From Verrucomicrobiaceae bacterium (GTDB taxonomy: Bacteria > Verrucomicrobiota > Verrucomicrobiia > Verrucomicrobiales > Verrucomicrobiaceae), in assembly GCA_019694165.1 (NCBI GenBank), contig JAIBCL010000006.1, positions 62,001 through 126,000 of the forward strand: a DNA stretch of 64,000 nt, given 5' to 3'. Below, in pieces: positions 1 to 64,000 of the stretch. The notes under the pieces are model-generated. The model made no database searches and had not been told where the DNA came from. It was given only the letters and a program-made list of their open reading frames with translations. Each line of letters starts with the position of its first letter. The first letter of the stretch is position 1. Both the position numbers and the translations under genes were made by a program.

Positions 1-52
1 CCGTAGCGCCGCGCTGCGGATTCTTAGGGCCGAGTTTGCGTAGGAAGGTCAT
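1..52 (-). CDS. Possible 5' end of a gene running off the left edge
   Basis: An ATG read leftward from position 52 gives an open frame to the window edge, starting MTFLRKLGPKNPQ. Only 17 codons are visible, so no family can be assigned, and I see no clear ribosome-binding site. Its interest is positional: if real, it would be divergent from the XRE gene at 140 and share the palindrome-bearing intergenic region. It could equally be chance. Confidence 0.25.
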   Translation of the reverse strand, partial: MTFLRKLGPKNPQRGAT

Positions 53-110
53 GGCTGTGGTTCGGTTCACTGCACCGTATCTGCTCTCATTTTGGAAGCA
101 AGGACTTCTG

Positions 111-138
111 CTGGGAACTTCTGCTGGGAATTTCCCAG
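111..138. promoter_or_regulatory. Probable operator: palindrome plus an extra half-site
   Basis: The half-site CTGGGAA occurs at 111-117 and again at 124-130. The second copy is followed after one base by its exact reverse complement TTCCCAG (132-138), giving a perfect 7+1+7 palindrome. It ends one base before the proposed GTG start of the XRE gene at 140. XRE-family regulators commonly bind such palindromes and repress their own genes; that this one does so is inference from position and symmetry. Confidence 0.5.
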
Positions 139-139
139 C

Positions 140-397
140 GTGAAGAAGTCCGTCCACGGCAAACTCTCGAAAATCTTCTGCGCTCGCATTGTGTCGCTGC
201 GGGAGAAGGCCGGCATGACGCAGCGCGATCTCGCCGACGCACTCGGCCGCGAGCACGGCATGGTGGCCCGCATCGAGCTTGGCGAGCGCCGCGTGGATTT
301 CGTCGAGGCTTATGAGCTTTTCAAGGCGCTGGGAGCCGATCCAGCCAAGGAAGCGGAGGGGTTGATGACGGAATACTCAAAGCAAAGTGGTAGTTAG
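140..397 (+). CDS. XRE-family helix-turn-helix regulator
   Basis: A small protein of 85 residues from GTG at 140. A TTG at 92 would add 16 residues but would place the palindrome at 124-138 inside the gene, so I prefer the GTG. The core has a typical Cro/C1-type HTH: IVSLREKAGMTQRDLADALG, then a recognition helix (GREHGMVARIELGERR) and a closing helix (YELFKALGADP). It is the first gene of the island and is followed by the ubiquitin-like operon after a 77-base gap, so it may control that operon, itself, or a divergent gene to the left. No other domain is visible. Confidence 0.8.
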   Translation: MKKSVHGKLSKIFCARIVSLREKAGMTQRDLADALGREHGMVARIELGERRVDFVEAYELFKALGADPAKEAEGLMTEYSKQSGS

Positions 398-474
398 AAC
401 GAAGGAACATTGCATTCCCCGGCTTTGTTCGCCAAACTGCTGGTAGCGTTGCGCGTGGCCCAACGCCGCTGCCC

Positions 475-1134
475 ATGACTGAGAAACTAGACTTCTATGA
501 TGTGATTGGCGTTTTGATTCCAGGAACGGTATTCCTGTGTGCTGGCGCAATCTGCTACCCCTCCCTCGCCAGTCATTTGGCGATTCCTCAGTTGCCCGAG
601 GCATTTGCGGTGATTGCATTGGTTTCGTTGGCCTTATTATGCGGGCATGTGCTCCAATCGCTCGCGAGTTTTATTGAACCATTGATCGAGAAGACTTGGG
701 GCGGACGCACCTCTGAAAAGGCGTTTCGTTCTGGTTTGGGAGAACGCTATCTTCCGAAGGAAAGCGCCGACAGAATCGCTCAAGCGCTTTCAAAAGCGAT
801 GAGTGTGGAAAGCGGCCTGCGGTCAAAGTTTCTCTTTGCCATGCAGATCTCGGAGACAGCGGGCAATTCAAGGGTCGCGAGGTTCAATGCCCTCTATGCG
901 CATTTTCGTGTGCTTCTTGTCATGGCGCTCGTCGTTCTTTTGATGCTGATCCACGCCTCTATGTGGGGGGCTTTACGCTCATGGCCCTGCTCGTCAAAGC
1001 TCGGTGTTTGTATTCTGGCATCAGTGGTTACGGCCTTGTTCTGGAACAGGGCACGCCAGAGGGCAATCTATTATGTCCGAGAAGTTCTCCTGACTGCCGA
1101 ACGCACCCTGCTCCAGCGTCCTGCCAACTCTTGA
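475..1134 (+). CDS. Four-TM membrane protein, first gene of the E2-E1/JAB operon
   Basis: A 219-residue protein with about four hydrophobic segments: roughly residues 9-30 (DVIGVLIPGTVFLCAGAIC), 40-64, 144-165 (VLLVMALVVLLMLIHASMW) and 175-195. A charged soluble stretch of about 70 residues lies between the second and third. The N-terminal pattern, a short polar lead then a helix with a central PG, recurs in small membrane proteins of defence loci, though I cannot name a family. Its stop is three bases before the MBL gene, so it belongs to the same transcript as the MBL, E2-E1 and JAB genes. By analogy with CBASS membrane effectors it may be the toxic or pore-forming part; that is inference. 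AT-richer than the downstream methyltransferase gene. Confidence 0.75.
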   Translation: MTEKLDFYDVIGVLIPGTVFLCAGAICYPSLASHLAIPQLPEAFAVIALVSLALLCGHVLQSLASFIEPLIEKTWGGRTSEKAFRSGLGERYLPKESADRIAQALSKAMSVESGLRSKFLFAMQISETAGNSRVARFNALYAHFRVLLVMALVVLLMLIHASMWGALRSWPCSSKLGVCILASVVTALFWNRARQRAIYYVREVLLTAERTLLQRPANS

Positions 1135-1137
1135 TTT

Positions 1138-2202
1138 ATGACGAACACCGCGCAATCCATGCTCATTCCTCCCTCGACAGACGTCCTGCTTCGAGTCGCG
1201 TTTCTCTATGTGGGCCAAGGCTCCAGTGCGCTTGTGCTCGCTAGAAATGGGTCGTATTACGAAGTCTCACTTGTGGACATCAACATGGATCGCAAAGCGG
1301 GCGGCATTGACGTTCCACGATTGGTTCGAGACTTAATGGGAAATGTGGGCCTGAAATGGTTCATCAACACGCACCCTCACGACGACCACCTTCTGGGCGT
1401 CGAAGCGCTGCAAGAGGAGGTGACGATCCATGGTGTCCAGCATTCCGGCCACAAGCCTGGCAGGCAGTTTCAGGACGCCTACAAGCAACTGGAGAACGTG
1501 ATCAAGAAGGTGAAAGACGATGGCGGCAAAGAGGTTGTGCTGCTGGGAAGCCGGTCCGCTGTGGCATTCGGAGAAGCCCAGATGCATGTGCTCGCACCCG
1601 CTGCCTATGTGACCGACGAGGTGAACGATGAAACCCCCGACACCCGCTACAACCGGATTCACGAACAGTGCGCCGTCATCAAGTTCGGCGATGGTGTTAA
1701 TTGGATCATGATCGCCGGAGATGCCGATCATATCGCATTCAAAGACCACATCACCCCATATCACAAGGATCGGCTTGGGGCGTATGTTCTGGCCGCCTCG
1801 CATCACGGCTCGCGCACCTTCTTCATGGCGAAAGAAGGTGATGATCCCTACTTGGATGCCCTGAATGCAATCTCTCCCTCGTGCGTCGTCGTTTCTGCTC
1901 CAACGCAGAATGAGAGCAGACACGATCACCCGCACGACGAGGCCATGGAACTCTACGAGAATGCCGTGGGCGTTGAAAATGTGCTTCACACCGGGCAGGA
2001 GCGGTTCAGCTACATTTTCGACATCTACGCGGATGGGACTTGCTCGGCAGCACAGCACGATAACGGAAAGCTGGCAGAAGACTACGGTCTGACCGAAGAC
2101 GATGATGACGGCGGCAATAAACCCGACGGCCCGTCAGGGAAAGGCCCCTTCATCTCGACCAGCTCCCGCACGGGCGATCTCTCACCTCGGAAGTTCGGAT
2201 GA
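1138..2202 (+). CDS. ComEC/Rec2-like metallo-beta-lactamase-fold protein with glycine-ended tail
   Basis: A 354-residue MBL-fold hydrolase. Metal-ligand motifs are complete: HPHDDH at 79-84 (the HxHxDH signature), AGDAD at 193-197, and SHHGSR at 221-226. The last motif is characteristic of the ComEC/Rec2 subgroup, thought to act on DNA or nucleotides. The fold appears to end near residue 310. A low-complexity, acidic, Gly/Ser/Pro-rich tail follows (about 318-354) and ends in RKFG, with glycine as the last residue. ATGA overlap with the next gene (2199-2202) implies translational coupling. In type II CBASS, Cap2 acts on the C-terminal glycine of a CD-NTase; here no CD-NTase exists and this protein fills that slot. 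Substrate and conjugation are inferred. Confidence 0.85.
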   Translation: MTNTAQSMLIPPSTDVLLRVAFLYVGQGSSALVLARNGSYYEVSLVDINMDRKAGGIDVPRLVRDLMGNVGLKWFINTHPHDDHLLGVEALQEEVTIHGVQHSGHKPGRQFQDAYKQLENVIKKVKDDGGKEVVLLGSRSAVAFGEAQMHVLAPAAYVTDEVNDETPDTRYNRIHEQCAVIKFGDGVNWIMIAGDADHIAFKDHITPYHKDRLGAYVLAASHHGSRTFFMAKEGDDPYLDALNAISPSCVVVSAPTQNESRHDHPHDEAMELYENAVGVENVLHTGQERFSYIFDIYADGTCSAAQHDNGKLAEDYGLTEDDDDGGNKPDGPSGKGPFISTSSRTGDLSPRKFG

Positions 2203-4046
2203 GTGACGAGCAAGCGGCGCGGCCAACTCCGGAAATCGTCCAGGGGCACGCAGACTTGATTGGCGATTCACGCATCAAGCAGGTGGCCGCTCTTGAAGCA
2301 GTGGAGGGTGGCGCTTGGTCGTTCAAGCTCACCGCTCTGGTCCCGCAGCCCAATGATGAGGGTCTGCCTGCCGAGGTCGTGCTCCGAGCTGTGATTCCTC
2401 CTGACTACCCTTTTGCACCTGTCGAGGTTTTTGCGGAATCACCAGAACTACGCGGCTTCCATCATCAGGACGCCGAGACACACAAGCTCTGCCTGCGCGA
2501 GGAGGGACTGGCACCCTGCAATCAAGACCGGCTGTCACTCTACATGAGTTGGGCGCTCGAATGGCTGTATGACGCGGCCGCTGGACAACTTCTGCCTTCA
2601 GGCCACCCCTACGAGCTTCCCGATTTCAGCCGCAAGCTGCTCAAGGACAAGCCACCCTTCCAGAAAAAGTTATGGTTCTGCGAATCACCGGTATCATACC
2701 CGCATTGGAAAGATCGTCAGGGCCAGACGGGCAAGGTGGAACTGATTGAACTCGCAAATGCTCCGGCTGTTCTGGCAGCTTCGTTCACATTCGGCAAAGA
2801 GGTTATTTGGAAGTTTCCAGTCTCACCAACATTCGATGCCGCCGGCACCAAGACCGAAGGGAGATGGCTGGCGCTCCCCTCTCTGGCATTCTTCCGCAAC
2901 CGGCCGCCTCAGCGATTTGGCGAACTTCGACAAATGTGCGCCACATCCGGCATCGATTTGAATTCCCTGCTGCAAGACCTGTGGGCATCAGACTCTGGAT
3001 CAAGCGTGTGCAGCATCCTGTTGGTTGGCGCTGGCATTCCGCGTATCGCCGGGGAGCCCGCCTATGAGATGCACTGGCAGCCGCTCGCGATCAGGAACGT
3101 GAATTGTGAAGCGGGCCTGAAGGCAGCTCACAAAGGACCGGTCAAACGCCGCAAGGCATGGAGAAAGCTGAAAGCATTGGATCGATTTGCGGACGACACT
3201 GAAATCCCATGGGTATCGTGCGAGAACATCGCTCCAGAGCGTCTGTATTCACGGGGATCGCTCGCTTCCGGCTTCAGGACTCAGAAGATGGCGCTTGTCG
3301 GATGTGGGGCGATTGGTTCCTGTCTCGCCGATCACCTTGTCCGCTCCGGGACTCAGGATTTGACACTGATTGACAAGGAAGACTTCGAGCCAGGCAACCA
3401 CGCGCGTCATGTCCTCACTGGACATTCATTCCAAGTCAGCAAGGCAACAGCCCTGAAGCAACACCTGCAATCTGGCAGCATCCATACGCGGCTGCGCTCG
3501 TTTAGTGTCACGATCCCAAACTTCCGCTCTGCCATCGGGGGCGATGCCTTGGCTGCTCTGCGCGAGTGCGATGTCATCCTGGATTGTTCTGCCCACGAAT
3601 CTGCTTTCCGGTGGTTGAGCAGGTATGGAGCGGACGAGAAAAAGGCAGTCATCCACATGTTCATCTCCTTCGACGCAAGTTTGCTCGTCCTCGTGTTCTC
3701 GGGCAGGGATGTCCCGGCAAGGCTTGCACTCACGAGCTTCGAGCGGCAATCGCTTTCAGGCTCCCTGACAAGTCTGAGTCAGGCAGACCAGGATTTGTAT
3801 TGGCACGATCCTGAAAAGGAACGGTTGGTGATTCCAGGCGCGGGCTGCTGGCACGCCACCTTCCCCGCACGTTGGAATCACATCCAATGCCTGGTCAGCA
3901 CCGCGCTCGACATGATCGAACAGCGGCTTGCCAAACCACAACCGTCATCAGGATTCGTGGCGATTGCGAAGCGCCATGACATAAGCCATACAACACACGG
4001 CTCGACGCCAGTAGTGGAATGGATCTATCGTTCCCCTCACCGATGA
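2199..4046 (+). CDS. E2-E1 fusion, Cap2-like ubiquitin-transfer enzyme
   Basis: A 615-residue fusion in the order E2, linker, E1, as in Cap2 of type II CBASS. The N-terminal E2 domain has the signature PPDYPFAP at 67-74 and a catalytic-type cysteine at 98 in THKLCLREE, followed by YMSWALEWLYD. The middle (about 150-345) is a linker or adaptor region without an obvious motif. The E1/ThiF adenylation domain starts near 363 with GCGAIG at 368-373 for ATP, acidic IDKEDFEPGNHARH at 391-404, and a second catalytic-type cysteine at 550 in GAGCWHATF, where Cap2-type E1 domains carry theirs. Expected reaction: adenylate a C-terminal glycine, then pass it as thioester from C550 to C98. The stop overlaps the JAB start by four bases. 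Confidence 0.93.
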   Translation: MSDEQAARPTPEIVQGHADLIGDSRIKQVAALEAVEGGAWSFKLTALVPQPNDEGLPAEVVLRAVIPPDYPFAPVEVFAESPELRGFHHQDAETHKLCLREEGLAPCNQDRLSLYMSWALEWLYDAAAGQLLPSGHPYELPDFSRKLLKDKPPFQKKLWFCESPVSYPHWKDRQGQTGKVELIELANAPAVLAASFTFGKEVIWKFPVSPTFDAAGTKTEGRWLALPSLAFFRNRPPQRFGELRQMCATSGIDLNSLLQDLWASDSGSSVCSILLVGAGIPRIAGEPAYEMHWQPLAIRNVNCEAGLKAAHKGPVKRRKAWRKLKALDRFADDTEIPWVSCENIAPERLYSRGSLASGFRTQKMALVGCGAIGSCLADHLVRSGTQDLTLIDKEDFEPGNHARHVLTGHSFQVSKATALKQHLQSGSIHTRLRSFSVTIPNFRSAIGGDALAALRECDVILDCSAHESAFRWLSRYGADEKKAVIHMFISFDASLLVLVFSGRDVPARLALTSFERQSLSGSLTSLSQADQDLYWHDPEKERLVIPGAGCWHATFPARWNHIQCLVSTALDMIEQRLAKPQPSSGFVAIAKRHDISHTTHGSTPVVEWIYRSPHR

Positions 4047-4549
4047 AACGCACCACGCCGCCGCTGAAATGGCGATCAAAAGACCGCCTTTACACGGTGA
4101 TCATTTCTCGACACGCGCTGCGGAGAATGTGCAGCATGGCAAAAGACCATTTGCCGAACGAGGTGGGAACCTCGCTCGTTGGCTCCTATTCCGAGGACTG
4201 TTTCACCGCGTTCGTTCTCGACATCGCGCCGCTCCCCGCCGACTCGAAGTCGTCTCCCGTTTCCTTCCTGCGCGGCGTCCGTGGCATGAAGGAGTTCTTT
4301 GAACACCTCACAAAGCGATTTCGAAAAAGACGTTTCTACATTGGGGAATGGCATAGCCATCCTTTTTCCAAACCCGATAGCAGCGATATGGACAGATCGA
4401 CGCACCTGAGAATTGCGCAAGACAGGGCAACGGAGTGCGCTGAGGTCATTATGATCGTCTTTGGCGGCGACTTCGAACAGCACCGTCATCTTCAAGTTTC
4501 GGTGCATTCCCGAGAAAGAGACTTGGTCCTTCTCAACCCCGCCGATTAA
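4043..4549 (+). CDS. JAB/JAMM metallopeptidase, Cap3-like deconjugating enzyme
   Basis: A 168-residue protein from the ATG at 4043, chosen over the upstream in-frame ATG at 4019 because it makes the ATGA overlap (4043-4046) with the E2-E1 stop. It carries the full JAMM zinc-protease motif: glutamate 40 in NEVGTSLVGSY, then H104-x-H106-x7-S114-x2-D117 (HSHPFSKPDSSDMD). Size and sequence fit Cap3-type enzymes, which cleave the bond made by the E1/E2 partner at the C-terminal glycine of the conjugated protein. Last gene of the four-gene operon; the next gene starts 78 bases on. Role in removing the conjugate is known for the family and inferred here. Confidence 0.93.
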   Translation: MKRTTPPLKWRSKDRLYTVIISRHALRRMCSMAKDHLPNEVGTSLVGSYSEDCFTAFVLDIAPLPADSKSSPVSFLRGVRGMKEFFEHLTKRFRKRRFYIGEWHSHPFSKPDSSDMDRSTHLRIAQDRATECAEVIMIVFGGDFEQHRHLQVSVHSRERDLVLLNPAD

Positions 4550-4627
4550 TACCCGGCACAACTAGTCATGGTGGGCTTCGAAATGTAGAATCAAGTCTCG
4601 ACCTCAAAGCTACTCGGAAAGAATATC

Positions 4628-5599
4628 ATGATGAAACAACCATCCGTAAACCGCGCCAAACCCGACCGCTGGAAGGCGGACATTGCGTTGTCGGTGGATC
4701 TCTACAACGCCTGGTTTATGCAGTTCGCACCGGTCACGTTCCGGGAGGCGCGGGTGCGCACGACGAAACAGGTCGAGGACGCGCTCAAGACGACGGCGAA
4801 CCTGACGGACATCAAGCCTGAAACACTGGCTGCGAATCCGGGCGTGCTGCCGATGCTGCGGATGGCGACTTGCCCGCCGCTGGCTCGGGATCGGTTGATC
4901 GGGCTGGCGGGCGTGTCGAAGAATCTCGTGCTGCGGATGGAGGAGGGCAAAATGCCCGTCCGTCTTGGCGCGGAGGCTTCTGCGGCTGACCTCGCGAAGA
5001 TTTCCACCATCATCCGCAAGATGGCCGACCCTGACATCTTCGTGTGGCTGAATCGCAAAGCCGTCGCGACCACCGAAGAGGTCCACCGCGCGGCAACCGT
5101 CGTCGCGGATCGCCTCTGCGGCGCCGTGGCCGATCCCATCGTGCGCAACGCGCAGGAGCGCAGGCAGCTTGAGCTGATCGGCAAATGGCTGGAGGCGCGC
5201 GGCTACCAGAAGCTCGCGGCGGGCGACGGCACAAAGTTCGACGCGATGCCGCCGGGCACTTACAGCTTCCGCATGAACGTGCCGGTGCATCAGGAAGGCA
5301 GCGCGAAGACGGTGAACATCCCGATCGATGCCGTCATCATGCCGAAGTCGGCGAAGAAGAAGGAATTGCCGCTGATGATCGAGGCCAAGTCGGCGGGCGA
5401 TTTCACCAACGTGAACAAGCGCCGGAAGGAGGAGGCACAGAAGATGGCACAGCTTCGCGGCACCTACGGGAAGCAGGTGCGGTTCGCGCTGTTCCTGTGC
5501 GGCTACTTCGATTCCGGCTACCTCGGCTACGAGGCCGCTGAGGGGATTGATTGGGTGTGGGAGCACCGCATCGACGACTTGTCACAGTTCGGTCTGTAG
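4628..5599 (+). CDS. XamI-family type II restriction endonuclease
   Basis: A 323-residue protein recognisable as a XamI-type restriction enzyme, from its beginning (DRWKADIALSVDLYNAWF) to its nuclease core. A PD-(D/E)xK-like active site is visible: D234 in IPIDAVIMPK and E252-A-K254 in LPLMIEAKSAGD. A GGAAAG ribosome-binding site lies just upstream of the tandem ATGs (4628, 4631). The adenine methyltransferase follows 15 bases after the stop, the usual R-M pairing. Founding members of this family cut GTCGAC; the specificity of this enzyme is not readable from sequence. No dedicated controller gene is next to it. GC content is visibly higher than in the preceding operon, suggesting a separate origin. 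Confidence 0.85.
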   Translation: MMKQPSVNRAKPDRWKADIALSVDLYNAWFMQFAPVTFREARVRTTKQVEDALKTTANLTDIKPETLAANPGVLPMLRMATCPPLARDRLIGLAGVSKNLVLRMEEGKMPVRLGAEASAADLAKISTIIRKMADPDIFVWLNRKAVATTEEVHRAATVVADRLCGAVADPIVRNAQERRQLELIGKWLEARGYQKLAAGDGTKFDAMPPGTYSFRMNVPVHQEGSAKTVNIPIDAVIMPKSAKKKELPLMIEAKSAGDFTNVNKRRKEEAQKMAQLRGTYGKQVRFALFLCGYFDSGYLGYEAAEGIDWVWEHRIDDLSQFGL

Positions 5600-5614
5600 C
5601 CTATCGCTTCACCC

Positions 5615-7186
5615 ATGACGACGCTGGAACAGAAACGCCTCGACCTGCTCGCGAAGCTCGATGCCAAGCGGTCGCAGGCGGAGCGCAACCGCATGGGGCA
5701 GTTCGGCACGCCGTCAGCGCTCGCGAGCGAGGTGATGCGCACGGCGCTCGCGTTAATGCCGGAGGGCGAGCGAGTTCGTTTCCTGGAGCCAGGCTTCGGC
5801 ACCGGTGCGTTCTACTCCGCGCTGCTCGATCAAGTGCCCGCCAAGCGCATTGAAGCCGCCGAGGGCTTCGAGATCGATGCGCACTACGGCGACGAGGCTG
5901 TCCGACTCTGGAAAGGCACGCTGCTCGCGCTGCATCAGCGTGACTTCCTCACCACGCCGCCACCCGCCGAGCACGAGCGTTTCAATTTGCTGATCTCCAA
6001 TCCGCCCTACATCCGGCACCATCACATCGACGCGGAGCGGAAGCCGGAGTTGCAACACATGGCCGCGCTGCGCGCCGGGCTGAAGCTCAGCGGCTTGTCC
6101 GGCCTTTACTGCTACTTCATGGCCGCCGCGCACACCTGGATGCGCGAGGGCGGCATCGGCGTGTGGCTCATCCCATCCGAGTTCATGGATGTGAACTACG
6201 GCGCGGAGCTGAAGCGCTACCTGCTCCGCGATGTGACGCTGCTGCGCATCCACCGCTTCGATCCCGACGAGGTGCAGTTCGAGGACGCTCTGGTGTCGTC
6301 GGCCATCGTCATTTTGAAAAAGGAACACCCGTCGCCGCAGCACAGCGTCGAGTTCACCTTTGGCGGCACCTTGACCGAGCCGCGCGTGCGCAAGAGCCTC
6401 CCCGCCGCGCAGCTCGCGGGCGAGCAGAAGTGGACGCGCTTCCCGGTCAACGGCCAGCACGAGCGCCCGCGCCACGTCCTGTCCGACTTCTTCGCCATCA
6501 AGCGCGGCATCGCCACCGGCGGCAACGAGTTCTTCGTGCTGCCCGCCGAGGAGATCGCGCGCCGACGGCTCCCCCGCCAGTTCTTCCGCCCCATCCTGCC
6601 CGGCCCGCGCTGGCTTCAGCAGGAGGTCATCGAGTCCGACGCCGAAGGCGTGCCCGTGCTCGACCGCAGCCTGTTCGTGCTCGATTGCTCGCTGCCGGAA
6701 ACGGAAGTGCGCCGCCGCTTCCCCGCGCTCGCCGACTACCTCGACGAGGGCGTCCGCAACGGCTACCGTGACCGCTACCTGTGCAGCCGCCGCACGCCTT
6801 GGTATAGCCAGGAGCAGCGACCCGCGCCAAGCTACTTCTGCACCTACATCGGTCGCGCCAACACTAAGTCAGGCCGACCCTTCCGCTTCATCCAGAACAA
6901 CTCGCAGGCTATCGCCGCGAACACCTACCTCCTGCTCTACGCCAAGCCCGAACTGGCATCCGCCCTCGAAGCCAACCCCGCGCTCAAAGCCGAAGTCTGG
7001 CGCATCCTCAACGACATCCCGCTCGAAACCCTCGTTCTCGGAGGCCGCGTGTATGGCGGTGGCCTGCACAAGCTGGAACCGAAGGAATTGGCGCAGGTGA
7101 ACGCGGATGAATTGGCGGAGTTGGTGAACGCGCAGCCAAGAGCGAGCGGACGGACGGTGGCGATGCAGGCGGAGCTATCGTTCTGA
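5615..7186 (+). CDS. N6-adenine DNA methyltransferase of the XamI-type R-M system
   Basis: A 523-residue class I SAM-dependent adenine methyltransferase. Motif X-like GQFGTP is at 28-33, the SAM-binding motif I EPGFGTGAF at 58-66, and the catalytic motif IV NPPY at 129-132 (ISNPPYIRHHHI). The large C-terminal part, with NNSQAIAANTYLLLY and a LYAKPEL segment, fits the target-recognition region of Eco57I-like enzymes. It lies 15 bases downstream of the restriction gene on the same strand, so it should protect the host from that enzyme. The N-terminal helix rich in Lys/Arg (residues 1-26) is typical of this subgroup. The gene is complete. Confidence 0.92.
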   Translation: MTTLEQKRLDLLAKLDAKRSQAERNRMGQFGTPSALASEVMRTALALMPEGERVRFLEPGFGTGAFYSALLDQVPAKRIEAAEGFEIDAHYGDEAVRLWKGTLLALHQRDFLTTPPPAEHERFNLLISNPPYIRHHHIDAERKPELQHMAALRAGLKLSGLSGLYCYFMAAAHTWMREGGIGVWLIPSEFMDVNYGAELKRYLLRDVTLLRIHRFDPDEVQFEDALVSSAIVILKKEHPSPQHSVEFTFGGTLTEPRVRKSLPAAQLAGEQKWTRFPVNGQHERPRHVLSDFFAIKRGIATGGNEFFVLPAEEIARRRLPRQFFRPILPGPRWLQQEVIESDAEGVPVLDRSLFVLDCSLPETEVRRRFPALADYLDEGVRNGYRDRYLCSRRTPWYSQEQRPAPSYFCTYIGRANTKSGRPFRFIQNNSQAIAANTYLLLYAKPELASALEANPALKAEVWRILNDIPLETLVLGGRVYGGGLHKLEPKELAQVNADELAELVNAQPRASGRTVAMQAELSF

Positions 7187-7265
7187 CAAATCTGCCGACG
7201 ATTTCGGATTGACTCCGCGTGCGGTTTTCGGCTAGCCATGTAGCTGAACGGAGTTTGCGCCCGTC

Positions 7266-9650
7266 ATGGCCGCGAAATCTACAGCCCCTACTTCCGTCGG
7301 CCCGCCAGCGTGGCTGGGTTTTGGGGGATGCGTTGTCGGCGCGGTCGCCGCTTGCCTGTGGTTTCCGGATTCGGTCTGGCGAAGTATGTTGCCGGAGGTT
7401 CCGGGCCGGTTCTTTCTCCCGGCGTTCGCGTCCGCGTTCGCCGCAGGTTGGCTGTGTGGACTCTGCGGCCCTCGGAATGATTCGCGCGGGACGGAAGGCG
7501 GGGCGCAGTCGCGCGCGTCAATCGCGGGTCTGCTGACCTCGCTCGTGGTATGTATCGCGGCGCAGCGCGCGAGTGGCGGGCTGCGTGGGGTCGGGGTGAC
7601 GCCGCTTTTCGCCGCAGCGTTGCTCGGGTTCGGGCTGTTGCCATCAATGCTCTTCGCCAATCTCGGTGCGGGCCTCTCGCGTCGCGTCCGCGAACGCGAA
7701 TCGTTTCTCGGCGGAGCTTGGGGGAAGCGAGAACGAGTGTTCGCGTTCGCTGCGAGCGCCGTTTTGCCAGCTGCCGCCGTGCTGGTGTGGCCGACGGTTT
7801 ATTTTGCGGACAAGCTAATGGCGAAGGCTGTCGTGGCAGTGCTGCCGGCCGCGCTGCCCTCTCCGCCTCCGAAGCCCGAGCCGCCGAAGCCGCGCTACGC
7901 GAAGCCCGAAGGATTCGACGCGGCCAATGCGTGGAAGCGGGTGGTGCTCAAGGAGGACGTGATCGCTGACGTGGTCGGCGGCTCGCCGTTCGTCCTCTCG
8001 CACCGGGAGGATCGCGTCGCCGCGCTGGTCCGCCGCAACGGGAAATCGTTGCTCGTGGCCCGGCATTTGATCGATCCGGTTGAGGATCGTCAGGTCGAGA
8101 TCGCGGTGGCGGTCGGGCCGATGGCGTGGTCGCCCGACGACCGTCGGCTCATCGCGGCGACCGCCGACGGCGGTTTCGTGGTGATCGATTGGGAGCGCGC
8201 GACTGTGATCCCCCTCCCGATTCCAAAGGCTGATCGGAAGACCTTGAACGACGTGATCTGGTGGCGAGACGAGGACGTAGTGGTGACGTTCCGACAAGGC
8301 CAGCCGCAAGCGCTCTCGCTCGACACGCTGAGGCTGTCGCCGCTGAGCGAACACCCAGTTTGGGCGAAGCTCACCGAAGCCGACCGGAGCCGCGTCTTCG
8401 CGTCGGTTGACCCGCCGCATCCATCGGTGCCGAAGGTGCGCTACGCATTCGCACGCGACGGCGACGGCCTGTCGCTGCTGGCGCGCGACGCGGAAGCGCA
8501 CTACAGCCGTGTGCTGCTCCCCGGCATTTCCTCCTTGCAAGTGGATTTCTGGAACCGCGATGGCAGCATCGTCTTCTTCGCCGAGCGCGAGCGGCTGCGC
8601 ATCCTCTACATGGGGCTGCGCGACGCGCCGACGCTGCGCTTCGCCGCGGAGAGCCGCGAGGGCTTCCCCGCAACCGACGAAGTGAAGGCGGCGATCAAGA
8701 ATCGCACCATCGAGTGCTTCATCACCGAGCCAATCGTCAACCCGCTCAATGGCAAGACCGTCGCTGGCGACGTGGCACACGCAAAAGGCGTGGCCCGTGT
8801 CATTGCTGCCGAGGGGAAGGCTGCGACAATTTGGGTGAGCGAGGAACGCGGGCCGATCCGCGAAGGCGACGTGATCACGCTGCCGCGCGTCGCTTCTCCG
8901 AACGGCGGCGCGCCGCTCTCGCCGACATGGTTCGCGGTGCTTACCAAGGCGGACGCCAGTCAGGACATTCCGCGTCGTGATAGCGAGAAGCCGTCGGCGA
9001 CGACGAACGATGCCGCCACCGCGCCAACTTCCGCCCAGGTGTCGCCCACCACATCGAAGCCCGACGCCCCATCGAGCCGCCCGGTTTACGACGAGCTGAT
9101 GAAGCATAAGGCCGAATGGATGCCAAAGAAGGAGAAGAACGCGCCGTCAGCGGAAACGAAGCCGCCGCAACCATCGTCCGTGCCGCAGACGAAGAGTGCA
9201 AAATCCACTCCCCCGCCGACCTTCGCGTCGAAGGTGCCGCCGCTGAAGGCGAACGCCCCACCCATCGAGCGCGTGAAGCACTTCATCACCCTGCACCACG
9301 CGAAGGTCAGCGACCGTGACATCGACGGTATCGCGGCCGACTACGGGGCCGTCGCACACGTCAACGGCAAGGACATGACCCGCGAGGATGTCCGCCGCGA
9401 CGAGCAGACCGTTACGGCGAATTCGGTCAGCCTCGTGGAGCAGGTGGACGGCCCCATCGCCGTTACCACGCAGCAGAACAGCCGCTACCACGCGGAATAC
9501 GGCATTTCGTTTGAATTGATCACGCGCGACGACAACGGCGGCCAGGGATCGGCGCTGGTGGAAATGGACGTGCTGCTGACCAGCGCGGGGCCGAAGATCG
9601 TCGCCCGCAAGACGCGAGTTTACAAAAAAGGCCCCGCCGGGAAGCGTTGA
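7266..9650 (+). CDS. Membrane protein with beta-propeller-like middle and NTF2-like C-terminus
   Basis: A 794-residue protein of unknown role. The first 190 residues hold about five TM segments, for example WLGFGGCVVGAVAACLWF and LLTSLVVCIAAQ. A proline-rich linker (PSPPPKPEPPKP) leads to about 350 residues that read like a TolB/WD-type propeller: MAWSPDDRRLIAATADGG and similar blades. After a long Pro/Ser/Lys spacer (about 575-665), the last 120 residues resemble an NTF2/SnoaL-like fold (IERVKHFITLHHAKVSDRDI to LVEMDVLLTSAG). The next gene starts two bases after the stop, so the two are co-transcribed. Domain calls rest on pattern only. It sits between an R-M system and a SIR2 pair, so a defence role is possible but untested. 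Confidence 0.7.
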   Translation: MAAKSTAPTSVGPPAWLGFGGCVVGAVAACLWFPDSVWRSMLPEVPGRFFLPAFASAFAAGWLCGLCGPRNDSRGTEGGAQSRASIAGLLTSLVVCIAAQRASGGLRGVGVTPLFAAALLGFGLLPSMLFANLGAGLSRRVRERESFLGGAWGKRERVFAFAASAVLPAAAVLVWPTVYFADKLMAKAVVAVLPAALPSPPPKPEPPKPRYAKPEGFDAANAWKRVVLKEDVIADVVGGSPFVLSHREDRVAALVRRNGKSLLVARHLIDPVEDRQVEIAVAVGPMAWSPDDRRLIAATADGGFVVIDWERATVIPLPIPKADRKTLNDVIWWRDEDVVVTFRQGQPQALSLDTLRLSPLSEHPVWAKLTEADRSRVFASVDPPHPSVPKVRYAFARDGDGLSLLARDAEAHYSRVLLPGISSLQVDFWNRDGSIVFFAERERLRILYMGLRDAPTLRFAAESREGFPATDEVKAAIKNRTIECFITEPIVNPLNGKTVAGDVAHAKGVARVIAAEGKAATIWVSEERGPIREGDVITLPRVASPNGGAPLSPTWFAVLTKADASQDIPRRDSEKPSATTNDAATAPTSAQVSPTTSKPDAPSSRPVYDELMKHKAEWMPKKEKNAPSAETKPPQPSSVPQTKSAKSTPPPTFASKVPPLKANAPPIERVKHFITLHHAKVSDRDIDGIAADYGAVAHVNGKDMTREDVRRDEQTVTANSVSLVEQVDGPIAVTTQQNSRYHAEYGISFELITRDDNGGQGSALVEMDVLLTSAGPKIVARKTRVYKKGPAGKR

Positions 9651-9652
9651 TC

Positions 9653-10345
9653 ATGTTCGGCCTGCTGTCATTCCGAAAGCCCGAAGTGCACAAGCACCAG
9701 GGCACTTACATCGAGGGGTTCGCCATCCCGCCGGACGCCTTCTACAAAGCCGTCGAAGGCGAGATTGCGGCGCTCGGCATCCCAGACATCGCGACGGCGC
9801 GCGTCTTCTACCGCGAGGGCGGGCCGCACACCGCCGAGCGCGAATACCTGCGCGTGAGCCGCGAGCGGTTCGCCTACCTCGTGTGCGCCGCGCCATGGGG
9901 CACGAGCTTCTTCTTCAGCAAGCGGTTCACAGAAAAGACGCGGAGCCTGCGCGTGTGGGAGCTGATCGCGATGCTCATCTTTCTCGCCGGAGCCTTCGCC
10001 GCCTACTGGCATATCCTCGGGTTGGTTTGGGGCATCGTCATTTTCGTTCTCAACCTCATCGCCGCAGCGGTGCTGTGTCGCAGTGTCGTGGACATGGGCT
10101 GGAACTGGCTCGACGACCTGCTCCTGAGCCTGCCCGTCGTCGGCACGTTCTACGAGCTGTATCTGCGCCCCGGAGCCTACTTCCGCGACGACACGCGGGC
10201 GTTGTTCGTGAACCTCGTGGATGCAATCGTTGACCGCCAGATCGCCGCCTTCACCGCTGACACGGACGTGAAGCTCGGCGAGTTCAAAGACCTCAAGCCG
10301 GAGAGCAGGCTGGCGGCGTTTGTGCGGAGGGTGTTGGGGAGCTGA
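9653..10345 (+). CDS. Two-TM membrane protein of unknown function
   Basis: A 230-residue protein from ATG 9653; a TTG at 9647 is an alternative but overlaps the previous stop, and GGGAAG lies about eight bases upstream of the ATG. Two or three closely packed hydrophobic segments lie at about 105-150 (ELIAMLIFLAGAFAAYW, then GLVWGIVIFVLNLIAAAVLC). An acidic C-terminal cytosolic stretch includes a helix rich in VDAIVDRQIAAF. No family recognised. It starts two bases after the preceding membrane-propeller gene and probably works with it. Confidence 0.7.
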   Translation: MFGLLSFRKPEVHKHQGTYIEGFAIPPDAFYKAVEGEIAALGIPDIATARVFYREGGPHTAEREYLRVSRERFAYLVCAAPWGTSFFFSKRFTEKTRSLRVWELIAMLIFLAGAFAAYWHILGLVWGIVIFVLNLIAAAVLCRSVVDMGWNWLDDLLLSLPVVGTFYELYLRPGAYFRDDTRALFVNLVDAIVDRQIAAFTADTDVKLGEFKDLKPESRLAAFVRRVLGS

Positions 10346-10429
10346 TGCACAGAAAACGTTAGCAAGTCATGCTCGACTCCCCAGCGTCCGCCAACATAGA
10401 ATCTCATTCGCCGCAACCAAGAACCACAT

Positions 10430-12262
10430 ATGAAAATCTCCGAATACCCCGACAACACGATAGCTGGCTATTTACCTCGTCTTGTAGCCGAATACGATCG
10501 GGGCCGGCTGGTGCCATTCGTCGGTGCGGGTATCTCGGCACCGAATTGTGCCCTGTGGGGGGAGTTTATCTTCAACCTGGAGAAGGAAGCCGGAATGCGA
10601 AATACGTCCGAGCGATATAAGGCCAACGAAGACGGCTCCTCGAGATTGATCCAACGAGCGGCACGCGCCGTCAGGAAAATCAGGCACTCTCCTTCGATTG
10701 ATTTTGCCGAGGCCGTTCGCAGGTCTCTCGTCCCAGCATGTAAGTCCACCTCTCCCCCACCGGCGACTTCGGCATTGGCGTCAATTCCATGGCCTCTGAT
10801 CCTAACGACCAACTATGATGACTTGCTGCTCTCTGAAATAAACAGCCGGGTAAAGAATTCCGAGTCTTTTGACAGGATGCAGGTTTGTGGGAGAGGGCGT
10901 TCGGATTCTGAAAGAATCGTCAACAGCCTTCATTCACCGGACCAGCCTTTGTTGTGGGCGATTCAGGGGTTCGTTGGTGGGCAGGCATCGCAATCATTTA
11001 CCGACCAGCCCTTCCACAGGGGCGACCTTTCTGAGCTTGCCTCCCAGCTTGTGGTTGGTCATGAGGAATACCGTCGGGAGGCTTTCCGCTCTCATGGTTT
11101 TAGAAGAGCATTTTCCGATGTGTATCGGAACCGGACTTTCCTGTTCGTGGGCAGTGGGCTTTCCGAAGGATATTTCGAGAATCTCTTCGACGAGACAATC
11201 GAATTGCTAGGGGTGGTTCCCCACAATCACTTTGCGATCGTCGAGGAGGGGAAACTGAATCGCGAGACCGTCCGCGAGCGCTTTCAGATCGAATTGATCG
11301 AATACCCGAAGGGACGGAGGGAAAAGGTCGTCGAGTGGGTTTTGAATCTTGAGCACGCCATCCAACACCGGATGTCGAGGTGTGCCGGCTGGGGATTCAG
11401 CCTCAGCTCTGGCAGCAGGGTGGAGCAGGGCGAGAGCCCGGACTTGCAGATCGTGCGCAGCCGTGTCCCTACACCAAAGGAGGACGAGTGCGTCGTGATC
11501 AGCGTCGGCGTGCGCAACGGAAAGCCGCTCTTGGGAAGCGGCGGCGGTGGCATTCTCGGGGCTTTCTCCAAGGCCGATGGAACTTGTCAGTCGTGGTCGA
11601 AGCCACTTGCCAGGAATCCACACGTTTGGCGCTACGGCACATCGTCGGTCTTCGCGGTAGCCGCCAGAACCAACGGCGCGAGCGGCAAAGAGTCCAGAGA
11701 CGCACGCTCGGTGAAGGAGGCAATGGGTTCCGCGCTGAACGTAGTCAAGGACGCAGGATTCAAGCGCGCCTACGCAATGCTTTTGTCGGCAGGTCCGGGG
11801 CGAGTCTTCCCGTCCCACATTTCGTTGATCCAGATGGCGCGCGGATTTGCCGCTTGGAAGCAGGATGCCTGCACCGGGCAACGGAGTCTTGAACTGGTCA
11901 TCTGCGTCGTGGACCCGCGTCCCATAGCGTTGCTATCGTCGGGCCGGCTCAATCTCCAAGAGGTGTTGGCCGTTCCTCACCTTCGATTCTGGGTCGAAAT
12001 AGTGCGCGATGACAACAAGCAGATCGCCAGACATTTGTTGCACGAACTTCCCGACACCCCGCTCACTGCGATTCTCGACAAGTTTGATCTCGGGCATTCC
12101 GGGTGGTCGGCTTGGGTCTTGCCAAGCCCCGTTGCGGGACAAAAGGAAATCCAAGCCCGTGAAGTTTTCGGATACAAGGGCGGTGATCCGTGGACCGTTG
12201 AGAACGCCGGTTTGGTGAGCGGCTCTATTTTGAGAGTCATAATCCGCAAGCCTCGGGCCTGA
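10430..12262 (+). CDS. SIR2-like domain protein, partner of the downstream HerA-like ATPase
   Basis: A 610-residue protein. The N-terminal SIR2_2-type domain has the NAD-binding loop VPFVGAGIS (28-36), the Asn motif LTTNYDDLL (125-133), and the closing FLFVGSGLSEGYFENLFDE (about 237-255). In this family NAD cleavage normally needs the Asn (N128 here) and a His in an HG motif; here the corresponding place seems to read IQG, so His is replaced by Gln179. The C-terminal 280 residues are a separate region with LLSAGPGRVFP and LELVICVVDP, faintly like a macro or related nucleotide-binding fold; I do not assign it. The HerA-like gene starts 27 bases after the stop. Base composition is clearly AT-richer than its neighbours, suggesting recent transfer. 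Confidence 0.85.
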   Translation: MKISEYPDNTIAGYLPRLVAEYDRGRLVPFVGAGISAPNCALWGEFIFNLEKEAGMRNTSERYKANEDGSSRLIQRAARAVRKIRHSPSIDFAEAVRRSLVPACKSTSPPPATSALASIPWPLILTTNYDDLLLSEINSRVKNSESFDRMQVCGRGRSDSERIVNSLHSPDQPLLWAIQGFVGGQASQSFTDQPFHRGDLSELASQLVVGHEEYRREAFRSHGFRRAFSDVYRNRTFLFVGSGLSEGYFENLFDETIELLGVVPHNHFAIVEEGKLNRETVRERFQIELIEYPKGRREKVVEWVLNLEHAIQHRMSRCAGWGFSLSSGSRVEQGESPDLQIVRSRVPTPKEDECVVISVGVRNGKPLLGSGGGGILGAFSKADGTCQSWSKPLARNPHVWRYGTSSVFAVAARTNGASGKESRDARSVKEAMGSALNVVKDAGFKRAYAMLLSAGPGRVFPSHISLIQMARGFAAWKQDACTGQRSLELVICVVDPRPIALLSSGRLNLQEVLAVPHLRFWVEIVRDDNKQIARHLLHELPDTPLTAILDKFDLGHSGWSAWVLPSPVAGQKEIQAREVFGYKGGDPWTVENAGLVSGSILRVIIRKPRA

Positions 12263-12289
12263 TGTGCCGTCATCGAATTGCGACTTTGA

Positions 12290-15200
12290 ATGAGCTGGCT
12301 CGACGACGCTTTGACGGATCAGTTCTACCGCTGGGAGCTGCGCGGGCGGGGGTGGCAGTTGTTCGACGGGCCGGTGTCCATCGAGCCGCCGTTCCGGCCG
12401 TTCTTCGGACACTACCTTCCGAGCGATGACCGCGCCGGGGCGGACACCGGCAGACGACACACGATGGCGAGCGCGCTGATCGAAGGCGTGCGCGGACTCA
12501 TCGCTCCGCCTGTCGAGCGAAAGACGCATGACACTGCGGACGACGAACCGGGGCCGTTCTACGAGGAGCGCGGGGATATGGTCGAGGTGCAGATCGCGCT
12601 CCCCGATGTGAAGGGGGTGAGATTCGACGCGGGTGGGGCATGGCTACTCTCGCTGTCGGCGTGCCGCGAGCCGGTGGCATTCGAGCTGGTGGGCACCTCA
12701 CGGGAGATCGTGGCGCAGTTCGCGGCGGGCGTGGATGATGCCGGGATACTCGCGCGGCAGATCGCGGCACACTTCCCCGGCGCGCAGACCGCCGAGCAGC
12801 GGGGATACCTGACCGGGCGGAGGCTGGAGGCTGGCTCGGAGATTGCGGCGATCGAGATCGGCCTCGGCGACCTTTTCATGGTTCCGCTCGCCGCGCCGTC
12901 GAGCGACATTTTCGTGAGCATGGCCGCCGCGATGGACGGCCTCGCGCCGGACGAGCTGGCGGTATTCCAGGTGATCTTCGAGCCGACGCGCCACGCATGG
13001 GCGGAGAGCATCCTTCGGTCAGTGACCGACAACGCTGGCGGAGCGTTCTTCGCGAACCGTCCGGAGCTGGTGAAGCAGGCGCGGGAGAAAATTCGTGCGC
13101 CGCTCTTCGCCGCCGCCGTGCGGATCGCCGCGTTCGCGGACGACGAAGAACGGGCGCACCATCTGTGCCGCAGCATGGCGTCGGGCCTCCGCGCGTTCGA
13201 GCGGGTCGGGTGCAACGAGCTGATCGCGCTCGACGGCGACGGCTACCCGGACGGCGCGCGCGAGGAGGACATCCTGCGCCGCCAGAGCCGGCGGACGGGG
13301 ATGCTGCTCAACGCGGAGGAGCTTTCCGCGTTCGTGCACCTGCCGACGAGCGCCGTGGCGTCCGCGAAGCTCCGCCGCGACTCGGGGCGCACGCGGCCCG
13401 CGCCCGCGCACCTGACGGAAGCGGCGGACCTTTTGCTCGGCGTGAACGTCCACGCGGGCCAGGAATCCGATGTGTGGCTGAGCGCGGACCACCGCGTCCG
13501 GCACACGCACGTCATCGGCGGCTCGGGCTACGGGAAGACGACGTTCCTCTTCAACTGCATCCGCCAGGACATCGAGAACGGCCACGGGTGCGGGCTGCTC
13601 GATCCCCACGGCGACCTTGCGGACCGCGTGCTCGAATTCATCCCGCGCGATCGGGCCGACGACGTAGTGCTCGTCGATCCGACCGACGAGGAGTTCTCCG
13701 TGGGTTTCAACGTGCTCGCCGCGCACAGCGACTTCGAGAAGGATCTCATCGCGTCCGACCTCGTCGCCGTGTTCAGACGCCAGAGTTCATCGTGGGGCGA
13801 GCAGATGGAGAGCGTGCTCCACCACGCGATCATCGCCTTCCTCGAAAGCTCGCGCGGCGGCACGCTCGCGGACTTGAAGAACTTCCTGCTCGATCCGGGG
13901 ACGCGCGCCGAGTTCCTCAAAACGGTGCGGGACCCCGACGTGGTCTTCTACTGGAAGAAGGGCTTCCCGCAGCTCGGCGGCACGCGATCCATCGGCCCCG
14001 TGGTCACGCGGCTGGAGAAGCTGCTCGCGCGGAAGCCGGTGCGGCGGATGGTGTCGCAGCGCGCGAGCCGGCTCGACTTCGCGGGCATCATGGACGGCGG
14101 CAAGATTTTCATCGCGAAGCTGCCGCAGGGGCAGATCGGCGCGGAGAACGCCTACCTCCTCGGCACGCTGCTCGTGTCGAAGTTCCAGCAGATGGCGATG
14201 GCGCGGCAGCGGTTGCGCGAGGAGGAGCGGCGGCCCTTCTTCCTCTATGTGGACGAGGCGTCGAACTTCTTCGCGCCGTCGATGGCGGAGATTCTGTCGG
14301 GCGCGCGCAAGTATCGGCTGGGCCTCGTGCTCTCGCACCAGAACCTCAGCCAGCTCAAGGCCGAGACGGAGGTCGCCGGGGCGCTCGACGCGAGTGCCTG
14401 CACGCGCATCGCGTTCCGCGTCGGCGACCATGACGCGCGGGCGCTGGCCGAAGGCTTCTCGCACTTCGAGCCGCGCGCGTTGCAGAACCTCGACGTGGGC
14501 GAGGCAATCTGCCGCGTGGAGCGCAGCGACCACGATTTCAACCTGACGATGCTGCCGCCCCTTGGGCCTTTCGAGGGCATCGAATACGCGGCGCGAGAGG
14601 AGGTCGTGTCGCGCTCGCGGGCCGCCTACGCGACGCCGATTGCCGAGATTGAGACGGCGATGCGCGGAACTGCGGACGACTCGAACGCTGATGACCAGAG
14701 CGAAAGCGAGGAGACGGAGATTACGTCGGCAAGAGGCGATACCGCAGAGCCGGAAGAGGCAGCAGCAACCACAGCAGGCAACGAGGTCGGAGAAGAGCGG
14801 GTGCGCGCCGCGCCAACGGCAGTCGCGGGCGATGTGCCGATCGCTGCGCAGCTCCCAACGAGAACCTACTCCCCCACCGAGGTACGGGCCGATATTGAAT
14901 CGCTGGGCCGGGGCGGCGAGTTGCACCGCGCTGCGCAGCACGAATTGAGATTGCTCGCCGAATCGCTCGGCTTCCGCGCCACCATCGAGCGGCAGATTCA
15001 GGGCAGCCTTGAGACGGTGGACCTCCACTTGCAGCGCGACGCCACCGAGATCGGCTGCGAGGTAACGGTCACGAACACGCTCGACTACGAGGTGCGCAAT
15101 GTGCTCAAGCTCATTCGGGCCGGGATGCAGTCGATCGCGATGGTCGCGCTTGATGTGGACAAGCTCGCCAGACTGGAGCCGGCCATCCGCAACAGTTTAT

Positions 15201-15445
15201 CGCCCGAAGACAACGCGAGGGTGCGCTGCTTCTTGAAGGAGCAATTCATCGAGCACCTTCAGTCCCTCGCGCTCGCCGATCCGCCGCCGCAAGAGCCGCC
15301 GGTTGCGGGCGTGGCGCGCAAGGTGAAGGGCTGGACCGTGAAGCGCACGGTCGTCGAACTCAGCCCCGAGGAATTGAAGCAGCGGGAGGCCGAGATCGCC
15401 GCCGCCATCGCCGACAACATCCGCCGCAAAGCCTCGAAGAAATAG
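12290..15445 (+). CDS. HerA/VirD4-like ATPase with C-terminal nuclease-like domain
   Basis: A 1051-residue protein. Residues 1-400 are a specific N-terminal region without clear motifs. A DUF87/TraG-type ATPase core follows: Walker A GGSGYGKT at 410-417, GLLDPHGDL soon after, Walker B FFLYVDEAS around 650-658, and LVLSHQNLSQL as sensor region. An acidic linker (about 790-830) precedes a small domain at about 870-1000 resembling restriction endonuclease-like folds: D911 in VDLHLQR and GCEVTVTN with E924-V-T926, where a Lys would be expected instead of T926. SIR2 plus HerA pairs are known anti-phage systems; this protein is longer than usual for the HerA partner and carries the extra domain. 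The gene is very GC-rich compared with its SIR2 neighbour. Confidence 0.87.
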   Translation: MSWLDDALTDQFYRWELRGRGWQLFDGPVSIEPPFRPFFGHYLPSDDRAGADTGRRHTMASALIEGVRGLIAPPVERKTHDTADDEPGPFYEERGDMVEVQIALPDVKGVRFDAGGAWLLSLSACREPVAFELVGTSREIVAQFAAGVDDAGILARQIAAHFPGAQTAEQRGYLTGRRLEAGSEIAAIEIGLGDLFMVPLAAPSSDIFVSMAAAMDGLAPDELAVFQVIFEPTRHAWAESILRSVTDNAGGAFFANRPELVKQAREKIRAPLFAAAVRIAAFADDEERAHHLCRSMASGLRAFERVGCNELIALDGDGYPDGAREEDILRRQSRRTGMLLNAEELSAFVHLPTSAVASAKLRRDSGRTRPAPAHLTEAADLLLGVNVHAGQESDVWLSADHRVRHTHVIGGSGYGKTTFLFNCIRQDIENGHGCGLLDPHGDLADRVLEFIPRDRADDVVLVDPTDEEFSVGFNVLAAHSDFEKDLIASDLVAVFRRQSSSWGEQMESVLHHAIIAFLESSRGGTLADLKNFLLDPGTRAEFLKTVRDPDVVFYWKKGFPQLGGTRSIGPVVTRLEKLLARKPVRRMVSQRASRLDFAGIMDGGKIFIAKLPQGQIGAENAYLLGTLLVSKFQQMAMARQRLREEERRPFFLYVDEASNFFAPSMAEILSGARKYRLGLVLSHQNLSQLKAETEVAGALDASACTRIAFRVGDHDARALAEGFSHFEPRALQNLDVGEAICRVERSDHDFNLTMLPPLGPFEGIEYAAREEVVSRSRAAYATPIAEIETAMRGTADDSNADDQSESEETEITSARGDTAEPEEAAATTAGNEVGEERVRAAPTAVAGDVPIAAQLPTRTYSPTEVRADIESLGRGGELHRAAQHELRLLAESLGFRATIERQIQGSLETVDLHLQRDATEIGCEVTVTNTLDYEVRNVLKLIRAGMQSIAMVALDVDKLARLEPAIRNSLSPEDNARVRCFLKEQFIEHLQSLALADPPPQEPPVAGVARKVKGWTVKRTVVELSPEELKQREAEIAAAIADNIRRKASKK

Positions 15446-15504
15446 CGGGGCGTGTGCAGATAGATTGTTGATTTGCTCGCTCTCTTCGCCATTATCAACG
15501 CGCG

Positions 15505-17058
15505 ATGAATGCTTTGCCAATTAGCGACAATTCCAGCAGGCGGGCTGCCATCTGGATCAGGGTATCGAGCGAGGAGCAGGCCCAGGGCGACAGCCCCGCG
15601 CACCACAAGGCCCGCGCCGAAATGTATTGCGCCTCGCGCGGGTGGCAGGTCGTGGAGGTTTACGACCTCGCGGGCGTGAGCGGCAAGAGCGTGATGGATC
15701 ACCCTGAGTGCAAACGCATGATGGCGGACGTGCGGCGCGGCCACATACAGGCGCTCGTCTTCTCGAAGCTCGCCAGGTTTTCGAGGAACGCCCAGGAACT
15801 CATGGCCTTCAGCGAATTCTTCCAGCAGAATCACGCCGATCTCATTTCACTCAGCGAGAGCATCGACACCAGCTCGCCGGCGGGCCGGTTGTTTTTCAAC
15901 CTTGTCGCGAGCATGGCGCAATGGGAGCGCGAGGAGATCACCGACCGCATCAAGAGTTCGGTGATGGTGCGCGCGAAGCTCGGCAAGCCGCTCAGCGGCA
16001 AGGCTCCGTATGGCTACAAGTGGAAGGACAAGAAGCTCGTCGTCAATCGCGACGAAGCGCCCGTGCGGCGGATGATTTACGAACTCTTCGACCAGCACCA
16101 GCGCATCAAGACCGTGGCGCGCATTCTCAACGAGCGCGGCTACCGCACGCGCATCGGCAAGCAGTGGTCCGACATGGCGGTGCGCTTCCAGCTCAAGGAC
16201 CCGACCGCCAAGGGCATTCACCGCCGCAACTACACGCGCAATCAGGGTCAGGGCAAGACGTGGGCGCTCAAGCCGGAGAGTGAACACATCTTCAACGAGG
16301 TGGAAGCCGTCGTGCCCGCCGAGCTGTGGGAGCGGTGCAACAAGATCCTCGATGGCCGTTACATGAAGCGCGAGCGGCCCGCGAAGAAGCCCGCGCATTT
16401 GTTCTCCGGCTTCGTCGTCTGCGCCTCGTGCAAGCGGCCTATGTATGTGCCCACGCGCAGCCCCAAATACACCTGCCAGAAGTGCCGGAACAAGATTCCG
16501 TGCGCGGTGCTCGAAGATTTGTTTTTGGAAGAGGTGAAGGACTACCTCATCAACCCCGCGAACGTGAAGAGCTACCTCGCGAAGGCGGGCGAGGCGCTGG
16601 CCGAGCGCCAGGAACTCCTCGGCCAGCGGCAGAAGGAAGCCGCCAAGATTAAAGCCGACACCGACCGGATGCTCCGCCTCTACCTCGACGGCAGCGTGAC
16701 CTCGGAGCAGTTCAAGCAGTTCAACCAGCCGCTCGTGGACCAGACGAGGCAGGTCGATGACGAAGTCGGCCGCCTCCAGTCGGAGATCGACATCCTCAAG
16801 ATCGACTCACTGAGCGGCGAGCAGCTCGTCGCCGAAGCGCTCGACCTCCACGCCCGCTGGCCGACGATGACGCCCGACGAGAAACGGCGAGTGATCGAGC
16901 AAATGGTGCGCTCCATCGAAATCGGCGACGGCGAGGCGAACCTCCACCTCATCCAACTCCCCTCCTATAAAGAAATTACAAATTGGCAAAATACGTATCG
17001 TCGTGCGAATACGGCGGTGCGCAGCTGCAGAGGAAGCGAAGGTGCTCGCCGGCGGTGA
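15505..17058 (+). CDS. Large serine recombinase, probable integrase of the island
   Basis: A 517-residue large serine recombinase. The catalytic domain opens with WIRVSSEEQ (nucleophile Ser21) and has FSKLARFSRN and MAQWEREEITDRIKSSV. The recombinase DNA-binding domain follows (PYGYKWKDKKLVVN, VARILNERGYRT), then a zinc ribbon at about 305-327 (CASC and CQKC), then a leucine-rich coiled coil (ERQELLGQRQKEAAKIKAD). The final 28 codons, after about 16,975, overlap antisense coding DNA of the cupin gene and look like host sequence read by chance. This is expected if the integrase lies at the end of an integrated element. Family role: site-specific integration and excision. Confidence 0.92.
   Translation: MNALPISDNSSRRAAIWIRVSSEEQAQGDSPAHHKARAEMYCASRGWQVVEVYDLAGVSGKSVMDHPECKRMMADVRRGHIQALVFSKLARFSRNAQELMAFSEFFQQNHADLISLSESIDTSSPAGRLFFNLVASMAQWEREEITDRIKSSVMVRAKLGKPLSGKAPYGYKWKDKKLVVNRDEAPVRRMIYELFDQHQRIKTVARILNERGYRTRIGKQWSDMAVRFQLKDPTAKGIHRRNYTRNQGQGKTWALKPESEHIFNEVEAVVPAELWERCNKILDGRYMKRERPAKKPAHLFSGFVVCASCKRPMYVPTRSPKYTCQKCRNKIPCAVLEDLFLEEVKDYLINPANVKSYLAKAGEALAERQELLGQRQKEAAKIKADTDRMLRLYLDGSVTSEQFKQFNQPLVDQTRQVDDEVGRLQSEIDILKIDSLSGEQLVAEALDLHARWPTMTPDEKRRVIEQMVRSIEIGDGEANLHLIQLPSYKEITNWQNTYRRANTAVRSCRGSEGARRR
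16965..17000. other. Probable attachment-site junction of the island
   Basis: The serine recombinase frame passes here from its own coiled-coil end into sequence that is coding on the other strand for the cupin C-terminus. The cupin ends PPYSHDDT then YFANL, whereas related proteins usually end right after the SHxDT block, so the last codons may come from the element. This places a crossover near 16,976-17,000. No matching left copy can be seen because the left end of the island lies outside the window or is too short to recognise. Confidence 0.35.
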
Positions 17059-17335
17059 TCTGATGCCATGACCCGGCGGGGATTAGGATGGCGTCGCCTT
17101 CTTTGATGTCGCGCGTCTCGCCGTCGATCTCCATCACGCCGTGGCCCGCGAGGATGAAATAGAATTCCTCGGCGAGTTTGTGGTAATGGCGCTGGGTGGA
17201 GCTGCCGGTGGGCACGGTGGCTTCGGCCAGTGACTGATTCTTCACCGGCGCATTCGTGCGGTCGAGGATGCTGCGGATGGTGCTGCCGTCCTTGGTGATG
17301 AAGGGCTGCTGGAGAGACAGGTGATTGATGATCAT
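16976..17335 (-). CDS. Single-domain cupin protein
   Basis: A 119-residue protein starting MIINHLSLQQPF (17,335 preferred over 17,386, which only adds an atypical lead). The cupin barrel has both motifs: HYHKLAEEFYFILAGHG with metal-binding His and Glu, and GDAILIPAGSWHQI with the second His. It ends in PPYSHDDTYFANL. Small cupins of this kind bind a metal and act as isomerases, lyases or dioxygenases; the substrate cannot be told. Its 3' end overlaps the antisense end of the serine recombinase gene by 83 bases and was probably the integration target of the island. Confidence 0.85.
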   Translation of the reverse strand: MIINHLSLQQPFITKDGSTIRSILDRTNAPVKNQSLAEATVPTGSSTQRHYHKLAEEFYFILAGHGVMEIDGETRDIKEGDAILIPAGSWHQITAGEHLRFLCSCAPPYSHDDTYFANL

Positions 17336-17511
17336 GGCTCGCAGGACTAATTCATTCCACGCCTCGTCTTGATGGCAAGCAGTCATCAGACTGATGAGAG
17401 ACCGCTCATCGAGTCTCCTCCGACCAAAGAAGTATTCGACATTGTTTCAGGTTCGCCGCCGAGGTGTAAATTTCCGTCGCTTCCGAGTGTCGAATCTATT
17501 TTGATCGCCTT

Positions 17512-20109
17512 ATGAGAATCGTGCGACTTTCCTTCCTTCTCGTCATTGCGGCCCTTCCCTTCGGAATGGCTGCGGCGCTCGACCAAAACGCCAATCAACA
17601 AAGCGACGTGTGGGAGATCTACTACGGCGCGACGGCGCTGAGTGCGACGGGCGATGCGGACAAGGATGGCTTCACGAATGCGATGGAGAGCGCGGCGGGA
17701 ACGAATCCTTTCGATCCGAATTCGCGCCCGTTGCTGGGGATGCTGCCGGCTTCGAGTGGCTATGTTAATGCAAACTGGGCGAGTGAGCCGGGCACGGCCT
17801 ATGACGTTGAAGCGAGTCCCGACCTCTCGCCGGCGAGCTGGGTGACGATTGGCACGGTGGTCGGTGATGGATCGTCGATTCTTCAATCGCTGACGACTGG
17901 CGGGCAGAATCGCTATTTTTTCCGACTGAAAGCTCATGCGACCGACAGCGACGGCGACGGCTTGTCGGACTGGGAGGAATTGAAACTCGGGCTGCTGCCG
18001 GGCAATTCGCAATCGCAGCGTCTCGGCAATGACAGCACGAACACGGCGACGACTGACCTGCAGGATCTGAATTCCAAATGGAATGCGGCGAGCACCATCA
18101 CCGTCGGCCTCGTCGATGGCGATGTGCGCGAAGATTGGCCAGACAAAGGTGTGATCGCCATTCGTCGCAGCGGTGGTGTGCAGCCGGTGACGGTGAATGT
18201 GCAAATCACCGGCACGGCGACGCGTGGTGGCGACTACACGACCATCAGCGGCAATCAAATCACGGTGCCGCTCGGTGCGCGCGAGACGTGGATCGAAGTC
18301 ACGCCGGTGAATGATGCCAGTGTTGAGGGACCGGAGACGGTGATTGTCTCGGTGACGGCGGGAGCAGGCTACACGGTTGGATCACCGAACAATGCGACGG
18401 TCACGATCAATGACGCATCTGCTTTGCCATCCGCGAAAGCTGCGGCGCGCTTTTTGATTCAGGCGGCATTTGGTCCCGATCAGGACGATCCGAACGACGC
18501 GGACATTTATCCGGAGAACGTCGAGGAAGTGATGGCGATGGGTTTCGACGCGTGGATCACGGATCAGTTCGCACGACCGATCGGCTACATTCAGCCGTGG
18601 GTGGATTGGGTGGAGGCGGAGCAGCAGGCTCTCGGCAATGCCTTCGATCTGCATGGCAACTGGAAGGAGTTCTCGTGGTGGGGCCGCGCGATGGGCACGC
18701 CGAAATTGCGACCGGACGCCGCGACGACGCAACTGCCTGATGTGCTGCGGCAACGTGTGGCTTTTGCGCTGAGCGAGATCGTCGTTGCAGGCGATCGGCC
18801 CGAGGCCTTCGCGGGTCAGCAGCGCGGCTTCGCGAACTTTTATGATCTGATGATCAAGCACGCGTTCGGGAGCTATCGCGATCTGCTTTACGACGTAGCC
18901 ACGCATCCGGTGATGGGCACCTTTCTCAGCCACCTGAACAATCAGAAGGCAAATCCCGCGGCGAACACTTACCCGGACGAGAATTTCGCGCGCGAGATCA
19001 TGCAGCTCTTCAGCATCGGGCTGTGGCAGCTGAATCAAGACGGCTCGCGCGTGTTGGTCGCAGGGCAGCCGGTGCCGACCTACAGCAATGCCGACATCAC
19101 CGAGATGGCGCGCGTCTTCACCGGCATGACGTTTGCCGACAAAAACTTCCCCGGCACGAATGGCGACTTCACTCAGCCGATGAAGATGGTGGAGACCTAC
19201 CACGACTTCGGACAGAAGAGCGTACTCGGCGGCCAGATCATCCCTGCACGTGTTCCGAATGCGGGCACACCGGGTGTCGAAGGACTCAAAGATGTGAGCG
19301 ATGCGGTGAACATCCTCTTCAATCATCCGAGCATCGCGCCCTTCGTCTGCAAGCAGCTCATCCAGCGCATGGTCACGTCAAATCCGAGCGCTGGATACAT
19401 CAGCCGCGTGGCCGGTGCCTTCATCAACAATGGCTCGGGCGTGCGCGGCGACATGAAGGCAGTCGTGCGAGCGATCCTCATGGACACCGAAGCGCGCGAT
19501 CCCGCGATGATGGACTCGCCGACCTTTGGCAAATTGCGCGAGCCGTTTCTCCGTGTCGTGAATTTCGCGCGCGCCTTCAATGCCTTCTCGACCTCCGGGC
19601 ACTACGCGCTCGATCAATTCAACCTCGATCATCTGCAGGATCCGATGAACTCGCCGAGCGTCTTCAATTTCTTCCTGCCCGCGCACAGCCCGCCCGGGCC
19701 GATCACGCAGGCGGGACTCGTCGCGCCCGAGTTTCAGATCATCAATGCGAGCACTGCCGTCACCGCGCCGAACTACTTTTGGAATGCGATCGACAGCGAC
19801 CTGCATCGATATGGGCACGGCAATCCTGATTACGTGGTGAAGCTGAACTCCAACGTCGAACTGGCGATGATCGTTCCCGCCGCGCAAATCAGCGCCGATG
19901 TGCCTGCGGGTCCTGCGACCGATCCAGATCCACTCATTCGTCGGCTCGACCTCGCGCTCACCGGCGGCACGCTGACGCCACGACAGTTTCAAACCATCCG
20001 CGAAGCTGTTGTCCGCATCGGCACCGGCACATGGCAGTGGCATCGCGAGCGACTGCGCATGGCCATCTATCTCATCGTCACCTCGGCTGAATACAACGTG
20101 CTTCGATGA
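17512..20109 (+). CDS. Exported DUF1800 protein with Calx-beta domain
   Basis: An 865-residue secreted protein. A signal peptide (MRIVRLSFLLVIAALPFGMAAA, cut near 23) is followed by calcium-binding thrombospondin-3-like segments (GDADKDGFTNAMESAAGTNP and DSDGDGLSDWEE). A Calx-beta domain spans about 195-300 (GGDYTTISGNQITVPLG to TVTINDAS). The DUF1800 domain then starts AARFLIQAAFGP and contains FALSEIVVAG, FAREIMQLFSIGLW and TYHDFGQKSVLGG. DUF1800 genes almost always precede a DUF1501 gene, as here (20,457). The biochemical role of the pair is unknown; they are typical of exported-protein sets in Planctomycetes, Verrucomicrobia and relatives. Confidence 0.9.
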   Translation: MRIVRLSFLLVIAALPFGMAAALDQNANQQSDVWEIYYGATALSATGDADKDGFTNAMESAAGTNPFDPNSRPLLGMLPASSGYVNANWASEPGTAYDVEASPDLSPASWVTIGTVVGDGSSILQSLTTGGQNRYFFRLKAHATDSDGDGLSDWEELKLGLLPGNSQSQRLGNDSTNTATTDLQDLNSKWNAASTITVGLVDGDVREDWPDKGVIAIRRSGGVQPVTVNVQITGTATRGGDYTTISGNQITVPLGARETWIEVTPVNDASVEGPETVIVSVTAGAGYTVGSPNNATVTINDASALPSAKAAARFLIQAAFGPDQDDPNDADIYPENVEEVMAMGFDAWITDQFARPIGYIQPWVDWVEAEQQALGNAFDLHGNWKEFSWWGRAMGTPKLRPDAATTQLPDVLRQRVAFALSEIVVAGDRPEAFAGQQRGFANFYDLMIKHAFGSYRDLLYDVATHPVMGTFLSHLNNQKANPAANTYPDENFAREIMQLFSIGLWQLNQDGSRVLVAGQPVPTYSNADITEMARVFTGMTFADKNFPGTNGDFTQPMKMVETYHDFGQKSVLGGQIIPARVPNAGTPGVEGLKDVSDAVNILFNHPSIAPFVCKQLIQRMVTSNPSAGYISRVAGAFINNGSGVRGDMKAVVRAILMDTEARDPAMMDSPTFGKLREPFLRVVNFARAFNAFSTSGHYALDQFNLDHLQDPMNSPSVFNFFLPAHSPPGPITQAGLVAPEFQIINASTAVTAPNYFWNAIDSDLHRYGHGNPDYVVKLNSNVELAMIVPAAQISADVPAGPATDPDPLIRRLDLALTGGTLTPRQFQTIREAVVRIGTGTWQWHRERLRMAIYLIVTSAEYNVLR

Positions 20110-20196
20110 AAGCCCTTCGATCATCGGATGTCGTGACTGCCGTGCGTTCGGTTAGTTCATTCTCGACGGTGACGCGCTCGAACGTCGAGAACTCCA

Positions 20197-20334
20197 CCCC
20201 CTCACCCCAGCCCTCTCCCAAAGGGAGAGGGAGCAGGACGATCTGCCGCTCGACTTTCTTGATGGTGCACCTCTCAGTGGCGCGGCAGCGCCTTCGTCTC
20301 CCTCTCCCACGGGGAGAGGGCTGGGGTGAGGGGG
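20197..20334. repeat. Inverted-repeat element family A, copy 1
   Basis: A 138-base element between the DUF1800 and DUF1501 genes. Its ends are a perfect 23-base inverted repeat (left 20,197-20,219, CCCCCTCACCCCAGCC...; right 20,312-20,334). Each end also forms its own hairpin: CCCTCTCCC-AAA-GGGAGAGGG on the left and CCCTCTCCC-ACG-GGGAGAGGG on the right. A second copy lies at 47,073-47,208. No coding capacity, so it is MITE- or REP-like rather than an insertion sequence. It fills most of the 347-base gap between the two genes. Confidence 0.85.
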
Positions 20335-20456
20335 AAATTTTTCGTTTGGTCGCCGACCTCCGAAGTCGCCCGGTGTTTTTCACCCGGCGCCTTTCACGTT
20401 GTGACTCGACGACTTTCCTTCTCCGCTGATTCAAATCCTCACGACTATTTGTTGCC

Positions 20457-21899
20457 ATGAAATCCCATTCATCCCGTCGCCAGTTCCTCGGTCAGGCCAG
20501 TTGCGCGGCTGTCAGCTCGATACCGGTTTTGAATACGATGCTGAATCTGCGACTCGCCAGCAGCCTCGCCGCCGTAACGGCCCCTGCCGCGGGTGAATAC
20601 CGCGCGCTCGTTTGCCTCTTCCTCTCCGGCGGAAACGACTCCTTCAACATGCTCGTGCCGCGCACCAGCGCCGAGTATGCGACGTATCAGGCCTCGCGCT
20701 CAAATCTCGCCCTCACGGCCGCGCAGCTCATCGACATCCATCCGCTGCCGTCGGCGCAGCCAACCTTCGCCGTGCATGGTGGCATGCCGAATCTCGCGAG
20801 CCTTTTCGATCAAGGCAAAGCCGCGTTCATCGCAAACGTCGGCACGCTCGTTGAGCCCGTGTCGAATCGCACACAAGTCGCCAACAACTCCAAGAAGCTG
20901 CCGCTCGGCCTCTATTCGCACTCCGATCAGATCGAGCAATGGCAGACCAGCGTGCCGAACTCGCGCTCCGGCATCGGCTGGGCCGGGCGACTCGCCGACT
21001 TGATGAAAGCGGTGAACTCGAATCAAAACGTGCCTATGAACATCTCGCTCGACGGCAGCAATGTCTGGCAGACGGGCAATGGCGTGGCCGAATACTCGAT
21101 CACGCCTGGCGACAATGTCGATGCAGGCGGAGCTGTCGGCCTCACGAGCTACAACTTCGGTTGGAAGCAATACAACGACATCCAGAACAACCTCGGAGCC
21201 GCCGTGGACAGCCAGCTCGCGCAGCAATACACGAACCTGCTTCAGCAGACCTTCAACACGCGGAAGAAGCAGGCGCTCGATGCCTATCACGACTTTTCAA
21301 ACGCCACCGCCACACCCGTCGCCGGTGTCACCTTCCCGCAGACATCACTCGGCTATCGCATGAGAATGATCGCGCGCGCAATTCAAGGTCGCGCTGGCTA
21401 CGGAGCCGTTCGACAGACCTATTTCCTCCAGCTCGGCGGCTTCGATCATCACAGCGGCGTGATCGCAAACCAGGCTGCGATGCTTCCGCAGGTCGATGGC
21501 GCGATCAAAGCCTTCTGGGATGCAATGGTGGCGCTCGGCATGCAAAACAACGTCACCCTTTTCACCGCCTCCGACTTCGGCCGCACGCTCACCAGCAACA
21601 GCCAGGGCAGCGACCACGCGTGGGGCGGCAATCAGATCATCGTCGGCGGCTCCGTGATCGGAAAGAAGATCTACGGCCAGTTCCCCAATCTCGCCGTGAA
21701 CCCCGACGTCGGTTCCGAAGTGAATCCCCTCGACACCGGCCGCGGCCGCTTCATTCCCACCACAAGCTGCGATCAATTCTTCGCCGAACTCGCCCTCTGG
21801 CTCGGCGTCGCGAAGAGCGATCTGCCATTGATCCTGCCGAACATCGGCAACTTCTACAGCCAGAGCAGCAGCTCACCACCGATCGGGTTCATGGCATAG
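20457..21899 (+). CDS. Tat-exported DUF1501 protein
   Basis: A 480-residue protein with a Tat-type leader, SRRQFLGQASCAAVSS, near residue 5. The DUF1501 core includes ALVCLFLSGGNDSFNMLVP, FAVHGGMPNLASLFDQGKAA and, near the end, FTASDFGRTLTSNSQGSDHAWG, which recalls the metal-site region of alkaline-phosphatase/sulfatase-fold enzymes to which DUF1501 is related. It follows the DUF1800 gene in the same direction; this pairing is widespread and functionally unexplained. Probably periplasmic and folded before export. Confidence 0.9.
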   Translation: MKSHSSRRQFLGQASCAAVSSIPVLNTMLNLRLASSLAAVTAPAAGEYRALVCLFLSGGNDSFNMLVPRTSAEYATYQASRSNLALTAAQLIDIHPLPSAQPTFAVHGGMPNLASLFDQGKAAFIANVGTLVEPVSNRTQVANNSKKLPLGLYSHSDQIEQWQTSVPNSRSGIGWAGRLADLMKAVNSNQNVPMNISLDGSNVWQTGNGVAEYSITPGDNVDAGGAVGLTSYNFGWKQYNDIQNNLGAAVDSQLAQQYTNLLQQTFNTRKKQALDAYHDFSNATATPVAGVTFPQTSLGYRMRMIARAIQGRAGYGAVRQTYFLQLGGFDHHSGVIANQAAMLPQVDGAIKAFWDAMVALGMQNNVTLFTASDFGRTLTSNSQGSDHAWGGNQIIVGGSVIGKKIYGQFPNLAVNPDVGSEVNPLDTGRGRFIPTTSCDQFFAELALWLGVAKSDLPLILPNIGNFYSQSSSSPPIGFMA

Positions 21900-21949
21900 A
21901 GTCAGGCTGCGCTTGAAATCGCAGGCTCGCTTTGCATAGGCGGGCCACC

Positions 21950-22876
21950 ATGAAACGCTTCCTCATTCTCGGTCTGCTGGTTTTCGGCTTCGCTCTCGCC
22001 GCACAAGCGGCGACGCCGGATGGAAAACACAAGCTCGTGTTCATCGCCGGAAAACCATCGCATCCTCCGGGCATGCATGAGTTCCGCGCGGGGACGATGC
22101 TGCTGGAGAAATGCCTCAAGAGCGTGCCAGACCTCGTGGTGGATCGGCATGAGATGGGTTGGGTGAAGGACGAGGCGACCTTTGCCGATGCGGATGCCGT
22201 GGTGATTTATGCGGATGGTGGTGCCAAGCATCCTGCGGTGATGGACGGGCATCTCGAGACTCTGCGCAAGGTGATCGCGCGTGGCGTCGGGTTTGGCTGC
22301 ATGCATTACGGCGTTGAAGTCGTGCCGTCGGATGCGGGCAAGGAATTCCAGGAGTGGCTTGGCGGGCACTACGAGAATGCTTTCTCGTGCAATCCGATCT
22401 GGGAGGCGAGCTACACGAAACTTCCCGGGCATCCCGTCACGCGCGGCGTGAAGCCGTTCATGACGAAGGACGAGTGGTACTTCAACATGCGTTTCCGCCC
22501 CGCCTTTGGCGACGGCACGGCAGCGGCAAAAGATGGCGCGGCTGCTTTCGCTCCCATTCTCAGCGCCACGCCGACAGGCGCTACGCGCGACGGTCCGTAC
22601 GTGTATCCGAAGGGGCCGTATCCGCACATCCAGGCGGCAAAGGGCAGGGCCGAGACGATGATGTGGACCGTCGAGCGCGCCGATGGCGGTCGCGGCTTCG
22701 GTTTCACGGGCGGCCACTTCCACGACAACTGGGGCAATGATGAAGTGCGCAAAGTCGTGCTGAACGCACTGCTATGGGTGAGCAAGGTCGAGGTGCCCGC
22801 CGGTGGCGTCGAGAGCCACGTCACGGCGGATGATCTCAAGGAGAATCTCGATCCGAAGCCGCAGTCGAAAAAGTGA
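21950..22876 (+). CDS. ThuA-like domain protein, exported
   Basis: A 308-residue protein from ATG 21,950 (an upstream ATG at 21,932 only adds MHRRAT). A signal peptide, MKRFLILGLLVFGFALAAQA, is clear. The rest is a ThuA-like glutamine-amidotransferase-type fold: KLVFIAGKPSHPPGMHEF at the start, GVGFGCMHYGVEV in the middle and GFGFTGGHFHDNWGNDEVRK near the end. ThuA-like proteins of this phylum occur with sugar dehydrogenases and are linked to carbohydrate catabolism; the reaction is unknown. The Gfo/Idh/MocA genes lie two and three genes downstream. Confidence 0.88.
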   Translation: MKRFLILGLLVFGFALAAQAATPDGKHKLVFIAGKPSHPPGMHEFRAGTMLLEKCLKSVPDLVVDRHEMGWVKDEATFADADAVVIYADGGAKHPAVMDGHLETLRKVIARGVGFGCMHYGVEVVPSDAGKEFQEWLGGHYENAFSCNPIWEASYTKLPGHPVTRGVKPFMTKDEWYFNMRFRPAFGDGTAAAKDGAAAFAPILSATPTGATRDGPYVYPKGPYPHIQAAKGRAETMMWTVERADGGRGFGFTGGHFHDNWGNDEVRKVVLNALLWVSKVEVPAGGVESHVTADDLKENLDPKPQSKK

Positions 22877-22897
22877 GCGGGCGGGACGCCGGAGGCG

Positions 22898-23022
22898 TTG
22901 GACTGCGGTGGCGCAGACACCGCTTTGACTTTTCGCCCGCACGGCATGCGCATCTCACGCAGACTGATTCGCAGACGAAGCCTCCAAAAGGTGAAGGCGG
23001 CGTCTTCGCCGCCGCACTCCAA
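22898..23022. repeat. Inverted-repeat element family B, long copy
   Basis: A 125-base element with imperfect 16-base terminal inverted repeats: left TTGGACTGCGGTGGCG (22,898-22,913), right CGCCGCCGCACTCCAA (23,007-23,022), 14 of 16 paired. A strong internal hairpin GGCGGCG-TCTT-CGCCGCC (22,996-23,013) sits at the right end. It shares the TTGGACTGCGG terminus with the 34-base hairpin at 25,710-25,743. It fills the space between the ThuA and PhoD genes and carries no gene. It may also help terminate or stabilise transcripts. Confidence 0.7.
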
Positions 23023-23079
23023 AGCGCTGCGTGCTGAAGTGAAAGTCCCCGGCACTTCGGTGTGTTCTCGAACCTTGCC

Positions 23080-25686
23080 ATGACCGAACCGACCACCACA
23101 CGCAGACAATTCATCGCCGACACAGCCACCGTCGCAGCAAGCTCGCTGCTCGCGGGGACGCGATCTTCGCTGGCGCAGGCTGCCGCGCCTGAGTTTCAAA
23201 CGCACACGGCCAATGACCTCGACCGCATCTGGCTCGGTGCCGAGCTGTGGGCGAATCCGATGCAGGACTGGCGCATCAAGAGCGGTCGCATCGAGTGTGT
23301 GAACGCAGCGCTCGGTCGCAATGTGCATGTGCTCACGCGTGAGCTGGCGGATCGCGAGGGCGATCTCAAAATGAGCGTGCGCCTCGGCCGGGTCGATGGC
23401 TCGGCGTTCGTTGGCGGCAAAGGCTCGGCGGGTTTTCGCATCGGCATCCTCGGCACGCTCGGCGCTCATCCTGAGTTGCGTGACGTGCGGAACAATCTCG
23501 CCTTCAGCGGCGGCTTCGATGCCGGCATCACGGCCACGGGTGCGATCTTCTTTGGCGACGTGAAGAAAGCAGAAGCAGGGAAGATCGATTTCAAAGACGC
23601 ACGCGAGATTGATCTGGATCTCACGGCGCAGCCGCAGGGCAGGAACTACACGCTCACGCTGCGCGCGAAGGATGCGAAGACTGGCGCATTGCTGGGCGAG
23701 GCAAAGCGCGAAGGTTTTCCGGCGGTGCAGTTGAACGGCAATCTCGCGCTCGTGGCAAACTTCGGCGCACCCCAGGCCGGCGGCGGAAAGAAGGGCAAGG
23801 CCAAGGGTGCCGCGGAACCAGCGGGGCCTGGCGTCGGCACGTTTTGGTTTTCCGACTGGCGGATCGCGGGATCGAAGGTCGTGGCGCGAGACGAGATGGC
23901 CTACGGGCCGATTCTCTTTTCTCAATACACGCTGAGCGGCGGCGTGGTGAAACTTACCGCGCAGATGCCACCCATGGGCGACAAGGACTCGCAAACCTTG
24001 AAGCTCGAACTCCAGCGCGGCGGCGATTGGAAGGAAGTGGCGGAGGAAAAGATTCATCCGCAGGCGCGCACGGCGACCTTCCGCCTGGAGCAATGGGATG
24101 CAGCGCAGGATGTGCCGTATCGACTGGTGTATGCGCTGCGCTTTGCCGACGGGACGGAGCAGCCTTGGAAATGGTCGGGCCTGATCCGGCGCGATCCGGT
24201 CGATCAACCGCAGTTCAGCGTTGCGGACATTTCGTGCAACATCCACACGGCCTTCCCGAACACGCGCTACGTGGAAAACGTCGCGCAGTTGAATCCCGAC
24301 ATGCTCGCGTTCGTCGGCGATCAGTTTTACGAGAACTGCGGGGGATTCGGCACACAGCGGAAGCCGCTCGATGCCGCGATCATCGACTACCTGCGCAAAT
24401 GGTACTTCCACGGCTGGACGTGGAGGCACCTCACCAAGGATCGCCCGAGCCTGTCGCTGCCCGATGATCACGATGTGTATCAAGGAAACATCTGGGGCGA
24501 AGGCGGCGCGGCGCAGAGCACGACTCAGGAAGCGGGCGGCTACGAGATGCCCGCGGACTGGGTGAATGTCGTGCACCGAACGCAGGCCTCGCATCATCCC
24601 GATCCGTATGACCGCGAGCCGTGCAAGCAGGGGATCATCAATTACTACGGCCCCATGACCTACGGCGGAGTGAGTTTCGCCATTCTCGCCGACCGGCAGT
24701 TCAAGTCCGCCCCGGAAGGCAGGGTGCCGCCGACGGGTGATCGCGGCGATCATGTGGTCGATCTGAACTTCGATCCGAAGACCGCCGACATCGCCGGCCT
24801 CGACCTTCTCGGTGCGAAGCAGGTGCAGTTCATCAAAGAATGGGCGCGCGACTGGAAGGGCGCGGTGATGAAGGCGGTGATCTCGCAGACGCCTTTCACC
24901 GGCATGGCCACCACGCACGGCGGCGAGCGCGAGGTGCTGCGAGCCGACTACGATCAAAACGGCTGGCCGCAATCAGCCCGCAACGCCGCGCTGCGCGAGA
25001 TTCGCAAATGCTTCGCCATTCATATCGCGGGCGATCAGCATCTGCCTGCCGTGGTTCACTACGGCATCGACGAGCATCGCGATGCCGGCGTGGCCTTTGC
25101 CGGTCCTGCGGTAAACGTGGGCTACCCGCGCTGGTGGGAGCCGACCGAGAAGGTGAATGGTCGCAAGCCGGGACAAGGCATCACCGGTGATTTCACCGAT
25201 CACTTCGGCCATCCGATGACCGTGCTTGCGGTGAAGAATGGTCCCGCGCGGCCGAGCAATGAGGTGATCCAGAATCTGATCGAGAAGACCTCCGGCTTCG
25301 GTCTCGTGAGGTTCGACAAAACCAAGCGCACCATCACCATCGAGTGCTGGCCCTTCGCCAGTGATTTCGGCAAGCCCGGTGCACCGCAGTTTGAAACGTG
25401 GCCGGTCGTCACCACGCAGATCGATCAATACGCGCGCAAGACGGCGGCGCAGTTGCCCAAACTTGAGATCACCGGCGTGAAGAACGCGCTGGTCGAGGTG
25501 ATCGACGAGAAGGGCGAACTCGTCCACGCGCTCCGCGTGGAGTCCCGCGAGTGGCAGCCCCTTGTGTTTGCCGAAGGGAAATATTCCGTGCGAGTGAGTG
25601 ATCCGGAGAGCGGCAAGTCGGAGACACTGAAGGACGTGATGGCGACGACGCAGAACACACAGACGCTGACGGTGACGGTGGGATGA
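23080..25686 (+). CDS. Tat-exported PhoD-like phosphatase
   Basis: An 868-residue protein from ATG 23,080 (MTEPTTTRRQFIADT); the ATG at 23,062 would only push the twin-arginine signal further in. The leader is followed by about 370 residues without strong motifs, possibly LamG-like. The metallophosphatase domain then has ADISCNIHTAFPNTRYVE, MLAFVGDQFYENCGG, SLPDDHDVYQGNIWGEGG and HIAGDQHLPAVVHYG, matching the PhoD-type active-site blocks. Expected role: periplasmic phosphomonoester or phosphodiester hydrolysis with Ca/Fe. Codon use matches neighbouring core genes. Confidence 0.87.
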   Translation: MTEPTTTRRQFIADTATVAASSLLAGTRSSLAQAAAPEFQTHTANDLDRIWLGAELWANPMQDWRIKSGRIECVNAALGRNVHVLTRELADREGDLKMSVRLGRVDGSAFVGGKGSAGFRIGILGTLGAHPELRDVRNNLAFSGGFDAGITATGAIFFGDVKKAEAGKIDFKDAREIDLDLTAQPQGRNYTLTLRAKDAKTGALLGEAKREGFPAVQLNGNLALVANFGAPQAGGGKKGKAKGAAEPAGPGVGTFWFSDWRIAGSKVVARDEMAYGPILFSQYTLSGGVVKLTAQMPPMGDKDSQTLKLELQRGGDWKEVAEEKIHPQARTATFRLEQWDAAQDVPYRLVYALRFADGTEQPWKWSGLIRRDPVDQPQFSVADISCNIHTAFPNTRYVENVAQLNPDMLAFVGDQFYENCGGFGTQRKPLDAAIIDYLRKWYFHGWTWRHLTKDRPSLSLPDDHDVYQGNIWGEGGAAQSTTQEAGGYEMPADWVNVVHRTQASHHPDPYDREPCKQGIINYYGPMTYGGVSFAILADRQFKSAPEGRVPPTGDRGDHVVDLNFDPKTADIAGLDLLGAKQVQFIKEWARDWKGAVMKAVISQTPFTGMATTHGGEREVLRADYDQNGWPQSARNAALREIRKCFAIHIAGDQHLPAVVHYGIDEHRDAGVAFAGPAVNVGYPRWWEPTEKVNGRKPGQGITGDFTDHFGHPMTVLAVKNGPARPSNEVIQNLIEKTSGFGLVRFDKTKRTITIECWPFASDFGKPGAPQFETWPVVTTQIDQYARKTAAQLPKLEITGVKNALVEVIDEKGELVHALRVESREWQPLVFAEGKYSVRVSDPESGKSETLKDVMATTQNTQTLTVTVG

Positions 25687-25709
25687 GCGGCACATGGCGT
25701 GCACAGCAC

Positions 25710-25743
25710 CTTGGACTGCGGCAGCCTGCTGCCGCAGTCCAAG
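25710..25743. repeat. Perfect 15-bp hairpin of family B, possible terminator
   Basis: CTTGGACTGCGGCAG (25,710-25,724) is followed after a CCTG loop by its exact reverse complement (25,729-25,743). The TTGGACTGCGG end is shared with the longer element at 22,898-23,022, so this may be a minimal copy. It sits 24 bases after the PhoD stop and could end that transcript, although no T-run follows. The rest of the gap to 25,834 shows nothing further. Confidence 0.7.
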
Positions 25744-25834
25744 GGCTTCGCCGTTTTGTCGCAGGCACAAAAGTACCGCAAGGCGTGACAAATCACGGCG
25801 CATTCGGCATCATCGCGGCTAATTCAGTCACGAC

Positions 25835-27124
25835 ATGGAACCAGAACCCACCATCAAGATCGCCCTCGTCGGCGCCGGCATGTTCGGCGGAGATGTTCAC
25901 CTGCGCGCCTATGCGGACCTTCAGCGTTTCGGCATTGCCGGACAGCTTGCGCGCGTGGGCCTCGACAAGTACACGCGTGAACTGGCGCCGGTGAAGTTTG
26001 ATCTCGTCGCGGTCGCCACGCGCTCGCAAAAGTCGGCGGAGAAATCAGCGGAGGCATTCAAGGACTGGACCGGCCACTCGCCAAAATGCTACCACGGCGA
26101 CGAGCCTTGGAACGACATTCTGAGCGACTTCCCCGATCTTGATGTGCTCGCCGTGGCCACGCCGGACCATTTGCACACGCAGCCGATCCTCGCCGCGCTC
26201 GCGAAGGGCGTGCATGTGCTGACCGAGAAGCCGATGTGTCTTTCCACCAACGAGGCGGATCAGATCATCGAAGCAGCGAAGGCGAAGAATTGCGTCGTCG
26301 GCGTGGACATGCACAAGCGCTACGACCCCGACCACCTGCGCGTGCGCGACGACATCCAGAAGCGCATCGGCGCGCCGCTCTACGGCACCGCGTATCTCGA
26401 AGAGCCGCTCGAGGTGAGCACGAGCACCTTCAAGTGGGTCGAGTCGAGCGATCCCTTCAGCTACGTCGGCCCGCACTGGACCGACCTGATTTACTCGTAT
26501 TACAAAGCAAAGCCGGTGAGTCTCGCCGCCGTGGGCCAGAAGAAGCGCCTCGTGCGTGACGGCATCAACGCCTACGATGCGGTGCAGGTGCGCGTGGATT
26601 TCGACAACGGGATGTCGATCAACTTCCATAACAACTGGATCACGCCCGCCGACTTCGAAGGTCCCGTCAATCAAGGCCACGAGATCGTCGGCGCTGACGG
26701 CAAGGTTGAGAGCGACCAGCAGTATCGCGGCTTCCGCTGGTGGAACGCCGGCGGTGGCTCGCGCACGAGCAACAATCACTTCACCCGCGATGTGGTGCGC
26801 AGTGACGGCACAAAGGCCTATGTAGGCTACGGCGTGGACAGCCTCACCGTCGCGCTCGTCGCCGTGAGCCGCGTAAAGTTTGCCGGCGAGTCGCGCGATG
26901 CCGTCGCGCACCTCTACCCGACTGCCGAAGAAGCGAGAATCACCTGCGCCATCGTCGATGCCGCCGCGAAGGTGCGCGACTTGAACTTCAAGTACATGGC
27001 CGAAGGCAAAGGCGCGACGGTCACCGCCCGTTTCGGCAAAGATGGCATTACCATCTGTGATCCGAACCGTGCGGGCGAAGGCGCGGACAAGGTGCTTGAG
27101 AGGATTTACGACAAGCCTGTTTGA
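25835..27124 (+). CDS. Gfo/Idh/MocA family oxidoreductase, cytosolic
   Basis: A 429-residue NAD(P)-dependent dehydrogenase. The Rossmann motif ALVGAGMFGGDVH is near residue 10. The family signature TEKPMCLSTNEADQ follows ATPDHLHTQPILAALAKGVHVL, with the catalytic-type EKP motif present. The C-terminal half has NNWITPADFEGPVNQGHEI and a beta-sheet substrate domain. It has no signal sequence, unlike the next gene, so it acts in the cytosol. Substrates of the family are sugars, inositols and their derivatives; the exact one is not readable. Lies upstream of a Tat-exported paralogue on the same strand. Confidence 0.9.
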   Translation: MEPEPTIKIALVGAGMFGGDVHLRAYADLQRFGIAGQLARVGLDKYTRELAPVKFDLVAVATRSQKSAEKSAEAFKDWTGHSPKCYHGDEPWNDILSDFPDLDVLAVATPDHLHTQPILAALAKGVHVLTEKPMCLSTNEADQIIEAAKAKNCVVGVDMHKRYDPDHLRVRDDIQKRIGAPLYGTAYLEEPLEVSTSTFKWVESSDPFSYVGPHWTDLIYSYYKAKPVSLAAVGQKKRLVRDGINAYDAVQVRVDFDNGMSINFHNNWITPADFEGPVNQGHEIVGADGKVESDQQYRGFRWWNAGGGSRTSNNHFTRDVVRSDGTKAYVGYGVDSLTVALVAVSRVKFAGESRDAVAHLYPTAEEARITCAIVDAAAKVRDLNFKYMAEGKGATVTARFGKDGITICDPNRAGEGADKVLERIYDKPV

Positions 27125-27169
27125 ATTGACCGGCGGAAGCGTTTTGGTGGATGAACCACTTCATTCACC

Positions 27170-28525
27170 ATGAACACACCTCCGACCGTTCCATTCACCC
27201 GTCGTCGTCTCCTGAGCACCGCAGCCGCTGCTGGCGCGGGATTTCTCATTCTGCCGTCCGGTCATCGGCTGGGCAGGGCGGCTCCGAGCGGCAAGCTGAA
27301 CATCCTGCTCATCGGCGTGTGGGGGCGCGGTCTGGCGCACTACGATTCGTTGAGCGAGGAGAATGTCGTGGCGCTTTGCGACGTGAACGAGAAGCGCTTT
27401 CCCGATGCGCTGAAACGCTTCCCAAATGCGACAACGTACGTGGACTGGCGCAAGGCGCTGGATCACAAAGGGCTCGACGCGGTGGTGATCTGCACGGCGG
27501 ATCACTGTCACGCGTTCATCGCAAACTGGGCGCTCAAGCGGAACCTGCATGTCTATTGCGAAAAGCCGCTCGCCATCACGGTAAATGAAGCGCGCACCGT
27601 CCGCGCGACGTGGGAGACGAAGAAGGGCAGGCTGGCCACGCAAGTGGGGATGCAGCGGCACGCGAATCCGAACTTCAACCGCGTGCGTGAGCTGGTGCGC
27701 GACGGAGCCATCGGCGATCTGAAGGCGGTGTATGCGTGGGGGAATCGCAAGATTCCGAAGCCCGGGTACTTTCCGGAGGAAGGCGCGCCGCCGGCTGACT
27801 TCCATTATGATCTGTGGCTCGGCCCGTCGCCGTTCCATCCTTACAATCCCGCCTACTTCTCCGGCAATGCGGGCGCGAACTGTCTTTCGTGGAACATGTT
27901 CTGGGACTTTGGCGCGGGCCAGATCGGTGACATGGGCAGCCACACGATGGATCTGGCGTGGAATGCAATTGATGCCGGACTTCCAACTTCCGCCGAGGCC
28001 AAGGGCGATGCGTACAATTCCGACGTTACGCCGGTGCAGTGCGAATCGCATTTCGACTTCCCCGCCAACGACTGGCGCGGTCCGATCACGGTGAGCTGGT
28101 ATCAAGGCGGCGCGATGCCGCGCGGCCCGAAGCCGTATGTCGATCTCGAGAAGATCGGCCACGGCGCGATGTTCAAAGGTTCGAAAGGCTTCCTCGTAGC
28201 CGATTTCGACTCGCGCGCGCTGGTGCCTTTCGGCGACGATGCCGATCTCACTTACTACAAACCGCGCACCGCCGAGACGGCGCTCAAGCCCATCGGTCAT
28301 TTCCAGAAGCAGTGGCTCGATGCGTGCCGTGATCCCTCGAAACCCACCGCCTGCGATTTCGGCTACAGCTCGCAGATGATCGAGACCATGCTTCTGGGCC
28401 TTGTGGCCTACCGCGCCGGCAAGAAGCTCAAATACGACGGCAAGACCGGCACCAGCCCCGACACGCCCGAAGCGAACGCTTTGATGAAAAAAGCGTATCG
28501 CGACGGGTGGAGCATTGATGGGTGA
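27170..28525 (+). CDS. Gfo/Idh/MocA family oxidoreductase with Tat signal
   Basis: A 451-residue member with a twin-arginine leader (FTRRRLLSTAAAAGAGFLIL) and the Rossmann motif LLIGVWGRGLAHY near residue 46. The family motif is present as VYCEKPLAITVNEARTVR. The downstream segment with FWDFGAGQIGDMGSHTMDL and WLGPSPFHPYNPAYF is typical of the exported subgroup common in Planctomycetes and Verrucomicrobia. It starts 45 bases after the cytosolic paralogue, so the two are probably co-transcribed and may act on related sugars on both sides of the membrane. Cofactor loading before Tat export is expected. Confidence 0.9.
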   Translation: MNTPPTVPFTRRRLLSTAAAAGAGFLILPSGHRLGRAAPSGKLNILLIGVWGRGLAHYDSLSEENVVALCDVNEKRFPDALKRFPNATTYVDWRKALDHKGLDAVVICTADHCHAFIANWALKRNLHVYCEKPLAITVNEARTVRATWETKKGRLATQVGMQRHANPNFNRVRELVRDGAIGDLKAVYAWGNRKIPKPGYFPEEGAPPADFHYDLWLGPSPFHPYNPAYFSGNAGANCLSWNMFWDFGAGQIGDMGSHTMDLAWNAIDAGLPTSAEAKGDAYNSDVTPVQCESHFDFPANDWRGPITVSWYQGGAMPRGPKPYVDLEKIGHGAMFKGSKGFLVADFDSRALVPFGDDADLTYYKPRTAETALKPIGHFQKQWLDACRDPSKPTACDFGYSSQMIETMLLGLVAYRAGKKLKYDGKTGTSPDTPEANALMKKAYRDGWSIDG

Positions 28526-28591
28526 GTGTGTTCACCACTCGCGGCAATAAATGCGTGACAGGTCGATCCTGTCGCCGCGTTCATTGCCGCG

Positions 28592-29320
28592 ATGAAAACA
28601 CTTCTCGTTTCCGTGGTCGGTCTCGCTGTCGTCTCGAATCTCACCGCCGCTGATGCTCCGGCCGCCAAAGGCAAGGCGCGCGCGCCTCGCGCGCCGAATC
28701 CGGCGATGGCGAAGATTGAGGACGTACCGGGTTTGCCGCGTGTGCTCCTGATCGGGGATTCTATCTCGATCGGCTACACGCTGCCGGTGCGCGAATTGCT
28801 GAAGGGCAAGGCGAACGTGCATCGCATTCCGACCAACGGCGGACCGACAACAAACGGGCTGGCGCATCTGACTGAATGGCTCGGCGACTCGAGGTGGGAT
28901 GTGATTCATTTCAACTGGGGCCTGCACGATCTAAAGTACATCCAGGAGGACGCCAGCAAACGCGCCGATCCGAAGGCGCCGGGCAGTCATGTTCAGGTGC
29001 CGCTGGCGGATTATGAAAAGAATCTCACGACGCTCGTCGGGCAGCTCAAGAAGACGGGCGCAAAGCTGATCTGGTGCAACACGACGCCGGTGCCCGAAGG
29101 CTCCGATGGCCGCATCCTCGGTGACGAAAAGAAATACAACGAAGCTGCCGCGCGCGTGATGACAGCCGCCGGCGTCCCGACCGACGACCTTTGCGCGCAC
29201 GCGAACTCGAAGCTGAAAGACGTGCAGCTTCCTGCGAACGTCCACTACTCACCCGACGGCTACAAATATCTGGCCGAAAAAGTGGCGTCCGATATCGAGA
29301 AGGCGCTGCCGAAGAAGTGA
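28592..29320 (+). CDS. Exported SGNH/GDSL hydrolase
   Basis: A 242-residue protein with a signal peptide ([21 protein letters not shown]) and an Ala/Lys/Pro-rich lead. The SGNH blocks are visible: [12 protein letters not shown] (nucleophile Ser), NGGPTTNG (Gly and Asn block), [11 protein letters not shown], and [16 protein letters not shown] carrying the C-terminal His. Such enzymes are esterases or deacetylases of sugar or polysaccharide acetyl groups. It follows the two oxidoreductases on the same strand and probably belongs to the same carbohydrate-related group. Convergent with the giant gene; the 152-base gap between them holds only a weak 6-bp hairpin. Confidence 0.9.
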
Positions 29321-29472
29321 GATGGGTGAACCCAATCCGGCGAAATTGGGGGGACATCGCGACCGCCATTCCGGGATGAAGTTCCTGCCTGCCTGGCGCT
29401 GGCTCGGTGTCTCCGGCGGAGACGGAGGTTTGCGCGTTGTGCGTCGTGTGCGGCGGAGAGGATTGTCCGCGT

Positions 29473-32400
29473 TTACCGGGTCACGAGCACGCGCATGAAG
29501 CGCTGCACGCCGGGGCCAGCCGGCACGTTGTCCCGCACGATGAGCTGGGTTGGAGTATTCATCTCCATGACGAGTCCGGTGTTGGTCCATGAAGCGGGAT
29601 TCGTCAGGTCACCCGTGGCCTGCACTTCATAGGTCACATCGGTGGCGGCGGTGTTTTTTGTGACGGTGAGACGAAGGTACTTCAGCGAGGAAACGGTCGT
29701 CGTGTCCTGAACCACGTTGCTTGGCGCACTGGTCTTCGGATCGGTGCCGAGTGCGTATTCGAGGAGGTTGTTCATGCCGTCGTTATCAGGATCGAGCAGC
29801 ATGGCGGCACTCGGATTTGAAGAGCCGCCGGCGAATTGCGATCCCTGCCACACGGCAAAGGCACTGGTGTAGCCATTGAAAAGAACGTCATCGAACGACT
29901 GTGCGCCGCCGTCGTTCGCGAGAAGCCGGAGCTTGTAGCTGCCATCCACCGTGAAGCTGGCGTTGGTGTCGATGAGCGAAGCATCACCGAAAGTGAGACC
30001 GGCCGGTCCGCTGGTTTTGATCCACTGCGTCGTGAGCGAGACAGGTGCGGGCAGGCTGTCGTCCGTGACAGTGCCGTCGAGCGCGAGCGTGGAGATCACG
30101 GTGGATGGAGCAGTGCCGGCATCGACGATGGGCGCCTTGTTCAATGGAGTGATGCTGAAGTTCGTAAAGGTGCAGGTGTTCATGCCGACGCCGCTGGAAT
30201 TGTCCACGTAGAAGCCGACCCACACAGGAGTGGTCATGATGATGGTCTGCGGCTGGCCGATCTGGAGCCATGAGCCGGGCGAGCCGCTGACATCGCTGGC
30301 ACGGTAGGCAGTGACGCTGTTGCCTCTGCGCACGAGTTTCATCCAATTGCCCGCGCTGATGCTGCTCGGCACGCCGCCGCTCGTTCCACCTGCGATGCTG
30401 GTCCAGTAGTAGCCGTTGTAAGCGGACTGTGGCATGCGCCCCAGATGAATCTGCCCGCCGCTCTCCATGCTCTCCGCGATGCGGATGCCACCGCTGGCGC
30501 TGCCCGCTCCACTGGTGAACGTGGCGAGACGCGCCGTCACCACCATGTCTCCGTAATACTGCCAGCCGTAGTAGAAGCCGGTGGGGCTGCCCGAGATGGT
30601 GTAGGTGCCGGCGCTGAAGCTGCCGCTGCCCGCCGCGCTCGGCGCAGTGCCTGCGTCGTCGCTGAGCAAAGCGGGACCGCTCGGTGAGGGCGTCAGCGAT
30701 ACGTTGTCAAAGATGGCCGTCGCTGTCGAAGCGCTGCTGTTGCTTGTGGTCGTGAGGCCAAACTCCGCCAGAGAATCCATGGTGACTGTCGTTGCGGTGC
30801 CGAGTTGAGTCCATGTGCCGGGCGTTCCACTGGAGTCTGGCGCCGAGCCGGCGGTGATCGCGCCGGTTGTCGCGTTGCGTTCCAGCTTGATCCACAGCGG
30901 CAGCGCCGCCGCCGGATCGCTGGCGACGAGTGTGTCCGCCGTGTTGACCGTGGTGCGCGTGCGGAATTGCAAACCGGAGCCTGGAACGAATCCGAGCACG
31001 GCACGCCGCGCGCCACGTGCCATTGAGTCACGAATGGTCACTCCGCCGAGGGCGCCACTATTCGGGAGACTCGTGAGGCGGGCGATGATGGTTCCGTCAC
31101 CACTCACCTGGCGCACCATCACATGCGCGCGATCGGTCGTCTGCGAGGCATAGCCAGCCCCCGTGCCCGTCACGGTGAAGAGGCCGTTGTATTGCAGACC
31201 CTGGCCGCGGCGCGCGGACGAGGGCGTGAGATCCTGCGTGATCCAGTCCGACGCCTCGAGCGCGCTGCCGACGACGATCGTCACCTGATCGCTCACGGTG
31301 AATTGCGTGTCTGTCGCCGTTATGCGCAGCACATAGGTGCCGGGAGCTGAGAAGGTGACAGCAGTCGTCGCTGCATCGGGCGATTCGATGGTCGCGCTGC
31401 CCGGCCCGCTGACGAGCGACCACGTCTGCGTCACGGCGGCGGGTGCGCCGTCGTCGGTGATCGTGGCGCTGAGGATGATGCCGTTGCCGCTGGCGAGGAG
31501 CGGGCCCTGCGAGTTCGGACTGTTGATGAAGAGCGTGGGCGGGCTGTCGTTGTCGGCGATGGTCACATTGTCGAACCACGAGGCGCCGAGATCGTAGGAG
31601 CCCGAAGACAGTGAGAGAGTCACCTGCTCATCGCCTTCCGTGACCAAGTCATTGTTGGGGATGACGTCCAGAGTGATCGAAGACTGGCCGGAGGAGAAAT
31701 TGACTGTGGTTGGAATGGTTTGGTAGTCGGTGCCATTGGTCGCCGTGCCAGAAACGACGACGGTCACCGCGAGCGCGACATCGAATGGAGCGGTACGTGT
31801 GATGGAGAACTGCCCTGATCCACCGCTCTCGGATGCGGTGGGATCGTTTGCCACGAGGGAGACGATGCTGCGGTCGTCATCGAAGATGAAGACCGTCGCC
31901 GTGGATGGAGAGCCGATCGCGTAGCCCGCGCCGGCCGTGAGCGTCAGAGTGGTCGTCTCTGTCGCCTCACCGATGGCGTCATTGAGCGGAATCACGAGAC
32001 GGGTGGCCGTGGAGGAGCCTGCGGCAAAGGTGACGCTCGTGCCCACCCCCTGCCGATCCGTGGCGCTGGTGGCGGTGCCGCTTGCGGCATAGGTGACATT
32101 GAGCGTGCCCGACGTGTCTCCCGTGCGATAAAAAGTAAACACTCCCTGGTCCAGTCCGGCCTCGCTCGCGGACGGGTCCGTGGCGACGATGGTCACCACC
32201 GGCAGGTCGTCATCGGTGATGGTGATCGTTTGATCCGTGATGGTGCCGAACTGTGCTGCGACTGGATTCGAAAGCGAGAGCACGATGGTCTCGTCCGCAT
32301 CGACGGATGCATCGTTCACGATCGTGAGAGGGAAAGTCTTCACCGACTCTCCCGCTGCGAAATTCAGCGTGCCGCTGGCAAACGTGAAATCGACGCCGCC

Positions 32401-35400
32401 AGCGGTCGCCGTGCCGCCTGTCACCGCATAGGCCACTGATACCGCGGCTGCGGCTGGCGAGGAGAGGCTCACCTCCACATTCACCGTGCCGGCGCTCTCA
32501 GCCACAGTCCTCGTCACGGCGGCAAATCCGACATAGGGCATGGCCGGCGGATTGTCGTCGTCGAGGATCGTGTAGCCGTAGAAGGCACCGGTCGCAGAGA
32601 TGCCGGCGCCGGCCGCATTCGAGAGCTGGATCGTCACCAGATTGTCCGGCTCATCGACGGCGTCGTTCACGACGGAGAGCGTGATGTTCTTCGATGTCTC
32701 ACCCGGGAGGAAGGTAAGCCTGCCCGGTGCCAGGGAGAAATCGACACCGCTGCCGAAGGCAGATGTCGCACTCTGTGCCCGGGCGCGCTGCTCGATGCTC
32801 TGAGACTTCACGTAGCCTGCATACATGGATCGCGAGTAACCATCGCGCGTCTGGCGCATCATGACGCCGGCTTGTGCTCCATTGGCCGTGCTCGTGCCGA
32901 TCACATTGAGCGAAGTGACGCGTGCGACGAGCGTGAAATCTCCGGTGATCGACGTGGCGGCGAAGTGGCCTTCATCGCTGCTGCCGCCGATGCCTGCGCC
33001 ACTGCCGCTCAGCGTCCACACGTTGCTGGCGACGCTTTCCGTGCCCTGTTCATTGACGAATCCCACCGTGCGTCCGGCGAGATTTGTCACCGGTGAGCCA
33101 TCGAGCGTCACGTTTTCGAAGGTCGCTGTCGCGATGTCACCATCGCTCCCGCCAGAGACGACAAGACCCGCGAGCACGGAAGGCCCGCATGCCGTCGTCT
33201 GCGACGGACCGGTGCTGATCCATGTCACATTGTCCCGCGAGAACGCCGTGGAAAAAACATCGCCGCTGCGAGTGAGGCGGAACCACATGGGAAGTGAGTT
33301 TGGCGTGATGACAGCCGGTGTATTCGAGCTGCCGTTCGTCGTCGTGCGATTCATCGTGTAGATCTGATTCATCGCGGCTCCATTCAGCAGCGTGGCCGCA
33401 TAGACGGAACCCTGCGCGGTGCTGGAGCGAAGACTCACCCCTACACGCGCAGCAGCGTTCGTGCTGCCGAGCGTGAGCACGCGAGCGGTGACGGTGCAGT
33501 TGGCCGAATTCGAGACCGGCACATAGACGAAGCGGAAGTTGTCGGACGTGGAATTGGTCGTCATGCCAGTCCCCGTGGTCGTGAAGGTGTAAACGCCGGA
33601 CGAGAGAGAATGCGTGCCGCCATAGGAGTTTCCAAGAGCGGCAAACGTCTCGGCGCCCGTGCTGCCGCCCGCCGACAATCCGGTCACTGAGAAATTGTCC
33701 ACCGTGGCGTTGATGATCTGGACCGACGAGCCTGATCCGACCGCGATGCCTGCCAGATAGCTGGAGTTTCCCAGATTGTTCACCGTAAATGCGCCGCCCT
33801 GCTGAACCCACGTTGATCCATTGTCAGAGGTGAAGTGAGTGATCGTGGTGCCGGTTTTCACGATGCGCACCCACACCGGCGGATTCGCAGTTGTGGAGGT
33901 GTTCGTTCCGCTGACGGCGTAATCGACAGTGACCGGCGCAGCCTGCGGTGCCGAGAGCGTGACGGGAATGTTCACCGTTTCCACGCTCTCGCTGCCGGCA
34001 GACCCGGTGGAAGCAAAGCCGACCGTCGCGGTGGGCGTGTCGTTGTCGGCAATGTACATCACAGTGCCCGGGCTGCGCGAGTAGCTGCCGGATGCGAAGT
34101 CGAAGGTGATGGTCTCTGTGCCTTCGACGATGGCGTCTTCGAGAGCGCGTATGTTTAGGTCCACACCCAGCGCGCCGGCCGGAATGGTGATCGATCCCGT
34201 GAATGCAGTGACCGGGCTCCAGTTCCACGAAACGATGGAGCCACTACCGCCTACGGCCCAAGTGTCGCCTGTGCTGGAGCGCCAGATGCCGTTGAATGCC
34301 TGTGCGATGGGCAGGGCATTCGCCTGCCAGCCAGTGGCGCCGCCATCCGACGTCACTGCGGCTAATCCGGTGCCGACAGTCGCCTGCACATTGCTCGCAT
34401 CAGAGCCAGAGAGCGCCGTTACCGTGCTCGTGCTGCCGGAGAGCGTCTGCAGAGTCCACGCCGTGCCGTTCCATTTTTGAATGGTGCCGGAAGCACCTGC
34501 CGCCCAAACGGCGCTCGTGCTCGATCCCCAGATGGCGCTGAGTGTTTGCGAAGTGGCCGAAGTTTGCGCCGCCCACGAAGTGCCGTTCCAGAAACGCACG
34601 AGGCCGCTGGTTCCCACGACCCACGCATTGCTCGCATCAGACACCCACACGCCGTTCAAGGCCGATGTCGTGCCCGAGGTTTGCGCGCTCCAGCTCGTGC
34701 CGTTCCATTTCAAGATGGTGCCGACATCGCCCACGGCCCACACGCTCGTTGCGCTGTTTCCCCACACAGAGCGCAGGGTGTTTGTCGTGCCCGAGGTTTG
34801 CGCGCCCCAGCTTGTGCCATTCCATTTTCTGATCGTACCGCTCGCGCCGACGGCCCAGACATTGTTCGCGTCACTGCCCCATACGCGGAGCAAGTTCGCC
34901 GTGGTGCCGGACGACTGCGCCGTCCAGGCGGAGCCATTCCACTTCAAAATCACGCCGCCATCGCCGACGGCCCAGATGTTCGATGTGTTCAGCCCCCAAA
35001 CATCACGGAGCGTCGTCGCGATGCCGCTGGAGGGCGTGCTGAAGGCTGCGCCGTTGTCGTAGTCCACTCCGGCCGTCGCCGTGCCGCCGAGCGTGTAGTT
35101 CACGGTCAAAGCTGAGGTCGTGGCTCCTGTGCGTGAAATGTAGAAGCGTGCGGCGCTCGAGTGCGAGTTCTCCGTCACGGTGGAACTGCCGCTCGTACCG
35201 ACCTGGGTGTCCACATAGACGGTGTTCACGCTGTCATTGTCCTTGATGGACATCGTCGCGGAAGTGGTGGGCGGATAAAGCTGATACGCCGCGTCGGCTG
35301 TGAGCGTGAGCGTGAGTGTCTCGATGTCCTCGACTTCGGTGTCGTTCGTCGCGGTGATCGTCACGTCCCTCGTCACCGTGCCGTTGTTCATCGTGATCGT

Positions 35401-38400
35401 GGTGCCGGTGAGCGTGTTGTTCGTGCCGCTGACGGCGTAATCTGCGGCCGATGCGGTGCCGCTGAGCGAGTAGTTGACCGCCAGCGTGCCCGTGCCCGAT
35501 CCGCGCACGGTGATGCGGAAGTTTGCCGTGCCGCCGCCTTCCGTGGCCACACCTGTATTTACGACATCGACATACGGTTTGTCCGTGGCGACGGCGTCAT
35601 TGATCGTCACCGTGGCGCTGCCGCTGGAGCCGACGATGTAGTTTGTCGCGTTCGCGCCGAGATAGAGCACCACTTGCTCCGGCCCTTCGCCGATGGTGTC
35701 GAAGCGCGGCATGATCGTGATGCTGGCGCTCGTCTGGCCTGCGGGAATCACGATGCTGCCGGGCAGCGCCTCGTAGTCCACACCGTGTAGCGCGATGACA
35801 CCGGAACCGTAGCTGCCGGCAAAGGCATAATAGACCGTGAGGGGCGACGAGATGTCGCCGCTGCGGGTCAGCACAAAGGTCCCCGTGTCGGCCTGGGCGC
35901 TCGGCACGGTGAGGTCCTTTTCACTCGCAATGGGATCGGTCGCCGCCACCGTCACCACCTGCTGGTCGTCATCGAGAATGTCGGCCGTCGCCCGTGTAGC
36001 CGTGGGATCAATGATGTAGTCGGCGGCGCTCGTGCTCAGCGTCAGCGTTACGGTCTCGGACGATTCCGAGATGGCGTCATTGGCCGGCGTCACATTGATG
36101 ACGGACGCCGAAGCACCGGCAGGAATCGTCACCGTGCCGCTGAGCGGTGCGAAGTCCGGGCCGCTCGTCGCCGTGCCGCTCAGTGCGTAGTTCACGATGA
36201 GAGCACTCGTCGTCGCGCCGGTGCGTGAAATCGTGAAAGCCGCCGGCTGCGCTGCATTTTCCAGGGTGGAAGGCGTGGTGGCGGCCACGGAGATTTTCGG
36301 CAGGGCCGTGTCGTCATCCGTGATGGTGACCGTCGCCGCGGACGGTGATGAAACGAGATACGAGGCACCCGGGCCGAGCTGCAGCGTCACGGTTTCCGGA
36401 CCTTCGGCCGTGCTGTCCACCACCGGGGTCACGACCACATCCAGCGACTCGGCGTCCGCCGGAATGGTGAACGTACTGAATCCCTGCGAACCGGTCACAT
36501 AGTCGGGCGAGAAGGCATAGTCGGTGCCCTTCGTCGCCGTTCCTTGCGCGGTGTTCACACTGACGGCGAGAGCCTGGCTCGTATCGCCCGTGCGCGTGAT
36601 GGTGAACTTCCCGGTCGTCACGGGCGACAGCTCACTCGCCGTCGGCGTTGCAGCCGAGATGGTGACAGTGCTTTGTGCGGACGCCTCGAAATCCGCGCCG
36701 GTGAAATTCGGGCCGACCGTGATGCTGTTGTTGAACAATTCTCCAAACGAATAGCCGTAGAGCAGCGGCGTCAGCGTGTAGGTGTTCGCCGCCAGATTCG
36801 GGATCGTGTAGTAGCCGTCGGCATCCGTGACCACACCATTCGCGCCATTCGCCGTGATCACCACATCCTGCAAACCCGCGCCGAGCAGCGTGACACGGCC
36901 TGTGATCGTGTAGCGGCTGTTTCCATTGCCAACGGTGATCAATTGGTTCCGAGTGGCCGTGCCGCCCTTCATGTCGCTCACCGTGCAGGTGACGATGTAG
37001 GTGCCCGCCGTCGTGAAGGTGCGGCTCATCGTTGCTGCATTCGGCGGGACCGATTTGAAACTGGTGTCGCCGAAATTTTGCCACGAGTAGGCGAGAGTGT
37101 CTCCATCCGGATCGGTGGCCGCAGCGGTGAAGACGACCGTCGCGCCCGTCGGCACCACATCAGCAGACGCCGTCAAAGTGAGCGTGGGTTTTTGATTCGT
37201 GGGAAAGGCGCCCATGTTCACCTGTACGTCCACGTATCGCGGACTGTCGTTCACGGCCACGGTCGTCATGTGAATGCCGTTCTCGGTGTCCGAGAAAGTG
37301 CTGCCGAGCGAGATGGGCGCATCCTCCTTCGAGAATGGGGAGCCGTTCGTCGTGTCGATCAGCTGCAGATTGCCACCGCCGCCCCCCGGGAAGCGCCAGC
37401 CGAGCACGAGGCCGTTTTTCACCCACGGATTCGTTTCGAAGAGCGACTGCACCTGCCCCCAATAGGTGCGCTGTGCATCTTTGAGGATGGTCATGGCATA
37501 GCGCTTCGTCGGATCCAGGGCGCCCTGATCGAAGGCGTGTATCCGATACACGCCGCTCTCGGTCACCGGCGTGACGAAGGCGGACGGGAGCCATTTGATC
37601 TGCGACTTCGCCTGCACGTTGTAGTGGCCGTTCGGGAACGTGCCGCTCGTCCCCATGATGTCGTAGGAGTGACCGTACTCTTCATTGATGCCGTTTCCGA
37701 TGCTGCTCGAGCCGGCTGTGTTCCAGAAGTTCGCGTGCGCCAGCCCGAAGCAGTGCCCGATCTCATGCGCCCAAGTGCCCGGGCTGTCATTGCGACACCA
37801 CACGCTGCTACCACCGCCGAGTCCACCGTAGCTTTGCGGCCCGCCGCTGTGCCGCACGCCGATGCAGTCGTAGTCGTTCGAGTCAAAGCCCAGCTTGCGA
37901 GCTTCCTCGCGCGCCTCTGCGTGCTCCACGCTGGTGCCGCTGATGTCGCCGCCATTCGACGTATCGCGATTGATATACCACGCCTCATTGTGCTTCAGCT
38001 TCACCGGCGGTGTCACCACACCCGTGAGCGTGAGGCGGCCATAGGATGCCTTGGAGTAAAAATCACTCACATCACGCAGCATGGCGTACAGCGCGGCCTC
38101 CGTGCTCGGCACAGCGTTCTGATCCGCATACGTCATCGGGATCACCAGCACCTTCACCGTCCCCAGCGATGGCGCGGGAGCCGCTGGCAAAATTCCGGTG
38201 AAACCAAACGCGCCGCCACTCACGCCCTCGCCCATGATCATCGTCTGATTCTGCGTGTCGATGTGCATCGACGAGCAAAAATACACTGTCTCCGTCGCCG
38301 TCTCCACCGCCGGGGTGTCCTCCGTGATCACGTCAGTGATCGCATTCGGATCAGTGAACACCTGCTTGCCCGAAACCGGGCAAATCGTCACTGCCGGCTT

Positions 38401-39099
38401 GTCCGCCGGGGGAACTTCGCCGACTTCCAACGTGCGCGATGGCTGTTCGTTCAACGCAAGGTCGCTGTCCACCGCCACACCATTCAGCGACGCGCCCGGT
38501 GTCCACGTCACCGTTTCGAGACGCCGGCCATACACGTAGGCCCGATACGTCTTCCCATCCTTCATCTCCGTTTCGCGGAAAGTCAGCGAACCGCTCGGCA
38601 GAGGCTCGCCAGGCATTGGCACACCCTGCAGCACGCGCAACACGCCGACGCCATTCACACGCTCTTCCAGCAGCCGCAAAATGCTCCACGGCAGATTTTG
38701 CCGCACCACCATCGGCACGGCATTCTCCAATGCAGCCTTCGGATCGTCCTTGATGAGCTGCTTGAAAACGGGCCGGCGTGCCGCGGCGAGTGCGGCACCC
38801 TCGGCTTCGAGCAACGGCCGATCCTCCGGCCGCGCATCAAGATAGCGGTCCGTCCAGGAAGAGAATTCCGCCACGGCCTCGGGTGAGCTGACCGCTCTGG
38901 TGCCGGGCTTCGTCGGAGCCGCCGCCTGGCCGGGGACGTCCTTGCGGGCCGCTTGTGGCGGATTCTTCGCATCTGCCATCCGCCGCACCGACGGTGCCGG
39001 TTGCGGGTTCGCGCGCCGCCAGAGACCATGCCAGGCGGCGACGAGCAGCAGAAGAAGAAATGACGGGATGACCAAGACTAGGAGGTGACGTTGTCTCAT
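29473..39099 (-). CDS. Giant secreted Calx-beta protein with metalloprotease motif
   Basis: A 3208-residue protein, the largest gene here. It begins with a membrane-spanning signal (LLVLVIPSFLLLLLVAAWHG). A zinc-protease signature HEIGHCFGLAH lies at 445-455, followed by YDIMGTSG as a Met-turn candidate. A PKD-like domain and a CarboxypepD-type repeat (VTDADGYYTIPNLAANTYTL) come next, then about ten Calx-beta domains (motif VxVTPxxDxxxEGxETVTLTL, ending ITDDD). Two of these are split: one by a propeller of 39-residue repeats (about 1356-1620), one by about 370 residues of LamG/DUF1349-like modules (about 1740-2110). More such modules follow, and the C-terminus has a thrombospondin-3-like DPDNDGMNNLLEYALGTDP block and a beta domain. 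Likely a surface or secreted adhesin-protease; substrate unknown. Confidence 0.9.
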   Translation of the reverse strand: MRQRHLLVLVIPSFLLLLLVAAWHGLWRRANPQPAPSVRRMADAKNPPQAARKDVPGQAAAPTKPGTRAVSSPEAVAEFSSWTDRYLDARPEDRPLLEAEGAALAAARRPVFKQLIKDDPKAALENAVPMVVRQNLPWSILRLLEERVNGVGVLRVLQGVPMPGEPLPSGSLTFRETEMKDGKTYRAYVYGRRLETVTWTPGASLNGVAVDSDLALNEQPSRTLEVGEVPPADKPAVTICPVSGKQVFTDPNAITDVITEDTPAVETATETVYFCSSMHIDTQNQTMIMGEGVSGGAFGFTGILPAAPAPSLGTVKVLVIPMTYADQNAVPSTEAALYAMLRDVSDFYSKASYGRLTLTGVVTPPVKLKHNEAWYINRDTSNGGDISGTSVEHAEAREEARKLGFDSNDYDCIGVRHSGGPQSYGGLGGGSSVWCRNDSPGTWAHEIGHCFGLAHANFWNTAGSSSIGNGINEEYGHSYDIMGTSGTFPNGHYNVQAKSQIKWLPSAFVTPVTESGVYRIHAFDQGALDPTKRYAMTILKDAQRTYWGQVQSLFETNPWVKNGLVLGWRFPGGGGGNLQLIDTTNGSPFSKEDAPISLGSTFSDTENGIHMTTVAVNDSPRYVDVQVNMGAFPTNQKPTLTLTASADVVPTGATVVFTAAATDPDGDTLAYSWQNFGDTSFKSVPPNAATMSRTFTTAGTYIVTCTVSDMKGGTATRNQLITVGNGNSRYTITGRVTLLGAGLQDVVITANGANGVVTDADGYYTIPNLAANTYTLTPLLYGYSFGELFNNSITVGPNFTGADFEASAQSTVTISAATPTASELSPVTTGKFTITRTGDTSQALAVSVNTAQGTATKGTDYAFSPDYVTGSQGFSTFTIPADAESLDVVVTPVVDSTAEGPETVTLQLGPGASYLVSSPSAATVTITDDDTALPKISVAATTPSTLENAAQPAAFTISRTGATTSALIVNYALSGTATSGPDFAPLSGTVTIPAGASASVINVTPANDAISESSETVTLTLSTSAADYIIDPTATRATADILDDDQQVVTVAATDPIASEKDLTVPSAQADTGTFVLTRSGDISSPLTVYYAFAGSYGSGVIALHGVDYEALPGSIVIPAGQTSASITIMPRFDTIGEGPEQVVLYLGANATNYIVGSSGSATVTINDAVATDKPYVDVVNTGVATEGGGTANFRITVRGSGTGTLAVNYSLSGTASAADYAVSGTNNTLTGTTITMNNGTVTRDVTITATNDTEVEDIETLTLTLTADAAYQLYPPTTSATMSIKDNDSVNTVYVDTQVGTSGSSTVTENSHSSAARFYISRTGATTSALTVNYTLGGTATAGVDYDNGAAFSTPSSGIATTLRDVWGLNTSNIWAVGDGGVILKWNGSAWTAQSSGTTANLLRVWGSDANNVWAVGASGTIRKWNGTSWGAQTSGTTNTLRSVWGNSATSVWAVGDVGTILKWNGTSWSAQTSGTTSALNGVWVSDASNAWVVGTSGLVRFWNGTSWAAQTSATSQTLSAIWGSSTSAVWAAGASGTIQKWNGTAWTLQTLSGSTSTVTALSGSDASNVQATVGTGLAAVTSDGGATGWQANALPIAQAFNGIWRSSTGDTWAVGGSGSIVSWNWSPVTAFTGSITIPAGALGVDLNIRALEDAIVEGTETITFDFASGSYSRSPGTVMYIADNDTPTATVGFASTGSAGSESVETVNIPVTLSAPQAAPVTVDYAVSGTNTSTTANPPVWVRIVKTGTTITHFTSDNGSTWVQQGGAFTVNNLGNSSYLAGIAVGSGSSVQIINATVDNFSVTGLSAGGSTGAETFAALGNSYGGTHSLSSGVYTFTTTGTGMTTNSTSDNFRFVYVPVSNSANCTVTARVLTLGSTNAAARVGVSLRSSTAQGSVYAATLLNGAAMNQIYTMNRTTTNGSSNTPAVITPNSLPMWFRLTRSGDVFSTAFSRDNVTWISTGPSQTTACGPSVLAGLVVSGGSDGDIATATFENVTLDGSPVTNLAGRTVGFVNEQGTESVASNVWTLSGSGAGIGGSSDEGHFAATSITGDFTLVARVTSLNVIGTSTANGAQAGVMMRQTRDGYSRSMYAGYVKSQSIEQRARAQSATSAFGSGVDFSLAPGRLTFLPGETSKNITLSVVNDAVDEPDNLVTIQLSNAAGAGISATGAFYGYTILDDDNPPAMPYVGFAAVTRTVAESAGTVNVEVSLSSPAAAAVSVAYAVTGGTATAGGVDFTFASGTLNFAAGESVKTFPLTIVNDASVDADETIVLSLSNPVAAQFGTITDQTITITDDDLPVVTIVATDPSASEAGLDQGVFTFYRTGDTSGTLNVTYAASGTATSATDRQGVGTSVTFAAGSSTATRLVIPLNDAIGEATETTTLTLTAGAGYAIGSPSTATVFIFDDDRSIVSLVANDPTASESGGSGQFSITRTAPFDVALAVTVVVSGTATNGTDYQTIPTTVNFSSGQSSITLDVIPNNDLVTEGDEQVTLSLSSGSYDLGASWFDNVTIADNDSPPTLFINSPNSQGPLLASGNGIILSATITDDGAPAAVTQTWSLVSGPGSATIESPDAATTAVTFSAPGTYVLRITATDTQFTVSDQVTIVVGSALEASDWITQDLTPSSARRGQGLQYNGLFTVTGTGAGYASQTTDRAHVMVRQVSGDGTIIARLTSLPNSGALGGVTIRDSMARGARRAVLGFVPGSGLQFRTRTTVNTADTLVASDPAAALPLWIKLERNATTGAITAGSAPDSSGTPGTWTQLGTATTVTMDSLAEFGLTTTSNSSASTATAIFDNVSLTPSPSGPALLSDDAGTAPSAAGSGSFSAGTYTISGSPTGFYYGWQYYGDMVVTARLATFTSGAGSASGGIRIAESMESGGQIHLGRMPQSAYNGYYWTSIAGGTSGGVPSSISAGNWMKLVRRGNSVTAYRASDVSGSPGSWLQIGQPQTIIMTTPVWVGFYVDNSSGVGMNTCTFTNFSITPLNKAPIVDAGTAPSTVISTLALDGTVTDDSLPAPVSLTTQWIKTSGPAGLTFGDASLIDTNASFTVDGSYKLRLLANDGGAQSFDDVLFNGYTSAFAVWQGSQFAGGSSNPSAAMLLDPDNDGMNNLLEYALGTDPKTSAPSNVVQDTTTVSSLKYLRLTVTKNTAATDVTYEVQATGDLTNPASWTNTGLVMEMNTPTQLIVRDNVPAGPGVQRFMRVLVTR
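34240..35030 (-). repeat. 117-base tandem repeats coding a beta-propeller inside the giant gene
   Basis: A motif around GTGCCGTT recurs at 34,463, 34,580, 34,697, 34,814 and 34,931, each exactly 117 bases apart, that is 39 residues. The coded unit reads like VWGSDANNVWAVGASGTI then RKWNGTSWGAQTSGTT. Six to seven units can be followed. The fold is probably a BNR/Ycf48-like propeller. The exact period at DNA level points to recent tandem duplication or gene conversion. Confidence 0.85.
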
Positions 39100-39384
39100 G
39101 GGCGCGTTGAAAAAGGTGCAGTGGAGGCAAACGGGCCTGATTCCATCTTTTTAGAAATTCATCCGGCAAACAGGAACAGGAGTCGGACGACAGTCCGTTC
39201 AGACTCGTGACCCAGCCGCTGGTGCAAGGGATTCTGCCAAAAAGTGCTGGTTTTGACCAGCATGAAATCAGCCGGGGCAAGGTCGCGCCCCGGAACCGGC
39301 CCGAATCCGTCAATACGGCCTGGACCAGACAGGAGCAGCCGGCCTCCCTGCACCCCCGTCCGTTCATGGGTCGAAGCCCGGCGT
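39100..39384. promoter_or_regulatory. Upstream region of the giant gene
   Basis: A 285-base gap to the left of which the giant gene starts leftward at 39,099. It holds a 7-bp inverted repeat TGCTGGT (39,245-39,251) and ACCAGCA (39,256-39,262), about 145 bases upstream of the start codon, which could be a regulator site. I see no clear -35/-10 pair and no coding frame with family likeness. Confidence 0.35.
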
Positions 39385-39501
39385 TCAACGTTTCGGTCCG
39401 CCGGACAGCCGCACCAGCGTCAGCTCATGATCGGCATAGATGTTCCGGTCGAGATCGGAAAACGAGACGCCGGTTTTATGAATGATCGCCTTGAGGGCCA
39501 T
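39385..39501 (-). pseudogene. yaeQ 5' fragment, copy A
   Basis: Reads [20 protein letters not shown] then [11 protein letters not shown], matching the N-terminus of YaeQ (a small PD-(D/E)xK-fold protein of about 180 residues). The match stops there; the frame continues through eight unrelated residues to a stop at 39,385. The same 92-base stretch occurs nearly identically at 40,323-40,414 (copy B). Nothing resembling the rest of yaeQ is found nearby, so this is a broken remnant and not a working gene. Confidence 0.75.
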
Positions 39502-39530
39502 GCGTGGAGGTAGCGGCCTGAGGCAGCGTG

Positions 39531-39606
39531 GTCAAGCGGGTCAAAGGATCGTCAAGCGGTCAAGCCTTGCCTGCATCATCGTCCTCCTCCTCGCACTCGT
39601 CCTCGG
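39531..39606. repeat. TTGAC-box array with CTCCTCCTCGCACTCG core, copy 1
   Basis: Four GTCAA boxes (TTGAC on the minus strand) start at 39,531, 39,540, 39,551 and 39,559, followed at 39,581-39,606 by a 26-base core containing CTCCTCCTCGCACTCGTCC. The last three boxes have the same 11- and 8-base steps as arrays at 40,434 and 42,614, and the core recurs at 42,669 and, inverted, at 47,254. It sits 30 bases upstream of the copy A yaeQ start. Non-coding as far as I can see. Confidence 0.6.
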
Positions 39607-39621
39607 ATGCCATCCCGCGCA

Positions 39622-39927
39622 TCAGATCTCGCGCAATCGCTTCATGATCGCCTTCGGATCCTGGCGGAGATCGAACAGCGCATGAAGCACGATCCCTCGC
39701 GGCTCGCTCACATAGAACAGCCCGTAGTTCCGGTTGGACACGAGAACCCGCCGCACATTCCCTCGATGAACGACGGGGCCGATGCGTGGAAACACTTCCA
39801 GCAGGCGGACCGAAGACAGCACTTCCTCGTAGAAGCGATCACCCGTGCCTTCCTCCCATGTCTCCAGCCTTTCGTACAGACGCTGGACATCAGCCTCCGC
39901 CCCCAGGGTCCAGACTGCGGCCCTCAT
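39622..39927 (-). CDS. RelE/ParE-family toxin
   Basis: A 101-residue protein with the RelE/ParE layout: an N-terminal strand and long helix (LGAEADVQRLYERLETWEEG), RFYEEVLSSVRLLEVFPRIG, then the beta-sheet NVRRVLVSNRNYGLFYVSEP and a C-terminal segment IVLHALFDLRQDPKAI. Family members inhibit translation or gyrase. Its ATG overlaps the antitoxin stop by four bases (39,924-39,927), the usual antitoxin-first order. The pair lies between two broken yaeQ copies. Confidence 0.88.
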   Translation of the reverse strand: MRAAVWTLGAEADVQRLYERLETWEEGTGDRFYEEVLSSVRLLEVFPRIGPVVHRGNVRRVLVSNRNYGLFYVSEPRGIVLHALFDLRQDPKAIMKRLREI

Positions 39928-40160
39928 GCGCGACCGGCGGCGATGCGCTTCTTCAACTCCAGAATCCCTGCCGTCACCTCGTCCGTGGTGCGCGTGGCGT
40001 TCGGGGTTGCCTCGTGCCCGGCAAGGCGTTCATCCAGCAGCGCCGCCGTCTCTGGGCTGATGGAGCAGTCACGCGACACATCATTCATCAGCTCCCACAC
40101 GAGCCGCAGTTTTTGATCGACCGTCAGAGCACCCAGCGCGGGCATGGTTTCGAGAATCAT
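39924..40160 (-). CDS. Antitoxin of the RelE/ParE pair, addiction-module component family
   Basis: A 78-residue protein from ATG 40,160 (the upstream ATG at 40,187 only adds nine residues). It matches the short antitoxins once called putative addiction module component: LTVDQKLRLVWELMNDVS, then ISPETAALLDERLAGHEATP and a C-terminal helix VTAGILELKKRIAAGRA that would wrap the toxin. Translationally coupled to the toxin by an ATGA overlap. Confidence 0.85.
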   Translation of the reverse strand: MILETMPALGALTVDQKLRLVWELMNDVSRDCSISPETAALLDERLAGHEATPNATRTTDEVTAGILELKKRIAAGRA

Positions 40161-40240
40161 GGCGCGAAAATACGAGCCGCGAATCATTCAGACAAGCGAT
40201 TCCTCAACCCGCCTGCCAAGCTGGACCGCCCGTTCAATAT

Positions 40241-40414
40241 TTACTGCGGGGCATTCAGCCATCTTCTCCGCCAGAAAGCGGCACCGGCGCAATCTCCACG
40301 CTCCTCCGTCTCCGACGGATGCCGCGCCAGCGTCAGCTCGTGGTCGGCGTAGATGTTCCGGTCGAGATCGGAAAACGAGACGCCGGCTTTATGAATGATC
40401 GCCTTGAGGGCCAT
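40241..40414 (-). pseudogene. yaeQ 5' fragment, copy B
   Basis: Reads [20 protein letters not shown] then [19 protein letters not shown], a longer match to YaeQ than copy A, including the diagnostic RHPSETEER. After this the frame runs into unrelated residues and stops at 40,241. The expected continuation (MMxRLLAF in the family) is absent in all three frames. It lies 80 bases upstream of the antitoxin, so the toxin-antitoxin pair may have been inserted into yaeQ with duplication of its 5' end. Confidence 0.78.
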
Positions 40415-40433
40415 GGGTCAGCGGTAAAGTTCA

Positions 40434-40457
40434 GTCAAGGCGTGGTCAAACAGTCAA
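40434..40457. repeat. TTGAC-box array, copy 2
   Basis: GTCAA boxes start at 40,434, 40,445 and 40,453, the same 11- and 8-base steps as at 39,540 and 42,614. On the minus strand they read as three TTGAC boxes starting 20 bases upstream of yaeQ copy B. The following bases (GAACGGTCATCGCC) do not contain the CTCCTCCTCGC core. Confidence 0.55.
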
Positions 40458-40511
40458 GAACGGTCATCGCCGGCAGAATGCACCGTGATGGCTGCGCGTT
40501 GCGCGGAGTCT

Positions 40512-42521
40512 TCAATCGCCCGCCGCGCCGTCGGTGCCCAGCGACATCAGATACTGCACCACCTCGGCACCTTTCGGCGAGAAGTGCAGCGCCTCTTCGC
40601 CAAGCGAGACATAAAGATTCAGCCCCCGCCAGAAGGTGTTGGGGTCCATCTTGGGTGGCGGGGGCAGCCAGTGCTCGTCTTCGTCCTCCGCATCCTCGGG
40701 ATCCGCGTCCTTGATGCCGCCCTCTGCATCGTCCTCGCCATCACGTTTGTTCCAGTCGAGGTTTGGCGCGTCAAATTTCATCGGCGGCGGCTGCCCGTCA
40801 CCCGCGTCTCCCGCATCATCGGCTTTCGACTTGGTTGCCACGCCACCTTTTCCGGCGTCGGAGGCAGGCGGCGGCGGGATGATGAAATCCTTTGCATCCG
40901 GTTCGATCCCTTGCTCGCGCAGCAGCTTCATCCGCAGTTCCTGCGCCAGCAGTTCGGCCTCCTTGCGTCGTTTTTCCTGGAAGAATTGGAAGGTGCTGTC
41001 GTCGTCGTCCCGGTTCACCCATGCGCGGCCCCACATTTCATCATCAGCCTCCGGTTCACCCATGATGGTGACGAACCACGGGTGCGTGATCCCCGCCAGA
41101 GCCGGGCGCAGGCACTCCACGATCTCCCGCAGCCGTCCGATCATGCGCGGGCCCAGCAGCCAGAGGGATATCCGCCGGTCGCCATTACCCGAGCCGCCTT
41201 GAAATGGTGCCGGAGGTTTGCCCGGCACCGGCTTGGGTACATGGTAGGAGTCCACGCGGCAGCCTTCCGCCCGCGTCATGCCCTGAGCGTCCAGTGCGGC
41301 CTGCAGGCGGCGCGCCACCCACGCGTGTTCCTCGCGACGGAAGGCAGGATTCGCCTGCCAGTCGTCCGTACGCTCGGGGTACTCGCCTCGTGGCCAGCGG
41401 GGATCGCCGGTTCCTTTTTCGCAGACGATCTGCTTCAGTCTCCGCAAAGGGCGCGCCTCCTGCCTGGCGAAGTAGTCGTCCCAGTCCGGCAGCACCACGC
41501 GCAGCATGTCCAGATCCAGTTGCGGCGTCTCACACCCCTCCACCCGCACGCTCCGCAGTTGCGGCGCCCCGGCCAGCGGCGCGAAGTCCTGCGGCCGCTT
41601 GCCGGCCAGATGCAGCGCGTGCAGCGCGGGGCACTCCGCCAGCGACCGCACCTCCTCGAGGTGGTCACTGCGCAGCACCAGATGCGTCAGGTCTGGCAGG
41701 GCCGCCACCGGCGCGGCGCTCACGATGGGGCCCGCGATCACCGCGTTGATCAGCTTGGAGTACCGCTCGATTCCTTCCAGATAGAAAAAGTGATGCGCAT
41801 CCAGCAGCCGCAGATCAGGCATCTCGGGCAGTTGCGCAAAGTCACGCAGACCGCCGTCGCCGTTCGCCAGCCCGCAGTGCAGCGTCATCTTCCTCAGCGC
41901 CGGCAGGCGCTTCACGCTCAGGAATCCCAGCGCGGATCCCTGCCAGCAGAGCTCCTCCAGCTCCACCAGCGCCTCCCAGCCCTCGATGCGCGGCCAGGGA
42001 AAGGAGCACTGCACATGCAGCGTGCGCAGTTTCCGGCACAGCGCCACGGGCCGGTAATCTTCCAGCCGCAGCCCTCCCACGGACAGCGTCTTCAGGCCCG
42101 GCACATGCCGCAGCCCGCTGATGTCCATCACCGCGCCGCTCACGCTCAACTGCTCGATTCCCGGCACATGCCGCAGCGCCTCCAGGTCGGCCATGTCGGG
42201 GCCGAAGTTCACACCCTTCACCGCGGGCAGGAACCGCAGGATTTCAAAGTCGCGCAAGGCCCGGTCATCATCGCTGCGCACCGGATAGGTCTCCACCTCC
42301 TCCAGCTTCCCGGCGGTCACACGCGCCGCCTCCGGATTGAGCACCGGCACCCAGGCCGCGTTGTAGCGCCGCGCCTCACGGCGCTTCGCCTGCGTTTTCC
42401 AGTGCCCTGGATAAAACTCCCGCGCGCAATGCTCCAGCAGCAGCAAGATGGAAAACTTCTCCTCCACCGTCCGCTCCGCATCGAGCGCCCACTTCAGGAA
42501 AGCTTCGCCATTGGCCGTCAT
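40512..42521 (-). CDS. Leucine-rich-repeat-like cytosolic protein
   Basis: A 669-residue protein from ATG 42,521 (a TTG at 42,530 is the alternative). After about 100 residues it has degenerate leucine-rich repeats: MADLEALRHVPGIEQLSVSG, ISGLRHVPGLKTLSVGG, ALCRKLRTLHVQC and LAALPDLTHLVLRSDHLEEV, roughly residues 110-355. The C-terminal half lacks repeats; it has a Pro/Asp-rich, low-complexity stretch (IIPPPPASDAGKGG, GDGQPPPMKFDAP) and ends near ALHFSPKGAEVVQYL. No signal peptide. Function unknown; such proteins are common in this phylum and usually mediate protein contacts. Confidence 0.75.
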   Translation of the reverse strand: MTANGEAFLKWALDAERTVEEKFSILLLLEHCAREFYPGHWKTQAKRREARRYNAAWVPVLNPEAARVTAGKLEEVETYPVRSDDDRALRDFEILRFLPAVKGVNFGPDMADLEALRHVPGIEQLSVSGAVMDISGLRHVPGLKTLSVGGLRLEDYRPVALCRKLRTLHVQCSFPWPRIEGWEALVELEELCWQGSALGFLSVKRLPALRKMTLHCGLANGDGGLRDFAQLPEMPDLRLLDAHHFFYLEGIERYSKLINAVIAGPIVSAAPVAALPDLTHLVLRSDHLEEVRSLAECPALHALHLAGKRPQDFAPLAGAPQLRSVRVEGCETPQLDLDMLRVVLPDWDDYFARQEARPLRRLKQIVCEKGTGDPRWPRGEYPERTDDWQANPAFRREEHAWVARRLQAALDAQGMTRAEGCRVDSYHVPKPVPGKPPAPFQGGSGNGDRRISLWLLGPRMIGRLREIVECLRPALAGITHPWFVTIMGEPEADDEMWGRAWVNRDDDDSTFQFFQEKRRKEAELLAQELRMKLLREQGIEPDAKDFIIPPPPASDAGKGGVATKSKADDAGDAGDGQPPPMKFDAPNLDWNKRDGEDDAEGGIKDADPEDAEDEDEHWLPPPPKMDPNTFWRGLNLYVSLGEEALHFSPKGAEVVQYLMSLGTDGAAGD

Positions 42522-42613
42522 GCCGCGCAATCAACCACAGGTGCCGGTGCTTCCACAACCGCCAAATTTGATTCGCAGGCCGCCGCGCACGGCGTGGAGA
42601 TGAGGCCGGGCGG

Positions 42614-42692
42614 GTCAAAGGATCGTCAAGCAGTCAAGCCTTGCCTTCCGCCATCCCGTCGTGCCGTCGTCCTCCTCCTCGCACTCGTCCTC
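42614..42692. repeat. TTGAC-box array with CTCCTCCTCGCACTCG core, copy 3
   Basis: GTCAA boxes start at 42,614, 42,625 and 42,633 (steps 11 and 8), and the core lies at 42,669-42,692, with 24 bases identical to 39,581-39,604. On the minus strand the boxes start about 90 bases upstream of the LRR gene. Together with the small frame at 42,702-42,842 this accounts for most of the gap 42,522-42,865. Confidence 0.6.
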
Positions 42693-42701
42693 AACGGCCA
42701 C

Positions 42702-42842
42702 TCACTGATCCCAAAGCACCTTGCTCAAATCAAGGAACCCAAATCTGCTCCACCGGTAGCGATTGCGGCGAATGAAATCTACGTCGCCTTCCTCGTTGCC
42801 GGGCACGGCGTTGACCATGCTCGCCAGCTGCGTCAGCGGCAT
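42702..42842 (-). pseudogene. Possible gene fragment, 46 residues
   Basis: A frame reading MPLTQLASMVNAVPGNEEGD, then DFIRRNRYRWSRFGFLDLSK, ending in WDQ. Its composition (aromatic-rich, balanced charges) looks like real protein and unlike the Arg/His-rich shadow frames around it. The frame is open upstream through a CIVC segment without a clear start. I do not recognise a family. It may be the 3' end of a lost gene next to the XRE/DUF2075 operon, or a small gene. Confidence 0.3.
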
Positions 42843-42865
42843 GGGAATGCACACGATGCAAGAGG

Positions 42866-42888
42866 GTGTGTTCTAAACTAGAGCACAC
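42866..42888. promoter_or_regulatory. Operator of the XRE/DUF2075 operon
   Basis: An imperfect palindrome with arms GTGTGTTCT and AGAGCACAC (8 of 9 paired) around AAACT. It lies 41 bases before the XRE start. Read as TGTGTTCTAAACTAGA..., it matches the site at 46,904-46,924 on the opposite strand in 17 of 21 positions. That site lies in front of the second XRE gene of this patch, so both operons probably answer to the same repressor. Confidence 0.7.
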
Positions 42889-42929
42889 ATTCCGCAGATT
42901 CTCGCTAAATAATGGAGGCGTTGTTTCCG

Positions 42930-43166
42930 ATGCCTGCCAGTTCGAAGAACATCGTTGGTGCCCGTGTGCAAGCCGCGCGTTTGCGCGCGAAGCCGCCGTT
43001 GACGCAGGCGCAACTCGCGGAGGCACTTTCGAACGAAGGTGTCGCCATCGACCGGGCTGGCATCTCAAAGATCGAGATCGGTGATCGGTCGGTCTATGAC
43101 TTCGAGGTAAAGGCGCTCGCAAAAGTGCTCGGCGTGACGCTCGATTGGTTGCTCAAGGACGGTTAG
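42930..43166 (+). CDS. XRE-family regulator of the DUF2075 operon
   Basis: A 78-residue protein from ATG 42,930, preceded by GGAGG 12 bases upstream; the ATG at 42,912 has no such site. Its HTH reads LTQAQLAEALSNEGVAIDRA, then GISKIEIGDRSVYDFEVKAL and LGVTLDWLLKDG. It starts 41 bases after the palindromic operator and ends two bases before the helicase gene, so the two form an operon. It differs clearly from the second XRE protein (46,626-46,853). Confidence 0.85.
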   Translation: MPASSKNIVGARVQAARLRAKPPLTQAQLAEALSNEGVAIDRAGISKIEIGDRSVYDFEVKALAKVLGVTLDWLLKDG

Positions 43167-43168
43167 CC

Positions 43169-45199
43169 ATGCCAGCATATTACCGGGCACAGCTTGGCGA
43201 CTTCGTTGCGCGATCGGATGCCGAGTTGCTCGGTCATCTCGCAGCGGCTCAGGGGCGCGAGGGTCACACGTCTGCTTTTACGTCGCAGACAGTGGCCTGG
43301 CAGGAACAGATCACTGCGCTTCGTCGAATGGCATCTCACCTGATCTGCAAACAGCCCAACCGAAGTGCCTGGTATGTGCTGATCGAGTATCCCATTCCTC
43401 GCCGCCAGAAGCGGATCGATGCCGTACTGCTCCATCCATCACGAATCTACTGCCTGGAGTTCAAGACAGGCGATCAAGCTGTGAGTCGAGCTGCTTTGAA
43501 TCAGGTGGAGGACTATGCACTCGATCTTCGCGATTTCCATGCAGCCAGCCTTGGATGTCAGATCGTGCCCGTTCTCGTAGTGAATCAGGCGCGGACTACG
43601 GCTGTTCTCCAATCGAGTGCGACCAGCGACTTGGTGTGGCGACCTGTGATGTCCAGCTACGATGATCTCGCCGTACACATTGAACACATTGAGTCCAGCG
43701 CCGAGGGAGGGAGCGCCTGTCCTTCAGCAGAAAGTTGGGACAGCTCTTCCTATCGACCTGTGCCCACCATTCTGGAAGCAGCAGAAGCGTTGTATGCTGG
43801 GCATGATGTTCGCGACATCGCCTCGGCGGGCGCTGATCCGGGCAATCTCACTCGCACATCGGAGTTCTTGTTTCAGATCGTCGAGCGCGCGAGGCGAAAC
43901 AACGAGAAGGTCATCTGCATCGTGACGGGGGTGCCAGGAGCGGGCAAGACCTTGGCGGGACTGAATCTCGCGCACAATCCAGCAATCCGATCAGCGGGAT
44001 TGCCGAGCGCCGTATTTCTTTCGGGCAACGGACCACTCGTGCGCGTGGTGTCTGCGGCGCTTGCCACCAGCAGCCAGGCTAGAAGCGATGCACGGCGGGA
44101 AGTAGGCACGTTCATTCAGAACGTTCACACTTACATTCGAGACGCGCTTCGTTCACCGTCACCACCACATGAGCATATCGTGATCTTTGATGAGGCACAG
44201 CGTGCCTGGGATGCTACCCAGGTTTCACGCAAGTTCCGACAGCTACGCCAGCGTGGTTTCGATGTGCTTGGTGCCAGCTTCGACTCCATCTCAGAGTCGG
44301 AAATGATGCTTCGTGTGATGGACAAACACGAGGGCTGGGCCGTGCTCGTCGCGCTAGTCGGCGGCGGTCAGGAGATCAATGATGGCGAAGCAGGACTCGA
44401 GGAATGGGGCCGCACTCTCGCCGCCTCGTTTCCACACTGGAAAGTTGCCGCCTCTCCTGTGGTATTGCCGAGTGGACCCGGACTCTCGGGTCATCGCTTG
44501 TTCCATTCTGATCATGGTGATGCTCCCGCTGTTGAAAGTGCCGATGCTTTGCACTTGTCAGCAAGCGTTCGATCGTATCGCGCCGAATCACTTGCCGCAT
44601 GGGTTGATGCGGTACTCGCTGGCGACGGAAATACAGCCAGGACAGAAGCACAGCGGCTCTCCAGCTATCCTCTCGTGATCACACGGAGCTTGGATGCTGC
44701 AAAGGAATGGCTGCACAGTCATCGGCGCGGCGAGCGGCGCGCAGGACTGCTTGCCAGTGCAAATGCTCTTAGACTCCGTGCCGAGGGCATTGAGCTGAGT
44801 CCAGGCTTTCGTGGTAACAAAGGCCAATACGAGAATTGGTTTCTCAATGCCGATGGCGACTTTCGCTCATCAAATCAGCTCGAAGTCGCCGCGAGTCAGT
44901 TCGAGTGCCAGGGCTTGGAGATTGACTGGAGCTGTCTCTGCTGGGGCGAAGACTTTCTGTGGCAATCCAGCGGCGGCTGGTGCTACTCACGGCTTAACGG
45001 CGAGAAACGTGGTCGTGTGCCGCGTGAGATCAAGCAACGCTACTGGCGCAACACTTACCGTGTGCTGCTCACCCGCGCCCGTGAAGGCATGGTGCTCTTT
45101 GTGCCGCACGGTGACGAATCCGATCCGACTCGACCAACGGCGCTGTTCGACGCCACTGCCCGCTATCTCGAAGCCTGCGGAGTGCAATCATTGGGCTGA
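43169..45199 (+). CDS. DUF2075 helicase with N-terminal nuclease-like domain
   Basis: A 676-residue protein from ATG 43,169 (43,145 would overlap the XRE gene). The N-terminal 120 residues carry a PD-(D/E)xK-like pattern: E74, D84 in RIDAVLLHP, and E97-F-K99 in IYCLEFKTG. The ATPase has Walker A GVPGAGKT at 254-261, Walker B IVIFDEAQ (D341, E342), and a C-terminal motif YWRNTYRVLLTRAREGMVLF typical of DUF2075/Schlafen-like superfamily 1 helicases. Expected role: ATP-driven nucleic-acid translocation coupled to cutting. Convergent with the C5 methyltransferase operon; the facing stops are six bases apart. A restriction partner of that methyltransferase is a reasonable inference. Confidence 0.85.
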   Translation: MPAYYRAQLGDFVARSDAELLGHLAAAQGREGHTSAFTSQTVAWQEQITALRRMASHLICKQPNRSAWYVLIEYPIPRRQKRIDAVLLHPSRIYCLEFKTGDQAVSRAALNQVEDYALDLRDFHAASLGCQIVPVLVVNQARTTAVLQSSATSDLVWRPVMSSYDDLAVHIEHIESSAEGGSACPSAESWDSSSYRPVPTILEAAEALYAGHDVRDIASAGADPGNLTRTSEFLFQIVERARRNNEKVICIVTGVPGAGKTLAGLNLAHNPAIRSAGLPSAVFLSGNGPLVRVVSAALATSSQARSDARREVGTFIQNVHTYIRDALRSPSPPHEHIVIFDEAQRAWDATQVSRKFRQLRQRGFDVLGASFDSISESEMMLRVMDKHEGWAVLVALVGGGQEINDGEAGLEEWGRTLAASFPHWKVAASPVVLPSGPGLSGHRLFHSDHGDAPAVESADALHLSASVRSYRAESLAAWVDAVLAGDGNTARTEAQRLSSYPLVITRSLDAAKEWLHSHRRGERRAGLLASANALRLRAEGIELSPGFRGNKGQYENWFLNADGDFRSSNQLEVAASQFECQGLEIDWSCLCWGEDFLWQSSGGWCYSRLNGEKRGRVPREIKQRYWRNTYRVLLTRAREGMVLFVPHGDESDPTRPTALFDATARYLEACGVQSLG

Positions 45200-45205
45200 C
45201 GTGAA

Positions 45206-45481
45206 TTAAAGTTCTTCCCACTGCTGCCGCGCTGGTTGCCAATACTCGATGGAACTGCATCCCCAAGCGCCGACACCAAAATCATCAAGCGGCGCAAAGG
45301 CTCGTTCGTCGCCGCAAGTGTCCGCGACACCTTCTCCGCACACGCGACCATCGTCATCCACAAGGCGGAAGCGATGCACCAGAAGCTCATCTTTTTGCTC
45401 CGAGTAGCTGCGGCTGCACACGGCAGACGGTTTGCCTCGCGGGTCTTCGGTTGTCGTGTAGTCGAGTGTGAGTTTCCACAT
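45206..45481 (-). CDS. Small protein downstream of the C5 methyltransferase
   Basis: A 91-residue frame starting MWKLTLDYTTTEDPRGKP and ending EYWQPARQQWEEL. It contains HRFRLVDDDGRVCGEGVAD and AFAPLDDFGVGAWGCSSIEY, a pattern I have seen in small uncharacterised bacterial proteins with a conserved LDDFG. It starts 26 bases after the methyltransferase stop and is probably in the same transcript. No catalytic motif. It could modulate the modification system; this is only a guess from position. Confidence 0.6.
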   Translation of the reverse strand: MWKLTLDYTTTEDPRGKPSAVCSRSYSEQKDELLVHRFRLVDDDGRVCGEGVADTCGDERAFAPLDDFGVGAWGCSSIEYWQPARQQWEEL

Positions 45482-45507
45482 GCCACGATCAATTTGAGTG
45501 ACAAACT

Positions 45508-46629
45508 TTACGCCGCAAGCGGCACCGCGTTTCCGATCACGCGGTATTGATGGGTGCGCGCTATGGGGAACCGAAACCAATCAGGGAATGTCTGCACACG
45601 AGCGGCCTCGCGCGGGGTGAGGCTGCGCTGCTGGGTGGGATGGGTGAACATGAGGCCGTCCTTGCTCATGTGGGCGACGATGGTGCTGCACGGACGGTTC
45701 CGATGCTGGCGGGTGTAGCGATCCTGGAAGCTGGACTTGTCGTAGGGGAACTCGAATTCCACTCCGCGGTCCCTAATGGCTTGCCTGGAGTTCTCACCTT
45801 CACGGAGCTTCGCGAAGTCGCGCAAGTCGCGTTCGCTGTGTGGACGGGATTCATGGGCCGTGAGCGGGATGTCACGATTCACTTGCAGCACCCGGTAGAT
45901 GAAGTGGCGTCTGTTTCCTCCGGTATGGCGAGCGCGGCGCGTGAGGTCGTACTCCATCGCCTGCGCTCCACCGGGCGAGGCCAGCGCCGGCAGGTCCATG
46001 ATGGCATCGCCGAGGGTGGCACCGACGATGGCCCTTGGCGCCGGATCGAGCTGACCACCAAGGAAACCAGGAACGTCAAGACGGATGCCAATGAAGAGCT
46101 GCCGCTTTCGATTCTGCGGCACGCCGAGCTTCGTGGCGTCCTCTTCTCGGGGCACGACGCGATAGCCGAGAGATCGACCTTCCGCCTGAACGCGCGTGAA
46201 GTATTCGCCGCCGCCAGCACTGCGGATGCCGAGCACGTTCTCCATCACAAACACTTTGGGCTTGAAGTGTGCGACGAACTTCAGGAACTCGCGATAGAGA
46301 TGCCGGCGCGGGTCTTCGACGAGGCGTTTGCCGTGATTCGAGCCATCGACCTGCCGCGCTTGCGAGAATCCCTGGCATGGAGGACCGCCGACGATGACAT
46401 CCACCTCGCGGGTGCCGATGAGCCGCTCCAACTCCCGTGGCGTGAACTTCGTCAGGTCCTTCTCAAGCGCGTGGGGCACGTTGGGAAAGTTTGCTTTGAA
46501 AACCGTGACGGCCTCGTGATTGAAATCAATGGCAGCGAGACACCGAAACTCCGCGCGCTCCATGCCGAGCGAGAATCCACCGCAGCCGCAGAACAGATCG
46601 ATGAAAGTGGGCTTGGGCACGGCCTTCAT
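45508..46629 (-). CDS. C5-cytosine DNA methyltransferase
   Basis: A 373-residue Dcm-type enzyme with all core motifs: FIDLFCGCGGFSLG (I), GGPPCQGFS with catalytic Cys85 (IV), FVMENV (VI), GVPQNRKRQLFIG (VIII), a compact target-recognition region (about 210-300), and RVIGNAVPLAA (X), where it stops at once. It methylates cytosine C5 in an unknown short site. Its ATG overlaps the XRE stop by four bases (46,626-46,629), a layout seen with controller proteins of R-M systems. No classical restriction endonuclease is next to it; the facing DUF2075 protein is the candidate. Confidence 0.93.
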   Translation of the reverse strand: MKAVPKPTFIDLFCGCGGFSLGMERAEFRCLAAIDFNHEAVTVFKANFPNVPHALEKDLTKFTPRELERLIGTREVDVIVGGPPCQGFSQARQVDGSNHGKRLVEDPRRHLYREFLKFVAHFKPKVFVMENVLGIRSAGGGEYFTRVQAEGRSLGYRVVPREEDATKLGVPQNRKRQLFIGIRLDVPGFLGGQLDPAPRAIVGATLGDAIMDLPALASPGGAQAMEYDLTRRARHTGGNRRHFIYRVLQVNRDIPLTAHESRPHSERDLRDFAKLREGENSRQAIRDRGVEFEFPYDKSSFQDRYTRQHRNRPCSTIVAHMSKDGLMFTHPTQQRSLTPREAARVQTFPDWFRFPIARTHQYRVIGNAVPLAA

Positions 46630-46853
46630 AGATCGACCCCCTCGCAGAGTTCGGCGGTTGTGATGCCCAGCGCCTTGGCGAGACGCGCCAAGTTCTTGAT
46701 GCCGGGATTGCGATTGCCACGCTCGATGTCGCTGACGTAGGTGCGGTTGATGTCAGCGAGTTCCGCGAGTTTCTCCTGGGAAATGCCGGCGGCGTCACGA
46801 TGGCGGCGCAGGCTGCGGCCCAGTTTGACGAGGAGAGGATCACGCTTTGGCAT
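46626..46853 (-). CDS. XRE/controller-like regulator of the C5 methyltransferase operon
   Basis: A 75-residue protein from ATG 46,853 (46,880 adds only a random-looking lead). The HTH reads LGRSLRRHRDAAGISQEKLA then INRTYVSDIERGNRNPGI, very like R-M controller (C) proteins and SinR-type regulators. It overlaps the methyltransferase start by four bases. The operator at 46,904-46,924 lies 51 bases upstream. C proteins typically time methyltransferase and restriction expression. Confidence 0.87.
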   Translation of the reverse strand: MPKRDPLLVKLGRSLRRHRDAAGISQEKLAELADINRTYVSDIERGNRNPGIKNLARLAKALGITTAELCEGVDL

Positions 46854-46903
46854 CCGCTGAGACTGCCAAATTGTCGGCAATTAGACCACGGACGATGAGT
46901 GAC

Positions 46904-46924
46904 AATGTTCTAGTTTGGAACACA
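46904..46924. promoter_or_regulatory. Operator of the C5 methyltransferase operon
   Basis: Contains TGTTCTAGTTTGGAACACA, with TGTTC and GAACA half-sites as a dyad. Its reverse complement matches the operator at 42,867-42,887 in 17 of 21 positions. It is upstream of the XRE/methyltransferase operon read leftward. The shared site ties the two convergent operons together. Confidence 0.7.
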
Positions 46925-47072
46925 ACGTTTTCGCCTGCTCTTTGCGCGGGTGGCGAAGGCGGCATCGTTTGTCACCGAGTGCCCACACGGCTGACCAGCC
47001 TCGGAGTCTGTCCGGCAAATGAGTCCAGTCATCACAGTCCTCACGACAGGTGTCGGGGCGAACGGGCCACTT

Positions 47073-47208
47073 CCCCCTCACTGCAGCCCTCTCCCAAAGG
47101 GAGAGGGAGCAGGACGAGGTGCCGCTCGAACTCGCCAAATCTGCTCTGCGAAAGGCGCGGCAGCGCCAGCGTCTCCCTCTCCCACGGGGAGAGGGCTGGG
47201 GTGAGGGA
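47073..47208. repeat. Inverted-repeat element family A, copy 2
   Basis: A 136-base element nearly matching the one at 20,197-20,334: the same CCCTCTCCC-AAA-GGGAGAGGG and CCCTCTCCC-ACG-GGGAGAGGG hairpins at the two ends, and the same GAGCAGGACGA and GCGGCAGCGCC inner pieces. The middle 40 bases differ. The left terminal arm has two changes (CTGCAG for CCCCAG). It lies in the 631-base gap between the XRE gene and ychF. That gap otherwise holds the operator, the core at 47,254-47,277 and no gene. Confidence 0.85.
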
Positions 47209-47253
47209 GTGATTTCTCGTGGTTCGTGTTATTTGCCGGACTGGCTCTCAGGA

Positions 47254-47277
47254 CCGAGGACGAGTGCGAGGAGGAGG
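47254..47277 (-). repeat. Inverted third copy of the CTCCTCCTCGCACTCG core
   Basis: On the minus strand this stretch reads CCTCCTCCTCGCACTCGTCC and CTCGG, the same as 39,583-39,606 and, apart from its last bases, as 42,671-42,692. TTGAC words occur about 30-60 bases to its right but without the fixed spacing of the other arrays. Purpose unknown. Confidence 0.55.
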
Positions 47278-47484
47278 GCGATGGTGCCGGCCTGCGGTGT
47301 CGTCTTGACCATGCATGACCTGCTCCTTGACGCAGCGAGACTCCAACCCACCACGATCGCTCCGGTCTCTGCCACTCTGACCTCTGACCTCTGATCCCTG
47401 ATCTCTGCCTCCCGCCTTCCGTCGCTCCAGCACGCCATCTTTTCAAGTGCGCACCCGGCGCACTGCGCTAGTCTGCGCGCCCTT

Positions 47485-48600
47485 ATGCTCAGAGCTGGTA
47501 TCGTCGGTCTTCCCAATGTTGGCAAATCCACCCTTTTCAATGCGGTCACCCGCACGCGGAAGGCGGAGGCTGCGAACTACCCTTTTTGCACCATCGAGCC
47601 GAACGTCGGCGTGGTCATCGTGCCGGATGAGCGGCTGGCGGCTCTGTCGAAGATCTCCGGCTCGCAGAAGCTGGTGCCGGCGGCGGTCGAGTTTGTCGAT
47701 ATCGCGGGCCTGGTTAAAGGCGCGAGCAAGGGCGAGGGGCTGGGCAACCAGTTTCTGAGCAACATCCGCGAGGTGGACGCGATCGTGCACGTGGTGCGCT
47801 GCTTTGAAAGCTCGGACATCCATCATGTGGATGGCAATGTCGATCCGATCCGCGACATCGACGTGATCAACATGGAGCTGATCTTCGCCGATCTGGAGAG
47901 CGTGAACAAACGCAAGGCCAAGGTCGAGAAGGATGCGAAGCGCGGCAACAAGGAAGCGCAGGTGGAGAACGCGCTGCTCGACCGCCTGCTTCCGCATCTG
48001 GATGCCGGCCGCCCTGCTGTGACGCTGGAGTGCAGCGACGACGAGGCGAAGCTGCTGAAGAGTTTCTTCCTGCTCAGCTCGAAGCCGTGCATCTACGCGT
48101 GCAACGTGTCGGAGGCCGATCTCGCCGCCGCATCGAACAATCCCGACGCCCACGCGCTGGTGGGCAAGGTGCGCAAGCACGTGGCCACGATGCACAGCGC
48201 CGCGGCCGTGGTGATCAGCGCCGCCATCGAGAACGAACTCGTGGACCTGCCCGAGGAGGATGCAAAGGCCTACCTCGCTGATCTCGGCGTCAGCGACAGC
48301 GGTGTCTCGCGCCTGATCAAAGGCGTCTATGACCTGCTCGGCCTCCAGACTTATCTGACGACTGGCGAGAAGGAGACGCGCGCCTGGACCATCAAGAAAG
48401 GCACGAAGGCTCCCCAGGCCGCCGGCGTGATCCACGGCGACTTCGAGCGCGGATTCATCGCCGCGCAGATCGTCCACTACGATGATCTCGTCGCCCTAGG
48501 TTCTGAAGCCAAAGCCCGCGAAGCCGGCAAGCTGCGCATCGAGGGCAAGGAGTATGTCATGAAGGACGGCGACGTGGTGGAGTGGCGGTTCAACGTGTGA
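47485..48600 (+). CDS. ychF: Redox-regulated ATPase YchF (Obg family)
   Basis: A 371-residue protein (family length about 363). G1 loop GLPNVGKST at 8-16, switch region [13 protein letters not shown]3 [20 protein letters not shown], and the C-terminal TGS region with [20 protein letters not shown] and ARAWTIKKG-type sequence are all present. YchF binds ribosomes and hydrolyses ATP in preference to GTP. Well conserved, a chromosomal anchor to the right of the accessory patch. Confidence 0.96.
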
Positions 48601-48713
48601 GCCGTGATGGACGAACCACGGAATGCACGGATTGGCTTTTGGGATTCCGTGCAGCCGGAGCAGTCCGCCAGGACTTGCGCGTGAGATCCGGTGCTGGTTA
48701 TTGGTGCCGCTTT

Positions 48714-48816
48714 TTTGACAGGATTTGCAGGATCGCAGGATTAACAGGAAATGCCTTGTGACGGATTCTGCCAATACACCTGCTGTGAATCCTGCCAATC
48801 CTGGAATCCTGTCAAA
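48714..48816. repeat. Inverted-repeat element built from CAGGAT words
   Basis: A 103-base element: left arm TTTGACAGGATTTGCAGGAT (from 48,714) and right arm ending AATCCTGTCAAA (48,816) pair over about 29 bases with few mismatches. Each arm is a short tandem of CAGGATT-like words. It sits in the 310-base gap between ychF and the sialidase-fold gene; the rest of that gap shows nothing definite. Elements of this wording are scattered in many bacterial genomes. Confidence 0.65.
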
Positions 48817-48910
48817 GATGCTGGCTTTGGTTCTTCATGCGCAAGCCCCGGCATTCCGTGGTTTCAAACCGCTGCAATGCGATGCCCGGCAGGCGCGTAG
48901 AGTTCCGGCC

Positions 48911-50152
48911 ATGCATCTCCGCTCTCTCACCGTTGTCGTCTCCCTCGTTGCCGCTTTCGCAAATGCGCAGCAGACCGAGTCGCAGAAAAAGGACACCACG
49001 CTCGCGCTGCCGAAGGGCCTGAAGACGAGGCTCGCGCCGGGCTACACAATTCCGATCGTGGACATCAGCGCGGAGAAGGAGCGGCAGGTCACCGTGGACC
49101 GCGAACCGGGCCAATACCTCGGCCATCCGACGACGGTGTTGCTGGAGGACAACAAGACCATGCTCACCGTTTACCCGAAGGGCCACGGGCGCGGCGCGAT
49201 CGTTTACAAGCGCAGCAGCGACGCGGGCAAGACGTGGAGCGAGCGGCTGCCGACGCCGAAATCGTGGGAAACCTCGCTGGAGGTGCCGACGCTGCACCGC
49301 GTGGTCGATGCGGCGGGCAAGAAGCGCATCATCATGTTCAGCGGGCTTTATCCGATCCGCATGGCCGTCACGGAAGACGATGGCGCGACATGGAGCGATT
49401 TGAAACCCATCGGAAACTTCGGCGGCATCGTCGCGATGGCGACGGTGATCGGCCTCAAGACGCCGGGCGAATACCTCGCCTTTTTCCACGACGACGGCCG
49501 CTTCATCCGCGGCGGCGACATGGAGAAGTACCGCGTCAAAGGCCCGCAGACCGATCACTCTTCCGAGGCCGCAAAGCCTTGGCGGTTCTGGGTTTACACC
49601 ACGCTGTCCAAGGACGGCGGACTCACCTGGAGCGCACCCGCGCCCATCGCCAGCCTGCCGGATGCCAATCTGTGCGAGCCCGGCGTGTTGCGCTCACCCG
49701 ATGGAAAACAGATCGCCGTGCTGCTGCGTGAGAACTCGCGCAAGTACAACTCCTTCGTCATCTTCTCAAACGACGAGGGCCTGACCTGGACCGAACCGCG
49801 CGAGCTGCCCGCCGCTTTGACCGGCGACCGCCACGTGGCGAAGTACACGCCCGACGGCCGTCTCTTCATCAGCTTCCGCGACACCACGCACGTCAGCGCG
49901 ACGAAGGGCGACTGGGTCGGCTGGGTGGGCAAATACGACGACATCGTGAACGGCACCGAGGGCCAGTATCGCATCCGCATCATGGACAACACAAAAGGGT
50001 CCGACTGCACCTACCCCGGCATCGAAGTGCTGCCTGACGGCACCATCGTCACCACCACCTACGGCCACTGGACCGAAGGCGAGCCGGCCTACGTCGTCAG
50101 CGTGCGCTTCAAACTGGCTGAACTCGACGCGAAGCTGAAGGCGGCGAAGTGA
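48911..50152 (+). CDS. Exported sialidase-fold (BNR repeat) protein
   Basis: A 413-residue protein from ATG 48,911 (MHLRSLTVVVSLVAAFANAQ, a signal peptide); an open frame extends upstream to 48,725 through the CAGGAT repeat and is not real coding. BNR/Asp-box motifs recur: SSDAGKTWSERLP, TEDDGATWSDLKP, SKDGGLTWSAPAP and SNDEGLTWTEP, spaced as in a six-bladed sialidase propeller. YLAFFHDDGRFIRGGD and LREN(S)RKYNSF may be active-site loops. Role: probable glycosidase on sialic-acid-like or other sugars, or a lectin; the substrate is not clear. Confidence 0.85.
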   Translation: MHLRSLTVVVSLVAAFANAQQTESQKKDTTLALPKGLKTRLAPGYTIPIVDISAEKERQVTVDREPGQYLGHPTTVLLEDNKTMLTVYPKGHGRGAIVYKRSSDAGKTWSERLPTPKSWETSLEVPTLHRVVDAAGKKRIIMFSGLYPIRMAVTEDDGATWSDLKPIGNFGGIVAMATVIGLKTPGEYLAFFHDDGRFIRGGDMEKYRVKGPQTDHSSEAAKPWRFWVYTTLSKDGGLTWSAPAPIASLPDANLCEPGVLRSPDGKQIAVLLRENSRKYNSFVIFSNDEGLTWTEPRELPAALTGDRHVAKYTPDGRLFISFRDTTHVSATKGDWVGWVGKYDDIVNGTEGQYRIRIMDNTKGSDCTYPGIEVLPDGTIVTTTYGHWTEGEPAYVVSVRFKLAELDAKLKAAK

Positions 50153-50170
50153 GCGTGGGGGCGCCGGCGG

Positions 50171-50896
50171 TCACGCCCCGCGCAGCTTCGACACGTCATA
50201 GAGCGAGTACATTGCGGCGAGCACTGCTTCACGGCGGCCTTGCTTGAGGTCGTCGAATGTGGCGAACTTGCCCGGCAACAGTTTGAAATGACCCGAGCGG
50301 GTGCGGCGCAGCGCGCTCAGGTGCGCGCCGCAGCCAAGCTTCTGGCCGATGTCGTGTGCGTAAGTGCGGACGTAGAAGCCTTTGCTGCACACGACCCGGA
50401 AGTCCACGTCCGGCAGTTCGATGCGTGTGACCTCGCTGTCGAACACGCGCACGAAGCGCGGTTCGCGCTCCACTTCCTGGCCTTTGCGCGCCAGCTTGTA
50501 GAGCGGCACGCCGTCAATCTTGATGGCGGAGACCATCGGCGGCAGTTGGTAGAAATCGCCGCGGAAGGAATCGAACGCGGCGATGATCTCCTCACGCGTG
50601 AATTCCGGAACCGGTTTCTGCTCCACGACCTGGCCCTCGCGATCCTGGCTGTTCGTCGTGATGCCAAGCTTCATCGAGCCGACGTACTCCTTTTCCTCTG
50701 CCATGAGCAGGTCCTGAATCTTCGTGCCGCTGCCGACCACAAGGATGAGCATTCCGGTCGCCATCGGATCGAGCGTGCCGCAGTGGCCGATCTTCTTCGT
50801 GTTCAGACAGCGGCGCGCGACGGCGACGACGTCGTGTGATGTCATGTCCTCGCCTTTGTCCACGAGGAGGACGCCGTTGGGTTCGTTTTCAGGCAT
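50171..50896 (-). CDS. truB: tRNA pseudouridine(55) synthase TruB
   Basis: A 241-residue protein. The catalytic block GHCGTLDPMATGMLIL holds the nucleophile Asp43, and GDFYQLPPMVSAIKIDGVPLYKLARKG (in parts) and SKGFYVRTYAHDIG are standard TruB motifs. It modifies U55 in the T-loop of tRNAs. Shorter than E. coli TruB (314), lacking a full C-terminal PUA extension, which is common in bacteria. Downstream of nrnA in the usual nrnA-truB order. Confidence 0.95.
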   Translation of the reverse strand: MPENEPNGVLLVDKGEDMTSHDVVAVARRCLNTKKIGHCGTLDPMATGMLILVVGSGTKIQDLLMAEEKEYVGSMKLGITTNSQDREGQVVEQKPVPEFTREEIIAAFDSFRGDFYQLPPMVSAIKIDGVPLYKLARKGQEVEREPRFVRVFDSEVTRIELPDVDFRVVCSKGFYVRTYAHDIGQKLGCGAHLSALRRTRSGHFKLLPGKFATFDDLKQGRREAVLAAMYSLYDVSKLRGA

Positions 50897-50917
50897 GAGA
50901 CGGAAAGGGGGAAAGTA

Positions 50918-51016
50918 GTCAGTGTTCAGTATTCAGTGGTCAGTGTCCTCAAGTCTGCAGGCCGGTTTCAGTTTTTCGAGTTTAGTGCTGAACACTGAAT
51001 ACTGGCTCTGGACACT
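50918..51016. repeat. Inverted repeat made of CAGTGTTCAG/CAGTATTCAG words
   Basis: Left arm 50,918-50,948 (GTCAGTGTTCAGTATTCAGT...) and right arm 50,985-51,016 (CTGAACACTGAATACTGG...) carry the same 10-base words in opposite sense. It fills the 123-base gap between nrnA and truB, so if these genes are one transcript it would fold inside the mRNA. No coding capacity. Confidence 0.6.
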
Positions 51017-51019
51017 TCC

Positions 51020-52015
51020 TCACCCCAGCTTTGCCACCTCAGCCTCCAGCGCTGCGAGGAACTTTTCGCTCACCTCCGCAGCCGTGCCTTTGATCCGCGC
51101 GCCAGCAGCCATCGCGTGGCCGCCGCCGCCGAATTGAGCGCACACATTGGCGACGTTGAGTCGCGTGTCCTTCGAGCGGGCGCTCACGCGAATCTTGCCG
51201 CCGGCGACTTCCTCGAAGATGACGGCGGAAACCACGGAATCGACGGCGCGCAGCGTGTCGATGAGGCCCTCGGTGTCGCCGGGCAGCATGGCGACGCTGT
51301 CCATGAGTTCTTTCGTGAGAATCCAGCTCACGATGCGGTCGCCGGCGCAGAACTGCATCTCGTTGAGCAGAGCCTTCTGGAGTTCGAGGCGGCGCTTCGG
51401 ATACGTGTGGTAGAGCGCGCGGCAGAGCGTGGCGATGTCGAGCCCGGCCTCCATCATCTCCGCGGCGATGCGGTGAGAGTCCGCCGTGGTGCATGAGAAC
51501 TGAAACGAGCCGGTGTCCGTGCTGATGGCGGCGAAGAGATGCTGCCGCACCGCGTCGTCGATGGGCATGCCGGTTTCACGCAGCAGCTTGTAGATGATCT
51601 GCCCGGTCGCGGGCTCGCGGCTGTCGATGAGAAACAGATCACCGTAGCCCGGATTGCTGCCGTGATGGTCGATGTTCACGAGCTTCGCTGCGCCACTGAG
51701 CACGAACATGCAGCCCTCGCCGATGCGCTCGTGCGTGGCGGTGTCGAGCGCGATGGCGACGTCGAGATCCATGAGCGGATCGCTGCCGGGCTTCATCACG
51801 AGGCCCGTTTCCGGCAGGAACATGAGATTCTCAGGTACGCCGTCCTCGAGCAGCGGGTAAACGGTCTTGCCCATCTGCCGCAGGCTGAGCGCGAGGCCCA
51901 GCAGGGAACCCACGGCATCGCCATCCGGACGCACATGACTGACGAGGGCGATGCGCTGTGCCCCGCGAAGTGTGGCGGCAATTCCGGCAAAGTTGGTGTT
52001 TGTCTTGAGTTCCAT
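51020..52015 (-). CDS. nrnA: DHH/DHHA1 oligoribonuclease (NrnA-type)
   Basis: A 331-residue protein from ATG 52,015 (MELKTNTNFAGIAATLRG); 52,108 adds an unlikely lead. DHH motifs: SHVRPDGDAVGSLLGL, ALDTATHERIG, VNIDHHGSNPGYG (the DHH triad), and the DHHA1 glycine motif FGGGGHAMAAG near the end. NrnA degrades nano-RNA and can act as a pAp phosphatase. Followed by truB in the same direction, a widely conserved pairing. Confidence 0.93.
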   Translation of the reverse strand: MELKTNTNFAGIAATLRGAQRIALVSHVRPDGDAVGSLLGLALSLRQMGKTVYPLLEDGVPENLMFLPETGLVMKPGSDPLMDLDVAIALDTATHERIGEGCMFVLSGAAKLVNIDHHGSNPGYGDLFLIDSREPATGQIIYKLLRETGMPIDDAVRQHLFAAISTDTGSFQFSCTTADSHRIAAEMMEAGLDIATLCRALYHTYPKRRLELQKALLNEMQFCAGDRIVSWILTKELMDSVAMLPGDTEGLIDTLRAVDSVVSAVIFEEVAGGKIRVSARSKDTRLNVANVCAQFGGGGHAMAAGARIKGTAAEVSEKFLAALEAEVAKLG

Positions 52016-52140
52016 GAAGGGCGGCCATCCATGCACGGATTGAAGGAGGGCGCAAGGCGCGCGGTGGACCGCGGGGAGAAGGCACGGATCTGTCGTGATG
52101 CCGTCCAAAACCGTGCCCCGTCATTCTGAGGGCGTGTTGT

Positions 52141-53622
52141 TTACGCGATCCACTCCTTGATCACGCGACCTGACACATCCGTCAGACGGAAATCGCGGCC
52201 CGAGAAGCGGTGCGTGAGCTTCAGGTGATCGAAGCCGAAGAGATGCAGCATCGTGGCGTGGAAGTCGTGGAGATCGACCGGATCCTTCACAATGCCCCAG
52301 CCGATCTCGTCAGTCTCGCCATACACTTGGCCGCCTTTGAGTCCGCCGCCGGCGGCGAGAATGGTGAAGGCGAAGGGATGATGATCGCGGCCGGTGGTGT
52401 TCAGATTTCCGCCGCGATTCTCGCCGAGCGGCGTGCGGCCGAATTCACCGGCGAAGACGACCATCGTGCTGTCGAGCAGGCCTCGCTGTTTGAGATCACG
52501 CAGCAGAGCGGCCACGGGCTGGTCGGCCATGCCGGCGTTGTAGGCGAGTTCGTTGTCGAGGTTCGAGTGATGATCCCACGACGCATGCATGAGGCTCACA
52601 TAGCGTACGCCGCGCTCGACGAGGCGGCGCGCGAGCAGGCAGTTCGTGGCGAAGGATTTGTACTGGCCCGGCCCGCCGCCGCGCGAGGCTTTGATCGGCG
52701 CATCGGGGCGGTTCACGCCATACATCGCAAGCGTCGCGTCGCTCTCGTCCTTCAGATCGATCAGCTCCGGCGCGGCGGCCTGCATTCGGAAGGCGAGTTC
52801 ATAAGCAGAGATGCGGCTGGCGATCTCTGGGTCCTTGAATTGATCGTAGCGCGACTGGTTCAGCTCCATCAGCGCGTCGAGACCCTTTCGCTGGAGTTCC
52901 ATCGGCACGCCGGCCGGGTTTTTCAAATTCAGCACTGGCTCGCCCTGATTGCGAAACAGCACGCCGGCATACGACGAAGGAAGGAACCCGCTCTGCCACA
53001 GCGATGCGCCGCCGCTCGTGCCGCGACCCGAGGAGAGCACGACGTAACCGGGCAGGTTCCGCGATTCACTGCCGAGCCCGTAGTTCAGCCACGAGCCGAT
53101 CGTCGGCAGACCAAACTGCGCGCGACCGCAATGCAGCACGAGCTGGCCGGGATGATGATTGAACTGGTCTGTGTGCATCGACCGGATCATGAGCCAGTCG
53201 TCCGCCATGCCGGCCATGTGCGGGAGGTAATCGCTGAAATCCATGCCGCACTCGCCGTGCTTCTTGAACACGCGCTTGGTGCCCATGATGCGCGCCGTTT
53301 CTTTGCGGATGAAGGCGAAGCGCACGTTCTTCGTCATGCTCTCCGGCAGCGGCTGGCCGTGGAGTTCGTTGAGCTTCGGTTTCGGATCGTAGAGATCCAT
53401 CTGGCTGGGGCCGCCTTCGAGGAAGATGAAGATGCAGTTTTTCGCCTTCGCCGGAAATTGCGGCCGTCGCAGCGCAAGCGGGTCAGCACCGACGACGGTG
53501 TTCGCGGAGAGAATGCCTTCTTCCGTAAGGAGCGAACCCAGTGCGAGCGCACCGATGCCGTTTGCGCTCGTCGTCAAAAACTCGCGGCGCGTCTGCTGGA
53601 TGTGGTGTTCGATGGGGTTCAT
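52141..53622 (-). CDS. Tat-exported DUF1501 protein, partner of PSD1 protein
   Basis: A 493-residue protein with a twin-arginine leader (QQTRREFLTTSANGIGALAL). Core: NCIFIFLEGGPSQMDLYDPK, GKHGECGMDFSDYLPH-type region with IRSMHTDQFNHHPGQLVLH, then VFAGEFGRTPLGENRGG and GRDHHPFAFTILAAGGGLKGG, all typical of the sulfatase-related DUF1501 subgroup found with PSD1 genes. It starts five bases after the PSD1 stop, so the pair is one operon. Function unknown; the pairing is a hallmark of Planctomycetes and Verrucomicrobia. Confidence 0.92.
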   Translation of the reverse strand: MNPIEHHIQQTRREFLTTSANGIGALALGSLLTEEGILSANTVVGADPLALRRPQFPAKAKNCIFIFLEGGPSQMDLYDPKPKLNELHGQPLPESMTKNVRFAFIRKETARIMGTKRVFKKHGECGMDFSDYLPHMAGMADDWLMIRSMHTDQFNHHPGQLVLHCGRAQFGLPTIGSWLNYGLGSESRNLPGYVVLSSGRGTSGGASLWQSGFLPSSYAGVLFRNQGEPVLNLKNPAGVPMELQRKGLDALMELNQSRYDQFKDPEIASRISAYELAFRMQAAAPELIDLKDESDATLAMYGVNRPDAPIKASRGGGPGQYKSFATNCLLARRLVERGVRYVSLMHASWDHHSNLDNELAYNAGMADQPVAALLRDLKQRGLLDSTMVVFAGEFGRTPLGENRGGNLNTTGRDHHPFAFTILAAGGGLKGGQVYGETDEIGWGIVKDPVDLHDFHATMLHLFGFDHLKLTHRFSGRDFRLTDVSGRVIKEWIA

Positions 53623-53626
53623 GTGA

Positions 53627-56600
53627 TCACTCCCGGGTGATGAATTCGTCCATGTTCAAAATGATCCGCGACGTGGCCACCCATGCGGCGTTTTCGTCGG
53701 GAGCGATGCCTTTGACTGCGTATTTGCCGACAGCCTCCTTCGCGTCAGCAGGGTGAGCTTTGTAATAGGCGCGCGACTCGCTGAGAAGCTTCTCCAGTGC
53801 CGCAAGTTCGCGGTCCGCTGGCGGCCGCACGACGCAGAGCTGGAAGGCGCGTGTCAGCCTCTCGGCATCGTTTTTGTGCGACTCGGCAAGCAGGCGACGG
53901 CCCATGGCCTGCGCGGCTTCGGCGAAGGCTTCGGCATTCAGCGTGGTGAGAGCTTGCAGCGGCGTGTTTGACACGGTGCGCTTCACATTGGTGATGTTCG
54001 CATCGGGGCAGTCGAAGGTCGTGAGGTCGGGATGCGGCGCGGTGCGTTTGAAAAACGTGTAGAGGGCGCGGCGGTACCGGTCCTCGCCCTCGCTCGTCTT
54101 CCAGGAGAAATTACCCGCGTAGCTGAGCGCCGCGATGTCCGGCGGCATCGGCGGGAACACGCTCGGCCCGCCGACCTTCGGGGAGAGCAATCCACACGCG
54201 GCGAGATACAGATCGCGCACGATCTCGCCCTCGACGCGCAGTCGATTCTGCCGCCAGAGGAGTTCGTTCTTCGGATCGATGTCAGCCAGCTCGACACGAT
54301 TCCGCGACGCCTGTTTGTAAGTCGTCGATGTCATGATCAGCTTCAGCAGCTTCTTTCGGCTCCAGCCCTGCTTCATGAACTCCGCCGCCAGCCAGTCGAG
54401 CAACTCTGGATGCGTCGGAGGCATTCCGCGCACGCCGAAGTCGGCGGTGGTTTTCACAAGGCCTTCTCCGAAGAGCTTCGCCCAGATGGCGTTCACCGTG
54501 ACGCGCGGCGTAAGCGGATTCTCCTCGCTCACCAGCCAGCGCGCGAAATCGAGCCGTGACGGCGATTGCATCGCGGCGCTCGGCTTCACTGGCGGCAGCA
54601 CCGAGAAGACCGCCGGCACCACTTCCTCAGCCGGCTGCAAGAAGTCTCCGCGATGCAGCAAATGCGTGGCACGCGGACTCGAGGTGCGCTGCGCGATCAC
54701 GCGTGCATCCATGAGCGGCGGCTTCGGCAGTTTTGCCTTCGCGTCCTCGAGCGCGCGATTCGCGGCGACTACATCGGCATCGACTTTCTCCATCCACTCC
54801 CACAGAGGCTTGATGACCACGGGATTCCTCCGTTTCGGTTCTTCGCCGAGAATCTTCACCACTTCCGCCGGCGCGATCGAGGCCTCGGTGACGTCGCTGC
54901 TGCCGAGCACGCGGAAGCGGCCGATCACATGCTCGACCGCCTTTTCGTAGCGCTGCTCCAGTCTGAGAAACAGCTTCGGCGCCCTCGACAGGGAGAGCGG
55001 TTCCGCGAGTTGAAGCGTGAGGTGATGTGGCGCTCCCGCTTTTCCCCCCACGCCCCAGCCGCTCTGTGCATTGCCGTCGAGCACGTCCTTCGCGGCGAAA
55101 CCCTTCTGCTCGAAATCCGCGACCGGCGAATGCAGCGGCACTTCCACGGCCTCTGCGAGTGTGCGACCAGCCAGCAGTTTCACCTCGCTGAGCACAAAGT
55201 TGCCGTTCTGGCTGCGGCCGGGACCTTTGCCGTCGAGCGATGCGTCGGGCAAGACTTCGATCTTCAAAGTCGTCAGCGGCCTCCCAATCGCGCCGATCTC
55301 CAAGGTGTAGGCATCGGTTTTCGGCGTCTTTCCGCTCGCGAGCCATGAGCCGTCATCGAGCTGCTTGAACTTGGTCTTCGACTCCGCCGTCACGCCGCTC
55401 ACCGCGAGCGGCGCAAACGCGGCCTGCGCCTTTGTCGTGCGCGCTTCGGCGAGTCGTGCTTGCACGTTTTTTTCCCACTCCGGCAGCTTTGCGGGCAGCG
55501 CGGCTTTTGCGGCATCGAGTTTCTTTTGCAGCGGGACCAGCTTCTTCGCGGCATCGCCGTTCGCCTTTTCATAAGCAGCCCAAGTCTCGGGTGAAGTGGG
55601 CACCTGGCGGGTGACTTCATCGCCGTTGTTGTAGAAGGAGAACATCTGGTAGTATTCCTTCTGCGAGATCTGGTCGTATTTGTGCGAGTGGCAGCGCGCA
55701 CATCCGACCGTGAGGCCCAGCCACACCGCGCCCGTCGTCTCTGTGCGATCCATCACCGCCTCATTGCGAAATTGTTCCTGATCGGTGCCGCCTTCGGTGT
55801 TCGTGAGCGTTTGCCGGTGAAACGCGGTGGCCACGATTTGCTCGGGCGTGGCATCGGGCAAAAGATCGCCGGCGATCTGCTCGATGGTGAACTCGTCGAA
55901 GGGCATGTCGTCGTTCACCGCACGGATCACCCAGTCGCGATAGCGCCATGCATCGGGCCGCGGGCGATCCTTCTCGTAGCCGTCGCTGTCCGCGTAGCGT
56001 GCCGCATCGAGCCAGTGGCGGCCCCAGCGCTCGCCGAAGTGCTGGGAGTGGAGCAGCTCATCCAGGAGTGAAGAATAGGACTCAGGGGACAGATGGGGAT
56101 CATGAGTCCCTTTGCCCCCATGGCTCCCATCCAAATACCGCGCCACCAACTCCGGCTGCGGCGGCAGGCCGAGCAGGTCATACGATGCGCGCTTGATCAA
56201 AGTGTACGCATCCGCCTCCGGCGACGGCGCGATGTTCTTCTCCGCGAGCTTCGTCAGTACAAACCGGTCAATCGAGTTCCCTTTCTCCGAAGTCTGATCG
56301 CTGAGCCGCTGACCTCTGACCTCCGGCACCTTCGGCCGCACGACAGGCTTGTAGGCCCAGTGCAGATCGTACTTCGCGCCTTCCTTGATCCACGCCTTCA
56401 GAAGCTCGATCTCCTGTGGCTTCAGCGGCTTTTTCTCCTTCGGCGGCATGTGATCATCGAGATCGGAAGTCGTCACGCGCGCGATGACCGCGCTGCGCTC
56501 GATATCGCCGGGCACGACGCCTTTTTCGCCGCTCTTCAGGGCCTTCGTCGCGCCCATCAGCGTCGTCAGCACGAGGCCGCCCTTCGCCGCATCGGGGCCG

Positions 56601-56731
56601 TGGCATTCGAGGCAGTGCTCGGCAAAAAGCGGCTGGATGTCGCGCGAGAATTCGACGCCGGCAGCGTGCAGCCCGGTTGCGAAGAAGGAAGTCACGAGTG
56701 ATGCGGAGGAGAAAACAGCGGTGCGCGTCAT
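53627..56731 (-). CDS. PSD1 protein: PSCyt1 plus DUF1549 plus DUF1553
   Basis: A 1034-residue exported protein from ATG 56,731 (MTRTAVFSSASLVTSFFATG leader). A cytochrome c-like domain opens with CLECH (C40, C43, H44) in FSRDIQPLFAEHCLECHGPD and later HMPPKEK. DUF1549 follows: LPPQPELVARYLDG, GERWGRHWLDAARYADSDGY and a second CxxCH in TVGCARCHSHKYDQ. A central insert (about 400-600) resembles a discoidin-type beta domain. DUF1553 is near the end: RLDFARWLVSEENPLTPRV, RRALYTFFKRTAPHPDLTTF and NTPLQALTTLN. Likely an electron-transfer or oxidative step on polysaccharides, unproven. First gene of the PSD1-DUF1501 operon. Confidence 0.93.
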   Translation of the reverse strand: MTRTAVFSSASLVTSFFATGLHAAGVEFSRDIQPLFAEHCLECHGPDAAKGGLVLTTLMGATKALKSGEKGVVPGDIERSAVIARVTTSDLDDHMPPKEKKPLKPQEIELLKAWIKEGAKYDLHWAYKPVVRPKVPEVRGQRLSDQTSEKGNSIDRFVLTKLAEKNIAPSPEADAYTLIKRASYDLLGLPPQPELVARYLDGSHGGKGTHDPHLSPESYSSLLDELLHSQHFGERWGRHWLDAARYADSDGYEKDRPRPDAWRYRDWVIRAVNDDMPFDEFTIEQIAGDLLPDATPEQIVATAFHRQTLTNTEGGTDQEQFRNEAVMDRTETTGAVWLGLTVGCARCHSHKYDQISQKEYYQMFSFYNNGDEVTRQVPTSPETWAAYEKANGDAAKKLVPLQKKLDAAKAALPAKLPEWEKNVQARLAEARTTKAQAAFAPLAVSGVTAESKTKFKQLDDGSWLASGKTPKTDAYTLEIGAIGRPLTTLKIEVLPDASLDGKGPGRSQNGNFVLSEVKLLAGRTLAEAVEVPLHSPVADFEQKGFAAKDVLDGNAQSGWGVGGKAGAPHHLTLQLAEPLSLSRAPKLFLRLEQRYEKAVEHVIGRFRVLGSSDVTEASIAPAEVVKILGEEPKRRNPVVIKPLWEWMEKVDADVVAANRALEDAKAKLPKPPLMDARVIAQRTSSPRATHLLHRGDFLQPAEEVVPAVFSVLPPVKPSAAMQSPSRLDFARWLVSEENPLTPRVTVNAIWAKLFGEGLVKTTADFGVRGMPPTHPELLDWLAAEFMKQGWSRKKLLKLIMTSTTYKQASRNRVELADIDPKNELLWRQNRLRVEGEIVRDLYLAACGLLSPKVGGPSVFPPMPPDIAALSYAGNFSWKTSEGEDRYRRALYTFFKRTAPHPDLTTFDCPDANITNVKRTVSNTPLQALTTLNAEAFAEAAQAMGRRLLAESHKNDAERLTRAFQLCVVRPPADRELAALEKLLSESRAYYKAHPADAKEAVGKYAVKGIAPDENAAWVATSRIILNMDEFITRE

Positions 56732-56881
56732 CGGAGTTAACCAACGGGCGGCTTCCAACGGCTGTTGCAGTGCGGGAGGTCAAAGTGGCCCGCCCTTTTG
56801 GTCAAATATTCAAGATGTATGGATATACTTGGCGGCTTCGTATTTTTGAGGCACAGTTTCACTTCTTATTTCGGTCGTTTG

Positions 56882-59008
56882 ATGTCCTCCCGGTTTTCAA
56901 TCCAGCAAGTTCTATCCGAGCACGGTACGGGCCAGTTGGCGCGTGCTCTCGACATGTCTTCGGGAAGTCCGGTGGTGATCCGCATTTTCAAGTGTGCCTC
57001 GGACGATGAGCGTGCGTCTTTGGAGGCGCTGATGGGGGTGCTGGCGGAGATCCGACATCCGAACCTCGAGCCGGTGCGTGAGATTGTGCGCGAGGGTGGA
57101 GACTTGATCGTCGTGACCGAACTGGTCGAGGGCGAAACCATCGCCGAAGTGGTCGCGCGTGGCCCGCTTGCTGTGGATGAATTCAAGCAGGTGGCCGCTC
57201 AACTCCTCGGTGCGCTGTCTGCTGCGCACCAGCGCGGGGCCGTGCATGGCTCCATTCACGCCGGGCGTATCTTGATTTCGCGGACGGGCCAGCCGCTGAG
57301 AGTGTGCGTCACCGGCTGGGGTCTTGGGTTTTCCGACGGGGCGAAGGGCGATGATTTCTCCGCCTTCCTGTGCGTGCCGCCCGAGCAGTGGGAGCAGCAT
57401 CCGGCGCGCCGGCGCAGTGATGTGTACTCGCTGGGCTGCGTGTTTTACCAGGCGCTCTCGGGGCGCAGTCCTTTCGGCGGGAAGTCACTCAAGGAGGTCC
57501 GGCACAAGCACATGCACCATGACGTGCGCCCGCTCGAGCAGGTGGCTCCGCAGGCACCTGCCTGGCTGTGCGGCTGGGTGATGTCGCTGCTGAATCCCGC
57601 GACCGACGAGCGCATGGCGAGCGCCACCGCCGCCTTGGACGCGTACCGCACTGCAGAGGCCTCGCACAGTGCGCGCACGCCGCCGGTTTCCACCGCCCTG
57701 TCAGGAGCGGTGCCGACGGCCACCGGTTTCGTGAAGGTGGCCGGCTCCGCGTTCTTCCGTGTGCCAAACGTGGCGACTCAGACGGTGAGAGTCGCGCCCA
57801 TCGATCCCCTCGTGCAGACCGCCCGGCACAAGGCGCGGGCTGCCCAGCGGCCACAGGTTGCGAACGTGCCGGGCACGGCACCTGCCGCGGCTTCTCCCCG
57901 GCCCTCGGGTGGCGGGCCGCAGCGACAATCCCACCGCAAGCAGTGGATCATCACCGGGGCGGTGGCGGCACTGCTCGCCGGCACCGTCGCGTTCCTCATG
58001 CGGGACGGAGGGAAGGGCAGGGTGATCAAGGTGGCCGCCGAGCCGTCCAATGCCGCCGCGCCGGTCAAAGTGGCCGCCAATCCGCAGGGCAATGATCTGC
58101 CGACCGTCTCCGGTGGCTATCCCGGCGGCAGGCAGAAGCCCGTGAATTATGCGAAGCTCGTCTTCCACGCCATGTGTGACGGCGGCGTCTTGAGCACGCG
58201 AATGCAATCAGGAAACCAGCACGCGGCGGCGGCCGTCAATGACAGTGTCTTCGCCTGGAAGGATGTGGCTGAACGCGGGCGCGACAGCACGTTGTTCGCG
58301 CCCTCGAACCAGGGCGCGGATCATCCTTCCCTGGTGAGCCTCAAGCCCGACGCCACATTCCCGCTCGCACGCGAGCGGCGCTTCATCCGCTTCAGCGGCG
58401 AGGGATCGCCCGCCGCGGCGCTGAGTTCCAGTGCGAAGAATCAGGCGCGCGAATTTCCCTTCGGCTCCTCGTCGGCCGGCGCGACTCGTGGCCTGACCTT
58501 TGCCATCGTGTTCTTCCAGGAGGTCAAGGGACGGCAGCAAACCGTCTTCAATCTTTCCAGCTCACACGGCTCGGCGGCTTTGCGGCTCGGTGACAAGGGC
58601 GAGGTGCGTTTTGGCGGACGCGTGGCCGGCGTGCCGGACAATCAGCAGCCCAGCGTGACCATCCCGCGCGACAAGTTCAATCCCGTCGAGCCGCTGCTCG
58701 TCACCGGCATCTGGAGCGCGGAGCCGGCGCAGATGCAGCTCCGCCTGCGCGCGGCCAGCGGCTACGCCTGGCAGTCGGCGCCGGTCGATGCGCCGCTGCC
58801 GAAGGATGCACTGGGCAGCCTGCTCGTCGGTCGCGAAGGACTGCCCTCCGCCACGAGTACGAACAAGAGCACTGATCCCAAATCCCTCCGCGCCTTCGCA
58901 GGCGGCATCGCCGAGCTGCTCATCTATGCCGCTGCGCTCAACGAGGGAGAGATCAAGTCCCTCGAAGCACAGCTTGCCAGCTATTACTTTCCGATGCCGA
59001 AGAACTGA
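56882..59008 (+). CDS. Membrane pseudokinase with LamG-like C-terminus
   Basis: A 708-residue protein from ATG 56,882 (MSSRFSIQQVL); the frame is open further upstream but crosses the divergent promoter region. The first 290 residues have a Ser/Thr-kinase layout, yet the catalytic residues are gone: the VAIK lysine is Arg34 in VVIRIFK, HRD is HGS (122-124), the Mg-binding Asn is Arg129, and DFG is GWG (145-147). Structural motifs remain: VPPEQW and SDVYSLGCVFYQALSGRSPF. A TM helix lies near 355-373 (WIITGAVAALLAGTVAFLM). The outer part (about 430-705) is LamG-like: LVFHAMCDGG, FSGEGSPAAAL, and FAGGIAELLIYAAALNEGEI. Probably a signalling scaffold with an external binding domain. Confidence 0.87.
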   Translation: MSSRFSIQQVLSEHGTGQLARALDMSSGSPVVIRIFKCASDDERASLEALMGVLAEIRHPNLEPVREIVREGGDLIVVTELVEGETIAEVVARGPLAVDEFKQVAAQLLGALSAAHQRGAVHGSIHAGRILISRTGQPLRVCVTGWGLGFSDGAKGDDFSAFLCVPPEQWEQHPARRRSDVYSLGCVFYQALSGRSPFGGKSLKEVRHKHMHHDVRPLEQVAPQAPAWLCGWVMSLLNPATDERMASATAALDAYRTAEASHSARTPPVSTALSGAVPTATGFVKVAGSAFFRVPNVATQTVRVAPIDPLVQTARHKARAAQRPQVANVPGTAPAAASPRPSGGGPQRQSHRKQWIITGAVAALLAGTVAFLMRDGGKGRVIKVAAEPSNAAAPVKVAANPQGNDLPTVSGGYPGGRQKPVNYAKLVFHAMCDGGVLSTRMQSGNQHAAAAVNDSVFAWKDVAERGRDSTLFAPSNQGADHPSLVSLKPDATFPLARERRFIRFSGEGSPAAALSSSAKNQAREFPFGSSSAGATRGLTFAIVFFQEVKGRQQTVFNLSSSHGSAALRLGDKGEVRFGGRVAGVPDNQQPSVTIPRDKFNPVEPLLVTGIWSAEPAQMQLRLRAASGYAWQSAPVDAPLPKDALGSLLVGREGLPSATSTNKSTDPKSLRAFAGGIAELLIYAAALNEGEIKSLEAQLASYYFPMPKN

Positions 59009-59020
59009 GCGCGGGCACGC

Positions 59021-59620
59021 TCACCGCGTGCTCCACAGGTGCTCCACGCAGATGCGCGACCACGTCTCGAGATTGTCCCGCTCGCGGTGCAGTTCATCGA
59101 GCGGTACAAAGCGGATGTCCTGGATGGCATCCTCGTTCGACGACACCTCGCCGCCATCGAGATCAAACACATGCACCACGCCCAGATGCACGCTGCCCAC
59201 TTCGTTGGAGTCGTCATTGATGAGGCCGATCACCCTCTGCCTGTGACCGCTGGCGATGACCAGCTCCTCCGCCAGCTCGCGCTCCACGGCGTTGAAGTAC
59301 ATCGTTTCGCCGAGCGAGTCATGGCTCTGGTCCACGGGATTGATGTGTCCGCCGATGCCGATGCTCCGCTTTGCCACCAGCCGTTTTTCCCCGGACGAAC
59401 CGCCGCGGGTGTACATCAGGTAGCGTCCGGCGTGGCGGAAGATCGTGTACGGAATGAGCTGCTTGTGCGCCGGGTCCTGCTCGGCCGCCGGGCGCTCCAT
59501 GAAAAAATTGTTCGCCGGGTTCAGGAAGGAGCCGAGATATTTCTCCGCGTCGCCGCAAAACCCCTGAAAGCTCCCGAGCGAGTCGAAGAGTGAGCGCTTG
59601 ATGACCAGAACGTGTTCCAT
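59021..59620 (-). CDS. NUDIX hydrolase
   Basis: A 199-residue protein. The NUDIX box is recognisable as GIGGHINPVDQ, then LGETMYFNAVERELAEELVI, giving the REL-x-EE core; the closing Gly of the canonical box is absent. Before it is LVAKRSIGIGG and IFRHAGRYLMYTRGG. Family members hydrolyse nucleoside diphosphate derivatives; this subgroup carries an N-terminal extension of about 75 residues (MEHVLVIKRSLFDSLGSF). Convergent with the pseudokinase gene, 12 bases apart. Confidence 0.85.
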   Translation of the reverse strand: MEHVLVIKRSLFDSLGSFQGFCGDAEKYLGSFLNPANNFFMERPAAEQDPAHKQLIPYTIFRHAGRYLMYTRGGSSGEKRLVAKRSIGIGGHINPVDQSHDSLGETMYFNAVERELAEELVIASGHRQRVIGLINDDSNEVGSVHLGVVHVFDLDGGEVSSNEDAIQDIRFVPLDELHRERDNLETWSRICVEHLWSTR

Positions 59621-59662
59621 CCGCCGAAAGACCGCAGAATCACCGCACGGTCAAGGTGCAAG

Positions 59663-59845
59663 TCAGTCACAGCACGCGAAGCCGCGGTCCTCTCCGGCAT
59701 GGAGCCGGTCAAACTCCTCGGCGCCCTCCGCATCGCCGAAGATCACGCGGATCAGCCTCGCGCCGGCAGGGGTGTCGAGCAGGTCGCTGGGAATGCCCAG
59801 GCCCAGCAGCGTTTCGCGGTCTTCGTCGGTGGAAAAATGCTTCAT
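59663..59845 (-). CDS. Small acidic protein, uncharacterised
   Basis: A 60-residue frame, MKHFSTDEDRETLLGLGIPS through RLIRVIFGDAEGAEEFDRLH, ending in GFACCD. Composition is protein-like and acidic, unlike shadow frames nearby. It lies just upstream of the NUDIX gene on the same strand, with its stop 42 bases before that start. No clear ribosome-binding site and no recognised domain, so I hold this moderately. Confidence 0.45.
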   Translation of the reverse strand: MKHFSTDEDRETLLGLGIPSDLLDTPAGARLIRVIFGDAEGAEEFDRLHAGEDRGFACCD

Positions 59846-59961
59846 GCGCGCTCGAAGGTGAGCGTTGTGAAACCCGTCGCCTTGCCGTCAGTTGCACGAG
59901 TTTTTTCGCGCCGGCATTTTGCCTTGCAATGGGGGGCTTCGCTTGGAATCCTCGCGCACCC

Positions 59962-60240
59962 ATGACCGCCCAAGCCCTCATTTTGCTGGCCAGCGTGCTC
60001 TGGCTGCTGATGTGCCTGCGGTTTTGGACGATGATCGACCGCCGGAACAAATGGCAGCGCCACGTCATCGCCATCGCCGCCGGCATCGGCGCGGGCATGA
60101 TCTATTTGCTCGGCGGCATGGTATGGTCGCTGTTGAAAATGCCCTCGTCCCACGATGGGCCGGCCGGTCCTGCAGAGGTGCGGCAGGCCGATGACATCCG
60201 CGTGGCGCCGCGCGCACCGAAGAAGTCCGGAGGGCAGTGA
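59962..60240 (+). CDS. Small two-TM protein
   Basis: A 92-residue protein starting MTAQALILLASVLWLLMCLR, with a first TM at 4-21 and a second at 36-58 (VIAIAAGIGAGMIYLLGGMVW), then a Pro/Lys-rich polar tail. The frame is open upstream but the earlier part is Arg/Cys-rich and not plausible as protein. Function unknown. Convergent with argA, whose stop lies 15 bases beyond. Confidence 0.6.
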   Translation: MTAQALILLASVLWLLMCLRFWTMIDRRNKWQRHVIAIAAGIGAGMIYLLGGMVWSLLKMPSSHDGPAGPAEVRQADDIRVAPRAPKKSGGQ

Positions 60241-60255
60241 TCCGACGGGCGCGCC

Positions 60256-61608
60256 TTACGCGAGCTGCTTGATGAGCACCTTCGAGTTCCGCCCGGTCTT
60301 TTCGTACTTTTCACGGCGCGCCTTGGGCAGCGCCGCGGCATCGGCCGCCACGTAGCCGAGCTTCTCCTCGAAGAAACGGAATGCCTGCGTGGAGAGGGCG
60401 AAGATGCGCGCGCAGCCGCGCAGCCGCGCCGTCTCCTCGGCGAAGGCCACGAGCTTCTGCCCGTGGCCCTTGTTCTTGTGGGCGCGGCGCACGAAGAGGC
60501 AGGCGATCTCCGCCGTCTTCACGCCGCCGTCCTCAAAGTCATGGACGGCCACGGAGCCGATGGGGTTGCCGTCGAGTTCCAGCACGAAGAAGTCCTTGAT
60601 CCTGGCCTGCATCTGCTCGCGCGTGCGTGGCACCAGCGCGGCGTCGTCCACGGACTGCTGCATCATCGAAAGGAGCACCGGCACGTCCGCGGCGCGCGCC
60701 TTGCGCACCTGCTGGTAGTCATCCGCGTGGATCATGGTGCCCACGCCTTCGTTGCTGAAGAGTTCCGCCAGCAGCGCCTCGTCCTGCGTGCCATCGACGA
60801 TGTGCACCCGCGGCACGCCCTCCTGGCAGGCCAGAGCGGCGTGCCGCAGCTTCGAGAGCAGGTTGATGTCGTGCCGCGGATCCTTGCGCTTGAACATCTC
60901 CCGCGCCTCGGCCACCGACACCTGCGCGATGCGCTTGCCGTCCTCCGCAGCGAGGCCCGCCTCGGACACGAAGATCACCTTCGCCGCGCCGAGCGCGATG
61001 GCCGCCTCGACGGCGACGGCGTCAGAATTCAGCCGCAGCGTGGCGCCCCGCCCGTCGTAACCGAGCGGCGGCAGCACAGGAATGATGTCGGCCTTTACCA
61101 TCGCATTGAGCGAGGTGGCATCCACACGCTCGATTCGACCGGTGAACTCCTGATCGATGCCGTCGATGACGCCGGCCGGATGCACGGCCAGCGCATTCGA
61201 GACGGCCACCGGCATCTCCAGCGCGGTGAGATCCGCCACCAGATCGCTCGCCTGCCGCATGATGGCCTCGATGGCAATGTCCAGCGTGGCCTTGTCCGTG
61301 CGCCCCATGCCATCGTCGCTCGTGAGCTTCACTCCGCGCACCGCCGCCAGCTCCTGGATCTGCGCGCGCGCGCCGAAGACGAGCACCACCTCGATGTTCA
61401 GCGACTGCAGCACCGCCACGTCCTGCAGCAAGTTTGCAAACACCGGCTGGCGCATCAGCGCGCCGTCGAATGCGATGACAAACACGCGCTGCCGGAACTG
61501 CGGCACGTAGCGCAGGATGCCGCGCAGGTCTTCGAAGCGTTGCTGGGGTCTGGCAGTTTGGTCAGGATTTTGCACGCGGCATTTTCGTGCAATTTGCGCC
61601 GCGCGCAA
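60256..61608 (-). CDS. argA: Amino-acid N-acetyltransferase (N-acetylglutamate synthase)
   Basis: A 450-residue two-domain enzyme of classical ArgA type. The N-terminal amino-acid-kinase-like domain (about 30-285) has FVIAFDGALM, LNIEVVLVFGARAQI, SNDAL-like RLNSDAVAVEAAIALGAAKV and HIVDGTQDEALLAELFSNEG. The C-terminal GNAT domain has VRRAHKNKGHGQKLVAFAEE for acetyl-CoA and ALSTQAFRFFEEKLGYV. It makes N-acetylglutamate, the first step of arginine synthesis, and is usually feedback-inhibited by arginine. The first 30 residues are atypical, so the true start may be internal. Confidence 0.93.
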   Translation of the reverse strand: MRAAQIARKCRVQNPDQTARPQQRFEDLRGILRYVPQFRQRVFVIAFDGALMRQPVFANLLQDVAVLQSLNIEVVLVFGARAQIQELAAVRGVKLTSDDGMGRTDKATLDIAIEAIMRQASDLVADLTALEMPVAVSNALAVHPAGVIDGIDQEFTGRIERVDATSLNAMVKADIIPVLPPLGYDGRGATLRLNSDAVAVEAAIALGAAKVIFVSEAGLAAEDGKRIAQVSVAEAREMFKRKDPRHDINLLSKLRHAALACQEGVPRVHIVDGTQDEALLAELFSNEGVGTMIHADDYQQVRKARAADVPVLLSMMQQSVDDAALVPRTREQMQARIKDFFVLELDGNPIGSVAVHDFEDGGVKTAEIACLFVRRAHKNKGHGQKLVAFAEETARLRGCARIFALSTQAFRFFEEKLGYVAADAAALPKARREKYEKTGRNSKVLIKQLA

Positions 61609-61662
61609 TCACGCGGGCCGCGAGAAGCATGCCCGCGTGCCACAACCCCGAGGCAGCGCCGT

Positions 61663-63225
61663 TCAATTGGATCCCGGGCGTGCCTTTGCCGTCTCGGCGA
61701 ATCTTTCCCGCGCGGCTTTGCGGAAGTCTCCGGTCGCCGCATCGATGAGCAGCACGCCGGCGCCCTGCCGGTTCCGCGAGAGATGGATGAAGCGCTCCTG
61801 CGCGGAGAATTCGAGCATGGCCGCCTCGCCGTCGCCGCCATCGCCGGCTGCTGCATCGGCGCCGGGCTGGTCGTAGCGCTGAAGGAGCGAGGAGCGCAGG
61901 GCTTTGAAAAAGAGTCTCGCATCGCCCGCGCCCGGCCACTGCGTCTGCCACACGATGTGATCCCGCGTGCTGCCCTCCGCGGCGAAGGCCAGCAGCCGGT
62001 CGGCGCGCCAGTTCTTCACTGCATCGAATGCCGCTTCGTCGGGATTGTGCGCACGCAGCAGCACGAACGAGGCATACCTGCCCAGCGTGTCGTCCCAATA
62101 TGGTCGCGCCCCCGCCACGGCGGCATCGGGCCACTCGATCTTCACCGGTGGCGGCGGATTCTCCGCGAGATAGATTTCCGGGTCGATGATCTCGGCCGTG
62201 CTCGCCGGCGGGCGGCTGTAGGCCGAGGAGAGCTGCTTGAAGTCGCCCGCGCTGTGCAGCGACTGCGCAAACTCGAAGCCGCGGGTGAAGGCGAACAGGT
62301 GCATCTCCCGCAAGAACAGGGGCAGCGGCACTTCATTGAAGGGATGATCGGGATCGGAAGGCGGGAGTTCGTTCGCATTCACCGGCACCGGGTTTTTCAG
62401 GCTGTAAAGGAACCGCGTGAGCGCCGCGTCCCCGCCGATGACCGCCTCGCGCGCGACTTGCGCATCAGTCGTGAAGCGCGTCTGCGTTTCGGGGAAGAGC
62501 GCGTTTTGATAGTCGCGGAGCACCTGTGCGAACGCCAGCGCCAGCACGGGATCGGTCGGCGGCGGGGGCTTGTCCGGCGCGGCCTGCGGATCGACGAGGA
62601 ACACGGTCTCCGACTCCGCATCGAACCAGCCGCCGAGCTGCCGCACCATGAGCGCCGCGCGCAGCGGCAGGATGTCCACCGGCTGCGGGATCACTCCCAG
62701 CGCGGCCAGCGCCTTGGACTGGCGCTGGCTCTCGTCGCCGGGAAAGCGGCGCCTGAGCCACGCGAGGATGGACTTCTCCACCTCCGCCTGCGGCGCGAGC
62801 ACGGTGACCATGGGCACCGCGCGCAGCTTCCGCAGCGAGAGCAGCTCGGTGCCCAGCGTCACGTAGTCCGGCGGCTCGTCTTCCTTCAGGCCGGGCGTCG
62901 ATGGCCTGTCTGCCATCGGCGCGCCTTTCATGCCGAGGCTGCCCAGCTTCTGGATCAGCCCGGCATTCTCGTCCTGCAAGGCCTTCACCTGGCCCTGCAG
63001 GTACTCCACCTGACCTTCCAGGAGCGTGATCTGCTTTTTCAAATCCTCCGTCGCCTCCACGGGGCGGGGCGCGGCGGGCTGCTCCTTCGCCGTGATCGTT
63101 TCTGCCGGCGCGCCGGGTGCGCCTGGTTGCAAAGCATCCGCGCGCGGCAGACCCGACCACAACCAGACCCCTGCGATGACACCGAGGGAGATGAGGATGA
63201 CGAGGAATGTCGCGGGCTTGGGCAT
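61663..63225 (-). CDS. Membrane-anchored protein of unknown function
   Basis: A 520-residue protein with one N-terminal TM helix (TFLVILISLGVIAGVWLWSG), a Pro/Ala-rich stretch and a short coiled coil at about 60-95 (LKKQITLLEGQVEYLQGQVK). The rest is a soluble domain including ILAWLRRRFPGDESQRQSKA, PLRAALMVRQLGGWFDAES and FAQVLRDYQNALFPETQTRF, the last two recalling peptidase-like helical folds without a visible zinc motif. No family recognised. It lies 54 bases upstream of argA on the same strand; a link with arginine synthesis is not implied. Confidence 0.65.
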   Translation of the reverse strand: MPKPATFLVILISLGVIAGVWLWSGLPRADALQPGAPGAPAETITAKEQPAAPRPVEATEDLKKQITLLEGQVEYLQGQVKALQDENAGLIQKLGSLGMKGAPMADRPSTPGLKEDEPPDYVTLGTELLSLRKLRAVPMVTVLAPQAEVEKSILAWLRRRFPGDESQRQSKALAALGVIPQPVDILPLRAALMVRQLGGWFDAESETVFLVDPQAAPDKPPPPTDPVLALAFAQVLRDYQNALFPETQTRFTTDAQVAREAVIGGDAALTRFLYSLKNPVPVNANELPPSDPDHPFNEVPLPLFLREMHLFAFTRGFEFAQSLHSAGDFKQLSSAYSRPPASTAEIIDPEIYLAENPPPPVKIEWPDAAVAGARPYWDDTLGRYASFVLLRAHNPDEAAFDAVKNWRADRLLAFAAEGSTRDHIVWQTQWPGAGDARLFFKALRSSLLQRYDQPGADAAAGDGGDGEAAMLEFSAQERFIHLSRNRQGAGVLLIDAATGDFRKAARERFAETAKARPGSN

Positions 63226-63373
63226 CGGTCAGCGTGCGGGTGCGGGTGAGGGCGGGGCAGGTGAATGTGGAGGGAGAATGAAAATGGGGAATGGAAAACT
63301 GCGGTCAATCATCCCGTTGCCCGGCATTGCCTCGGATGCATCGGGTGCTAGCATTCCGGCCCAAGGTCCGGCC

Positions 63374-64000
63374 ATGCTCTTCAACGTTCTGCGAGACATC
63401 CTCAAGACGCCCGCCATCGAGATCATCCTGCATCTCAAGCGCTCCACGGGCATGTCCGTGAACGAACTCTGCGGGCGCATGAAGATGAGCTACATGGGCA
63501 TCAAGCAGCACTGCGTGGCACTGGAAAAGAAGGGCTATCTCGACACTTGGCGCAGGCCGCGGCCCGCCGGCCGGCCTGAGAAGCTCTACCGCCTCACGCG
63601 CAAGACCGAGCCGCTCTTCCCCCAGACAGGAAACGAGCTGACGCTCGACATGCTCGTGACCGCCGCAAAGGTGTACGGAGAGACCGCGCCGCAGAAGCTC
63701 ATCTTCAGCTTTTTCCAGACACGCGGCGACCGCTACAGCGCAAAGCTGCGCGGCAAGTCCGTCGTCGAGCGCGCCGAGGAGCTGGCCGTGCTGCGCTCCG
63801 CCGAGGGGTGTTTCTCCACAGTCGAGTATGACGCCGCCGCCGGACTGCGGCTCGTGGAGTACCACGTCCCCTTCGGTGAAGTCGCGCGCCGTTTCCCCGT
63901 CATCCATGAGATGGAGCGCGAGATGCTCGCCCGCGTGCTGAACTACCCGGTCGAGCGCAAGGTCGAGGAAGCCGGCGGCCTAAACCGCGTGGTCTTCCGC
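63374..64000 (+). CDS. SufR-like winged-helix regulator, partial, runs off the right edge
   Basis: From ATG 63,374 the frame is open for 209 codons to the window end. The N-terminal wHTH reads ILKTPAIEIILHLKRSTGMS, VNELCGRMKMSYMGIKQHCV and ALEKKGYLDTWRRPRPAGRP, then LYRLTRK, typical of the ArsR/SufR group. The C-terminal part EYHVPFGEVARRFPVIHEME then LARVLNYPVERK aligns with the SufR cluster-binding region, but Cys positions are taken by Val165 (VPF) and His178 (IHE). A last Cys would fall at about GGLNRVVF and is missing. In SufR those Cys hold an Fe-S cluster. Its targets probably lie to the right. Confidence 0.8.
   Translation, partial: MLFNVLRDILKTPAIEIILHLKRSTGMSVNELCGRMKMSYMGIKQHCVALEKKGYLDTWRRPRPAGRPEKLYRLTRKTEPLFPQTGNELTLDMLVTAAKVYGETAPQKLIFSFFQTRGDRYSAKLRGKSVVERAEELAVLRSAEGCFSTVEYDAAAGLRLVEYHVPFGEVARRFPVIHEMEREMLARVLNYPVERKVEEAGGLNRVVFR

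Follow-up and report, generated by a model that had tools for sequence, protein, structure and literature searches.

Judged from genome sequence, comparison with homologous loci shows that a SIR2-domain gene lying directly upstream of an ATPase gene in the window (the whole stretch of 64,000 nucleotides of Verrucomicrobiaceae DNA that was analysed, to which all positions refer) has been inserted between two genes that are conserved as a pair in an integrative element. The encoded SIR2 protein is probably a cargo effector of weakened or altered activity carried inside this element, and the neighbouring ATPase would not be its partner. An initial annotation of this DNA had described a SIR2-like gene 27 bases upstream of an ATPase gene, and both open reading frames were confirmed (10430..12262 and 12290..15445, both on the plus strand, encoding 610 and 1051 aa). 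Its reading of the two as a SIR2-HerA pair acting as one system, however, is not supported by the comparison: the constant partner of the ATPase is a different gene, here called F5, and both proteins seem to fit other classes better.

The region would represent the right-hand end of an integrative mobile element, with a conserved end apparently made up of F5, a soluble VirD4/TrwB-like ATPase carrying a PD-(D/E)xK-fold tail, and a serine integrase. Comparison with other loci shows that a 1.94-kb segment bearing the SIR2 gene entered between F5 and the ATPase.

The junction between F5 and the ATPase

Relatives of the ATPase were collected by a scan of genome contigs (one genome per species), which yielded at least 509, and 80 loci were fetched. 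Gene neighbours were taken from homology-labelled maps of mechanically called ORFs; most of the loci come from metagenome-assembled genomes, and neighbourhoods were readable for up to 10 kb per side, depending on the contig. The locus counts given here leave the window itself out. Of the 78 homologous loci with upstream sequence, 71 have F5 as the gene directly preceding the ATPase, and in 64 of these 71 the gap between the two genes fell between -20 and 30 bp. In 49 of 85 loci a serine recombinase followed the ATPase within four genes, while a SIR2 gene was found near the ATPase homologue in none of the 85.

In the window, F5 (9647..10345, plus strand) encodes a small membrane protein of 232 aa and is preceded by a further conserved element gene, F7 (7266..9650, plus strand; 794 aa), homologues of which lie directly upstream of F5 in four loci, one of them in the same genome (L006) and the others being L021, L060 and L061. 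Hydropathy analysis placed four hydrophobic segments within the N-terminal 180 residues of F7, which gave no Pfam match over the cut-off and belongs to no assigned family.

The same genome encodes a paralogous ATPase, 45% identical to that of the window, at a locus that has F7, F5 and a serine recombinase and is without a SIR2 gene. This second F7-F5-ATPase-recombinase set (L006; G000:C19:226000-245000) is located on the same contig. The junction between F5 and the ATPase measures 3 bp both in this paralogous locus and in the closest homologue (L021), as against 1,944 bp in the window (10346..12289, plus strand), where it holds the SIR2 gene. GC3 likewise sets the SIR2 gene (0.656) apart from F5 (0.871) and the ATPase (0.874), and on the strength of this base composition we consider the segment to have been acquired most likely by horizontal transfer. 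A weak promoter-like site is present inside the inserted segment, at 10373-10402. A few other loci also carry genes between F5 and the ATPase, which indicates that the junction can take up insertions. At L092:8331-9978, a ParA-like ATPase and a HEPN-like gene occupy the same junction as an independent insertion.

The SIR2 protein and its altered active site

The SIR2 protein matches the SIR2_2 family (PF13289; E = 1.9e-16) and has PADLOC matches to LmuA and ThsA. Its structural model is reliable over roughly residues 7-320, which make up the SIR2_2 domain, and of low confidence beyond. Structural superimpositions with VIA-align, covering 257-276 residues, related this domain to those of ThsA (Z 22.6; for BcThsA, 276 residues at an rmsd of 3.3), DSR2 (22.2), KomC (21.3) and FAM118B (20.7), with which it shares the fold, the GAGxS and TTNxD motifs and an acidic residue. 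The SIR2 chains of SIR2-HerA gave Z values of 12-14; their fold is the same, but ThsA, DSR2 and KomC are closer. In the window protein, the shared motifs are represented by GAGIS at 32-36, by TTNYD at 126-130, which includes the catalytic Asn128 (codon at 10811..10813, plus strand) and bears out the earlier observation of an intact LTTNYDD motif, and by E246, the acidic residue of the G-x-S-x-x-D/E motif, where 23 of 29 relatives have Asp and one has Glu.

The window protein departs from ThsA, DSR2, KomC and FAM118B in having QG for HG. The sequence IQG is found at 178-180, with Q179-G180 standing where the HG motif is expected (Gln179 codon CAG, 10964..10966, plus strand). When 18 SIR2_2 proteins of the phylum were aligned with it, Q179 fell on the column of the catalytic His; in a second alignment, with 29, that column held His in 24 and Leu or Ile in five, with Gln in none of these relatives. 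None of the protein's own His residues falls on the catalytic column. The initial annotation had named a His at that site, for example from the 165-220 region, as what would overturn its assignment of Gln179 to the His-Gly site, and the assignment therefore stands. The CAG codon is one transversion away from a His codon. The five relatives with Leu or Ile form a single degenerate subfamily (L041, L042, L043, L045 and L049), in which the Asn is also replaced, by Trp, and which is presumably non-catalytic.

PaAvs5 (AVAST type 5) has a SIR2 domain in which the HG motif is changed at this very residue and the other motifs are retained, as they are in the window protein. PaAvs5 has an NG variant that is needed for defence, and exchange of this residue for Gln or Ala abolished protection (PMC12931631). 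These results provide a precedent for a working non-His site and, at the same time, speak against a working Gln in PaAvs5. The window protein differs from PaAvs5 in having Gln instead of Asn, and it lacks a detectable STAND ATPase domain. We infer from its residues that it should still bind NAD, and that with its catalytic His replaced by Gln hydrolysis would probably be poor or nil unless the chemistry has adapted. A divergent catalytic setup, which the initial annotation had suggested, may still apply to the SIR2 protein alone; the accompanying proposal that one activity had moved to the additional domains found no support.

A further difference from ThsA, DSR2, KomC and FAM118B lies in the C-terminal half of the protein (about residues 330-610), which has no assignable fold and gave no Pfam, PADLOC, PHROG or PDB sequence match; when checked for a ThsA-type SLOG domain, it returned a low-confidence prediction and no family match. 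Two other identities for this half were considered. A macro domain, suggested by eye from a glycine-rich loop, received an HHalign probability of 0.06% against 18 macro sequences and nothing from Pfam, and was dropped. A PurN-like formyltransferase, suggested by weak matches (window 11690-11900), was without Pfam support and probably reflects chance, the HHalign probability of 84% being circular, since the sequences had been picked for matching the query and their PurN identity was our own reading. There is also no TIR or other known partner nearby: the ten ORFs scanned from 475 to 17058 contain no TIR domain such as that of Thoeris ThsB.

Searches for orthologues of the SIR2 protein covered 387 genomes of the phylum, viral contigs, plasmids and genome contigs and returned none; the scans of viral and genome contigs were pattern-based and detect close relatives only, so that distant orthologues could be missed. 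From its SIR2 domain and its neighbours, we regard the protein as cargo, an effector of the same type as ThsA, DSR2 and KomC whose role is probably defensive, bearing in mind that the cargo of other elements is mixed.

The ATPase and its nuclease-fold domain

The gene product at 12290..15445 is a genuine ATPase, as the initial annotation had it; within the proposed HerA/VirD4 likeness, the VirD4/TrwB class fits it better than HerA does. The best family match is PF10412 (TrwB_AAD_bind; E = 7.4e-9) and TraG-D_C was also matched, while no match to DUF87 (HerA) was obtained at E<=0.1 (the paralogue has a weaker one). Matches in PADLOC, to mad8 (E=3e-16) and weakly to DndH, fall on the generic ATPase core only. 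The Walker A residues G410, G413, G415 and K416 and the Walker B pair D655-E656 are invariant across 86 homologues. PF10412, TraG-D_C and the Walker motifs are thus held in common with VirD4/TrwB coupling proteins, from which the window ATPase differs in lacking an N-terminal transmembrane anchor within the chain, in having a separate small membrane partner in F5, and in possessing a long N-terminal region together with a C-terminal PD-(D/E)xK-fold domain. A hydrophobic segment is absent from 84 of the 86 long ATPases.

The C-terminal domain (14885..15442, plus strand) comprises residues 866-1051, which were aligned with 37 homologues and modelled with a mean pLDDT of 88.7 (about 97 in the core). 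It is predicted to adopt the alpha-beta-beta-beta-alpha-beta PD-(D/E)xK fold, and Foldseek and VIA-align led to PD-(D/E)xK structures with Z values of 8-11, the best being AF1548 (11.0), followed by Can2 and FokI (9-10). The core is common to these nucleases and the ATPase tail, and H879, E900, D911, E924, E934 and K940 are invariant in the 38 aligned sequences of the domain. D911 and E924 are conserved, in contrast to the Lys of the ExK motif, which is missing family-wide. The initial annotation had correctly recognised a domain like a restriction nuclease with Thr926 in place of this Lys (E924-V-T926; codon at 15065-15067, plus strand). We rejected the idea that Thr926 is a mutation of the window ATPase alone, since the substitution is a rule of the family: position 926 is Ser in 49 of 86 sequences, Thr in 19, Ala in seven and Cys, Asn, Gly or Pro in the remainder, and never Lys. 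Lys940 (codon at 15107-15109, plus strand), which is Lys in 80 of the 86 homologues and lies on the following helix, may take the role of the missing residue.

The integrative element and the role of its genes

Downstream of the ATPase lies a gene for a large serine recombinase (15505..17058, plus strand) with Resolvase, Recombinase and zinc-ribbon domains (PF00239, PF07508 and PF13408), which identify it as a large serine integrase (phrog_95 integrase, E=3e-111). Its 3' end overlaps by 83 bp the 3' end of a convergent chromosomal cupin gene (16976..17386, minus strand), which the integrase of the element would thus abut and which is the probable integration site. The cupin gene was found in 20 of 24 relatives, and a convergent cupin overlap of 83 or 89 bp recurs in six further elements, which points to a recurrent site of integration. 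A short-repeat search for att sites gave only matches of 12-14 bases, and no empty site was readable, the flanking DUF1800 gene and the left-flank genes being in other contexts in relatives. Further genes on this contig, to the left of the window and on the left side of the element, encode a short VirD4-like ATPase, Replic_Relax, a DnaG-like primase, ArdC and a tyrosine integrase.

Other cargo occupies 475..7186 on the plus strand. A Csx27-like membrane protein, an MBL-fold protein, an E1-E2 protein and a JAB protein follow one another in a row at 475-4549 and resemble a defence operon of the 6A-MBL type; a XamI-like restriction endonuclease is found with an Eco57I-like methyltransferase at 4628-7186 (GC3 about 0.85). 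Elsewhere in the window, a single ORF of 3208 aa runs along the minus strand (29473-39099). The cargo of other elements is mixed, whereas the F5-ATPase module is constant with the integrase. Elements of this family were seen in Verrucomicrobiota, Acidobacteria, Planctomycetes, Nitrospirota, Bacteroidetes and candidate phyla, and no description of an element with this gene set was found in the literature searched.

Of 71 F5 homologues, 55 have two hydrophobic segments (the window F5 has one over the threshold used), which, together with the absence of such segments from nearly all of the ATPases, suggests a split, membrane-anchored translocase. The ATPase, anchored to the membrane by F5, would most likely pump or process the DNA of the element there. 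More broadly, we tentatively suggest that F5 and an ATPase with a nuclease-fold tail could together form a split coupling-protein module, widespread among integrative elements and undescribed. In this view, a DNA translocase held at the membrane, with a PD-(D/E)xK domain whose Lys is displaced, would move or process element DNA, and the operon junction of the module would also admit cargo, for example a SIR2 effector whose active site has QG.

Other readings of these genes have to be set against that of a cargo SIR2 effector. The same module might itself serve defence or the exclusion of other elements while being carried by the integrase, with the SIR2 gene as one more defence gene beside it. 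The mad8 and weak DndH matches of the ATPase, its nuclease-fold domain and the defence-type cargo upstream are all consistent with this; we nevertheless think it somewhat unlikely, given that the PADLOC match is limited to the generic ATPase core and that a part which stays constant with the integrase while the cargo varies is better fitted by a role in transfer or maintenance. That the SIR2 and ATPase genes form a genuine two-gene defence system divergently related to SIR2-HerA, with the ATPase assembling with the SIR2 effector and regulating it, appears very improbable. The genes do share a strand and a short gap, the SIR2 domain is confirmed, and the ATPase has a nuclease-fold tail and is a member of the broad HerA/FtsK superfamily, so that the likeness to SIR2-HerA consists in a SIR2-type gene beside a gene for an ATPase of that superfamily. 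Yet the association is not conserved, with F5 as the constant neighbour of the ATPase and a SIR2 gene in none of 85 loci; the genes contrast in GC3; and each component seems to fit another class better, the SIR2 domain being much less similar to that of SIR2-HerA and the ATPase being VirD4/TrwB-like. A local functional link between the two proteins may have formed after the insertion, since co-transcription would be compatible with the order of the genes and the 27 bp between them.

The remaining alternative concerns the activity of the SIR2 protein, which by analogy with Avs5 might be catalytically active as an NADase, its QG site representing a new type. All other motifs of the NAD site are kept, and the NG motif of PaAvs5 demonstrates that the His is dispensable in some SIR2 domains (PMC12931631); against this, changing the Asn of PaAvs5 to Gln abolished protection (PMC12931631), QG occurs in none of the 29 relatives, and a recent loss, one transversion from a His codon, fits as well. 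We hold such an activity to be unlikely, and prefer the reading of a SIR2 effector that is weakened or altered, inserted as cargo into the end of the element.

The case illustrates how the insertion of cargo can produce a striking two-gene neighbourhood, and it removes a false variant of SIR2-HerA. It also points to an apparently undescribed and widespread family of elements. Finally, with the NG domain of Avs5 for comparison, the QG SIR2 domain makes it possible to test directly to what extent SIR2 effectors tolerate replacement of their catalytic His.

Follow-up and report, generated by a model that had tools for sequence, protein, structure and literature searches.

A dyad operator shared by a nuclease-helicase operon and a truncated methyltransferase operon, probably under the control of one XRE regulator

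The locus consists of two convergent operons within the window, which is the whole stretch of 64 kb of DNA that was analysed. The forward operon encodes an XRE regulator (XRE1) and a nuclease-helicase, and the reverse operon encodes a second XRE regulator (XRE2), a C5 cytosine methyltransferase and a small protein (Table 1). This gene order agreed with the preliminary description, as did the separation of the two stops (45,199 and 45,206) by six bases, but the methyltransferase turned out to be truncated, and a C-box in the second promoter had been missed. Each XRE gene indeed has an operator upstream, with most likely starts at 42,930 for XRE1 and 46,853 for XRE2; an alternative ATG of XRE1 at 42,912 abuts the putative -10 element. 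A Pfam search with the small protein gave no match, and a search of the locus for RNA families and tRNAs found none. Just outside the locus, a gene for a ParE/RelE-like toxin and one for a putative antitoxin were recognized by eye from the open reading frame list (39622-40187, reverse strand). A G+C-rich dispersed repeat at 47000-47200 recurs at other places in the genome as about ten partial copies.

Table 1. Features of the locus, with positions in the window
Feature	Position	Strand	Description
Operator 1	42869..42885	+	dyad TGTTCTAAACTAGAGCA, 13/14 to TGTTCTA-N3-TAGAACA; upstream of XRE1
Putative -10 element TAAATA	42906..42911	+	20 nt after operator 1
XRE1, putative HTH_3 regulator of the nuclease	42930..43166	+	Pfam HTH_3 4.9e-8
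PDC-S41 / SLFN-g3 (DUF2075-type) nuclease-helicase	43169..45199	+	PDC-S41 3.8e-228, PF09848 2e-73
Small protein, 91 aa	45206..45481	-	most likely start 45,481
C5 cytosine methyltransferase, 373 aa	45508..46629	-	PF00145 1.2e-60
XRE2, C-protein (restriction-modification controller) family	46626..46853	-	Control_protein 5.7e-20
Putative -10 element TCTAAT, TGG before	46880..46885	-	20 nt after operator 2
C-box ACTCATCGTCCGTGGTCT	46883..46900	-	predicted cognate site of XRE2-type controllers; score 22.9
Operator 2	46906..46922	-	dyad TGTTCCAAACTAGAACA, 13/14; upstream of XRE2-methyltransferase operon

The two 21-mers around the operators (42,867-42,887 and 46,904-46,924, on opposite strands) were identical at 17/21 positions, which confirmed the earlier count; a match of 16/21 of the first 21-mer to itself at its own place is an effect of the dyad itself. 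On both strands of the 64-kb window, no further non-overlapping match of at least 15/21 to the 21-mer of operator 1 was found. A 20-base consensus matched the window only at the two operators (0.01 expected), a somewhat circular result because the consensus was derived from these operators themselves. Each operator has one mismatch to the ideal dyad, and the runner-up places in the window reached 10/14. In the whole genome of 7.8 Mb, three places had at most two mismatches, and the places with one mismatch were operators 1 and 2. At the stringency of one mismatch the genome has no further copy, and the shared operator is real and specific. Chance is no serious explanation of the dyad pair. The TGTTC and GAACA arms, which we take to resemble some LexA boxes, could point to the box of a general regulator, but with only two one-mismatch copies in the genome, and with a dyad that follows the XRE1 family across the phylum, such a box or a chance resemblance is extremely improbable. 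A LexA/SOS box was rejected on account of too few genome sites.

The dyad was found mainly with XRE1. The nearest relatives of the nuclease (L019, L020 and L021; 76, 69 and 67% identical) have XRE1 in front in 3/3 cases, with the identical 17-mer TGTTCTAAACTAGAGCA upstream of it. A protein search with XRE1 through 388 genomes of the phylum gave matches in 22 genomes. Among 14 homologues from other genomes with at least about 44% identity, found by protein alone and not by the dyad, nine have a dyad of at least 12/14 upstream (L090-L096, L098, L100), and five with 45-48% identity have none there (L097, L111, L112, L114, L116). Homologues below about 44% identity are mostly without dyad, and the presence of the dyad in XRE1 relatives co-varies with D47/A49 beside the recognition helix. 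XRE1 relatives also adjoin the dyad in L058 and L059, which are not independent evidence for the motif because a pattern search was their source. No dyad was found with XRE1 relatives of Deinococcus plasmids and phages. The window's own genome yielded a single XRE1-type protein at E<=1e-6, and near-matches in 14 genomes revealed no additional operons of a wider XRE1 regulon; the extra near-matches inspected in G056 lay mostly within genes. Of 21 viral contigs with the dyad pattern, judged chance-like on a rough estimate, none had an XRE1 or helicase relative.

XRE2 is a different kind of regulator. Its top PDB matches were C.BclI and C.AhdI, with C.Esp1396I also found, and it has both the family sequence of a C protein (by the PADLOC Control_protein profile) and a C-box upstream of its own gene. 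Homologues of XRE2 carry C-boxes and not the dyad, and a profile built from these C-boxes scored 22.9 at 46,883-46,900, against 11.3 at the next best place in the window. Judged by its sequence and its site, XRE2 is a canonical C-type controller with its own C-box. XRE1, in contrast, gave a weak Control_protein match (1e-4) and a sole PDB match to dh434, a 434-repressor variant, and its operator differs; it falls outside the C proteins as defined by family sequence and GACT C-box. It nevertheless resembles a C-protein-like autogenous controller in its own-promoter operator, the conservation of this operator across homologues and its predicted activator spacing. The earlier claim of an operator shared by the two operons was supported, with a correction as to its owner: the dyad is the putative cognate site of the XRE1 family only, and an operator common to both XRE proteins was rejected because XRE2 homologues carry the C-box and not the dyad. 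The claim of two different controllers was borne out, with XRE1 paired to the dyad and XRE2 to the C-box.

Consequently, the methyltransferase promoter carries both an XRE1-type operator and an XRE2-type C-box. In L205, where XRE2 is 89% and the methyltransferase 80% identical, the promoter has the same C-box without the dyad and its similarity to the window stops beside the dyad; the dyad has thus been added to what is otherwise a usual C-protein promoter. We found no other genome whose methyltransferase promoter has the dyad intact. L161 has an 11/14 site at this promoter, which is indistinguishable from chance, in a genome without XRE1 match.

The promoter geometry bears on how XRE1 acts. 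In nearly all XRE1-family promoters, a TGN-TAnnnT-like -10 element lies exactly 20 nt past the dyad; at this offset the nine promoters outside the window clade had a -10 match sum of 43/45, compared with a maximum of 25 over 2000 shuffles. In three close relatives the -10 element of operator 1 reads TAAATA or TAAATG, and an offset of 19 would fit this clade as well. A -10 element at offset 20 would place the dyad centre near -41.5, a class II activator position and the classical position of activators touching the -35 region. Because of this distance from a conserved -10-like element, XRE1 is most likely an autogenous activator. At operator 2, TGG-TCTAAT lies at exactly offset 20, the unique best offset (-10-like match 4/5); in a fuller -10 profile, 6% of the window positions score as well as it does, and we regard this element as suggestive support for activation by XRE1 rather than as proof. 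Having a copy of its operator at activator spacing here, XRE1 should co-raise transcription of the methyltransferase and XRE2. One regulator, XRE1, probably switches both operons, and most likely it co-activates them.

XRE1 could instead be a repressor that silences both operons until a phage signal arrives, which we consider rather unlikely. Many XRE regulators act as repressors, activator-like spacing can also be compatible with repression of a weak promoter, and a second dyad 33-55 bp downstream, near the start codon, suggests a repressing site in L120, L121, L122 and L125. However, the first dyad centre lies at about -41.5, the usual activator position, in nearly all promoters, and no additional site is evident near the start codon in the window. 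At high regulator concentration, the second dyads of L120, L121, L122 and L125 could serve for repression, a behaviour known from C-proteins.

The forward operon encodes a protein matching the PDC-S41 profile over its full length (residues 10-683 on 3-653 of 657), which places it in this family. It combines an N-terminal PD-(D/E)XK domain (D84, E97-F98-K99, Q112) with an SF1-like helicase (Walker A G254-T261, D341-E342); D84, E97-x-K99, Q112, Walker A and D341-E342 were invariant in 33 sequences. A NERD match in this protein (4e-4) was below the cut-off. The AlphaFold model had a pLDDT of 81 (87.6 for the N-terminal domain), and its helicase matched UvrD (Z 18.3, rmsd 4.1 over 329) and SLFN11 (Z 17.5, rmsd 3.8 over 281). 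The matches of the N-terminal domain model were mostly nucleases, with Cdn1 (Z 9.7, rmsd 4.2 over 142), Can2 (9.2) and McrBC (7.7). PADLOC catalogues PDC-S41 as a single-gene phage-defence candidate, and the protein is a predicted phage-defence nuclease. Across the phylum, most members of the family (about 39% identical) lack an XRE1 match within 1.5 kb.

XRE1-family genes precede several kinds of nuclease genes. The PDC-S41 nuclease-helicase lies downstream in the window, L019-L021, L120, L125 and L127, an SRA-HNH nuclease in L122, L123 and L130 (by Pfam) and in L121 (by the same N-terminal sequence), and an HNH PtuB-like nuclease in L119, L124 and L126. The best reading of XRE1 is thus that of a controller dedicated to single nuclease genes.

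The C5 methyltransferase of the reverse operon (METHYLTRANSFERASE) has 373 aa, whereas its full-length relatives have 535-544 aa and head MTase-MutL/GHKL-Z1-DUF4420-AIPR operons (MzaB-E in PADLOC). Iyer et al. 2008 (PMC2292703) reported restriction operons with a GHKL component. The XRE2-methyltransferase part shares 77-80% identity with the first gene of such MTase-MzaB-MzaC-MzaD-MzaE operons, also known here as Mza-like or MutL(paraMORC)-Z1 operons. The window differs from them in its truncated methyltransferase and in the absence of MzaB, MzaC, MzaD and MzaE beside it, which leaves it outside the Mza-like class; the window's genome yielded no relative of MzaC. Motifs I, IV, VI, VIII, IX and X appear intact by eye through GNAVP, and the C-terminus is missing. 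The methyltransferase operon of the window appears to be the truncated front part of a Mza-like restriction operon.

A comparable truncation was found in L019, where the XRE1-nuclease-small gene cassette lies within a Mza-like operon. One flank consists of the methyltransferase to about residue 372, and the other of Z1 from residue 631 (84%), DUF4420 (88%) and AIPR (78%), so that the cassette (bounds 3849 and 6498) stands in place of the C-terminus of the methyltransferase, of the MutL gene and of residues 1-630 of Z1. At the DNA level, similarity to the intact operon (83% identity) starts near position 3,849, roughly 11 bp upstream of the dyad. L019 has neither XRE2 nor a second dyad, and its methyltransferase adjoins the cassette. 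Both truncations fall in motif X, after GNAVP in the window and after GNAV in L019, and the two methyltransferases were split apart in a FastTree phylogeny (support 1.000), so either the truncations arose independently or one of the bodies has been replaced. At 45508-45540 in the window and 6498-6530 in L019, these phylogenetically separate methyltransferases end directly behind GNAV, and the same small gene comes next. L020 has a truncated XRE2 before the small gene and has lost the methyltransferase, but kept the nuclease and the small gene. In L021, a Vsr mismatch endonuclease gene (8425-8943, reverse strand) converges on the XRE1-helicase operon, where other close relatives have methyltransferase pieces. 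L019, L020 and L021 are MAG contigs, in which chimeras are possible. Within the family, the small protein was found only in genomes having XRE1-nuclease; on plasmids it lies close to genes for transfer or plasmid functions, and no annotation there links it to a methyltransferase or the helicase cassette.

The preliminary description would have been refuted by operons that never occur together, and this was not the outcome: 4/4 of the closest cassettes converge on pieces linked to C5 restriction-modification (a methyltransferase in the window and L019, a truncated XRE2 in L020, Vsr in L021), but among them the window alone has the shared operator intact. In another reading, the second dyad would be a non-functional recombination scar, the methyltransferase operon would be decaying and the operons would be mere neighbours. 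The methyltransferase is truncated, the same kind of operon has decayed in L020, the promoter similarity with L205 breaks beside the dyad, and the dyad could mark a junction, as the L019 cassette begins about 11 bp upstream of its own. Operator 2, however, matches at 13/14, in the correct orientation and with the exact 20-nt spacing to a -10-like element, and the methyltransferase frame and catalytic motifs are intact up to GNAV, which makes a scar improbable.

The claim that the operons form one restriction-modification system was only partly borne out: the shared operator speaks for it, and cassettes without adjacent methyltransferase elsewhere and the Mza-like origin of the truncated methyltransferase speak against it. 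In its full form, the methyltransferase would mark self, the ATP-driven nuclease-helicase would cut unmarked DNA and XRE1 would balance the two. We consider this unlikely. The operator is common to both operons, the methyltransferase is kept beside the cassette in the window and L019, the nuclease and helicase residues are invariant, and CglI/NgoAVII provide a precedent of ATP-dependent restriction arms with C5 methyltransferases (PMC4267653). On the other hand, L021, L120, L125 and L127 have the cassette without adjacent methyltransferase, L020 lost the methyltransferase and kept the nuclease and small gene, the methyltransferase lacks the region past GNAVP, and PADLOC names PDC-S41 as a single-gene candidate system. 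A more far-reaching proposal, equally tentative, is that the XRE1-nuclease-helicase-small gene cassette is movable and repeatedly replaces the ATP-driven arm of Mza-like operons, cutting the methyltransferase after GNAV, and that here it added its own operator and yielded a two-controller restriction-modification-like system by arm exchange.

The explanation that accounts best for the whole, and which we hold to be reasonably probable, is that two defence modules were joined and wired together, with XRE1 controlling both. XRE1, the PDC-S41 nuclease-helicase and probably the small protein would form a self-contained cassette. As XRE1 accumulates, it would bind operator 1 and activate its own nuclease operon; through operator 2, directly upstream of the C-box at activator spacing, it would raise transcription of the methyltransferase and XRE2 alongside the nuclease. 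XRE2, via its C-box overlapping the spacer and -10 element, may then trim or modulate the methyltransferase promoter. The sites with their specificity in the genome, the family footprint, the C-box, the truncation and the L019 insertion are observed; that XRE1 binds at the two operators and acts there as an activator is inferred, as would be any functional coupling between methylation and cutting.

This circuit is C-protein-like, with parts assembled from two different defence systems. In Esp1396I-type C-protein systems, operators lie at the nuclease and methyltransferase promoters (PMC3758141). The likeness to C-protein control that had been proposed holds in this respect: a small HTH controller precedes a toxic nuclease, a shared operator lies at both promoters, and XRE2, with its family sequence and C-box, is a member. 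Unlike in C-protein type II systems, XRE1 is not a C protein by its PDB match, its operator bears no relation to the GACT C-box, there are two controllers, and the nuclease is an ATP-driven PDC-S41 protein. The latter matches PDC-S41 over its full length (E 3.8e-228), but here it is placed under XRE1. CglI and NgoAVII likewise combine a C5 methyltransferase with ATP-driven helicase-nuclease restriction (PMC4267653), but there the R and N proteins are separate and have PLD/B3 and DEAD-Z1 domains. The locus offers a testable example of a defence module that would keep control beside another by bringing its own operator. Furthermore, methyltransferases truncated at the same codon next to the cassette prompt the question of whether restriction arms can be exchanged.

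The XRE1 family combines a well-defined operator and promoter geometry before several predicted nuclease kinds, SRA-HNH included, and a single search with the motif could therefore uncover defence genes that lack annotation. A literature search on PDC-S41, DUF2075 in defence and XRE-controlled SRA-HNH found nothing relevant. The HNH nucleases in L119 (816-1487), L124 (6783-7487) and L126 (6488-7216) are weakly PtuB-like and have the same controller, with no PtuA-like gene noticed alongside. Dyad-bearing XRE1-family regulators precede SRA-HNH in L121 (7099-7425), L122 (6938-7183), L123 (6393-6719) and L130 (near 7169). These SRA-HNH nucleases are likely modified-cytosine-dependent restriction enzymes, and the XRE1-SRA-HNH loci possibly represent an uncatalogued family of regulated type IV-like enzymes.
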